From Hydractinia symbiolongicarpus (lineage: Eukaryota; Cnidaria; Hydrozoa; Anthoathecata; Hydractiniidae), in contig NC_079878.1 in the NCBI RefSeq assembly GCF_029227915.1, positions 32,265,501 through 32,329,500 on the forward strand: a DNA stretch of 64,000 bases. Direction: 5' to 3'. Every line of letters begins with the position of its first letter. Position 1 is the stretch's first letter. Below, piece by piece: positions 1-64,000 of this stretch. Below the pieces are notes generated by a model, which was given only the letters and a program-made list of their open reading frames with translations, searched no databases and was not told the origin of the DNA. Position numbers and translations under genes: made by a program.

Positions 1-49
1 AACGATTTTTTAAATTATTTCTTCAGCACTAAAACGCATGAGACTTGTA
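1..49. repeat. End of a satellite monomer flanking transposon copy 1
   Basis: This is the last part of a ~203-bp satellite monomer, cut by the transposon after GAGACTTGTA. The same monomer phase resumes at 5728 on the far side, so the element sits inside the array. A rare variant (TTTCTTCAGC at 19-28) is also present at the matching place before copy 2 (32882-32891), which ties the two flanks together. Confidence 0.9.
46..49. repeat. Target-site duplication TGTA, left side of copy 1
   Basis: TGTA lies immediately before the left end and again at 5724-5727 after the right end. Uninterrupted monomers read GACTTGTAGTTTTT here, so removing the element plus one TGTA restores a normal monomer. A 4-bp duplication is typical of Chapaev elements. 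A 2-bp TA duplication with CAC...GTG ends is also possible, because the bases next to the right end are ambiguous. Confidence 0.85.
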
Positions 50-64
50 CACGGTAGTTCACGG

Positions 65-89
65 GCGGACATTCAGTCTGCGCATGCGC
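65..89. repeat. Left subterminal inverted repeat block
   Basis: GCGGACATTCAG is followed by four bases and CGCATGCGC, within a 10-bp palindrome GCGCATGCGC (80-89). Inverted, it matches 5673-5697 at 22 of 25 positions. It starts 15 bp from the left end of the element, whereas its partner starts 26 bp from the right end. It is the probable transposase binding site; that role is inferred. Confidence 0.85.
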
Positions 90-806
90 TAATTTTGTTT
101 ACATTTTTAAAAAAAATCAAAATGGCGGCCAGTCGCGTGTTTGTTATGTTTTTTTACGCCTTATTGAATTTGATCAATAAGCAAATTAAATTCACGTGAA
201 GAATTGCTGACTCAGGTTTTTGAGCACGCCGTGGAACATTCTTTTGAAGAAACGTGAGCGAGAAGGTCGAATGTCTTGAGAAAGATAGATTCTCAGGTCG
301 AAAAATGTGCAATCAAATTTCGCGAAAATTTCAATTCCTGGATTAAATAGCTTCAAATCAAACCTCGGCCGGTTATGTCGGCATTCAACTGGGTTTTGCT
401 GGGCAGTTAAAAGGCTAAGGGAACCAATGTAAGTTACCTTGATTGATGGCCACTTTTTTTGTTAAGTCTATGAATAGTCAAAGTTGAGCATTTATAAAGA
501 CATCATTTTGTACCTGTGTTAAGGTATTTACACTGCACTATACTGGGTTCTTACTGGTGGAATATGTTTTTATCTAAATAACAACTATAGCTAAAGTTTG
601 AAAAGCTGGATAAAGGCTTTAGGATGTTCTTATATAGCTATCTGCACTGCACTGTTACTACATCTCGTCAAATTTGTAGCCGAGTAGCTATCCTATTACA
701 TTTTTACATCTGCACTCTGGCAATTTTTACTCTATAAAAACTTTAATAATTATAAACTAGTAGCTAGGTATCTGCTATCTAATACGTCTGATATCCAACA
801 AATAAT
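90..806. other. Non-coding left arm of the transposon (3' side of the gene)
   Basis: This AT-rich stretch has no convincing exon. It holds subterminal inverted-repeat elements at 367-375 (GGCCGGTTA, matched inverted at 5424-5432) and 444-461, plus a YY1-like CAAAATGGCGGCC at 118-130. Transcription of the transposase gene should end here. A plus-strand ATG at 121 opens only about 25 codons and is not called. Confidence 0.6.
444..461. repeat. Inner subterminal inverted repeat, left arm
   Basis: TGATGGCCACTTTTTTTG is repeated exactly in inverted orientation at 5340-5357. The match is 18 bp long and lies about 390 bp from each end, so the inverted symmetry of the element reaches well inside the terminal block. 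Confidence 0.8.
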
Positions 807-811
807 TTATT
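806..811 (-). promoter_or_regulatory. Candidate polyadenylation signal AATAAA overlapping the stop codon
   Basis: On the minus strand the gene ends GAATAAA, so AATAAA overlaps the TAA stop (807-809). A second candidate, ATTAAA, lies at 742-747. Either could end the transcript within the element; which is used cannot be told. Confidence 0.45.
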
Positions 812-3800
812 CCTGGACAATTTTCCTTCTTTTAATCACCGGCCTTATTCCCTGTACTTCAGGATGGATGCGCAAGTGATGTTCCTTCATCATTGAAAGT
901 AACCTTTTGCTGTCTGGCTTCATCATGCAATAGGTACGTCGAAGATTGTTGAACTCAGCATGAATACTTTCACCACCCTGCTCGCTATATAGGCCAAGCC
1001 CAACACCCCACTTCTCAATAAACCCAACAACATGTTTTTCCAGCAAGTGAAGTTTTGGAGTCACAGGTGCTTTTGGAAATTTTGTCCGGAAGTACAACAT
1101 CAAATCCTTGATAGCTTTATCTAATTAGTATGAAACACAAAAATATTCAATTAAATTTCAGAAAAATGGGAAATTTTTAGCAGACAGCATACTTCAAAAA
1201 ACAGGATTTATCAATGCTAATTAATTAATTTAGTTATGAATTACCTAAGGACGATAACTTTTCTTTGTTGAATTCTTGACAGGAATTCATTGCGTTGTGG
1301 CACATACTATATTTATAGAATAACAACTTGTATTTGGCTGATAATTCCACAGCTCCTTTGTAAATGTTTGTGCCTGCAAGGCCAGGTACATTGTATACCA
1401 TGAGGGGTATTGCATTACATAATTCTATTATGTTACCAACCTAATAAAAATAATATATTTTTTTTGGCAAAATATTTTTGAAAAGTTGCTTTTTGTGCGG
1501 AAATATTGTAAGTTACCTTGAGCATTTTGTGTACATGGTTACCAATAAACGACTGACCATGGTATGCTTGCCTCTCCACATTTAACCTTTTCAAGGTTTC
1601 GTCAAGCTTTTTTACCAGCATTCCATCCCCCTTTTCAAGTTTAAAGGAGCCATTTTCCAGAGCATCAATCTCCTTTAACTATCAAGAAAAGAAACTGTTG
1701 TTGATTATATAACATATAAAAAATTTAAAGGAAATAACAATGTTTTAATGTACTATGTAAAATCCAAATTGTGCTATCCCTACAAACTTTAGTGTTGCTC
1801 ACCCTTTCTGCAATTCTGTTATTAAGATACTTTAACCTTGGTTCATATATCATTCTGATCTCAGTCTCGTTGTCTGGGTCTTTGATAATTGCAGTTTCAA
1901 TTGCATCATGTACCAGGCCAATTTTCTCCTCACAATCCTCACAAACATATTTTAAATTTTCTATCTTTTGTCTAGTCTCAACCAGTCTGTCTATATCACC
2001 TGTATCTTTTATTTGTTTAGACGCAGCTATTCTAATGTCCAACAAATGACATTCATCTTCCAACATTCTGAAAAATTTTAGGTATGTCCCCAGGGAAATA
2101 TGAAGCACTGGAATGGCAACCTAAGGTATACATGCAATTTCTTGTTTGTATGGTTTGGTATCTACAAACATAATCTGTTTCAAGTACTTATCAGTAAATA
2201 CTTACTTGGTCAATAGGAATGTTGAACATAACATCATCTATCGCATTGTTAAAGTTTTTCGCATTTTTTATGTTTCCCCCACTGTCTCTAAACCTTTTAA
2301 GGTCATATGCCAAGGATTCCAGTGTCCTTTGTTCAAATTGCCCTAAAACATAAAGTCATTCTCAGTTTTATGAATTACTAATAATCCATCAGGTTAGAAA
2401 ATATTATGCATTCTTCACAGCTATACTAATGACACTACATAGTCATCATTTTTACCTTGATCCTTAACAGGCTTTTGTATATCTTCCTTTGTAATTGTAC
2501 AAAATAAACAGCAATGTCGTCCTGTTGATTAAAATTATATTATTATTTTAAAAATATCAAGTGGCCTGTGGATAAATACATGGGTTCGTATTTTGCCAGG
2601 TTTTACAGTTTTTAAAAAAAACAATGTATGGGAAAATTTTTTTAATTTTTGCAAGACCTTGTCAATATGAAATTTAGGACATTTTCACTTACATTGCTTT
2701 CTCCTATAAATGTACCTGATGCTCCTGTAATTCCATATGCTGTACAGAGAAAAGCGTAATCTCCAAAAAAAAATACACGTATATTTCTTCCCCTAAAAGG
2801 AAATTAATCTTGTGAAAACAAAACATACACTTACCTACACCTTCTATAATAATGTATAAATTGTAGATGAGGCTAATTTCAGCCTCAAATGTTCTTATTC
2901 AGTGTTCTATGTTTAGGATTGGAACAAATTATATGAAAAAGTAATCTCATTGAAAAAAAGCATATATACACATGATCTTAGCATTGGACCAAATCTCAAC
3001 CTAACTATTTGATTTGTTAACCTCTATTTATTTTTAACTACATTTTTTGCCTATTTGTCACTGCCATTTTTACTATAAAATACATAAAATAAATGTATAT
3101 GACATACTGCCATGTTGCTTTCTGAAGAATATCAACTTGTGCCTTTAATTTTAATAATGCAACTTTCAGGTTTGTTGAAGAATCTTTAGCCTCAAAAGCA
3201 CTGAAAACAACAGTATTGTCTTTACTGTTTGGTTTTGTGACATTACATGGTTGATAAGACATTTTAAAAGAGCCACCACCATGGTCACCTCCTATCTTTA
3301 GATGGATTTCATCTTTAAAAGCTTGTCTCTCTAGCAGCATGGAATTTCTAAATTGTAACAATTAAAAACTTCGTATTATACAACCAGGTAATTGTTGTTG
3401 CTGTTGTTGTTTATGTGCACAGTCAGAATGCATTTAATGTTTTTTCTAAGAAAAACTCACTCAGCCAGTTTGTCCATATGTTCATAAAAGTGTGTTGGCA
3501 AATCATCAACATAACACCAAGGAGCCGGTTGGATTACATATACCCCTTTCTGGTCCTTAGACTCGAAGCGGAATGGGGCAACTTCAACTTTTAAGTTTTC
3601 ACCGTACCAATTTTTTGCAACTTGCCTTTGCCTGGCTTGTGAAGCTGGTTGTATGTTGAAAGTCTTCAACCACCTGAAATAATAATTTATTTTCTCAACT
3701 ATTTTTGAAAAAATTTTAGGAACAGATGAAGCATGGAGTTTGTATTACCTGGCCATTGTTTTCATCTTCTCCCAGGGCACACCCATATCTGCTTTTAAAG

Positions 3801-5250
3801 CAACCATTGCTTCAGAAGTTATTGTTGCAGAAGATAATTGTGCTTCCTTCAAAATTGTCTCCCGTTCTGCCTGAGGGAAGCGCTTTACCAAGGCAGAAGT
3901 CTGCCCTAACAAGGAAAATTTTGTCGATCCAGCTGCCGTGAAGATTTGGTCGTGAAGGAATTTTGTTCTTCTTCTCAAGTGACGGCGACTAACATTTTCT
4001 TTAATTCCTTTTGGAGTAGATGTCAAAACTAATGGCTGAAAATAATTATTCTCATAGATAAATATTGGTATACATAACATAGCTTTTTATAAATGTTTTA
4101 TTAGAATAATAAGAATATTAGAGTGAGATTTACGTTAAAAACGTTTTTATTTAGATCAATGTTATTCCCACCTCTATGAAATACTCTTTTTGTGTAAATC
4201 AGTCTAATATTCTTACGAAGCATGTTTATGTGTTGTTGTTTATGAAGGTGATTAAATCCGATTCAAAAACCTAATTTTATTAAAAAAATAAGTAGTAATC
4301 AGACTTAGTCACATCCGTATGTAAGCCTTTCCATAAATACATACCCTGGATCCACCTGTCTTGAATTCAATGCTTTTAATTGGATTTCTGGAATTGGCAA
4401 TTTTATGCTGAATAACTTGCACAGCCACATCTTCAATCTCCCTTGGTATCGAATTGTCCAAATTAAAAGTCTTTTCAAAAAGGGGTGTTAGGGTTGTTTT
4501 CGGGAAACAAGATCTTTGATGTTCTAACAATGCCGCTTTTGATTTAAGTGGAAACAGTTTACCACAATGCTTATCACATGCGACTCGGAGGCATTTAAGC
4601 ATTTCCACGTGATGTTTCGAATAACGAATTGTTCCCACCAATGATTCACTGCCGCAAGTGGGGCATTTTGCTTCCTCTTCAGTTTTCCCTTCAAAATGTT
4701 TGACAAGGCATGAAAGGCAGTATGCATGCTGACAGGACAGTAAAACAGGCCGAGAAAGTAGGTTGTGACACATGGGGCACAAACACAAGTTTAAGTGTGC
4801 ATTGTGTTCCGGCTTAACTGCACCGAGGTCGTAAGCAGGTTCGTTTTCAGGGGTCATGCTTAAAAATTCTTCAAAGTCTTTTCTCCTCCACAGTTTTTTA
4901 CCAGCTTTTGGTCTGCCTGATTTTGCTTTGGGTATGGGTTTACCCCCCTTTCTAGAGCTCCACTCCTTGCACACTCGACAGTTATCGGAATGGGGTATCC
5001 AGGATATATGCCCGTGCTTTGTTGTTGTAGAGCGATCTCGAATGTTTTTTATACGTGCATAACATTTTGAGCAAATTTTTGTTGGGTGAACTTCTGCGGA
5101 ATCTTTCTCCACATTAAGGAATAGGAATCGGTTAAGGTCGTTTATCCTATCGCTCACGTTATAATTGCATTTCCTTTTGCCAAGGTATTCACCACAAACT
5201 CTACAAAGCTTTGCTAAGTGCTGAACGTGCTGTTGCATATTGGCAGCCAT
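807..5250 (-). CDS. RAG1-like N-terminus / Chapaev DDE transposase, 11 exons, intact (copy 1)
   Basis: Cuts and moves the element. Exons, in order: 5250-4345, 4035-3749, 3673-3461, 3347-3108, 2792-2716, 2521-2456, 2342-2206, 2120-1803, 1678-1517, 1440-1245, 1120-807. All ten introns (75-315 bp) are GT-AG and every phase matches, giving 971 residues. The ATG at 5250 has strong context (AAGATGG). Residues 16-94 carry CRVC, HPTKICSKC and PHSDNCRVC, as in RAG1. Next come a C3HC4 RING (C158, C161, C173, H175, C178, C181, C196, C199) and a C2HC finger (C225, C229, H244, C248). The catalytic part has GGDHGGGSF (D490), FGDYAFL (D560), GASGRHCCLFC and SEQGGESIHAEF (E914 or E918), with C579/C582 and H948/H949/H953 as a zinc pair. 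Splice joins are read by eye, without transcripts. The family call rests on motif recognition; the RAG1 likeness is confined to the N-terminal third and the zinc motif. Confidence 0.9.
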
Positions 5251-5672
5251 CTTTGTAAACAAAAGTGTTGTTAATGCGAGCTAGGCCTAAGGACTTCGCT
5301 GGATAAGTAGTAGGTGTAGGAAATCGTATGTAACTTTCTCAAAAAAAGTGGCCATCAGTTAAGATTTTCAGGTCTCGTAGATTATTTCCTAATCTACTTC
5401 AGGCATAAATTTCAACACCGTGCTAACCGGCCAGCAGAAGATATAGGCCTTGAAGAGTTGTTATTTTTCCAGTCAAAGTGGAGAAGAAAATGTACGTGTT
5501 TTTTGATATATTTTTAATGTTTTTGTTTTAAAGAGGATCAGAATTTGTCATGTATTCCAAAATGCAAAATGGAAAGTGACAAAATTCTGCAAATTTGAAT
5601 ATTTAAATCAAGTTTTGTTGCTACCTTTATTTTAGCTAGGTAAAAAACTGAAATTTTTGTTCTTGGAAGTTT
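5251..5672. other. 5' region of the transposase gene, right arm of the transposon
   Basis: This non-coding stretch lies between the start codon and the right terminal block, so the promoter should be here. I see no clear TATA box at a useful distance. It holds the inverted partners of left-arm elements: 5340-5357 (exact 18-bp match to 444-461) and TAACCGGCC at 5424-5432. Confidence 0.55.
5340..5357. repeat. Inner subterminal inverted repeat, right arm
   Basis: CAAAAAAAGTGGCCATCA is the exact reverse complement of 444-461. It lies about 90 bp upstream of the start codon, so it could also affect transcription; that is a guess. Confidence 0.8.
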
Positions 5673-5697
5673 GCGCATGCGTACTCTGAATGTCCGC
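5673..5697. repeat. Right subterminal inverted repeat block
   Basis: Read inward from the right end, this is GCGGACATTCAG, four bases, then CGCATGCGC, matching the left block at 22 of 25 positions. It begins 26 bp from the element end instead of 15. The extra outer sequence contains another CATTCAG. Confidence 0.85.
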
Positions 5698-5723
5698 TCT
5701 TTTAGTCGGGCTGAATGAACATG

Positions 5724-5727
5724 TGTA
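5724..5727. repeat. Target-site duplication TGTA, right side of copy 1
   Basis: This is the right-hand copy of TGTA, followed by GTTTTTAAAAATG, the normal continuation of the satellite monomer broken at position 49. Confidence 0.85.
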
Positions 5728-5733
5728 GTTTTT

Positions 5734-5751
5734 AAAAATGTTTTCATTTTT
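5734..5751. repeat. Short inverted repeat within the monomer (example)
   Basis: AAAAATG-TTTT-CATTTTT has perfect 7-bp arms around a 4-base loop. It recurs in most monomers with the TAAAAATG or CAAAAATG form and is broken in the CAAAGTG variants. It is the strongest hairpin-forming potential I see in the monomer. Confidence 0.8.
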
Positions 5752-6534
5752 GATGAGACGCTGAATGAAAGAAGTTTAATCGCCGGCAAACGAAAACCCG
5801 CGACTTCCCGTAAATCCCGGACTCGGCCCGTATATTCAAAAGTATACAAAGAAAGTACCCAGGGAGTAAACTCATTCTCCGAAGGATTTTTTAAATTATA
5901 TTTTCACCACTAAAACGCATGAGACTTGTAGTTTTCAAAAATGTTTTCATTTTTGATGAGACGCTGAATGAAAGAAGTTTAATCGCCGGCAAACGAAAAT
6001 CTGCGATTTCCCGTAAATCCCGGACTCGGCCCGTATAGTCAAAAGTATAATAAGAAAGTACCCAGGGTGTAAACTCATTTCCCGAACGATTTTTTAAATT
6101 ATTATTTCACCACTAAAGCCCATGAGACTTGTAGTTTTTAAAAATGTTTTCATTTTTGATGAGACGCTGAATAAAAGAAGTTTAATCGCCGGCAAACGAA
6201 AACCCGCCATTTCCCGTAAACCCTGGACTCGGCCCGTATAATCAAAAGTATACAAAGAAAGTACCCAGGGAGTAAACTTATTTCCCGAACGATTTTTTAA
6301 ATTATTTTTTCACCACTATAACGCATGAGACTTGTAGTTTTCAAAGTGTTTTCATTTTTGATGAGACGCTGAATAAAAGACGTTTAATCGCCGGCAAACG
6401 AAAACCCGCCATTTCCCGTAAACCCTGGACTCGGCCCGTATAATCAAAAGTATACAAAGAAAGTACCCAGGGAGTAAACTCATTTCCCGAACGATTTTTT
6501 AAATTATTTTTCACCACTAAAACGCATGAGACTA

Positions 6535-9500
6535 GTAGTTTTCAAAAATGTTTTCATTTTTGATGAGACGCTGAATAAAAGACGTTTAATCGCCGGCAAA
6601 AGAAAACCCGCCATTTCCCGTAAACCCTGGACTCGGCCCGTATAATCAAAAGTATACAAAGAAAGTACCCAGGGAGTAAACTTATTTCCCGAACGATTTT
6701 TTAAATTATTTTTTCACCACTATAACGCATGAGACTTGTAGTTTTCAAAGTGTTTTCATTTTTGATGAGACGCTGAATAAAAGACGTTTAATCGCCGGCA
6801 AACGAAAACCCGCCATTTCCCGTAAACCCTGGACTCGGCCCGTATAATCAAAAGTATACAAAGAAAGTACCCAGGGAGTAAACTCATTTCCCGAACGATT
6901 TTTTAAATTATTTTTCACCAGTAAAACGCATGAGACTAGTAGTTTTCAAAAATGTTTTCATTTTTGATGAGACGCTGAATAAAAGACGTTTAATCGCCGG
7001 CAAACGAAAACCCGCCATTTCCCGTAAACCCCGGACTCGGCCTGCATAGTCAAAAGTATACAAAGAAAGTACCCAGGGAGTAAACTCATTTCCCGAACGA
7101 TTTTTTAAATTATTTTTTCAGCACTAAAACGCATGAGACTTGTAGTTTTTAAAAATGTTTTCATTTTTGATGAGACGCTGAATGAAAGAAGTTTAATCGC
7201 CGGCAAACGAAAACCCGCGACTTCCCGTAAATCCCGGACTCGGCCCGTATAGTCAAAAGTATACAAAGAAAGTACCCAGGGAGTAAACTCATTCTCCGAA
7301 CGATTTTTTAAATTATATTTTCACCACTAAAACGCATGAGACTTGTAGTTTTCAAAAATATTTTCATTTTTGATGAGACGCTGAATGAAAGAAGTTTAAT
7401 CGCCGGCAAACGAAAATCTGCGATTTCCCGTAAATCCCGGACTCGGCCCGTATAGTCAAAAGTATAATAAGAAAGTACCCAGGGTGTAAACTCATTTCCC
7501 GAACGATTTTTTAAATTATTATTTCACCACTAAAGCCCATGAGACTTTTAGTTTTTAAAAATGTTTTCATTTTTGATGAGACGCTGAATAAAAGAAGTTT
7601 AATCGCCGGCAAACGAAAACCCGCCATTTCCCGTAAACCCTGAACTCGGCCCGTATAATCAAAAGTATACAAAGAAAGTACCCAGGGAGTAAACTTATTT
7701 CCCGAACGATTTTTTAAATTATTTTTTCACCACTATAACGCATGAGACTTGTAGTTTTCAAAGTGTTTTCATTTTTGATGAGACGCTGAATAAAAGACGT
7801 TTAATCGCCGGCAAACGAAAACCCGCCATTTCCCGTAAACCCTGGACTCGGCCCGTATAATCAAAAGTATACAAAGAAAGTACCCAAGGAGTAAACTTAT
7901 TTCCCGAACGATTTTTTAAATTATTTTTTCACCACTAAAACGCATGAGACTTGTAGTTTTCAAAGTGTTTTCATTTTTGATGAGACGCTGAATAAAAGAC
8001 GTTTAATCGCCGGCAAACGAAAACCCGCCATTTCCCGGAAACCCCAGACTCGGCCCGCATAGTCAAAAGTATACAAAGAAAGTACCCACGGAGTAAACTC
8101 ATTTCCCAAACGATTTTTTGAATTATTATTTCACCACTAAAGCCCATGAGACTTGTAGTTTTTAAAAATGTTTTCATTTTTGATGAGACGCTGAATAAAA
8201 GAAGTTTAATCGCCGGCAAATGAAAACCCGCGATTTCCCGTAAATCCCGGACTCGGACCGTATAGTCAAAAGTATACAAAGAAAGTACCCAGGGAGTAAA
8301 CTCATTTCCCGAACGATTTTTTAAATTATTTTTTCACCACTAAAACGCATGAGACTTGTAGTTTTCAGAAATGTTTTCATTTTTGATGAGACGCTTAATG
8401 AAAGTGGTTTAATCGCCGGCAAACGAAAGCCCGCGATTTCCCGTAAATCCCGGGCTTGGCCGGTATAGTCGAATGTATACAAAGAAAGTACCCTGTGAGT
8501 AAACTCATTTCCAAAACGAATTTTTAAATTATCTTTTCACCACTAAAACGCATGAGACTAGTAGTTTTCAAAAATGTTTTCATTTTTGTTGAGACGCTGA
8601 ATAAAAGACGTTTAATCGCCGGCAAAAGAAAACCCGCCATTTCCCGTAAACCCTGGACTCGGCCCGTATAATCAAAAGTATACAAAGAAAGTACCCAGGG
8701 AGTAAACTTATTTCCCGAACGATTTTTTAAATTATTTTTTCACCACTATAACGCATGAGACTTGTAGTTTTCAAAGTGTTTTCATTTTTGATGAGACGCT
8801 GAATAAAAGACGTTTAATCGCCGGCAAACGAAAACCCGCCATTTCCCGTAAACCCTGGACTCGGCCCGTATAATCAAAAGTATACAAAGAAAGTACCCAG
8901 GGAGTAAACTCATTTCCCGAACGATTTTTTAAATTATTTTTCACCACTAAAACGCATGAGACTAGTAGTTTTCAAAAATGTTTTCATTTTTGATGAGACG
9001 CTGAATAAAAGACGTTTAATCGCCGGCAAACGAAAACCCGCCATTTCCCGTAAACCCCGGACTCGGCCTGCATAGTCAAAAGTATACAAAGAAAGTACCC
9101 AGGGAGTAAACTCATTTCCCGAACGATTTTTTAAATTATTTTTTCAGCACTAAAACGCATGAGACTTGTAGTTTTTAAAAATGTTTTCATTTTTGATGAG
9201 ACGCTGAATGAAAGAAGTTTAATCGCCGGCAAACGAAAACCCGCGACTTCCCGTAAATCCCGGACTCGGCCCGTATAGTCAAAAGTATACAAAGAAAGTA
9301 CCCAGGGAGTAAACTCATTCTCCGAACGATTTTTTAAATTATATTTTCACCACTAAAACGCATGAGACTTGTAGTTTTCAAAAATATTTTCATTTTTGAT
9401 GAGACGCTGAATGAAAGAAGTTTAATCGCCGGCAAACGAAAATCTGCGATTTCCCGTAAATCCCGGACTCGGCCCGTATAGTCAAAAGTATAATAAGAAA

Positions 9501-10586
9501 GTACCCAGGGTGTAAACTCATTTCCCGAACGATTTTTTAAATTATTATTTCACCACTAAAGCCCATGAGACTTGTAGTTTTTAAAAATGTTTTCATTTTT
9601 GATGAGACGCTGAATAAAAGAAGTTTAATCGCCGGCAAACGAAAACCCGCCATTTCCCGTAAACCCTGGACTCGGCCCGTATAATCAAAAGTATACAAAG
9701 AAAGTACCCAAGGAGAAAACTTATTTCCCGAACGATTTTTTAAATTATTTTTTCACCACTAAAACGCATGAGACTTGTAGTTTTCAAAGTGTTTTCATTT
9801 TTGATGAGACGCTGAATAAAAGACGTTTAATCGCCGGCAAACGAAAACCCGCCATTTCCCGTAAACCCTGGACTCGGCCCGTATAATCAAAAGTATACAA
9901 AGAAAGTACCCAAGGAGTAAACTTATTTCCCGAACGATTTTTTAAATTATTTTTTCACCACTAAAACGCATGAGACTTGTAGTTTTCAAAGTGTTTTCAT
10001 TTTTGATGAGACGCTGAATAAAAGACGTTTAATCGCCGGCAAACGAAAACCCGCCATTTCCCGGAAACCCCGGACTCGGCCCGCATAGTCAAAAGTATAC
10101 AAAGAAAGTACCCACGGAGTAAACTCATTTCCCAAACGATTTTTTGAATTATTATTTCACCACTAAAGCCCATGAGACTTGTAGTTTTTAAAAATGTTTT
10201 CATTTTTGATGAGACGCTGAATAAAAGAAGTTTAATCGCCGGCAAATGAAAACCCGCGATTTCCCGTAAATCCCGGACTCGGACCGTATAGTCAAAAGTA
10301 TACAAAGAAAGTACCCAGGGAGTAAACTCATTTCCCGAACGATTTTTTAAATTATTTTTTCACCACTAAAACGCATGAGACTTGTAGTTTTCAGAAATGT
10401 TTTCATTTTTGATGAGACGCTTAATGAAAGTGGTTTAATCGCCGGCAAACGAAAGCCCGCGATTTCCCGTAAATCCCGGGCTTGGCCGGTATAGTCGAAT
10501 GTATACAAAGAAAGTACCCTGTGAGTAAACTCATTTCCAAAACGATTTTTTAAATTATCTTTTCACCACTAAAACGCATGAGACTT
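6535..10586. repeat. Higher-order repeat: 10-monomer unit (2,026 bp) in tandem
   Basis: The monomer variants from about 6535 to 8560 recur in the same order from about 8561 to 10586 at an offset of 2,026 bp. Rare variants such as GGCAAAAGAAAACCC reappear at that spacing. Edges are approximate because neighbouring monomers are also alike. Confidence 0.8.
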
Positions 10587-13500
10587 GTAGTTTTCAAAGT
10601 GTTTTCATTTTTGTTGAGACGCTGAATAAAAGACGTTTAATCGCCGGCAAACGAAAACACGCCATTTCCCGTAAACCCCGGACTCGGCCCGCATAGTCAA
10701 AAGTATACAAAGAAAGTACCCAGGGAGTAAACTCATTTCCCAAACGATTTTTTGAATTATTATTTCACCACTAAAGCCCATGAGACTTGTAGTTTTTAAA
10801 AATGTTTTCATTTTTGATGAGACGCTGAATAAAAGAAGTTTAATCGCCGGCAAATGAAAACCCGCGATTTCCCGTAAATCCCGGACTCGGCCCGTATAGT
10901 CAAAAGTATACAAAGAAAGTACCCAGGGAGTAAACTCATTTACCGAACGATTTTTTAAATTATTTTTTCACCACTAAAACGCACGAGACTTGTAGTTTTC
11001 AGAAATGTTTTCATTTTTGATGAGACACTTAATGAAAGTGGTTTAATCGCCGGCAAACGAAAGCCCGCGATTTCCCGTAAATCCCGGGCTTGGCCGGTAT
11101 AGTTGAATGTATACAAAGAAAGTACCCTGTGAGTAAACTCATTTCCAAAACGATTATTTAAATTATCTTTTCACACCTAAAACGCATGAGACTTGTAGTT
11201 TTCAAAAATGTTTTCATTTTTGATGAGACGCTGAATAAAAGAAGTTTAATCGCCGGCAAACGAAAACCCGCGACTTCCCGTAAATCCCGGACTCGGCCCG
11301 TATAGTCAAAAGTATACAAAGGAAGTACCCAGGGAGTAAACTCATTTCCCGAACGATTATTTAAATTATATTTTCACCACTAAAACGCATGAGACTTGTA
11401 GTTTTCAAAAATGTTTTCATTTTTGATGAGACGCTGAATAAAAGACGTTTAATCGCCGGCAAACGAAAACCCGCCATTTCCCGTAAACCCCATACTCGGC
11501 CCGCATAGTCAAAAGTATACAAAGAAAGTACCCAGGGAGTAAACTCATTTCCCGAACGATTTTTTAAATTATTTTTTCAGCATTAAAACGCATGAGACTT
11601 GTAGTTTTTAAAAATGTTTTCATTTTTGATGAGACGCTGAATGAAAGAAGTTTAATCGCCGGCAAACGAAAACCCGCGACTTCCCGTAAATCCCGGACTC
11701 GGCCCGTATAGTCAAAAGTATACAAAGAAAGTACCCAGGGAGAAAACTCATTTCCCGAACGATTTTTTAAATTATATTTTCACCACTAAAACGCATGAGA
11801 CTTGTAGTTTTCAAAAATCTTTTCATTTTTGATGAGACGCTGAATGAAAGAAGTTTAATCGCCGGCAAACGAAAACCTGCAATTTCCCGTAAATCCCGGA
11901 CTCGGCCCGTATAGTCAAAAGTATAATAAGAAAGTACCCAGGGAGAAAACTCATTTCCCGAACGATTTTTTAAATTATATTTTCACCACTAAAACGCATG
12001 AGACTTGTAGTTTTCAAAAATCTTTTCATTTTTGATGAGACGCTGAATGAAAGAAGTTTAATCGCCGGCAAACGAAAACCTGCAATTTCCCGTAAATCCC
12101 GGACTCGGCCCGTATAGTCAAAAGTATAATAAGAAAGTACCCAGGGTGTAAACTCATTTCCCGAACGATTTTTTAAATTATTATTTCACCACTAAAGCCC
12201 ATGAGACTTGTAGTTTTTAAAATTGTTTTCATTTTTGATGAGACGATGAATAAAAGAAGTTTAATCGCCGGCAAACGAAAACCCGCCATTTCCCGTAAAC
12301 CCTGGACTCGGCCCGTATAATCAAAAGTATACAAAGAAAGTACCCAGGGAGTAAACTTATTTCCCGAACGATTTTTTAAATTATTTTTTCACCACTAAAA
12401 CGCATGAGACTTGTAGTTTTTAAAAATGTTTTCATTTTTGATGAGACGCTGAATAAAAGACGATTAATCGCCGGCAAACAAAAACCCGCCATTTCCCGTA
12501 AACCCCGGACTCGGCCCGCATAGTCAAAAGTATACAAAGAAAGCACCCAGGGAGTAAACTCATTTCCCGATCGATTTTTTAAATTATTTTTTCAGCACTA
12601 AAACGCATGAGACTTGTAGTTTTTAAAAATGTTTTCATTTTTGATGAGACGCTGAATGAAAGAAGTTTAATCGCCGGCAAACGAAAACCCGCGACTTCCC
12701 GTAAATCCCGGACTCGGCCCGTATAGTCAAAAGTATACAAAGAAAGTACCCAGGGAGTAAACTCATTCTCCGAACGATTTTTTAAATTATATTTTCACCA
12801 CTAAAACGCATGAGACTTGTAGTTTTCAAAAATGTTTTCACTTTTGATGAGACGCTGAATGAAAGAAGTTTAATCGCCGGCAAACGAAAACCTGCGATTT
12901 CCCGTAAATCCCGGACTCGGCCCGCATAGTCAAAAGTATACAAAGAAAGTACCCAGGGAGTAAACTCATCTCCCGAACGATTTTTTAAATAATTTTTTCA
13001 GCACTAAAACGCATGAGACTTGTAGTTTTTAAAAATGTTTTCATTTTTGATGAGACGCTGAATGAAAGAAGTTTAATCGCCGGCAAACGAAAACCCGCGA
13101 CTTCCCGTAAATCCCGGACTCGGCCCGTATAGTCAAAAGTATACAAAGAAAGTACCCAGGGAGTAAACTCATTCTCCGAACGATTTTTTAAATTATATTT
13201 TCACCACTAAAACGCATGAGACTTGTAGTTTTCAAAAATGTTTTCATTTTTGATGAGACGCTGAATGAAAGAAGTTTAATCGCCGGCAAACGAAAATCTG
13301 CGAATTCACGTAAATCCCGGACTCGGCCCGTATAGTCAAAAGAATAATAAGAAAGTACCCAGGGTGTAAACTCATTTCCCGAACGATTTTTTAAATTATT
13401 ATTTCACCACTAAAGCCCATGAGACTTGTAGTTTTTAAAAATGTTTTCATTTTTGATGAGACGCTGAATAAAAGAAGTTTAATCGCCGGCAAACGAAAAC

Positions 13501-16500
13501 CCGCCATTTCCCGTAAACCCTGGACTCGGCCCGTATAATCAAAAGTATACAAAGAAAGTACCCAGGGAGTAAACTTATTTCCCGAACGATTTTTTAAATT
13601 ATTTTTTCACCACTATAACGCATGAGACTTGTAGTTTTCAAAGTGTTTTCATTTTTGATGAGACGCTGAATAAAAGACGTTTAATCTCCGGCAAACGAAA
13701 ACCCGCAATTTCCCGTAAACCCTGGACTCGGCCCGTATAATCAAAAGTATACAAAGAAAGTACCCAAGGAGTAAACTTATTTCCCGAACGATTTTTTAAA
13801 TTATTTTTTCACCACTAAAACGCATGAGACTTGTAGTTTTCAAAGTGTTTTCATTTTTGATGAGACGCTGAATAAAAGACGTTTAATCGCCGGCAAACGA
13901 AAACCCGCCATTTCCCGGAAACCCCGGACTCGGCCCGCATAGTCAAAAGTATACAAAGAAAGTACCCACGGAGTAAACTCATTTCCCAAACGATTTTTTG
14001 AATTATTATTTCACCACTAAAGCCCATGAGACTTGTAGTTTTTAAAAATGTTTTCATTTTTGATGAGACGCTGAATAAAAGAAGTTTAATCGCCGGCAAA
14101 TGAAAACCCGCGATTTCCCGTAAATCCCGGACTCGGCCCGTATAGTCAAAAGTATACAAAGAAAGTACCCAGGGAGTAAACTCATTTCCCGAACGATTTT
14201 TTAAATTATTTTTTCACCACTAAAACGCATGAGACTTGTAGTTTTCAGAAATGTTTTCATTTTTGATGAGACGCTTAATGAAAGTGGTTTAATCGCCGGC
14301 AAACGAAAGCCCGCGATTTCCCGTAAATCCCGGGCTTGGCCGGTATAGTCGAATGTATACAAAGAAAGTACCCTGTGAGTAAACTCATTTCCAAAACGAT
14401 TTTTTAAATTATCTTTTCACCACTAAAACGCATGAGACTTGTAGTTTTCAAAGTGTTTTCATTTTTGTTGAGACGCTGAATAAAAGACGTTTAATCGCCG
14501 GCAAATGAAAACCCGCGATTTCCCGTAAATCCCGGACTCGGCCCGTATAGTCAAAAGTATACAAAGAAAGTACCCAGGGAGTAAACTCATTTACCGAACG
14601 ATTTTTTAAATTATTTTTTCACCACTAAAACGCATGAGACTTGTAGTTTTCAGAAATGTTTTCATTTTTGATGAGACTCTTAATGAAAGTGGTTTAATCG
14701 CCGGCAAACGAAAGCCCGCGATTTCCCGTAAATCCCGGGCTTGGCCGGTATAGTCGAATGTATACAAAGAAAGTACCCTGTGAGTAAACTCATTTCCAAA
14801 ACGATTTTTTAAATTATCTTTTCACCACTAAAACGCATGAGACTTGTAGTTTTCAAAAATGTTTTCATTTTTGATGAGACGCTGAATAAAAGAAGTTTAA
14901 TCGCCGGCAAACGAAAACCTGCGATTTCCCGTAAATCCCGGACTCGGCCCGTATAGTCAAAAGTATACAAAGAAAGTACCCAGGGAGTAAGCTAATTTCC
15001 CAAACGATTTTTTGAATTATTATTTCACCACTAAAGCCCATGAGACTTGTAGTTTTTAAAAATGTTTTCATTTTTGATGAGACGCTGAATAAAAGAAGTT
15101 TAATCGCCGGCAAACGAAAACCCGCGATTTCCCGTAAATCCCGGACTCGGCCCGTATAGTCAAAAGTATACAAAGAAAGTACCCAGGGAGTAAACTCATT
15201 TCCCGAACGATATTTTAAATTATTTTTTTACCACTAAAACGCATGAGACTTGTAGTTTTCAGAAATGTTTTCATTTTAGATGAGACGCTTAATAAAAGTG
15301 GTTTAATCGCCGGCAAACGAAAACCCGCGATTTCCCGTAAATCCCGGGCTTGGCCGGTATAGTCGAATGTATACAAAGAAAGTACCCTGTGAGTAAACTC
15401 ATTTCCAAAACGATTTTTTAAATTATCTTTTCACCACTAAAACGCATGAGACTTGTAGTTTTCAAAAATGTTTTCATTTTTGATGAGACGCTGAATAAAA
15501 GAAGTTTAATCGCCGGCAAACGAAAACCCGCCATTTCCCGTAAACCCCGGACTCGGTCCGTATAATCAAAAGTATACAAAGAAAGTACCCAGGGAGTAAA
15601 CTCATTTCCCGAACGATTTTTTAAATTATTTTTTCACCACTAAAACGCATGAGACTTGTAGTTTTCAAAAATGTTTTCATTTTTGATGAGACGCTGAATG
15701 AAAGAAGTTTAGTCGCCGGCAAACGAAAACCTGCGATTTCCCGTAAATCCCGGACTCGGCCCGTATAGTCAAAAGTATACAAAGAAAGTATCCAGGGTGT
15801 AAACTCATTTCCCGAACGATTTTTTAAATTATTATTTCACCACTAAAGGCCATGAGACTTGTAGTTTTTAAAAATGTTTTCATTTTTGATGAGACGCTGA
15901 ATAAAAGACGTTTAATCGCCGGCAAACGAAAACCCGCCATTTCCCGTAAACCCCGGACTCGGCCTACATAGTCAAAAGTATACAAAGAAAGTACCCAGGG
16001 AGTAAACTAATTTCCCGAACAATTTTTTAAATTATTTTTTCAGCACTAAAACGCATGAGACTTGTAGTTTTTAAAAATGTTTTCATTTTTGATGAGACGC
16101 TGAATGAAAGAAGTTTAATCGCCGGCAAACGAAAACCCGCGACTTCCCGTAAATCCCGGACTCGGCCCGTATACTCAAAAGTATACAAAGAAAGTACCCA
16201 GGAAGTAAACTCATTTCCCGAACGATTTTTTAAATTATATTTTCACCACTAAAACGCATGAGACTTGTAGTTTTCAAAAATGTTTTCATTTTTGATGAGA
16301 CGCTGAATGAAAGAAGTTTAATCGCCGGCAAACGAAAACCTGCGATTTACCGTAAATCCCGGACTCGGCCCGTATAGTCAAAAGTATAATAAGACAGTAC
16401 CCAGGGTGTAAACTCATTTCCCGAACGCTTTTTTAAATTATTATTTCACCACTAAAGCCCATGAGACTTGTAGTTTTTAAAAATGTTTTCGTTTTTGATG

Positions 16501-17054
16501 AGACGCTGAATAAAAGAAGTTTAATCGCCGGCAAACGAAAACCCGCCATTTCCCATAAACCCTGTACTCGGCCCGTATAATCAAAAGTATACAAAGAAAG
16601 TACCCAGGGAAAAAACTTATTTCCCGAACGATTTTTTAAATTATTTTTTCACCACTAAAACGCATGAGACTTGTAGTTTTCAAAAATGTTTTCATTTTTA
16701 ATGAGACGCTGAATAAAAGACGTTTAATCGCCGGCAAACGAAAACCCGCCATTTCCCTTAAACCCCGGACTCGGCCCGCCAAGTCAAAAGTATACAAAGA
16801 AAGTACCCAGGGAGTAAACTCATTTCCCAAACGATTTTTTGAATTATTATTTCACCACTAAAGCCCATGAGACTTGTAGTTTTTAAAAATGTTTTCATTT
16901 TTGATGAGACGCTGAATAAAAGAAGCTTAATCGCCGGCAAACGAAAACCCGCCATTTCCCATAAACCCTGTACTCGGCCCGTATAATCAAAAGTATACAA
17001 AGAAAGTACCCAGGGAGTAAACTTATTTCCCGAACGATTTTTTAAATTATTTTT

Positions 17055-17866
17055 TCACCACTAAAACGCATGAGACTTGTAGTTTTCAAAAATGTTTTCA
17101 TTGTTAATGAGACGCTGAATAAAAGACGTTTAATCGCCGGCAAACGAAAACCCGCCATTTCCCTTAAACCCCGGACTCGGCCCGTATAGTCAAAAGTATA
17201 ATAAGAAAGTACCCAGGGTGTAAACTCATTTCCCGAACGATTTTTTTAATTATTATTTCACCACTAAAGCCCATGAGACTTGTAGTTTTAAAAAATGTTT
17301 TCATTTTTGATGAGACGCTGAATAAAAGAAGTTTAATCGCCGGCAAACGAAAACCCGCCATTTCCCGTAAGCCCTGGACTCGGCCCGTATAATCAAAAGT
17401 ATACAAAGAAAGTACCCAGGGAGTACACTCATTTCCCGAACGATTTTATAAATTATTTTTTCACCACTAAAACGCATGAGACTAGTAGTTTTCAAAAATG
17501 TTTTCATTGTTAATGAGACGCTGAATAAAAGACGTTTAATCGCCGGCAAACGAAAACCCGCCATTTCCCTTAAACCCCGGACTCGGCCCGTATAGTCAAA
17601 AGTATAATAAGAAAGTACCCAGGGTGTAAACTCATTTCCCGAACGATTTTTTTAATTATTATTTCACCACTAAAGCCCATGAGACTTGTAGTTTTAAAAA
17701 ATGTTTTCATTTTTGATGAGACGCTGAATAAAAGAAGTTTAATCGCCGGCAAACGAAAACCCGCCATTTCCCGTAAACCCTGGACTCGGCCCGTATAATC
17801 AAAAGTATACAAAGAAAGTACCCAGGGAGTACACTCATTTCCCGAACGATTTTATAAATTATTTTT
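17055..17866. repeat. Higher-order repeat: 2-monomer unit (406 bp) in tandem
   Basis: Two monomers, marked by CATTGTTAATGAGAC and by CGATTTTTTTAATTATTATT, repeat at an offset of 406 bp with almost no change. This is the shortest higher-order unit noticed. Confidence 0.75.
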
Positions 17867-19905
17867 TCACCACTAAAACGCATGAGACTAGTAGTTTTCA
17901 AAAATGTTTTCATTTTTGATGAGACGCTGAATAAAAGCCGTTTAATCGCCGGCAAACGAAAACCCGCCATTTCCCGTAAACCCCGGACTCGGCCTACATA
18001 GTCAAAAGTATACAAAGAAAGTACCCAGGGAGTAAACTCATTTCCCGAACGATTTTTTAAATTATTTTTTCAGCACTAAAACGCATGAGACTTGTAGTTT
18101 TTAAAAATGTTTTCATTTTTGATGAGACGCTGAATGAAAGAAGTTTAATCGCCGGCAAACGAAAACCCGCGACTTCCCGTAAATCCCGGACTCGGCCCGT
18201 ATAGTCAAAAGTATACAAAGAAAGTACCCAGGGAGTAAACTCATTTCCCGAACGATTTTTTAAATTATATTTTCACCACTAAAACGCATGAGACTTGTAG
18301 TTTTCAAAAATGTTTTCATTTTTGATGAGACGCTGAATGAAAGAAGTTTAATCGCCGGCAAACGAAAACCTGCGATTTCCCGTAAATCCCGGACTCGGCC
18401 CGTATAGTCAAAAGTATAATAAGAAAGTACCCAGGGTGTAAACTCATTTCCCGAACGATTTTTTAAATTATTATTTCACCACTAAAGCCCATGAGACTTG
18501 TAGTTTTTAAAAATGTTTTCATTTTTGATGAGACGCTGAATAAAAGAAGTTTAATCGCCGGCAAACGAAAACCCGCCATTTCCCATAAACCCTGTACTCG
18601 GCCCGTATAATCAAAAGTATACAAAGAAAGTACCCAGGGAGTAAACTTATTTCCCGAACGATTTTTTAAATTATTTTTTCACCACTAAAACGCATGAGAC
18701 TTGTAGTTTTCAAAAATGTTTTCATTTTTAATGAGACGCTGAATAAAAGACGTTTAATCGCCGGCAAACGAAAACCCGCCATTTCCCGTAAACCCCGGAC
18801 TCGGTCCGCCAAGTCAAAAGTATACAAAGAAAGTACCCAGGGAGTACACTCATTTCCCGAACGATTTTATAAATTATTTTTTCACCACTAAAACGCATGA
18901 AACTAGTAGTTTTCAAAAATGTTTTCATTTTTGATGAGACGCTGAATAAAAGCCGTTTAATCGCCGGCAAACGAAAACCCGCCATTTCCCGTAAACCCCG
19001 GACTCGGCCTACATAGTCAAAAGTATACAAAGAAAGTACCCAGGGAGTAAACTCATTTCCCGAACGATTTTTTAAATTATTTTTTCAGCACTAAAACGCA
19101 TGAGACTTGTAGTTTTTAAAAATGTTTTCATTTTTGATGAGACGCTGAATGAAAGAAGTTTAATCGCCGGCAAACGAAAACCCGCGACTTCCCGTAAATC
19201 CCGGACTCGGCCCGTATAGTCAAAAGTATACAAAGAAAGTACCCAGGGAGTAAACTCATTTCCCGAACGATTTTTTAAATTATATTTTCACCACTAAAAC
19301 GCATGAGACTTGTAGTTTTCAAAAATGTTTTCATTTTTGATGAGACGCTGAATGAAAGAAGTTTAATCGCCGGCAAACGAAAACCTGCGATTTCCCGTAA
19401 ATCCCGGACTCGGCCCGTATAGTCAAAAGTATAATAAGAAAGTACCCAGGGTGTAAACTCATTTCCCGAACGATTTTTTAAATTATTATTTCACCACTAA
19501 AGCCCATGAGACTTGTAGTTTTTAAAAATGTTTTCATTTTTGATGAGACGCTGAATAAAAGAAGTTTAATCGCCGGCAAACGAAAACCCGCCATTTCCCA
19601 TAAACCCTGTACTCGGCCCGTATAATCAAAAGTATACAAAGAAAGTACCCAGGGAGTAAACTTATTTCCCGAACGATTTTTTAAATTATTTTTTCACCAC
19701 TAAAACGCATGAGACTTGTAGTTTTCAAAAATGTTTTCATTTTTAATGAGACGCTGAATAAAAGACGTTTAATCGCCGGCAAACGAAAACCCGCCATTTC
19801 CCGTAAACCCCGGACTCGGTCCGCCAAGTCAAAAGTATACAAAGAAAGTACCCAGGGAGTAAACTCATTTCCCGAACGATTTTTTAAATTATTTTTTCAA
19901 CACTA
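17867..19905. repeat. Higher-order repeat: 5-monomer unit (1,015 bp) in tandem
   Basis: Five monomers starting with a GACTAGTAG variant that carries AAAAGCCG (17933-17940) repeat 1,015 bp later (18948-18955). A shared block, including GGTCCGCCAAGTC, also appears at an offset of 5,886 bp (29 monomers) near 25.0-25.9 kb. Confidence 0.75.
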
Positions 19906-20099
19906 CAACGCATGAGACTTGTAGTTTTTAAAAATGTTTTCATTTTTGATGAAACGCTGAATAAAAGAAGTTTAATCGCCGGCAAACGAAAACCCGCGAT
20001 TTCCCGTAAATCCCGGACTCAACCGGTATAGTCAAAAGTATACAAAGAAAGTACCCAGTGAGTAAACTCATTTCCCGAACGATTTTTTAAATTATTTTT

Positions 20100-23000
20100 T
20101 CACCACTAAAACGCATGAGACTTGTAGTTTTCAGAAATGTTTTAATTTTTGATGAGACGCTTAATCAAAGTGGTTTAATCGCCGGCAAACGAAAACCCGC
20201 GATTTCCCGTAAATCTCGGGCTTGGCCGGTATAGTCGAATGTATACAAAGAAAGTACCCTGTGAGTAAACTCATTCCCAAAACGATTTTTTAAATTATCT
20301 TTTCACCACTAAAACGCATGAGACTTGTAGTTTTTAAAAATGTTTTCATTTTTGATGAGACGCTGAATAAAAGAAGTTTAATCGCCGGCAAACGAAAACC
20401 CGCCATTTCCCGTAAACCCCGGACTCGGCCCGCCAAGTCAAAAGTATACAAAGAAAGGACCCAGTAAGTTAACTCATTTCCCAAACGATTTTTTGAATTA
20501 TTATTTCACCACTAAAGCCCATGAGACTTGTAGTTTTTAAAAATGTTTTCATTTTTGATGAGACGCTGAATAAAAGAAGTTTAATCGCCGGCAAACGAAA
20601 ACCCGCGATTTCCCGTAAATCCCGGACTCGGCCCGTATAGTCAAAAGTATACAAAGAAAGTACCCAGGGAGTAAACTCATTTCCCGAACGATTTTTTAAA
20701 TTATTTTTTCACCACTAAAACGCATGAGACTTGTAGTTTTCAGAAATGTTTTCATTTTTGATAAGACGCTTAATGAAAGTGGTTTAATCGCCGGCAAACG
20801 AAAACCCGCGATTTCCCGTAAATCTAGGGCTTGGCCGGTATAGTCGAATGTATACAAAGAAAGTACCCTGTGAGTAAACTCATTTCCAAAACGATTTTTT
20901 AAATTATCTTTTCACCACTAAAACGCATGAGACTTGTAGTTTTCAAAAATGTTTTCATTTTTGATGAGACGCTGAATAAAAGAAGTTTAATCGCCGGCAA
21001 ACGAAAACCCGTCATTTCCCGTAAACCCCGGACTCGGTCCGTATAATCAAAAGTATACAAAGAAAGTACCCAGGAAGTAAACTCATTTCCCGAACGATTT
21101 TTTAAATTATTTTTTCACCACTAAAACGCATGAGACTTGTAGTTTTCAGAAATGTTTTCATTTTTGATGAAACGCTGAATAAAAGAAGTTTAATCGCCGG
21201 CAAACGAAAACCCGCGATTTCCCGTAAATCCCGGACTCAACCGGTATAGTCAAAAGTATACAAAGAAAGTACCCAGTGAGTAAACTCATTTCCCGAACGA
21301 TTTTTTAAATTATTTTTTCACCACTAAAACGCATGAGACTTGTAGTTTTCAGAAATTTTTTCATTTTTGATGAAACGCTGAATAAAAGAAGTTTAATCGC
21401 CGGCAAACGAAAACCCGCGATTTCCCGTAAATCCCGGACTCAACCGGTATAGTCAAAAGTATACAAAGAAAGTACCCAGTGAGTAAACTCATTTCCCGAA
21501 CGATTTTTTAAATTATTTTTTCACCACTAAAACGCATGAGACTTGTAGTTTTCAGAAATGTTTTAATTTTTGATGAGACGCTTAATCAAAGTGGTTTAAT
21601 CGCCGGCAAACGAAAACCCGCGATTTCCCGTAAATCTCGGGCTTGGCCGGTATAGTCGAATGTATACAAAGAAAGTACCCTGTGAGTAAACTCATTCCCA
21701 AAACGATTTTTTAAATTATCTTTTCACCACTAAAACGCATGAGACTTGTAGTTTTTAAAAATGTTTTCATTTTTGATGAGACGCTGAATAAAAGAAGTTT
21801 AATCGCCGGCAAACGAAAACCCGCCATTTCCCGTAAACCCCGGACTCGGCCCGCCAAGTCAAAAGTATACAAAGAAAGGACCCAGTAAGTTAACTCATTT
21901 CCCAAACGATTTTTTGAATTATTATTTCACCACTAAAGCCCATGAGACTTGTAGTTTTTAAAAATGTTTTCATTTTTGATGAGACGCTGAATAAAAGAAG
22001 TTTAATCGCCGGCAAACGAAAACCCGCGATTTCCCGTAAATCCCGGACTCGGCCCGTATAGTCAAAAGTATACAAAGAAAGTACCCAGGGAGTAAACTCA
22101 TTTCCCGAACGATTTTTTAAATTATTTTTTCACCACTAAAACGCATGAGACTTGTAGTTTTCAGAAATGTTTTCATTTTTGATAAGACGCTTAATGAAAG
22201 TGGTTTAATCGCCGGCAAACGAAAACCTGCGATTTCCCGTAAATCTAGGGCTTGGCCGGTGTAGTCGAATGTATACAAAGAAAGTACCCTGTGAGTAAAC
22301 TCATTTCCAAAACGATTTTTTAAATTATCTTTTCACCACTAAAACGCATGAGACTTGTAGTTTTCAAAAATGTTTTCATTTTTGATGAGACGCTGAATAA
22401 AAGAAGTTTAATCGCCGGCAAACGAAAACCCGTCATTTCCCGTAAACCCCGGACTCGGTCCGTATAATCAAAAGTATACAAAGAAAGTACCCAGGAAGTA
22501 AACTCATTTCCCGAACGATTTTTTAAATTATTTTTTCACCACTAAAACGCATGAGACTTGTAGTTTTCAGAAATGTTTTCATTTTTGATGAAACGCTGAA
22601 TAAAAGAAGTTTAATCGCCGGCAAACGAAAACCCGCGATTTCCCGTAAATCCCGGACTCAACCGGTATAGTCAAAAGTATACAAAGAAAGTACCCAGTGA
22701 GTAAACTCATTTCCCGAACGATTTTTTAAATTATTTTTTCACCACTAAAACGCATGAGACTTGTAGTTTTCAGAAATTTTTTCATTTTTGATGAGACGCT
22801 GAATAAAAGAGGTTTAATCGCCGGCAAACGAAAACCCGCGATTTCCCGTAAATCTCGGGCTTGGCCGGTATAGTCGAATGTATACAAAGAAAGGACCCAG
22901 TAAGTTAACTCATTTCCCAAACGATTTTTTGAATTATTATTTCACCACTAAAGCCCATGAGACTTGTAGTTTTTAAAAATGTTTTCATTTTTGATGAGAC

Positions 23001-23340
23001 GCTGAATAAAAGAAGTTTAATCGCCGGCAAACGAAAACCCGCGATTTCCCGTAAATCCCGGACTCGGCCCGTATAGTCAAAAGTATACAAAGAAAGTACC
23101 CAGGGAGTAAACTCATTTCCCGAACGATTTTTTAAATTATTTTTTCACCACTAAAACGCATGAGACTTGTAGTTTTCAGAAATGTTTTCATTTTTGATAA
23201 GACGCTTAATGAAAGTGGTTTAATCGCCGGCAAACGAAAACCCGCGATTTCCCGTAAATCTAGGGCTTGGCCGGTATAGTCGAATGTATACAAAGAAAGT
23301 ACCCTGTGAGTAAACTCATTTCCAAAACGATTTTTTAAAT
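20100..23340. repeat. Higher-order repeat: 7- and 5-monomer units (1,421 and 1,015 bp)
   Basis: A block with the variants TTAATTTTTGATGAG, AAAGGACCCAGTAAG and AAATCTAGGGCTTGG recurs at offsets of 1,421 bp and then 1,015 bp. The third copy is shorter by two monomers and joins variants found apart in the others, which suggests an unequal exchange within the unit. Confidence 0.7.
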
Positions 23341-26300
23341 TATCTTTTCACCACTAAAACGCATGAGACTTGTAGTTTTCAAAAATGTTTTCATTTTTGA
23401 TGAGACGCTGAATAAAAGAAGTTTAATCGCCGGCAAACGAAAACCCGTCATTTCCCGTAAACCCCGGACTCGGTCCGTATAATCAAAAGTATACAAAGAA
23501 AGTACCCAGGAAGTAAACTCATTTCCCGAACGATTTTTTAAATTATTCTTTCACCACTAAAACGCATGAGACTTGTAGTTTTCAAAAATGTTTTCATTTT
23601 TGATGAGACGCTGAATGAAAGAAGTTTAATCGCCGGCAAACGAAAACCTGCGATTTCCCGTAAATCCCGGACTCGGCTCGTATAGTCAAAAGTATACAAA
23701 GAAAGTATCCAGGGTGTAAACTCATTTCCCGAACGATTTTTTAAATTATTATTTCACCACTAAAGCCCATGAGACTTGCAGTTTTCAAAAATGTTTTCAT
23801 TTTTGATGAGACGCTGAATAAAAGAAGTTTAATCGCCGGCAAACGAAAACCCGCGACTTCCCGTAAATCCCGGACTCGGCCCGTATAGTCAAAAGTATAC
23901 AAAGAAAGTACCCAGGGAGTAAACTCATTTCCCGAACGATTTTTTAAATTATATTTTCACCACTAAAACGCATGAGACTTGTAGTTTTCAAAAATGTTGT
24001 CATTTTTGATGAGACGCTGAATGAAAGAAGTTTAATCGCCGGCAAACAAAAACCTGCGATTTCCCGTAAATCCCGGACTCGGCCCGTATAGTCAAAAGTA
24101 TAATAAGATAGTACCCAGGGTGTATACTCATTTCCCGAACGATTTTTTAAATTATTATTTCACCACTAAAGCCCATGAGACTTGTAGTTTTTAAAAATGT
24201 TTTCATTTTTGATGACACGCTGAATAAAAGAAGTTTAATCGCCGGCAAACGAAAACCCGCCATTTCCCGTAAACCCTGGACTTGGCCCGTATAATCAAAA
24301 GTATGCAAAGAAAGTACCCAGGGAGTAAACTCATTTCCTGAACAATTTTTTAAATTATTTTTTCACCACTAAAACGCATGAGACTAGTAGTTTTCAAAAA
24401 TGTTTTCATTTTTGATGAGACGCTGAATAAAAGACGTTTAATCGCCGGCAAACGAAAACCCGCCATTTCCCGTAAACCCCGGACTCGGCCGGCATAGTCA
24501 AAAGTATACAAAGAAAGTACCCATGGAGTAAACTCATTTCCCGAACGGTTTTTTAAATTATTTTTTCAGCACTAAAACGCATGAGACTTGTAGTTTTCAA
24601 AAATGTTTTCATTTTTGATGAGACGCTGAATTAAAGAAGTTTAATCGCCGGCAAACGAAAACCCGCGACTTCCCGTAAATCCCGGACTCGGCCCGTATAG
24701 TCAAAAGTATACAAAGAAAGTACCCAGGGAGTAAACTCATTTCCCGAACGATTTTTTAAATTATATTTTCACCACTAAAGCCCATGAGATTTGTAGTTTT
24801 TAAAAATGTTTTCATTTTTTATGAGACGCTGAATAAAAGAAGTTTAATCGCCGGCAAACGAAAACCCGTCATTTCCCGTAAACCCTGGACTCGGCCCGTA
24901 TAATCAAAAGTATACAAAGAAAGTACCCAGGGAGTAAACTCATTTCCCGAACGATTTTTTAAATTATTTTTCACCACTAAAACGCATGAGACTAGTAGTT
25001 TTTAAAAATGTTTTCATTTTTGATGAGACGCTGAATGAAAGAAGTTTAATCGCCGGCAAACGAAAACCCGCGACTTCCCGTAAATCCCGGACTCGGCCCG
25101 TATAGTCAAAAGTATACAAAGAAAGTACCCAGGGAGTAAACTCATTTCCCGAACGATTTTTTAAATTATATTTTCACCACTAAAACGCATGAGACTTGTA
25201 GTTTTCAAAAATGTTTTCATTTTTGATGAGACGCTGAATGAAAGAAGTTTAATCGCCGGCAAACGAAAACCTGCGATTTCCCGTAAATCCCGGACTCGGC
25301 CCGTATAGTCAAAAGTATAATAAGAAAGTACCCAGGGTGTAAACTCATTTCCCGAACGATTTTTTAAATTATTATTTCACCACTAAAGCCCATGAGACTT
25401 GTAGTTTTTAAAAATGTTTTCTTTTTTGATGAGACGCTGAATAAAAGAAGTTTAATCGCAGTCAAACGAAAACCCGCCATTTCCCATAAACCCTGTACTC
25501 GGCCCGTATAATCAAAAGTATACAAAGAAAGTACCCAGGGAGTAAACTTATTTCCCGAACGATTTTTTAAATTATTTTTTCACCACTAAAACGCATGAGA
25601 CTTGTAGTTTTCAAAAATGTTTTCATTTTTAATGAGACGCTGAATAAAAGACGTTTAATCGCCGGCAAACGAAAACCCGCCATTTCCCGTAAACCCCGGA
25701 CTCGGTCCGCCAAGTCAAAAGTATACAAAGAAAGTACCCAGGGAGTAAACTCATTTCCCGAACGATTTTTTAAATTATTTTTTCAACACTACAACGCATG
25801 AGACTTGTAGTTTTTAAAAATGTTTTCATTTTTGATGAAACGCTGAATAAAAGAAGTTTAATCGCCGGCAAACGAAAACCCGCGATTTCCCGTAAATCCC
25901 GGACTCGGCCGGTATAGTCAAAAGTATACAAAGAAAGTACCCAGGGAGTAAACTCATTTCCCGAACGATTTTTTAAATTATTTTTTCACCACTAAAACGC
26001 ATGAGACTTGTAGTTTTCAGAAATGTTTTCATTTTTGATGAGACGCTTAATCAAAGTGGTTTAATCGCCGGCAAACGAAAACCCGCGATTTCCCGTAAAT
26101 CTCGGGCTTGGCCGGTATAGTCGAATGTATACAAAGAAAGTACCCTGTGAGTAAACTCATTCCCAAAACGATTTTTTAAATTATCTTTTCACCACTAAAA
26201 CGCATGAGACTTGTAGTTTTTAAAAATGTTTTCATTTTTGATGAGACGCTGAATAAAAGAAGTTTAATCGCCGGCAAACGAAAACCCGCCATTTCCCGTA

Positions 26301-28650
26301 AACCCCGGACTCGGTCCGTATAATCAAAAGTATACAAAGAAAGTACCCAGGGAGTAAACTCATTTCCCGAACGATTTTTTAAATTATTTTTTCACCACTA
26401 AAACGCATGAGACTTGTAGTTTTCAAAAATTTTTTCATTTTTGATGAGACGCTGAATAAAAGACGTTTAATCGCCGGCAAACGAAAACCCGCCATTTCCC
26501 GTAAACCCCGGACTCGGCCCGCCAAGTCAAAAGTATACAAAGAAAAAGGACCCAGTAAGTAAACTCATTTCCCAAACGATTTTTTGAATTATTATTTCAC
26601 CACTAAAGCCCATGAGACTTGTAGTTTTTAAAAATGTTTTCATTTTTGATGAGACGCTGAATAAAAGAAGTTTAATCGCCGGCAAACGAAAACCCGCGAT
26701 TTCCCGTAAATCCCGGACTCGGCCCGTATAGTCAAAAGTATACAAAGAAAGTACCCAGGGAGTAAACTCATTTCCCGAACGATTTTTTAAATTATTTTTT
26801 CACCACTAAAACGCATGAGACTTGTAGTTTTCAGAAATGTTTTCATTTTTGATAAGACGCTTAATGAAAGTGGTTTAATCGCCGGCAAACGAAAACCCGC
26901 GATTTCCCGTAAATCTAGGGCTTGGCCGGTATAGTCGAATGTATACAAAGAAAGTACCCTGTGAGTAAACTCATTTCCAAAACGATTTTTTAAATTATCT
27001 TTTCACCACTAAAACGCATGAGACTTGTAGTTTTCAAAAATGTTCTCATTTTTGATGAGACGCTGAATAAAAGAAGTTTAATCGCCGGCAAACGAAAACC
27101 CGTCATTTCCCGTAAACCCCGGACTCGGTCCGTATAATCAAAAGTATACAAAGAAAGTACCCAGGAAGTAAACTCATTTCCCGAACGATTTTTTAAATTA
27201 TTCTTTCACCACTAAAACGCATGAGACTTGTAGTTTTCAAAAATGTTTTCATTTTTGATGAGACGCTGAATGAAAGAAGTTTAATCGCCGGCAAACGAAA
27301 ACCTGCGATTTCCCGTAAATCCTGGACTCGGCTCGTATAGTCAAAAGTATACAAAGAAAGTATCCAGGGTGTAAACTCATTTCCCGAACGATTTTTTAAA
27401 TTATTATTTCACCACTAAAGCCCATGAGACTTGTAGTTTTCAAAAATGTTTTCATTTTTGATGAGACGCTGAATAAAAGAAGTTTAATCGCCGGCAAACG
27501 AAAACCCGCGACTTCCCGTAAATCCCGGACTCGGCCCGTATAGTCAAAAGTATACAAAGAAAGTACCCAGGGAGTAAACTCATTTCCCGAACGATTTTTT
27601 AAATTATATTTTCACCACTAAAACGCATGAGACTTGTAGTTTTCAAAAATGTTGTCATTTTTGATGAGACGCTGAATGAAAGAAGTTTAATCGCCGGCAA
27701 ACAAAAACCTGCGATTTCCCGTAAATCCCGGACTCGGCCCGTATAGTCAAAAGTATAATAAGATAGTACCCAGGGTGTATACTCATTTCCCGAACGATTT
27801 TTTAAATTATTATTTCACCACTAAAGCCCATGAGACTTGTAGTTTTTAAAAATGTTTTCATTTTTGATGACACGCTGAATAAAAGAAGTTTAATCGCCGG
27901 CAAACGAAAACCCGCCATTTCCCGTAAACCCTGGACTTGGCCCGTGTAATCAAAAGTATGCAAAGAAAGTACCCAGGGAGTAAACTCATTTCCTGAACAA
28001 TTTTTTAAATTATTTTTTCACCACTAAAACGCATGAGACTAGTAGTTTTCAAAAATGTTTTCATTTTTGATGAGACGCTGAATAAAAGACGTTTAATCGC
28101 CGGCAAACGAAAACCCGCCATTTCCCGTAAACCCCGGACTCGGCCGGCATAGTCAAAAGTATACAAAGAAAGTACCCATGGAGTAAACTCATTTCCCGAA
28201 CGATTTTTTAAATTATTTTTTCAGCACTAAAACGCATGAGACTTGTAGTTTTCAAAAATGTTTTCATTTTTGATGAGACGCTGAATTAAAGAAGTTTAAT
28301 CGCCGGCAAACGAAAACCCGCGACTTCCCGTAAATCCCGGACTCGGCCCGTATAGTCAAAAGTATACAAAGAAAGTACCCAGGGAGTAAACTCATTTCCC
28401 GAACGATTTTTTAAATTATATTTTCACCACTGAAGCCCATGAGATTTGTAGTTTTTAAAAATGTTTTCATTTTTGATGAGACGCTGAATAAAAGAAGTTT
28501 AATCGCCGGCAAACGAAAACCCGCCATTTCCCGTAAACCCTGGACTCGGCCCGTATAATCAAAAGTATACAAAGAAAGTACCCAGGGAGTAAACTCATTT
28601 CCCGAACGATTTATTAAATTATTTTTCACCACTAAAACGCATGAGACTAG
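22900..28650. repeat. Long-range repeat: 18-monomer unit (offset 3,655 bp)
   Basis: Positions about 22.9-25.0 kb recur at about 26.55-28.65 kb. Private variants align at exactly 3,655 bp: TTCTTTCACC at 23546 and 27201, and GTATGCAAAG at 24301 and 27956. Likeness ends near 24990/28645. Confidence 0.75.
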
Positions 28651-31600
28651 TAGTTTTCAAAAATGTTTTCATTTTTGATGAGACGCTGAATAAAAGACGT
28701 TTAATCGCCGGCAAACGAAAACCCGCCATTTCCCGTAAACCACGGACTCGGCCCGCATAGTCAAAAGTATACAAAGAAAGTACCCAGGGAGTAAACTCAT
28801 TTCCCGAACGATTTTTTAAATTATTTTTTCAGCACTAAAACGCATGAGACTTGTAGTTTTTAAAAATGTTTTCATTTTTGATGAGACGCTGAATGAAAGA
28901 AGTTTAATCGCCGGCAAACGAAAACCCGCGACTTCCCGTAAATCCCGGACGCGGCCCGTATAGTCAAAAGTATACAAAGAAAGTACCCAGGGAGTAAACT
29001 CATTCTCCGAACGATTTTTTAAATTATATTTTCACCACTAAAACGCATGAGACTTGTAGTTTCCAAAAATGTTTTCATTTTTGATGAGACGCTGAATGAA
29101 AGAAGTTTAATCGCCGGCAAACGAAAATCTGCGATTTCCCGTAAATCCCGGACTCGGCCCGTATAGTCAAAAGTATAATAAGAAAGTACCCAGGGTGTAA
29201 ACTCATTTCCCGAACGATTTTTTAAATTATTATTTCACCACTAAAGCCCATGAGACTTGTAGTTTTTAAAAATGTTTTCATTTTTGATGAGACGCTGAAT
29301 AAAAGAAGTTTAATCGCCGGCAAACGAAAACCCGCCATTTCCCGTAAACCCTGGACTCGGCCCGTATAATCAAAAGTATACAAAGAAAGTACCCAGGGAG
29401 TAAACTTATTTCCCGAACGATTTTTTAAATTATTTTTTCACAACTATAACGCATGAGACTTGTAGTTTTCAAAGTGTTTTCATTTTTGATGAGACGCTGA
29501 ATAAAAGACGTTTAATCGCCGGCAAACGAAAACCCGCCATTTCCCGTAAACCCTGGACTCGGCCCGTATAATCAAAAGTATACAAAGAAAGTACCCAGGG
29601 AGTAAACTCATTTCCCGAACGATTTTTTAAATTATTTTTCACCACTAAAACGCATGAGACTAGTAGTTTTCAAAAATGTTTTCATTTTTGATGAGACGCT
29701 GAATAAAAGACGTTTAATCGCCGGCAAACGAAAACCCGCCATTTCCCGTAAACCCCGGACTCGGCCCGCATAGTCAAAAGTATACAAAGAAAGTACCCAG
29801 GGAGTAAACTCATTCTCCGAACGATTTTTTAAATTATATTTTCACCACTAAAACGCATGAGACTTGTAGTTTTCAAAAATGTTTTCATTTTTGATGAGAC
29901 GCTGAATGAAAGAAGTTTAATCGCCGGCAAACGAAAATCTGCGATTTCCCGTAAATCCCGGACTCGGCCCGTATAGTCAAAAAGTATAATAAGAAAGTAC
30001 CCAGGGTGTAAACTCATTTCCCGAACGATTTTTTAAATTATTATTTCACCACTAAAGCCCATGAGACTTGTAGTTTTTAAAAATGTTTTCATTTTTGATG
30101 AGACGCTGAATAAAAGAAGTTTAATCGCCGGCAAACGAAAACCCGCCATTTCCCGTAAACCCCGGACTCGGCCCGCATAGTCAAAAGTATACAAAGAAAG
30201 TACCCAGGGAGTAAACTCATTTCCCGAACGATTTTTTAAATTATTTTTTCAGCACTAAAACGCATGAGACTTGTAGTTTTTAAAAATGTTTTCATTTTTG
30301 ATGAGACGCTGAATGAAAGAAGTTTAATCGCCGGCAAACGAAAACCCGCGACTTCCCGTAAATCCCGGACTCGGCCCGTATAGTCAAAAGTATACAAAGA
30401 AAGTACCCAGGGAGTAAACTCATTCTCCGAACGATTTTTTAAATTATATTTTCACCACTAAAACGCATGAGACTTGTAGTTTTCAAAAATGTTTTCATTT
30501 TTGATGAGACGCTGAATGAAAGAAGTTTAATCGCCGGCAAACGAAAATCTGCGATTTCCCGTAAATCCCGGACTCGGCCCGTATAGTCAAAAGTATAATA
30601 AGAAAGTACCCAGGGTGTAAACTCATTTCCCGAACGATTTTTTAAATTATTATTTCACCACTAAAGCCCATGAGACTTGTAGTTTTTAAAAATGTTTTCA
30701 TTTTTGATGAGACGCTGAATAAAAGAAGTTTAATCGCCGGCAAACGAAAACCCGCCATTTCCCGTAAACCCTGGACTTGGCCCGTATAATCAAAAGTATA
30801 CAAAGAAAGTACCCAGGGAGTAAACTCATTTCCTGAACAATTTTTTAAATTATTTTTTCACCACTAAAACGCATGAGACTAGTAGTTTTCAAAAATTTTT
30901 CCATTTTTGATGAGACGCTGAATAAAAGAAGTTTAATCGCCGGCAAACGAAAACCCGCCATTTCCCGTAAACCCTGGACTCGGCCCGTATAATCAAAAGT
31001 ATACAAAGAAAGTACCCAGGGAGTAAACTCATTTCCCGAACGATTTTTTAAATTATTTTTCACCACTAAAACGCATGAGACTAGTAGTTTTCAAAAATGT
31101 TTTCATTTTTGATGAGACGCTGAATAAAAGACGTTTAATCGCCGGCAAACGAAAACCCGCCATTTCCCGTAAACCACGGACTCGGCCCGCATAGTCAAAA
31201 GTATACAAAGAAAGTACCCAGGGAGTAAACTCATTTCCCGAACGATTTTTTAAATTATTTTTTCAGCACTAAAACGCATGAGACTTGTAGTTTTTAAAAA
31301 TGTTTTCATTTTTGATGAGACGCTGAATGAAAGAAGTTTAATCGCCGGCAAACGAAAACCCGCGACTTCCTGTAAATCCCGGACTCGGCCCGTATAGTCA
31401 AAAGTATACAAAGAAAGTACCCAGGGAGTAAACTCATTCTCCGAACGATTTTTTAAATTATATTTTCACCACTAAAACGCATGAGACTTGTAGTTTTCAA
31501 AAATGTTTTCATTTTTGATGAGACGCTGAATGAAAGAAGTTTAATCGCCGGCAAACGAAAATCTGCGATTTCCCGTAAATCCCGGACTCGGCCCGTATAG

Positions 31601-32689
31601 TCAAAAGTATAATAAGAAAGTACCCAGGGTGTAAACTCATTTCCCGAACGATTTTTTAAATTATCATTTCACCACTAAAGCCCATGAGACTTGTAGTTTT
31701 TAAAAATGTTTTCATTTTTGATGAGACGCTGAATAAAAGAAGTTTAATCGCCGGCAAACGAAAATCTGCGATTTCCCGTAAATCCCGGACTCGGCCCGTA
31801 TAGTCAAAAGTATAATAAGAAAGTACCCAGGGTGTAAACTCATTTCCCGAACGATTTTTTAAATTATTATTTCACCACTAAAGCCCATGAGACTTGTAGT
31901 TTTTATAAATGTTTTCATTTTTGATGAGACGCTGAATAAAAGAAGTTTAATCGCCGGCAAACGAAAACCCGCCATTTCCCGTAAACCCTGGACTTGGCCC
32001 GTATAATCAAAAGTATACAAAGAAAGTACCCAGGGAGTAAACTCATTTCCTGAACAATTTTTTAAATTATTTTTTCACCACTAAAACGCATGAGACTAGT
32101 AGTTTTCAAAAATGTTTTCATTTTTGATGAGACGCTGAATAAAAAACGTTTAATCGCCGGCAAACGAAAACCCGCCATTTCCCGTAAACCCCGGACTCGG
32201 CCGGCATAGTCAAAAGTATACAAAGAAAGTACCCATGGAGTAAACTCATTTCCCGAACGATTTTTTAAATTATTTTTTCAGCACTAAAACGCATGAGACT
32301 TGTAGTTTTCAAAAATGTTTTCATTTTTGATGAGACGCTGAATTAAAGAAGTTTAATCGCCGGCAAACGAAAACCCGCGACTTCCCGTAAATCCCGGACT
32401 CGGCCCGTATAGTCAAAAGTATACAAAGAAAGTACCCAGGGAGTAAACTCATTTCCCGAACGATTTTTTAAATTATATTTTCACCACTAAAGCCCATGAG
32501 ATTTGTAGTTTTTAAAAATGTTTTCATTTTTGATGAGACGCTGAATAAAAGAAGTTTAATCGCCGGCAAACGAAAACCCGCCATTTCCCGTAAACCCTGG
32601 ACTCGGCCCGTATAATCAAAAGTATACAAAGAAAGTACCCAGGGAGTAAACTCATTTCCCGAACGATTTTTTAAATTATTTTTCACCAC
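28411..32689. repeat. Long-range repeat: 12- and 20-monomer offsets (2,434 and 4,057 bp)
   Basis: The monomer starting at 28411 has close relatives at 30845 (offset 2,434) and 32468 (offset 4,057), and its neighbours follow in the same order over parts of the block. The block runs nearly to the transposon copy 2 junction. Confidence 0.65.
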
Positions 32690-32908
32690 TAAAACGCATG
32701 AGACTAGTAGTTTTCAAAAATGTTTTCATTTTTGATGAGACGCTGAATAAAAGACGTTTAATCGCCGGCAAACGAAAACCCGCCATTTTCCGTAAACCCC
32801 GGACTCGGCCCGCATAGTCAAAAGTACACAAAGAAAGTACCCAGGGAGTAAACTCATTTCCCGAACGATTTTTTAAATTATTTCTTCAGCACTAAAACGC
32901 ATGAGACT

Positions 32909-32912
32909 TGTA
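32909..32912. repeat. Target-site duplication TGTA, left side of copy 2
   Basis: TGTA precedes the left end of copy 2 in the same monomer phase as for copy 1, as expected if the junction was duplicated. Confidence 0.85.
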
Positions 32913-32927
32913 CACGGTAGTTCACGG

Positions 32928-32952
32928 GCGGACATTCAGTCTGCGCATGCGC
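32928..32952. repeat. Left subterminal inverted repeat block, copy 2
   Basis: Identical to 65-89, 15 bp from the left end of copy 2. Its inverted partner is 38536-38560. Confidence 0.85.
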
Positions 32953-33669
32953 TAATTTTGTTTACATTTTTAAAAAAAATCAAAATGGCGGCCAGTCGCG
33001 TGTTTGTTATGTTTTTTTACGCCTTATTGAATTTGATCAATAAGCAAATTAAATTCACGTGAAGAATTGCTGACTCAGGTTTTTGAGCACGCCGTGGAAC
33101 ATTCTTTTGAAGAAACGTGAGCGAGAAGGTCGAATGTCTTGAGAAAGATAGATTCTCAGGTCGAAAAATGTGCAATCAAATTTCGCGAAAATTTCAATTC
33201 CTGGATTAAATAGCTTCAAATCAAACCTCGGCCGGTTATGTCGGCATTCAACTGGGTTTTGCTGGGCAGTTAAAAGGCTAAGGGAACCAATGTAAGTTAC
33301 CTTGATTGATGGCCACTTTTTTTGTTAAGTCTATGAATAGTCAAAGTTGAGCATTTATAAAGACATCATTTTGTACCTGTGTTAAGGTATTTACACTGCA
33401 CTATACTGGGTTCTTACTGGTGGAATATGTTTTTATCTAAATAACAACTATAGCTAAAGTTTGAAAAGCTGGATAAAGGCTTTAGGATGTTCTTATATAG
33501 CTATCTGCACTGCACTGTTACTACATCTCGTCAAATTTGTAGCCGAGTAGCTATCCTATTACATTTTTACATCTGCACTCTGGCAATTTTTACTCTATAA
33601 AAACTTTAATAATTATAAACTAGTAGCTAGGTATCTGCTATCTAATACGTCTGATATCCAACAAATAAT

Positions 33670-36600
33670 TTATTCCTGGACAATTTTCCTTCTTTTAATC
33701 ACCGGCCTTATTCCCTGTACTTCAGGATGGATGCGCAAGTGATGTTCCTTCATCATTGAAAGTAACCTTTTGCTGTCTGGCTTCATCATGCAATAGGTAC
33801 GTCGAAGATTGTTGAACTCAGCATGAATACTTTCACCACCCTGCTCGCTATATAGGCCAAGCCCAACACCCCACTTCTCAATAAACCCAACAACATGTTT
33901 TTCCAGCAAGTGAAGTTTTGGAGTCACAGGTGCTTTTGGAAATTTTGTCCGGAAGTACAACATCAAATCCTTGATAGCTTTATCTAATTAGTATGAAACA
34001 CAAAAATATTCAATTAAATTTCAGAAAAATGGGAAATTTTTAGCAGACAGCATACTTCAAAAAACAGGATTTATCAATGCTAATTAATTAATTTAGTTAT
34101 GAATTACCTAAGGACGATAACTTTTCTTTGTTGAATTCTTGACAGGAATTCATTGCGTTGTGGCACATACTATATTTATAGAATAACAACTTGTATTTGG
34201 CTGATAATTCCACAGCTCCTTTGTAAATGTTTGTGCCTGCAAGGCCAGGTACATTGTATACCATGAGGGGTATTGCATTACATAATTCTATTATGTTACC
34301 AACCTAATAAAAATAATATATTTTTTTTGGCAAAATATTTTTGAAAAGTTGCTTTTTGTGCGGAAATATTGTAAGTTACCTTGAGCATTTTGTGTACATG
34401 GTTACCAATAAACGACTGACCATGGTATGCTTGCCTCTCCACATTTAACCTTTTCAAGGTTTCGTCAAGCTTTTTTACCAGCATTCCATCCCCCTTTTCA
34501 AGTTTAAAGGAGCCATTTTCCAGAGCATCAATCTCCTTTAACTATCAAGAAAAGAAACTGTTGTTGATTATATAACATATAAAAAATTTAAAGGAAATAA
34601 CAATGTTTTAATGTACTATGTAAAATCCAAATTGTGCTATCCCTACAAACTTTAGTGTTGCTCACCCTTTCTGCAATTCTGTTATTAAGATACTTTAACC
34701 TTGGTTCATATATCATTCTGATCTCAGTCTCGTTGTCTGGGTCTTTGATAATTGCAGTTTCAATTGCATCATGTACCAGGCCAATTTTCTCCTCACAATC
34801 CTCACAAACATATTATAAATTTTCTATCTTTTGTCTAGTCTCAACCAGTCTGTCTATATCACCTGTATCTTTTATTTGTTTAGACGCAGCTATTCTAATG
34901 TCCAACAAATGACATTCATCTTCCAACATTCTGAAAAATTTTAGGTATGTCCCCAGGGAAATATGAAGCACTGGAATGGCAACCTAAGGTATACATGCAA
35001 TTTCTTGTTTGTATGGTTTGGTATCTACAAACATAATCTGTTTCAAGTACTTATCAGTAAATACTTACTTGGTCAATAGGAATGTTGAACATAACATCAT
35101 CTATCGCATTGTTAAAGTTTTTCGCATTTTTTATGTTTCCCCCACTGTCTCTAAACCTTTTAAGGTCATATGCCAAGGATTCCAGTGTCCTTTGTTCAAA
35201 TTGCCCTAAAACATAAAGTCATTCTCAGTTTTATGAATTACTAATAATCCATCAGGTTAGAAAATATTATGCATTCTTCACAGCTATACTAATGACACTA
35301 CATAGTCATCATTTTTACCTTGATCCTTAACAGGCTTTTGTATATCTTCCTTTGTAATTGTACAAAATAAACAGCAATGTCGTCCTGTTGATTAAAATTA
35401 TATTATTATTTTAAAAATATCAAGTGGCCTGTGGATAAATACATGGGTTCGTATTTTGCCAGGTTTTACAGTTTTTAAAAAAAACAATGTATGGGAAAAT
35501 TTTTTTAATTTTTGCAAGACCTTGTCAATATGAAATTTAGGACATTTTCACTTACATTGCTTTCTCCTATAAATGTACCTGATGCTCCTGTAATTCCATA
35601 TGCTGTACAGAGAAAAGCGTAATCTCCAAAAAAAAATACACGTATATTTCTTCCCCTAAAAGGAAATTAATCTTGTGAAAACAAAACATACACTTACCTA
35701 CACCTTCTATAATAATGTATAAATTGTAGATGAGGCTAATTTCAGCCTCAAATGTTCTTATTCAGTGTTCTATGTTTAGGATTGGAACAAATTATATGAA
35801 AAAGTAATCTCATTGAAAAAAAGCATATATACACATGATCTTAGCATTGGACCAAATCTCAACCTAACTATTTGATTTGTTAACCTCTATTTATTTTTAA
35901 CTACATTTTTTGCCTATTTGTCACTGCCATTTTTACTATAAAATACATAAAATAAATGTATATGACATACTGCCATGTTGCTTTCTGAAGAATATCAACT
36001 TGTGCCTTTAATTTTAATAATGCAACTTTCAGGTTTGTTGAAGAATCTTTAGCCTCAAAAGCACTGAAAACAACAGTATTGTCTTTACTGTTTGGTTTTG
36101 TGACATTACATGGTTGATAAGACATTTTAAAAGAGCCACCACCATGGTCACCTCCTATCTTTAGATGGATTTCATCTTTAAAAGCTTGTCTCTCTAGCAG
36201 CATGGAATTTCTAAATTGTAACAATTAAAAACTTCGTATTATACAACCAGGTAATTGTTGTTGCTGTTGTTGTTTATGTGCACAGTCAGAATGCATTTAA
36301 TGTTTTTTCTAAGAAAAACTCACTCAGCCAGTTTGTCCATATGTTCATAAAAGTGTGTTGGCAAATCATCAACATAACACCAAGGAGCCGGTTGGATTAC
36401 ATATACCCCTTTCTGGTCCTTAGACTCGAAGCGGAATGGGGCAACTTCAACTTTTAAGTTTTCACCGTACCAATTTTTTGCAACTTGCCTTTGCCTGGCT
36501 TGTGAAGCTGGTTGTATGTTGAAAGTCTTCAACCACCTGAAATAATAATTTATTTTCTCAACTATTTTTGAAAAAATTTTAGGAACAGATGAAGCATGGA

Positions 36601-38113
36601 GTTTGTATTACCTGGCCATTGTTTTCATCTTCTCCCAGGGCACACCCATATCTGCTTTTAAAGCAACCATTGCTTCAGAAGTTATTGTTGCAGAAGATAA
36701 TTGTGCTTCCTTCAAAATTGTCTCCCGTTCTGCCTGAGGGAAGCGCTTTACCAAGGCAGAAGTCTGCCCTAACAAGGAAAATTTTGTCGATCCAGCTGCC
36801 GTGAAGATTTGGTCGTGAAGGAATTTTGTTCTTCTTCTCAAGTGACGGCGACTAACATTTTCTTTAATTCCTTTTGGAGTAGATGTCAAAACTAATGGCT
36901 GAAAATAATTATTCTCATAGATAAATATTGGTATACATAACATAGCTTTTTATAAATGTTTTATTAGAATAATAAGAATATTAGAGTGAGATTTACGTTA
37001 AAAACGTTTTTATTTAGATCAATGTTATTCCCACCTCTATGAAATACTCTTTTTGTGTAAATCAGTCTAATATTCTTACGAAGCATGTTTATGTGTTGTT
37101 GTTTATGAAGGTGATTAAATCCGATTCAAAAACCTAATTTTATTAAAAAAATAAGTAGTAATCAGACTTAGTCACATCCGTATGTAAGCCTTTCCATAAA
37201 TACATACCCTGGATCCACCTGTCTTGAATTCAATGCTTTTAATTGGATTTCTGGAATTGGCAATTTTATGCTGAATAACTTGCACAGCCACATCTTCAAT
37301 CTCCCTTGGTATCGAATTGTCCAAATTAAAAGTCTTTTCAAAAAGGGGTGTTAGGGTTGTTTTCGGGAAACAAGATCTTTGATGTTCTAACAATGCCGCT
37401 TTTGATTTAAGTGGAAACAGTTTACCACAATGCTTATCACATGCGACTCGGAGGCATTTAAGCATTTCCACGTGATGTTTCGAATAACGAATTGTTCCCA
37501 CCAATGATTCACTGCCGCAAGTGGGGCATTTTGCTTCCTCTTCAGTTTTCCCTTCAAAATGTTTGACAAGGCATGAAAGGCAGTATGCATGCTGACAGGA
37601 CAGTAAAACAGGCCGAGAAAGTAGGTTGTGACACATGGGGCACAAACACAAGTTTAAGTGTGCATTGTGTTCCGGCTTAACTGCACCGAGGTCGTAAGCA
37701 GGTTCGTTTTCAGGGGTCATGCTTAAAAATTCTTCAAAGTCTTTTCTCCTCCACAGTTTTTTACCAGCTTTTGGTCTGCCTGATTTTGCTTTGGGTATGG
37801 GTTTACCCCCCTTTCTAGAGCTCCACTCCTTGCACACTCGACAGTTATCGGAATGGGGTATCCAGGATATATGCCCGTGCTTTGTTGTTGTAGAGCGATC
37901 TCGAATGTTTTTTATACGTGCATAACATTTTGAGCAAATTTTTGTTGGGTGAACTTCTGCGGAATCTTTCTCCACATTAAGGAATAGGAATCGGTTAAGG
38001 TCGTTTATCCTATCGCTCACGTTATAATTGCATTTCCTTTTGCCAAGGTATTCACCACAAACTCTACAAAGCTTTGCTAAGTGCTGAACGTGCTGTTGCA
38101 TATTGGCAGCCAT
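33670..38113 (-). pseudogene. RAG1-like N-terminus / Chapaev transposase, nonsense mutation (copy 2)
   Basis: Same eleven-exon gene as copy 1, shifted by 32,863 (exon 1 is 38113-37208, the last exon 33983-33670). Splice sites and the other exons look unchanged. At 34815 the base is A instead of T, turning the AAA codon for Lys699 into TAA. The product would end after 698 of 971 residues. It would keep the RAG1-like N-terminus, RING, C2HC finger and the first two catalytic aspartates, but lose the catalytic glutamate and the HH half of the zinc motif, so it should not catalyse transposition. The stop is followed by several more exons, so the mRNA may be degraded. A base-calling error cannot be excluded. 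A truncated protein with the zinc-binding N-terminus could in principle act as a repressor; nothing here shows that. Confidence 0.85.
34815..34815 (-). other. Nonsense substitution in exon 8 of copy 2
   Basis: Plus-strand A here, T at the matching 1952 in copy 1. On the coding strand AAA becomes TAA. It is the only difference between the two transposons that I noticed. Confidence 0.88.
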
Positions 38114-38535
38114 CTTTGTAAACAAAAGTGTTGTTAATGCGAGCTAGGCCTAAGGACTTCGCTGGATAAGTAGTAGGTGTAGGAAATCGTATGTAACTTT
38201 CTCAAAAAAAGTGGCCATCAGTTAAGATTTTCAGGTCTCGTAGATTATTTCCTAATCTACTTCAGGCATAAATTTCAACACCGTGCTAACCGGCCAGCAG
38301 AAGATATAGGCCTTGAAGAGTTGTTATTTTTCCAGTCAAAGTGGAGAAGAAAATGTACGTGTTTTTTGATATATTTTTAATGTTTTTGTTTTAAAGAGGA
38401 TCAGAATTTGTCATGTATTCCAAAATGCAAAATGGAAAGTGACAAAATTCTGCAAATTTGAATATTTAAATCAAGTTTTGTTGCTACCTTTATTTTAGCT
38501 AGGTAAAAAACTGAAATTTTTGTTCTTGGAAGTTT

Positions 38536-38560
38536 GCGCATGCGTACTCTGAATGTCCGC
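38536..38560. repeat. Right subterminal inverted repeat block, copy 2
   Basis: Identical to 5673-5697, 26 bp from the right end of copy 2. Confidence 0.85.
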
Positions 38561-38586
38561 TCTTTTAGTCGGGCTGAATGAACATG

Positions 38587-38590
38587 TGTA
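38587..38590. repeat. Target-site duplication TGTA, right side of copy 2
   Basis: TGTA followed by GTTTTTAAAAATG, where the satellite resumes in phase. Confidence 0.85.
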
Positions 38591-41500
38591 GTTTTTAAAA
38601 ATGTTTTCATTTTTGATGAGACGCTGAATGAAAGAAGTTTAATCGCCGGCAAACGAAAACCCGCGACTTCCCGTAAATCCCGGACTCGGCCCGTATATTC
38701 AAAAGTATACAAAGAAAGTACCCAGGGAGTAAACTCATTCTCCGAAGGATTTTTTAAATTATATTTTCACCACTAAAACGCATGAGACTTGTAGTTTTCA
38801 AAAATGTTTTCATTTTTGATGAGACGCTGAATGAAAGAAGTTTAATCGCCGGCAAACGAAAATCTGCGATTTCCCGTAAATCCCGGACTCGGCCCGTATA
38901 GTCAAAAGTATAATAAGAAAGTACCCAGGGTGTAAACTCATTTCCCGAACGATTTTTTAAATTATTATTTCACCACTAAAGCCCATGAGACTTGTAGTTT
39001 TTAAAAATGTTTTCATTTTTGATGAGACGCTGAATAAAAGAAGTTTAATCGCCGGCAAACGAAAACCCGCCATTTCCCGTAAACCCTGGACTCGGCCCGT
39101 ATAATCAAAAGTATACAAAGAAAGTACCCAGGGAGTAAACTTATTTCCCGAACGATTTTTTAAATTATTTTTTCACCACTATAACGCATGAGACTTGTAG
39201 TTTTCAAAGTGTTTTCATTTTTGATGAGACGCTGAATAAAAGACGTTTAATCGCCGGCAAACGAAAACCCGCCATTTCCCGTAAACCCTGGACTCGGCCC
39301 GTATAATCAAAAGTATACAAAGAAAGTACCCAGGGAGTAAACTCATTTCCCGAACGATTTTTTAAATTATTTTTCACCACTAAAACGCATGAGACTAGTA
39401 GTTTTCAAAAATGTTTTCATTTTTGATGAGACGCTGAATAAAAGACGTTTAATCGCCGGCAAAAGAAAACCCGCCATTTCCCGTAAACCCTGGACTCGGC
39501 CCGTATAATCAAAAGTATACAAAGAAAGTACCCAGGGAGTAAACTTATTTCCCGAACGATTTTTTAAATTATTTTTTCACCACTATAACGCATGAGACTT
39601 GTAGTTTTCAAAGTGTTTTCATTTTTGATGAGACGCTGAATAAAAGACGTTTAATCGCCGGCAAACGAAAACCCGCCATTTCCCGTAAACCCTGGACTCG
39701 GCCCGTATAATCAAAAGTATACAAAGAAAGTACCCAGGGAGTAAACTCATTTCCCGAACGATTTTTTAAATTATTTTTCACCACTAAAACGCATGAGACT
39801 AGTAGTTTTCAAAAATGTTTTCATTTTTGATGAGACGCTGAATAAAAGACGTTTAATCGCCGGCAAACGAAAACCCGCCATTTCCCGTAAACCCCGGACT
39901 CGGCCTGCATAGTCAAAAGTATACAAAGAAAGTACCCAGGGAGTAAACTCATTTCCCGAACGATTTTTTAAATTATTTTTTCAGCACTAAAACGCATGAG
40001 ACTTGTAGTTTTTAAAAATGTTTTCATTTTTGATGAGACGCTGAATGAAAGAAGTTTAATCGCCGGCAAACGAAAACCCGCGACTTCCCGTAAATCCCGG
40101 ACTCGGCCCGTATAGTCAAAAGTATACAAAGAAAGTACCCAGGGAGTAAACTCATTCTCCGAACGATTTTTTAAATTATATTTTCACCACTAAAACGCAT
40201 GAGACTTGTAGTTTTCAAAAATATTTTCATTTTTGATGAGACGCTGAATGAAAGAAGTTTAATCGCCGGCAAACGAAAATCTGCGATTTCCCGTAAATCC
40301 CGGACTCGGCCCGTATAGTCAAAAGTATAATAAGAAAGTACCCAGGGTGTAAACTCATTTCCCGAACGATTTTTTAAATTATTATTTCACCACTAAAGCC
40401 CATGAGACTTTTAGTTTTTAAAAATGTTTTCATTTTTGATGAGACGCTGAATAAAAGAAGTTTAATCGCCGGCAAACGAAAACCCGCCATTTCCCGTAAA
40501 CCCTGAACTCGGCCCGTATAATCAAAAGTATACAAAGAAAGTACCCAGGGAGTAAACTTATTTCCCGAACGATTTTTTAAATTATTTTTTCACCACTATA
40601 ACGCATGAGACTTGTAGTTTTCAAAGTGTTTTCATTTTTGATGAGACGCTGAATAAAAGACGTTTAATCGCCGGCAAACGAAAACCCGCCATTTCCCGTA
40701 AACCCTGGACTCGGCCCGTATAATCAAAAGTATACAAAGAAAGTACCCAAGGAGTAAACTTATTTCCCGAACGATTTTTTAAATTATTTTTTCACCACTA
40801 AAACGCATGAGACTTGTAGTTTTCAAAGTGTTTTCATTTTTGATGAGACGCTGAATAAAAGACGTTTAATCGCCGGCAAACGAAAACCCGCCATTTCCCG
40901 GAAACCCCGGACTCGGCCCGCATAGTCAAAAGTATACAAAGAAAGTACCCACGGAGTAAACTCATTTCCCAAACGATTTTTTGAATTATTATTTCACCAC
41001 TAAAGCCCATGAGACTTGTAGTTTTTAAAAATGTTTTCATTTTTGATGAGACGCTGAATAAAAGAAGTTTAATCGCCGGCAAATGAAAACCCGCGATTTC
41101 CCGTAAATCCCGGACTCGGACCGTATAGTCAAAAGTATACAAAGAAAGTACCCAGGGAGTAAACTCATTTCCCGAACGATTTTTTAAATTATTTTTTCAC
41201 CACTAAAACGCATGAGACTTGTAGTTTTCAGAAATGTTTTCATTTTTGATGAGACGCTTAATGAAAGTGGTTTAATCGCCGGCAAACGAAAGCCCGCGAT
41301 TTCCCGTAAATCCCGGGCTTGGCCGGTATAGTCGAATGTATACAAAGAAAGTACCCTGTGAGTAAACTCATTTCCAAAACGATTTTTTAAATTATCTTTT
41401 CACCACTAAAACGCATGAGACTAGTAGTTTTCAAAAATGTTTTCATTTTTGTTGAGACGCTGAATAAAAGACGTTTAATCGCCGGCAAAAGAAAACCCGC

Positions 41501-44500
41501 CATTTCCCGTAAACCCTGGACTCGGCCCGTATAATCAAAAGTATACAAAGAAAGTACCCAGGGAGTAAACTTATTTCCCGAACGATTTTTTAAATTATTT
41601 TTTCACCACTATAACGCATGAGACTTGTAGTTTTCAAAGTGTTTTCATTTTTGATGAGACGCTGAATAAAAGACGTTTAATCGCCGGCAAACGAAAACCC
41701 GCCATTTCCCGTAAACCCTGGACTCGGCCCGTATAATCAAAAGTATACAAAGAAAGTACCCAGGGAGTAAACTCATTTCCCGAACGATTTTTTAAATTAT
41801 TTTTCACCACTAAAACGCATGAGACTAGTAGTTTTCAAAAATGTTTTCATTTTTGATGAGACGCTGAATAAAAGACGTTTAATCGCCGGCAAACGAAAAC
41901 CCGCCATTTCCCGTAAACCCCGGACTCGGCCTGCATAGTCAAAAGTATACAAAGAAAGTACCCAGGGAGTAAACTCATTTCTCGAACGATTTTTTAAATT
42001 ATTTTTTCAGCACTAAAACGCATGAGACTTGTAGTTTTTAAAAATGTTTTCATTTTTGATGAGACGCTGAATGAAAGAAGTTTAATCGCCGGCAAACGAA
42101 AACCCGCGACTTCCCGTAAATCCCGGACTCGGCCCGTATAGTCAAAAGTATACAAAGAAAGTACCCAGGGAGTAAACTCATTCTCCGAACGATTTTTTAA
42201 ATTATATTTTCACCACTAAAACGCATGAGACTTGTAGTTTTCAAAAATATTTTCATTTTTGATGAGACGCTGAATGAAAGAAGTTTAATCGCCGGCAAAC
42301 GAAAATCTGCGATTTCCCGTAAATCCCGGACTCGGCCCGTATAGTCAAAAGTATAATAAGAAAGTACCCAGGGTGTAAACTCATTTCCCGAACGATTTTT
42401 TAAATTATTATTTCACCACTAAAGCCCATGAGACTTGTAGTTTTTAAAAATGTTTTCATTTTTGATGAGACGCTGAATAAAAGAAGTTTAATCGCCGGCA
42501 AACGAAAACCCGCCATTTCCCGTAAACCCTGGACTCGGCCCGTATAATCAAAAGTATACAAAGAAAGTACCCAAGGAGTAAACTTATTTCCCGAACGATT
42601 TTTTAAATTATTTTTTCACCACTAAAACGCATGAGACTTGTAGTTTTCAAAGTGTTTTCATTTTTGATGAGACGCTGAATAAAAGACGTTTAATCGCCGG
42701 CAAACGAAAACCCGCCATTTCCCGTAAACCCTGGACTCGGCCCGTATAATCAAAAGTATACAAAGAAAGTACCCAAGGAGTAAACTTATTTCCCGAACGA
42801 TTTTTTAAATTATTTTTTCACCACTAAAACGCATGAGACTTGTAGTTTTCAAAGTGTTTTCATTTTTGATGAGACGCTGAATAAAAGACGTTTAATCGCC
42901 GGCAAACGAAAACCCGCCATTTCCCGGAAACCCCGGACTCGGCCCGCATAGTCAAAAGTATACAAAGAAAGTACCCACGGAGTAAACTCATTTCCCAAAC
43001 GATTTTTTGAATTATTATTTCACCACTAAAGCCCATGAGACTTGTAGTTTTTAAAAATGTTTTCATTTTTGATGAGACGCTGAATAAAAGAAGTTTAATC
43101 GCCGGCAAATGAAAACCCGCGATTTCCCGTAAATCCCGGACTCGGACCGTATAGTCAAAAGTATACAAAGAAAGTACCCAGGGAGTAAACTCATTTCCCG
43201 AACGATTTTTTAAATTATTTTTTCACCACTAAAACGCATGAGACTTGTAGTTTTCAGAAATGTTTTCATTTTTGATGAGACGCTTAATGAAAGTGGTTTA
43301 ATCGCCGGCAAACGAAAGCCCGCGATTTCCCGTAAATCCCGGGCTTGGCCGGTATAGTCGAATGTATACAAAGAAAGTACCCTGTGAGTAAACTCATTTC
43401 CAAAACGATTTTTTAAATTATCTTTTCACCACTAAAACGCATGAGACTTGTAGTTTTCAAAGTGTTTTCATTTTTGTTGAGACGCTGAATAAAAGACGTT
43501 TAATCGCCGGCAAACGAAAACACGCCATTTCCCGTAAACCCCGGACTCGGCCCGCATAGTCAAAAGTATACAAAGAAAGTACCCAGGGAGTAAACTCATT
43601 TCCCAAACGATTTTTTGAATTATTATTTCACCACTAAAGCCCATGAGACTTGTAGTTTTTAAAAATGTTTTCATTTTTGATGAGACGCTGAATAAAAGAA
43701 GTTTAATCGCCGGCAAATGAAAACCCGCGATTTCCCGTAAATCCCGGACTCGGCCCGTATAGTCAAAAGTATACAAAGAAAGTACCCAGGGAGTAAACTC
43801 ATTTACCGAACGATTTTTTAAATTATTTTTTCACCACTAAAACGCACGAGACTTGTAGTTTTCAGAAATGTTTTCATTTTTGATGAGACACTTAATGAAA
43901 GTGGTTTAATCGCCGGCAAACGAAAGCCCGCGATTTCCCGTAAATCCCGGGCTTGGCCGGTATAGTTGAATGTATACAAAGAAAGTACCCTGTGAGTAAA
44001 CTCATTTCCAAAACGATTATTTAAATTATCTTTTCACACCTAAAACGCATGAGACTTGTAGTTTTCAAAAATGTTTTCATTTTTGATGAGACGCTGAATA
44101 AAAGAAGTTTAATCGCCGGCAAACGAAAACCCGCGACTTCCCGTAAATCCCGGACTCGGCCCGTATAGTCAAAAGTATACAAAGGAAGTACCCAGGGAGT
44201 AAACTCATTTCCCGAACGATTATTTAAATTATATTTTCACCACTAAAACGCATGAGACTTGTAGTTTTCAAAAATGTTTTCATTTTTGATGAGACGCTGA
44301 ATAAAAGACGTTTAATCGCCGGCAAACGAAAACCCGCCATTTCCCGTAAACCCCATACTCGGCCCGCATAGTCAAAAGTATACAAAGAAAGTACCCAGGG
44401 AGTAAACTCATTTCCCGAACGATTTTTTAAATTATTTTTTCAGCATTAAAACGCATGAGACTTGTAGTTTTTAAAAATGTTTTCATTTTTGATGAGACGC

Positions 44501-46129
44501 TGAATGAAAGAAGTTTAATCGCCGGCAAACGAAAACCCGCGACTTCCCGTAAATCCCGGACTCGGCCCGTATAGTCAAAAGTATACAAAGAAAGTACCCA
44601 GGGAGAAAACTCATTTCCCGAACGATTTTTTAAATTATATTTTCACCACTAAAACGCATGAGACTTGTAGTTTTCAAAAATCTTTTCATTTTTGATGAGA
44701 CGCTGAATGAAAGAAGTTTAATCGCCGGCAAACGAAAACCTGCAATTTCCCGTAAATCCCGGACTCGGCCCGTATAGTCAAAAGTATAATAAGAAAGTAC
44801 CCAGGGAGAAAACTCATTTCCCGAACGATTTTTTAAATTATATTTTCACCACTAAAACGCATGAGACTTGTAGTTTTCAAAAATCTTTTCATTTTTGATG
44901 AGACGCTGAATGAAAGAAGTTTAATCGCCGGCAAACGAAAACCTGCAATTTCCCGTAAATCCCGGACTCGGCCCGTATAGTCAAAAGTATAATAAGAAAG
45001 TACCCAGGGTGTAAACTCATTTCCCGAACGATTTTTTAAATTATTATTTCACCACTAAAGCCCATGAGACTTGTAGTTTTTAAAATTGTTTTCATTTTTG
45101 ATGAGACGATGAATAAAAGAAGTTTAATCGCCGGCAAACGAAAACCCGCCATTTCCCGTAAACCCTGGACTCGGCCCGTATAATCAAAAGTATACAAAGA
45201 AAGTACCCAGGGAGTAAACTTATTTCCCGAACGATTTTTTAAATTATTTTTTCACCACTAAAACGCATGAGACTTGTAGTTTTTAAAAATGTTTTCATTT
45301 TTGATGAGACGCTGAATAAAAGACGATTAATCGCCGGCAAACAAAAACCCGCCATTTCCCGTAAACCCCGGACTCGGCCCGCATAGTCAAAAGTATACAA
45401 AGAAAGCACCCAGGGAGTAAACTCATTTCCCGATCGATTTTTTAAATTATTTTTTCAGCACTAAAACGCATGAGACTTGTAGTTTTTAAAAATGTTTTCA
45501 TTTTTGATGAGACGCTGAATGAAAGAAGTTTAATCGCCGGCAAACGAAAACCCGCGACTTCCCGTAAATCCCGGACTCGGCCCGTATAGTCAAAAGTATA
45601 CAAAGAAAGTACCCAGGGAGTAAACTCATTCTCCGAACGATTTTTTAAATTATATTTTCACCACTAAAACGCATGAGACTTGTAGTTTTCAAAAATGTTT
45701 TCACTTTTGATGAGACGCTGAATGAAAGAAGTTTAATCGCCGGCAAACGAAAACCTGCGATTTCCCGTAAATCCCGGACTCGGCCCGCATAGTCAAAAGT
45801 ATACAAAGAAAGTACCCAGGGAGTAAACTCATCTCCCGAACGATTTTTTAAATAATTTTTTCAGCACTAAAACGCATGAGACTTGTAGTTTTTAAAAATG
45901 TTTTCATTTTTGATGAGACGCTGAATGAAAGAAGTTTAATCGCCGGCAAACGAAAACCCGCGACTTCCCGTAAATCCCGGACTCGGCCCGTATAGTCAAA
46001 AGTATACAAAGAAAGTACCCAGGGAGTAAACTCATTCTCCGAACGATTTTTTAAATTATATTTTCACCACTAAAACGCATGAGACTTGTAGTTTTCAAAA
46101 ATGTTTTCATTTTTGATGAGACGCTGAAT

Positions 46130-49100
46130 GAAAGAAGTTTAATCGCCGGCAAACGAAAATCTGCGAATTCACGTAAATCCCGGACTCGGCCCGTATAGTC
46201 AAAAGAATAATAAGAAAGTACCCAGGGTGTAAACTCATTTCCCGAACGATTTTTTAAATTATTATTTCACCACTAAAGCCCATGAGACTTGTAGTTTTTA
46301 AAAATGTTTTCATTTTTGATGAGACGCTGAATAAAAGAAGTTTAATCGCCGGCAAACGAAAACCCGCCATTTCCCGTAAACCCTGGACTCGGCCCGTATA
46401 ATCAAAAGTATACAAAGAAAGTACCCAGGGAGTAAACTTATTTCCCGAACGATTTTTTAAATTATTTTTTCACCACTATAACGCATGAGACTTGTAGTTT
46501 TCAAAGTGTTTTCATTTTTGATGAGACGCTGAATAAAAGACGTTTAATCTCCGGCAAACGAAAACCCGCAATTTCCCGTAAACCCTGGACTCGGCCCGTA
46601 TAATCAAAAGTATACAAAGAAAGTACCCAAGGAGTAAACTTATTTCCCGAACGATTTTTTAAATTATTTTTTCACCACTAAAACGCATGAGACTTGTAGT
46701 TTTCAAAGTGTTTTCATTTTTGATGAGACGCTGAATAAAAGACGTTTAATCGCCGGCAAACGAAAACCCGCCATTTCCCGGAAACCCCGGACTCGGCCCG
46801 CATAGTCAAAAGTATACAAAGAAAGTACCCACGGAGTAAACTCATTTCCCAAACGATTTTTTGAATTATTATTTCACCACTAAAGCCCATGAGACTTGTA
46901 GTTTTTAAAAATGTTTTCATTTTTGATGAGACGCTGAATAAAAGAAGTTTAATCGCCGGCAAATGAAAACCCGCGATTTCCCGTAAATCCCGGACTCGGC
47001 CCGTATAGTCAAAAGTATACAAAGAAAGTACCCAGGGAGTAAACTCATTTCCCGAACGATTTTTTAAATTATTTTTTCACCACTAAAACGCATGAGACTT
47101 GTAGTTTTCAGAAATGTTTTCATTTTTGATGAGACGCTTAATGAAAGTGGTTTAATCGCCGGCAAACGAAAGCCCGCGATTTCCCGTAAATCCCGGGCTT
47201 GGCCGGTATAGTCGAATGTATACAAAGAAAGTACCCTGTGAGTAAACTCATTTCCAAAACGATTTTTTAAATTATCTTTTCACCACTAAAACGCATGAGA
47301 CTTGTAGTTTTCAAAGTGTTTTCATTTTTGTTGAGACGCTGAATAAAAGACGTTTAATCGCCGGCAAATGAAAACCCGCGATTTCCCGTAAATCCCGGAC
47401 TCGGCCCGTATAGTCAAAAGTATACAAAGAAAGTACCCAGGGAGTAAACTCATTTACCGAACGATTTTTTAAATTATTTTTTCACCACTAAAACGCATGA
47501 GACTTGTAGTTTTCAGAAATGTTTTCATTTTTGATGAGACTCTTAATGAAAGTGGTTTAATCGCCGGCAAACGAAAGCCCGCGATTTCCCGTAAATCCCG
47601 GGCTTGGCCGGTATAGTCGAATGTATACAAAGAAAGTACCCTGTGAGTAAACTCATTTCCAAAACGATTTTTTAAATTATCTTTTCACCACTAAAACGCA
47701 TGAGACTTGTAGTTTTCAAAAATGTTTTCATTTTTGATGAGACGCTGAATGAAAGAAGTTTAATCGCCGGCAAACGAAAATCTGCGAATTCACGTAAATC
47801 CCGGACTCGGCCCGTATAGTCAAAAGAATAATAAGAAAGTACCCAGGGTGTAAACTCATTTCCCGAACGATTTTTTAAATTATTATTTCACCACTAAAGC
47901 CCATGGGACTTGTAGTTTTTAAAAATGTTTTCATTTTTGATGAGACGCTGAATAAAAGAAGTTTAATCGCCGGCAAACGAAAACCCGCCATTTCCCGTAA
48001 ACCCTGGACTCGGCCCGTATAATCAAAAGTATACAAAGAAAGTACCCAGGGAGTAAACTTATTTCCCGAACGATTTTTTAAATTATTTTTTCACCACTAT
48101 AACGCATGAGACTTGTAGTTTTCAAAGTGTTTTCATTTTTGATGAGACGCTGAATAAAAGACGTTTAATCTCCGGCAAACGAAAACCCGCAATTTCCCGT
48201 AAACCCTGGACTCGGCCCGTATAATCAAAAGTATACAAAGAAAGTACCCAAGGAGTAAACTTATTTCCCGAACGATTTTTTAAATTATTTTTTCACCACT
48301 AAAACGCATGAGACTTGTAGTTTTCAAAGTGTTTTCATTTTTGATGAGACGCTGAATAAAAGACGTTTAATCGCCGGCAAACGAAAACCCGCCATTTCCC
48401 GGAAACCCCGGACTCGGCCCGCATAGTCAAAAGTATACAAAGAAAGTACCCACGGAGTAAACTCATTTCCCAAACGATTTTTTGAATTATTATTTCACCA
48501 CTAAAGCCCATGAGACTTGTAGTTTTTAAAAATGTTTTCATTTTTGATGAGACGCTGAATAAAAGAAGTTTAATCGCCGGCAAATGAAAACCCGCGATTT
48601 CCCGTAAATCCTGGACTCGGCCCGTATAGTCAAAAGTATACAAAGAAAGTACCCAGGGAGTAAACTCATTTCCCGAACGATTTTTTAAATTATTTTTTCA
48701 CCACTAAAACGCATGAGACTTGTAGTTTTCAGAAATGTTTTCATTTTTGATGAGACGCTTAATGAAAGTGGTTTAATCGCCGGCAAACGAAAGCCCGCGA
48801 TTTCCCGTAAATCCCGGGCTTGGCCGGTATAGTCGAATGTATACAAAGAAAGTACCCTGTGAGTAAACTCATTTCCAAAACGATTTTTTAAATTATCTTT
48901 TCACCACTAAAACGCATGAGACTTGTAGTTTTCAAAGTGTTTTCATTTTTGTTGAGACGCTGAATAAAAGACGTTTAATCGCCGGCAAACGAAAACCCGC
49001 CATTTCCCGTAAACCCCGGACTCGGCTCGCATAGTCAAAAGTATACAAAGAAAGTACCCAGGGAGTAAACTCATTTCCCAAACGATTTTTTGAATTATTA

Positions 49101-49371
49101 TTTCACCACTAAAGCCCATGAGACTTGTAGTTTTTAAAAATGTTTTCATTTTTGATGAGACGCTGAATAAAAGAAGTTTAATCGCCGGCAAATGAAAACC
49201 CGCGATTTCCCGTAAATCCCGGACTCGGCCCGTATAGTCAAAAGTATACAAAGAAAGTACCTAGGGAGTAAACTCATTTACCGAACGATTTTTTAAATTA
49301 TTTTTTCACCACTAAAACGCATGAGACTTGTAGTTTTCAGAAATGTTTTCATTTTTGATGAGACTCTTAAT
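46130..49371. repeat. Higher-order repeat: 8-monomer unit (1,621 bp) in tandem
   Basis: Monomers from about 46130 to 47750 are repeated from about 47751 at an offset of 1,621 bp, including the rare CGAATTCACG and AGAATAATAAG variants. The duplication starts exactly where the alignment with array 1 ends, so it is probably the event that broke it. Confidence 0.85.
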
Positions 49372-52330
49372 GAAAGTGGTTTAATCGCCGGCAAACGAAA
49401 GCCCGCGATTTCCCGTAAATCCCGGGCTTGGCCGGTATAGTCGAATGTATACAAAGAAAGTACCCTGTGAGTAAACTCATTTCCCAAACGATTTTTTAAA
49501 TTATCTTTTCACCACTAAAACGCATGAGACTTGTAGTTTTCAAAGTGTTTTCATTTTTGTTGAGACGCTGAATAAAAGACGTTTAATCGCCGGCAAACGA
49601 AAACCCGCCATTTCCCGTAAACCCCGGACTCGGCCCGCATAGTCAAAAGTATACAAAGAAAGTACCCAGGGAGTAAACTCATTTCCCAAACGATTTTTTG
49701 AATTATTATTTCACCACTAAAGCCCATGAGACTTGTAGTTTTTAAAAATGTTTTCATTTTTGATGAGACGCTGAATAAAAGAAGTTTAATCGCCGGCAAA
49801 TGAAAACCCGCGATTTCCCGTAAATCCCGGACTCGGCCCGTATAGTCAAAAGTATACAAAGAAAGTACCCAGGGAGTAAACTCATTTACCGAACGATTTT
49901 TTAAATTATTTTTTCACCACTAAAACGCATGAGACTTGTAGTTTTCAAAAATGTTTTCATTTTTGATGAGACGCTGAATAAAAGAAGTTTAATCGCCGGC
50001 AAACGAAAACCCGCGACTTCCCGTAAATCCCGGACTCGGCCCGTATAGTCAAAAGTATACAAAGGAAGTACCCAGGGAGTAAACTCATTCTCCGAACGAT
50101 TTTTTAAATTATATTTTCACCACTAAAACGCATGAGACTTGTAGTTTTCAAAAATGTTTTCATTTTTGATGAGACGCTGAATGAAAGAAGTTTAATCGCC
50201 GGCAAACGAAAATCTGCGAATTCACGTAAATCCCGGACTCGGCCCGTATAGTCAAAAGTATAATAAGAAAGTACCCAGGGTGTAAACTCATTTCCCGAAC
50301 GATTTTTTAAATTATTATTTCACCACTAAAGCCCATGAGACTTGTAGTTTTTAAAAATGTTTTCATTTTTGATGAGACGCTGAATAAAAGAAGTTTAATC
50401 GCCGGCAAACGAAAACCCGCCATTTCCCGTAAACCCTGGACTCGGCCCGTATAATCAAAAGTATACAAAGAAAGTACCCAGGGAGTAAACTTATTTCCCG
50501 AACGATTTTTTAAATTATTTTTTCACCACTATAACGCATGAGACTTGTAATTTTCAAAGTGTTTTCATTTTTGATGAGACGCTGAATAAAAGACGTTTAA
50601 TCGCCGGCAAACGAAAACCCGCAATTTCCCGTAAACCCTGGACTCGGCCCGTATAATCAAAAGTATACAAAGAAAGTACCCAAGGAGTAAACTTATTTCC
50701 CGAACGATTTTTTAAATTATTTTTTCACCACTAAAACGCATGAGACTTGTAGTTTTCAAAGTGTTTTCATTTTTGATGAGACGCTGAATAAAAGACGTTT
50801 AATCGCCGGCAAACGAAAACGCGCCATTTCCCGGAAACCCCGGACTCGGCCCGCATAGTCAAAAGTATACAAAGAAAGTACCCACGGAGTAAACTCATTT
50901 CCCAAACGATTTTTTGAATTATTATTTCACCACTAAAGCCCATGAGACTTGTAGTTTTTAAAAATGTTTTCATTTTTGATGAGACGCTGAATAAAAGAAG
51001 TTTAATCGCTGGCAAATGAAAACCCGCGATTTCCCGTAAATCCCGGACTCGGCCCGTATAGTCAAAAGTATACAAAGAAAGTACCCAGGGAGTAAACTCA
51101 TTTCCCGAACGATTTTTTAAATTATTTTTTCACCACTAAAACGCATGAGACTTGTAGTTTTCAGAATTGTTTTCATTTTTGATGAGACGCTTAATGAAAG
51201 TGGTTTAATCGCCGGCAAACGAAAGCCCGCGATTTCCCGTAAATCCCGGGCTTGGCCGGTATAGTCGAATGTATACAAAGAAAGTACCCTGTGAGTAAAC
51301 TCATTTCCAAAACGATTTTTTAAATTATCTTTTCACCACTAAAACGAATGAGACTTGTAGTTTTCAAAGTGTTTTCATTTTTGTTGAGACGCTGAATAAA
51401 ACACGTTTAATCGCCGGCAAACGAAAACCCGCCATTTCCCGTAAACCCCGGACTCGGCCCGCATAGTCAAAAGTATACAAAGAAAGTACCCAGGGAGTAA
51501 ACTCATTTCCCAAACGATTTTTTGAATTATTATTTCACCACTAAAGCCCATGAGACTTGTAGTTTTTAAAAATGTTTTCATTTTTGATGAGACGCTGAAT
51601 AAAAGAAGTTTAATCGCCGGCAAATGAAAACCCGCGATTTCCCGTAAATCCCGGACTCGGCCCGTATAGTCAAAAGTATACAAAGAAAGTACCCAGGGAG
51701 TAAACTCATTTACCGAACGATTTTTTAAATTATTTTTTCACCACTAAAACGCATGAGACTTGTAGTTTTCAGAAATGTTTTCATTTTTGATGAGACTCTT
51801 AATGAAAGTGGTTTAATCGCCGGCAAACGAAAGCCCGCGATTTCCCGTAAATCCCGGGCTTGGCCGGTATAGTCGAATGTATACAAAGAAAGTACCCTGT
51901 GAGTAAACTCATTTCCAAAACGATTTTTTAAATTATCTTTTCACCACTAAAACGCATGAGACTTGTAGTTTTCAAAGTGTTTTCATTTTTGTTGAGACGC
52001 TGAATAAAAGACGTTTAATCGCCGGCAAACGAAAACCCGCCATTTCCCGTAAACACCGGACTCGGCCCGCATAGTCAAAAGTATACAAAGAAAGTACCCA
52101 GGGAGTAAACTCATTTCCCAAACGATTTTTTGAATTATTATTTCACCACTAAAGCCCATGAGACTTGTAGTTTTTAAAAATGTTTTCATTTTTGATGAGA
52201 CGCTGAATAAAAGAAGTTTAATCGCCGGCAAATGAAAACCCGCGATTTCCCGTAAATCCCGGACTCGGCCCGTATAGTCAAAAGTATACAAAGAAAGTAC
52301 CCAGGGAGTAAACTCATTTACCGAACGATT
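48900..52330. repeat. Higher-order repeat: 3-monomer unit (608 bp), several copies
   Basis: A trimer is repeated at an offset of 608 bp (copies near 48943 and 49551, and near 51375 and 51983, with a related one at 50767). Its order is a CAAAGTGTTTTC/TTGTTGAGAC monomer, an AAAGCCCATGAGAC/GGCAAATG monomer, then a CTTGGCCGG/GTCGAATG monomer. The same trimer occurs singly near 10605, 43468 and 55025. Confidence 0.82.
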
Positions 52331-55300
52331 TTTTAAATTATTTTTTCACCACTAAAACGCATGAGACTTGTAGTTTTCAAAAATGTTTTCATTTTTGATG
52401 AGACGCTGAATAAAAGAAGTTTAATCGCCGGCAAACGAAAACCCGCGACTTCCCGTAAATCCCGGACTCGGCCCGTATAGTCAAAAGTATACAAAGGAAG
52501 TACCCAGGGAGTAAACTCATTTCCCGAACGATTATTTAAATTATATTTTCACCACTAAAACGCATGAGACTTGTAGTTTTCAAAAATGTTTTCATTTTTG
52601 ATGAGACGCTGAATAAAAGACGTTTAATCGCCGGCAAACGAAAACCCGCCATTTCCCGTAAACCCCAGACTCGGCCCGCATAGTCAAAAGTATACAAAGA
52701 AAGTACCCAGGGAGTAAACTCATTTCCCGAACGATTTTTTAAATTATTTTTTCAGCATTAAAACGCATGAGACTTGTAGTTTTTAAAAATGTTTTCATTT
52801 TTGATGAGACGCTGAATGAAAGAAGTTTAATCGCCGGCAAACGAAAACCCGCGACTTCCCGTAAATCCCGGACTCGGCCCGTATAGTCAAAAGTATACAA
52901 AGAAAGTACCCAGGGAGAAAACTCATTTCCCGAACGATTTTTTAAATTATATTTTCACCACTAAAACGCATGAGACTTGTAGTTTTCAAAAATCTTTTCA
53001 TTTTTGATGAGACGCTGAATGAAAGAAGTTTAATCGCCGGCAAACGAAAACCTGCGATTTCCCGCAAATCCCGGACTCGGCCCGTATAGTCAAAAGTATA
53101 ATAAGAAAGTACCCAGGGTGTAAACTCATTTCCCGAACGATTTTTTAAATTATTATTTCACCACTAAAGCCCATGAGACTTGTAGTTTTTAAAATTGTTT
53201 TCATTTTTGATGAGACGCTGAATAAAAGAAGTTTAATCGCCGGCAAACGAAAACCCGCCATTTCCCGTAAACCCTGGACTCGGCCCGTATAATCAAAAGT
53301 ATACAAAGAAAGTAACCAGGGAGTAAACTTATTTCCCGAACGATTTCTTAAATTATTTTTTCACCACTAAAACGCATGAGACTTGTAGTTTTTAAAAATG
53401 TTTTCATTTTTGATGAGACGCTGAATAAAAGACGATTAATCGCCGGCAAACAAAAACCCGCCATTTCCCGTAAACCCCGGACTCGGCCCGCATAGTCAAA
53501 AGTATACAAAGAAAGCACCCAGGGAGTAAACTCATTTCCCGATCGATTTTTTAAATTATTTTTTCAGCACTAAAACGCATGAGACTTGTAGTTTTTAAAA
53601 ATGTTTTCATTTTTGATGAGACGCTGAATGAAAGAAGTTTAATCGCCGACAAACGAAAACCCGCGACTTCCCGTAAATCCCGGACTCGGCCCGTATAGTC
53701 AAAAGTATACAAAGAAAGTACCCAGGGAGTAAACTCATTCTCCGAACGATTTTTTAAATTATATTTTCACCACTAAAACGCATGAGACTTGTAGTTTTCA
53801 AAAATGTTTTCATTTTTGATGAGACGCTGAATGAAAGAAGTTTAATCGCCGGCAAACGAAAATCTGCGATTTCCCGTAAATCCCGGACTCGGCCCGTATA
53901 GTCAAAAGTATAATAAGAAAGTACCCAGGGTGTAAACTCATTTCCCGAACGATTTTTTAAATTATTATTTCACCACTAAAGCCCATGAGACTTGTAGTTT
54001 TTAAAAATGTTTTCATTTTTGATGAGACGCTGAATAAATGAAGTTTAATCGCCGGCAAACGAAAACCCGCCATTTCCCGTAAACCCTGGACTCGGCCCGT
54101 ATAATCAAAAGTATACAAAGAAAGTACCCAGGGGGTAAACTTATTTCCCGAACGATTTTTTAAATTATTTTTTCACCACTAAAACGCATGAGACTTGTAG
54201 GTTTCAAAGTGTTTTCATTTTTGATGAGACGCTGAATAAAAGACGTTTAATCGCCGGCAAACGAAAACCCGCCATTTCCCGTAAACCCTGGACTCGGCCC
54301 GTATAATCAAAAGTATACAAAGAAAGTACCCAAGGAGTAAACTTATTTCCCGAACGATTTTTTAAATTATTTTTTCACCACTAAAACGCATGAGACTTGT
54401 AGTTTTCAAAGTGTTTTCATTTTTGATGAGACGCTGAATAAAAGACGTTTAATCGCCGGCAAACAAAAACCCGCCATTTCCCGTAAACCCCGGACTCGGC
54501 CCGCATAGTCAAAAGTATACAAAGAAAGTACCCACGGAGTAAACTCATTTCCCAAACAATTTTTTGAATTATTATTTCACCACTAAAGCCCATGAGACTT
54601 GTAGATTTTAAAAATGTTTTCATTTTTGATGAGACGCTGAATAAAAGAAGTTTAATCGCCGGCAAATGAAAACCCGCGATTTCCCGTAAATCCCGGACTC
54701 AGCCCGTATAGTCAAAAGTATACAAAGAAAGTACCCAGGGAGTAAACTCATTTCCCGAACGATTTTTTAAATTATTTTTTCACCACTAAAACGCATGAGA
54801 ATTGTAGTTTTCAGAAATGTTTTCATTTTTGATGAGACGCTTAATGAAAGTGGTTTAATCGCCGGCAAACGAAAGCCCGCGATTTCCCGTAAATCCCGGG
54901 CTTGGCCGGTATAGTCGAATGTATACAAAGAAAGTACCCTGTGAGTAAACTCATTTCCAAAACGATTTTTTAAATTATCTTTTCACCACTAAAACGCATG
55001 AGACTTGTAGTTTTCAAAGTGTTTTCATTTTTGTTGAGACGCTGAATAAAAGACGTTTAATCGCCGGCAAACGAAAACCCGCCATTTCCCGTAAACCCCG
55101 GACTCGGCCCGCATAGTCAAAAGTATACAAAGAAAGTACCCAGGGAGTAAACTCATTTCCCAAACGATTTTTTGAATTATTATTTCACCACTAAAGCCCA
55201 TGAGACTTGTAGTTTTTAAAAATGTTTTCATTTTTGATGAGACGCTGAATAAAAGAAGTTTAATCGCCGGCAAATGAAAACCCGCGATTTCCCGTAAATC

Positions 55301-56789
55301 CCGGACTCGGCCCGTATAGTCAAAAGTATACAAAGAAAGTACCCAGGGAGTAAACTCATTTCCCGAACGATTTTTTAAATTATTTTTTCACCACTAAAAC
55401 GCATGAGACTTGTAGTTTTCAGAATTGTTTTCATTTTTGATGAGACACTTAATGAAAGTGGTTTAATCGCCGGCAAACGAAAGCCCGCCATTTCCCGTAA
55501 ACCCCGGACTCGGCCCGCATAGTCAAAAGTATACAAAGAAAGTACCCACGGAGTAAACTCATTTCCCAAACGATTTTTTGAATTATTATTTCACCACTAA
55601 AGCCCATGAGACTTGTAGTTTTTAAAAATGTTTTCATTTTTGATGAGACGCTGAATAAAAGAAGTTTAATCGCCGGCAAATGAAAACCCGCGATTTCCCG
55701 TAAATCCCGGACTCGGCCCGTATAGTCAAAAGTATACAAAGAAAGTACCCAGGGAGTAAACTCATTTCCCGAACGATTTTTTAAATTAATTTTTCACCAC
55801 TAAAACGCATGAGACTTGTAGTTTTCAGAAATGTTTTCATTTTTGATGAGACGCTTAATGAAAGTGGTTTAATCGCCAGCAAACGAAAGCCCGCGATTTC
55901 CCGTAAATCCCGGGCTTGGCCGGTATAGTCGAATGTATACAAAGAAAGTACCCTGTGAGTAAACTCATTTCCAAAACGATTTTTTAAATTATCTTTTCAC
56001 CACTAAAACGCATGAGACTTGTAGTTTTCAAAGTGTTTTCATTTTTGTTGAGACGCTGAATAAAAGACGTTTAATCGCCGGCAAACGAAAACCCGCCATT
56101 TCCCGTAAACCCCGGACTCGGCCCGCATAGTCAAAAGTATACAAAGAAAGTACCCAGGGAGTAAACTCATTTCCCAAACGATTTTTTGAATTATTATTTC
56201 ACCACTAAAGCCCATGAGACTTGTAGTTTTTAAAAATGTTTTCATTTTTGATGAGACTCTGAATAAAAGAAGTTTAATCGCCGGCAAATGAAAACCCGCG
56301 ATTTCCCGTAAATCCCGGACTCGGCCCGTATAGTCAAAAGTATACAAAAAAGTACCCAGGGAGTAAACTCATTTCCCGAACGATTTTTTAAATTATTTTT
56401 TCACCACTAAAACGCATGAGACTTGTAGTTTTCAGAAATGTTTTCATTTTTGATGAGACACTTAATGAAAGTGGTTTAATCGCCGGCAAACGAAAGCCCG
56501 CGATTTCCCGTAAATCCCGGGCTTGCCCGGTATAGTTGAATGTATACAAAGAAAGTACCCTGTGAGTAAACTCATTTCCAAAACGATTTTTTAAATTATC
56601 TTTTCACCACTAAAACGCATGAGAATTGTAGTTTTCAAAAATGTTTTCATTTTTGATGAGACGCTGAATAAAAGGAGTTTAATCGCCGGCAAACGAAAAC
56701 CCGCGACTTCCCGTAAATCCCGGACTCGGCCCGTATAGTCAAAAGTATACAAAGGAAGTACCCAGGGAGTAAACGCATTTCCCGAACGA

Positions 56790-59700
56790 TTTTTTAAATT
56801 ATATTTTCACCACTAAAACGCATGAGACTTGTAGTTTTCAAAAATGTTTTCATTTTTGATGAGACGCTGAATAAAAGACGTTTAATCGCCGGCAAACGAA
56901 AACCCGCCATTTCCCGTAAACCCCAGACTCGGCCCGCATAGTCAAAAGTATACAAAGAAAGTACCCAGGGAGTAAACTCATTTCCCGAACGATTTTTTAA
57001 ATTATTTTTTCAGCATTAAAACGCATGAGACTTGTAGTTTTTAAAAATGTTTTCATTTTTGATGAGACGCTGAATGAAAGAAGTTTAATCGCCGGCAAAC
57101 GAAAACCCGCGACTTCCCGTAAATCCCGGACTCGGCCCGTATAGTCAAAAGTATACAAAGAAAGTACCCAGGGAGTAAACTCATTTCCCGAACGATTTTT
57201 TAAATTACATTTTCACCACTAAAACGCATGAGACTTGTAGTTTTCAAAAATCTTTTCATTTTTGATGAGACGCTGAATGAAAGAAGTTTAATCGCCGGCA
57301 AACGAAAAACTGCGACTTCCCGTAAATCCCGGACTCGGCCCGTATAGTCAAAAGTATAATAAGAAAGTACCCAGGGTGTAAACTCATTTCCCGAACGATT
57401 TTTTAAATTATTATTTCACCACTAAAGCCCATGAGACTTGTAGTTTTTAAAATTGTTTTCATTTTTGATGAGACGCTGAATAAAAGAAGTTTAATCGCCG
57501 GCAAACGAAAACCCGCCATTTCCCGTAAACCCTGGACTCGGCCCGTATAATCAAAAGTATACAAAGAAAGTACCCAGGGAGTAAACTTATTTCCCGCACG
57601 ATTTTTTAAATTATTTTTTCACCACTAAAACGCATGAGACTTGTAGTTTTTAAAATTGTTTTCATTTTTGATGAGACGCTGAATAAAAGAAGTTTAATCG
57701 CCGGCAAACGAAAACCCGCCATTTCCCGTAAACCCTGGACGCGGCCCGTATAATCAAAAGTATACAAAGAAAGTACCCAGGGAGTAAACTTATTTCCCGC
57801 ACGATTTTTTAAATTATTTTTTCACCACTAAAACGCATGAGACTTGTAGTTTTTAAAAATGTTTTCATTTTTGATGAGACGCTGAATAAAAGACAATTAA
57901 TCGCCGGCAAACAAAAACCCGCCATTTCCCATAAACCCCGGACTCGGCCCGCATAGTCAAAAGTATACAAAGAAAGCACCCAGGGAGTAAACTCATTTCC
58001 CGAACGATTTTTTAAATTATTTTTTCAGCACTAAAACGCATGAGACTTGTAGTTTTTAAAAATTTTTTCATTTTTGATGAGACGGTGAATAAAAGAAGTT
58101 TAATCGCCGGCAAACGAAAACCTGCGATTTCCCGTAAATCCTGGACTCGGCCAGTATAGTCAAAAGTATACAAAGAAAGTACCCAGGGAGTAAACTCATT
58201 TCCCAAACGATTTTTTAAATTATTATTTCATCACTAAAACGCATGAGACTTGTAGTTTTCAAGAATGTTTTCATTTTTGATGAGACGCTGAATAAAAGCA
58301 GTTTAATCGCCGGCAAACGAAAACCCGCGATTTCCCGTAAATCCCGGACTCGGCCCGTATAGTTAAAATTATACAAGGAAAGTACCCAGTGAGTAAACTC
58401 ATTTCCCGAACGAATTTTTAAATTATTTTTTCACCACTAAAACGTATGAGACTTGTAGTTTTCAAAAATGTTTTCATTTTTGATGAGACGCTGAATAAAA
58501 GAAGTTTAATCGCCGGCAAACGAAAACCTGCGATTTCCCGTAAATCCCGGACTCGGCCCGTATAGTCAAAAGTATACAAAGAAAGTACCCAGGGAGTAAA
58601 CTCATTTCCCGAACGATTTTTTAAATTATATTTTCACCACTAAAACGCATGAGACTTGTAGTTTTCAAAAATGTTTTCATTTTTGATGAGACGCTGAATA
58701 AAAGACGTTTAATCGCCGGCAAACGAAAACCCGCCATTTTCCGTAAACCCCAGACTCGGCCCGCATAGTCAAAAGTATACAAAGAAAGTACCCAGGGAGT
58801 AAACTCATTTCCCAAACGATTTTTTAAATTATTTTTTCAGCATTAAAACGCATGAGACTTGTAGTTTTTAAAAATGTTTTCATTTTTGATGAGACGCTGA
58901 ATGAAAGAAGTTTAATCGCCGGCAAACGAAAACCCGCGACTTCCCGTAAATCCCGGACTCGGCCCGTATAGTCAAAAGTATACAAAGAAAGTACCCAGGG
59001 AGTAAACTCATTTCCCGAACGATTTTTTAAATTACATTTTCACCACTAAAACGCATGAGACTTGTAGTTTTCAAAAATCTTTTCATTTTTGATGAGACGC
59101 TGAATGAAAGAAGTTTAATCGCCGGCAAACGAAAACCTGCGACTTCCCGTAAATCCCGGACTCGGACCGTATAGTCAAAAGTATAATAAGAAAGTACCCA
59201 GGGTGTAAACTCATTTCCCGAACGATTTTTTAAATTATTATTTCACCACTAAAGCCCATGAGACTTGTAGTTTTTAAAATTGTTTTCATTTTTGATGAGA
59301 CGCTGAATAAAAGAAGTTTAATCGCCGGCAAACGAAAACCCGCCATTTCCCGTAAACCCTGGACTCGGCCCGTATAATCAAAAGTATACAAAGAAAGTAC
59401 CCAGGGAGTAAACTTATTTCCCGCACGATTTTTTAAATTATTTTTTCACCACTAAAACGCATGAGACTTGTAGTTTTTAAAATTGTTTTCATTTTTGATG
59501 AGACGCTGAATAAAAGAAGTTTAATCGCCGGCAAACGAAAACCCGCCATTTCCCGTAAACCCTGGACGCGGCCCGTATAATCAAAAGTATACAAAGAAAG
59601 TACCCAGGGAGTAAACTTATTTCCCGCACGATTTTTTAAATTATTTTTTCACCACTAAAACGCATGAGACTTGTAGTTTTTAAAAATGTTTTCATTTTTG

Positions 59701-60450
59701 ATGAGACGCTGAATAAAAGACAATTAATCGCCGGCAAACAAAAACCCGCCATTTCCCATAAACCCCGGACTCGGCCCGCATAGTCAAAAGTATACAAAGA
59801 AAGCACCCAGGGAGTAAACTCATTTCCCGAACGATTTTTTAAATTATTTTTTCAGCACTAAAACGCATGAGACTTGTAGTTTTTAAAAATGTTTTCATTT
59901 TTGATGAGACGGTGAATAAAAGAAGTTTAATCGCCGGCAAACGAAAACCTGCGATTTCCCGTAAATCCTGGACTCGGCCAGTATAGTCAAAAGTATACAA
60001 AGAAAGTACCCAGGGAGTAAACTCATTTCCCAAACGATTTTTTAAATTATTATTTCATCACTAAAACGCATGAGACTTGTAGTTTTCAAGAATGTTTTCA
60101 TTTTTGATGAGACGCTGAATAAAAGCTGTTTAATCGCCGGCAAACGAAAACCCGCGATTTCCCGTAAATCCCGGACTCGGCCCGTATAGTTAAAATTATA
60201 CAAGGAAAGTACCCAGTGAGTAAACTCATTTCCCGAACGAATTTTTAAATTATTTTTTCACCACTAAAACGTATGAGACTTGTAGTTTTCAAAAATGTTT
60301 TCATTTTTGATGAGACGCTGAATAAAAGAAGTTTAATCGCCGGCAAACGAAAACCTGCGATTTCCCGTAAATCCCGGACTCGGCCCGTATAGTCAAAAGT
60401 ATACAAAGAAAGTACCCAGGGAGTAAACTCATTTCCCAAACGATTTTTTA
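56790..60450. repeat. Higher-order repeat: 9-monomer unit (1,827 bp) in tandem
   Basis: Positions about 56790-58620 recur at about 58620-60450 with an offset of 1,827 bp. Marker variants shared at that offset include CCCGCACGATTTTT, AAAAGACAATTAATCG and GAGACGGTGAAT. Confidence 0.82.
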
Positions 60451-63400
60451 AATTATTATTTCACCACTAAAACGCATGAGACTTGTAGTTTTTAAAAATG
60501 TTTTCATTTTTGATGAGACGCTTAATGAAAGAGGTTTAATCGCCGGAAAACGAAAACCCGCGATTTCCCGTAAATCCCGGGCTTGACCCGTATAGTCGAA
60601 TGTATACAAAGAAAGCACCCTGTGAGTAAACTCATTTCCAGAACGATTTTTTAAATTATTTTTTCACCACTAAAACGCATAAGACTTGTAGTTTTTAAAA
60701 ATGTTTTTATTTTTGATGAGACGCTGAATAAAAGAAGTGTAATCGCCGGCAAACGAAAACCCGCGATTTCCCGTAAATCCCGGCTTGGCCGTAATAGTCA
60801 AAAGTATACAAAGAAAGTACCCAGGGAGTAAACTCATTTCCCGAACGATTTTTTGAATTATTTTTTCACCACTAAAACGCATGAGACTTGTAGTTTTCAA
60901 GAATGTTTTCATTTTTGATGAGACGCTGAATAAAAGCAGTTTAATCGCCGGCAAACGAAAACCTGCGATTTCCCGTAAATCCCGGACTCGGCCCGTATAG
61001 TCAAAAGTATACAAAGAAAGTACCCAGGGAGTAAACTCATTTCCAGAACGATTTTTTAAATTATTTTTTCACCACTAAAACGCATAAGACTTGTAGTTTT
61101 TAAAAATGTTTTCATTTTTGATGAGACGCTGAATAAAAGAAGTTTAATCGCCGGCAAACGAAAACCCGCGATTTCCCGTAAATCCCGGGCTTGGCCCGTA
61201 TAGTCAAAAGTATACAAAGAAAGTACCCAGGGAGTAAACTCATTTCCCGAACGATTTTTTAAATTACTTTTTCACCACTATAACGCATGAGACTTGTAGT
61301 TTTCAAAAATGTTTTCATTTTTGATGAGACGCTAAATAAAAGCAGTTTAATCGCCGGCAAACGAAAACCTGCAATTTCCCTAAATCCCGGACTCGGCCCG
61401 TATAGTCAAAAGTATACAAAGAAAGTACCCAGGGAGTAAACTCATTTCCAGAACGATTTTTTAAATTATTTTTTCACCACTAAAACGCATAAGACTTGTA
61501 GTTTTTAAAAATGTTTTCATTTTTGATGAGACGCTGAATAAAGGAAGTTTAATCGCCGGGAAACGAAAACCCGCGATTTCCCGTATTTCCCGGCATGGCC
61601 CGTATAGTCAAAAGTATACAAAGAAAGTACCCAGGGAGTAAACTCATTTCCCGAACGATTTTTTAAATTATTTTTTCACCACTAAAACGCATGAGACTTG
61701 TAGTTTTCAAAAATGTTTTCATTTTTGATGGGACGCTGAATAAAAGAAGTTTAATCGCCGGCAAACGAAAATCCGCTATTTCCCGTAAATCCCGGACTCG
61801 GCCCGTATAGTCAAAAGCGTACAAAGAAAGTACCCAGGGTGTAAACTGATTTCCCGAACGATTTTTTAAATTATTTTTTCACCACTAAAACGCATGAGAC
61901 TTGTAGTTTTCAAAAATGTTTTCATTTTTGATGAGACGCTTAATGAAAGAGGTTTCATCGCCGGCAAACGAAATCCCGCGTTTTCCCGTAAATTCGGGGC
62001 TTGGCCCGTATAGTCGAATGTATACAAAGAAAGTACCCAGGGAGTAAACTCATTTCCCGAACGATTTTTTAAATTTTTTTTTTCACCACTAAAACGCATG
62101 AGACTTGTAGTTTTAAAAATGTTTTCATTTTTGATGAGACGCGTAATGAAAGAGGTTTAATCGCCGGAAAAAAAAACCCGCGATTTCCCGTAAATCACGG
62201 GCTTGGCCCGTATAGTTGAATGTATACAAAGAAAGCACCCTGTGAGTAAACTCATTTCCAGAACGATTTTTTAAATTATTTTTTCAGCACTAAAACGCAT
62301 GAGACTTGTAGTTTTCAAAAATGTTTTCATTTTTGATGAGACGGTGAATAAAAGAAGTTTAATCGCCGGCAAACGAAAACCTGCGATTTCCCGTAAATCC
62401 TGGACTCGGCCAGTATAGTCAAAAGTATACAAAGAAAGTACCCAGGGAGTAAACTCATTTCCCAAACGATTTTTTAAATTATTATTTCATCACTAAAACG
62501 CATGAGACTTGTAGTTTTCAAGAATGTTTTCATTTTTGATGAGACGCTGAATAAAAGCAGTTTAATCGCCGGCAAACGAAAACCCGCGATTTCCCGTAAA
62601 TCCCGGACTCGGCCCGTATAGTTAAAATTATACAAGGAAAGTACCCAGTGAGTAAACTCATTTCCCGAACGAATTTTTAAATTATTTTTTCACCACTAAA
62701 ACGTATGAGACTTGTAGTTTTCAAAAATGTTTTCATTTTTGATGAGACGCTGAATAAAAGAAGTTTAATCGCCGGCAAACGAAAACCTGCGATTTCCCGT
62801 AAATCCCGGACTCGGCCCGTATAGTCAAAAGTATACAAAGAAAGTACCCAGGGAGTAAACTCATTTCCCAAACGATTTTTTAAATTATTATTTCACCACT
62901 AAAACGCATGAGACTTGTAGTTTTTAAAAATGTTTTCATTTTTGATGAGACGCTTAATGAAAGAGGTTTAATCGCCGGAAAACGAAAACCCGCGATTTCC
63001 CGTAAATCCCGGGCTTGACCCGTATAGTCGAATGTATACAAAGAAAGCACCCTGTGAGTAAACTCATTTCCAGAACGATTTTTTAAATTATTTTTTCACC
63101 ACTAAAACGCATAAGACTTGTAGTTTTTAAAAATGTTTTTATTTTTGATGAGACGCTGAATAAAAGAAGTGTAATCGCCGGCAAACGAAAACCCGCGATT
63201 TCCCGTAAATCCCGGCTTGGCCGTAATAGTCAAAAGTATACAAAGAAAGTACCCAGGGAGTAAACTCATTTCCCGAACGATTTTTTGAATTATTTTTTCA
63301 CCACTAAAACGCATGAGACTTGTAGTTTTCAAGAATGTTTTCATTTTTGATGAGACGCTGAATAAAAGCAGTTTAATCGCCGGCAAACGAAAACCTGCGA

Positions 63401-64000
63401 TTTCCCGTAAATCCCGGACTCGGCCCGTATAGTCAAAAGTATACAAAGAAAGTACCCAGGGAGTAAACTCATTTCCAGAACGATTTTTTAAATTATTTTT
63501 TCACCACTAAAACGCATAAGACTTGTAGTTTTTAAAAATGTTTTCATTTTTGATGAGACGCTGAATAAAAGAAGTTTAATCGCCGGCAAACGAAAACCCG
63601 CGATTTCCCGTAAATCCCGGGCTTGGCCCGTATAGTCAAAAGTATACAAAGAAAGTACCCAGGGAGTAAACTCATTTCCCGAACGATTTTTTAAATTACT
63701 TTTTCACCACTATAACGCATGAGACTTGTAGTTTTCAAAAATGTTTTCATTTTTGATGAGACGCTAAATAAAAGCAGTTTAATCGCCGGCAAACGAAAAC
63801 CTGCAATTTCCCTAAATCCCGGACTCGACCCGTATAGTCAAAAGTATACAAAGAAAGTACCCAGGGAGTAAACTCATTTCCAGAACGATTTTTTAAATTA
63901 TTTTTTCACCACTAAAACGCATAAGACTTGTAGTTTTTAAAAATGTTTTCATTTTTGATGAGACGCTGAATAAAGGAAGTTTAATCGCCGGGAAACGAAA
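59840..64000. repeat. Higher-order repeat: 12-monomer unit (offset 2,432 bp), cut by the window end
   Basis: From about 62275 to the end, the sequence repeats about 59843-61568 at an offset of 2,432 bp, including odd variants such as GCCGTAATAGTC (60787-60798 and 63219-63230) and CGCCGGGAAACG. It overlaps the 9-monomer repeat, so the two were made at different times. Confidence 0.82.

Follow-up and report, generated by a model that had tools for sequence, protein, structure and literature searches.

In vertebrates, antibody genes are cut by the protein RAG1, and what is at stake at the locus described here is the origin of the RAG1 N-terminal region, which may have come from an N-RAG-TP fusion or have been inherited together with the catalytic core. 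N-RAG-TP is a mollusc (Aplysia) element, as described in the available part of PMC8355894. In the window, i.e., the whole stretch of 64,000 nucleotides of Hydractinia symbiolongicarpus DNA that was analyzed, a sequence-only reading had described a full-length Chapaev transposase gene with a RAG1-like N-terminus. Pfam matches, motifs, element ends and further copies support this description and indicate that the family moved recently. The element is very probably a Chapaev-type cut-and-paste DNA transposon that is full-length and has moved recently, with a single recognized gene that is spliced to encode a 971-residue transposase.

The transposase gene (positions 807-5250, reverse strand) was modeled with 11 exons and 971 amino acids from a predicted open path and from comparison with full-length copies on two other contigs, C6 and C8 (98.8% and 98.7% identical to the window copy, respectively). 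Exons 1-6 lie at 5250-4345, 4035-3749, 3673-3461, 3347-3108, 2792-2716 and 2521-2456, and exons 7-11 at 2342-2206, 2120-1803, 1678-1517, 1440-1245 and 1120-807, all on the reverse strand; the stop codon is at 809-807 and the intron phases are 0, 2, 2, 2, 1, 1, 0, 0, 0 and 1. When GT-AG sites were combined across all ten gaps, the open path with the best score had exactly ten introns and a length of 971 codons. In all, 576 paths remain open when each intron is allowed up to six GT/AG choices (965-979 codons in the top eight), so openness alone is weak support, and this number, together with a stop codon in the second copy in the window (see below), speaks for a pseudogene or a chance path through the splice choices. 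The copy comparison contradicts such an explanation and makes it extremely improbable: both C6 and C8 carry ten GT-AG pairs identical to those of the window copy and 971 open codons each, with no indel in 2916 exon bases and with 3 (C6) and 5 (C8) indel events in 1528 intron bases. Synonymous and nonsynonymous changes number 17/7 between the window copy and C6 (pN/pS = 0.108, binomial p = 2.0e-7), 16/8 between the window copy and C8 (0.132, 1.6e-6) and 9/1 between C6 and C8 (0.029, 6.0e-6), the three pairs having shared history and thus not being independent tests of selection; in exon 1 alone the counts are 5/3, 5/3 and 4/0, in the same order. The synonymous excess is present in the true frame only, the two shifted frames (window copy and C6 only) giving 2/17 and 3/18. 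Conserved splice pairs, indel-free exons and synonymous excess together indicate that the gene model, claimed earlier as an open gene of ten introns and 971 codons, is real and has been under purifying selection while the copies spread. The database protein P0021 is 97% identical to exon 1 and has E80, G97 and F210 in common with C6 and C8; it is no evidence of splicing, because it reads on into intron 1 like the genomic frame.

The gene lies in an element of 5674 bp (copy 1, positions 50-5723, reverse strand), the ends of which were set by comparison with C6, C8 and a third copy on C3. The left terminal inverted repeat (50-89, forward strand) starts with CAC, the left end of the element reading CACGGTAGTT; the right terminal inverted repeat (5673-5723, reverse strand) ends with ATG. 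The termini are CAC and GTG in C6, C8 and C3, and TAC and GCG in a decayed copy on C5. A subterminal inverted repeat has its left arm at 438-461 and its right arm at 5340-5363 (both forward strand, 92% complementary), with an alignment score of 38 versus 29 or less in 100 shuffles. Exact target duplications of 4 bp were found at three insertion sites: TGTA in the window (46-49 and 5724-5727), CCTG in C6 and CGCC in C8. The C3 duplication is TAGA/TATA, matching at three of four bases, and none is visible around the C5 copy. When the window flanks are joined, up to 111 of 112 bases match satellite units; the element therefore sits in a 203-bp satellite, which makes up the rest of the window (5724-32912, about 134 copies; 38587-64000, about 125 copies) except for a second element copy. 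The left flank of the C6 copy (L009) seems, by eye, to adjoin the same satellite.

The second copy (32913-38586, reverse strand) occupies the same satellite position and differs from copy 1 at a single base, which changes codon 699 to a TAA stop. The sequence from window base 1 to 14887 recurs at 32864-47750 as a block of element and satellite that is at least 14.9 kb long and has 6 mismatches over 14,887 bases; the second copy is therefore part of a duplicated block and not a second insertion. The repetition reflects either a satellite array that was amplified recently, after taking up the transposon, or an assembly effect.

A terminal motif scan of the 480.9-Mb genome (76 contigs) found the motif at 15 places, 7 forward and 8 reverse, four of them inside the window; the reversed-pattern control found 0. 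The C3 copy (C3:18953400-18955800, L011) is internally deleted (about 1.6 kb), retains the two ends and the greater part of exon 1, and is likely non-autonomous. The C5 copy (L012, L013) spans about 11 kb, is interrupted by other sequence and has the altered termini given above. The left-end motif is also present on contigs C2, C7 and C9; a BLAST search using the complete element matched 65 bases in C2 and nothing on C7 and C9, and a loose right-end word is present in C2 and C9. At L014, L015 and L016 the terminal motif stands amid diverged neighboring sequence; we regard these as older or related elements with only the left end in common.

Strong purifying selection on an intact long gene is also what a domesticated host gene, as opposed to a live transposon, would display. 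Domestication is, nevertheless, very improbable and already contradicted for the family, in which three different sites show terminal repeats flanked by 4-bp duplications that match exactly, the divergence between full-length and deleted copies is a few per cent, and one insertion lies in a satellite. The earlier suggestion that the element is possibly autonomous holds for the family, with its intact and selected C6 and C8 copies, and is less sure for the window copy, whose right end is ATG where C6, C8 and C3 have GTG.

The whole RAG1-like N-terminal part, residues 1-302, is encoded by exon 1 (4345-5250), which ends with GGSR at a phase-0 intron. Residues 1-100 (4951-5250), matching the Chapa domain or RAG1 importin-binding region, contain three CxxC motifs with HPT and W-PHS; they are followed by a C3HC4 RING (residues 157-201, 4648-4782) and by a C-rich zinc finger (residues 218-250, 4501-4599; all reverse strand), from which the profile alignment continues to RAG1 residue 368. 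The series CxxC/HPT/CxxC/PHS/CxxC, the RING and the C-rich finger are thus present where they had been claimed. Profile searches against the RAG1 N-terminus, RING and Chapaev families, proposed as a check, returned significant Pfam matches to all three. In the 971-aa protein, RAG1 importin-binding (RAG1_imp_bd, 5.5e-9) and RING were over the cut-off, the latter matched by several models, and DUF1280 (PF06918) scored 57.8 bits (cut-off 25, E 1.5e-15). PF12560 matched residues 1-103 at E 3e-11, the N-terminal profile matched RAG1 in the PDB at 1.5e-13, and N-terminal similarity to RAG1 by sequence reached E 4.3e-22; a search of 5.8 billion proteins with residues 1-300 returned no match at E<=1. 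On these alignments, residues ~1-250 can be assigned as homologous to the RAG1 non-core region.

In the catalytic part, the first catalytic aspartate, D490 (KIGGDHGGG, codon 3284-3286), is present in 17 of 17 alignment rows, and its pairing with RAG1 D600 rests on order only. The second, D560 (FGDY, 2759-2761), is present in 16 of 17 rows and aligned to RAG1 D708, and the catalytic glutamate, E918 (969-971; all codons on the reverse strand), is present in all 10 rows reaching that position. Of the residues named earlier, D490, D560 and E914/E918 are all there; E914 was set aside as the catalytic glutamate since RAG1 E962 aligns with E918. The Chapaev motifs C(2)C, LH and H(4)H are found as C579-x2-C582, L648-H649 and H892-x4-H897. 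In the excerpts available, DUF1280 is equated with the Chapaev transposase and put with RAG1 in clade II (PMC3985635), the Chapaev hallmarks are given as a 3- to 4-bp target duplication, CAC/GTG termini and the motifs C(2)C, LH and H(4)H (PMC4079192), and the C(2)C and H motifs are described as common to Chapaev, Transib and RAG1 (PMC12730594). At the sequence level the core resembles RAG1 only weakly (hhalign probability 34.5%); the RAG1 core model PF12940 did not appear in the Pfam results up to E 10, a range in which filters dropped most matches above 0.1, and the segment between N-terminus and core, at the place of the RAG1 nonamer-binding domain, had no RAG1 match on its own. A fold comparison, made with the model of a relative 36% identical over 74% and not with the window protein, gives the modeled catalytic part the RAG1 core fold. 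Judging by this match, the catalytic part of Chapaev may be near enough to RAG1 to allow a direct structural comparison; a limited literature search found no structure modeling of Chapaev with RAG1 and AlphaFold, and PMC12730594, in the part available, is without a Chapaev model. The transposase thus carries counterparts of most RAG1 parts in the same order. It would bind the terminal repeats as a dimer, cut the paired ends by means of D490, D560 and E918, and insert with a 4-bp stagger, while the N-terminal zinc domains and RING might serve in dimerization and perhaps ubiquitylation, by analogy with RAG1.

Sixteen related proteins were found by sequence search and 21 with a profile; the best is in Hydra (42% over 89%), which by itself would make a cnidarian, perhaps a hydrozoan, the likely host, and others are an amphioxus protein (32%) and one from eukprot (31%). 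Hydra vulgaris LOC105850185 (P0001) and LOC124812048 (P0008), 42% and 37% identical, have N-terminal cysteine motifs, RING and DUF1280 in the same order; unlike the window protein, both database proteins end before the last catalytic motif. The complete P0001 sequence does not reach the RAG1_imp_bd cut-off, whereas its N-terminal piece exceeds it. Among 10 relatives scanned, the DUF1280 cut-off was passed by all 10, that of RAG1_imp_bd by four and that of a RING model by three, three more having RING matches below cut-off; among N-terminal pieces, seven of eight passed the RAG1_imp_bd cut-off. Residues C16, C60, C63, W84 and C91 are invariant across all rows with letters at those positions, C19 is changed to G in two rows, and two rows depart at C94. 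In the tree, the RING-less P0006 and P0007 are placed between RING-bearing groups, which fits loss; a later gain of the RING in relatives may also have occurred, because P0010, P0015 and P0016, outside these groups, are RING-less too.

The gene had been presented as joining a RAG1-like N-terminus to a Chapaev DDE domain. The combination is not new, because a Chapa domain (the N-terminal zinc region in that paper) followed by a RING in one transposase was reported in 2015 for two Chapaev subgroups (Kapitonov and Koonin, PMC4411706, in the portion available). Set against those published elements by description, the window protein is likewise a Chapaev-type transposase with a RAG1-like Chapa zinc domain and then a RING in one protein, here encoded by an 11-exon gene (971 aa) that is intact in two other copies as well. 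The architecture is already in print, and the family is a well-preserved further example, not a new type. Vertebrate RAG1 and ProtoRAG RAG1L resemble the window protein in their colinear zinc motifs and RING region, in the core fold as modeled, and in aligned D, E, C2 and H2 residues. They differ in the target duplication, which is 4 bp in the window family and 5 bp in RAG1/RAGL and in Transib, including HzTransib (PMC8355894, in part); PF12940 is unmatched in the window protein, and no RAG2-like gene was recognized in the window element, the open reading frame list for window 1-8000 holding no frame above 121 aa outside the transposase exons, as judged by frame length.

The remaining alternative concerns the history of the protein and not its identity: the RAG1-like N-terminus may have been exchanged between Chapaev and RAG-like transposons by recombination, as in the N-RAG-TP fusion idea. 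Exchange is a real possibility, somewhat short of even. It would agree with the similarity to RAG1 being much stronger in the N-terminus than in the core, with the confinement of the whole N-terminus to one exon bounded by a phase-0 intron, and with Transib transposases, which are described as being without the N-terminal part in the available text of PMC7204232. The same text describes N-terminal zinc motifs in RAG1L, and a RING dimerization domain in molluscs and amphioxus. Against exchange, the core too has the RAG1 fold in the model, Chapaev, RAG1L and RAG1 all combine zinc domains with the core, and within Chapaev the N-terminal and core distances agree, although the last point tests only exchange inside Chapaev. 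Because of these congruent distances and the fold match, we favor, with less assurance, the reading that N-terminus and core were inherited together from an ancestor shared with RAG1. In its fullest form, to which we give an even chance, Chapaev transposases inherited as a single block a counterpart of nearly all of RAG1 (zinc motifs, RING dimerization region and catalytic core, ~residues 101 to 1008), so that no N-RAG-TP fusion is needed and the N-terminus was lost in Transib; a living family with intact, selected copies would make a bench test possible. With selection on both N-terminal and catalytic exons, such a family also offers a natural protein for measuring the roles of the zinc domains and RING in transposition.

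A minor observation concerns residues 15-70 (5041-5208, reverse strand), which make up the first Chapa/RAG1 zinc module and are similar to the zf-AD (ZAD) domain, a link for which no mention was found in a literature search. Weak zf-AD Pfam matches, none over cut-off, fall in register in five of eight N-terminal pieces, and the first non-RAG1 match of the N-terminal profile is PDB 7po9 (LD30467p; E 0.0036), which we take to be a ZAD structure.
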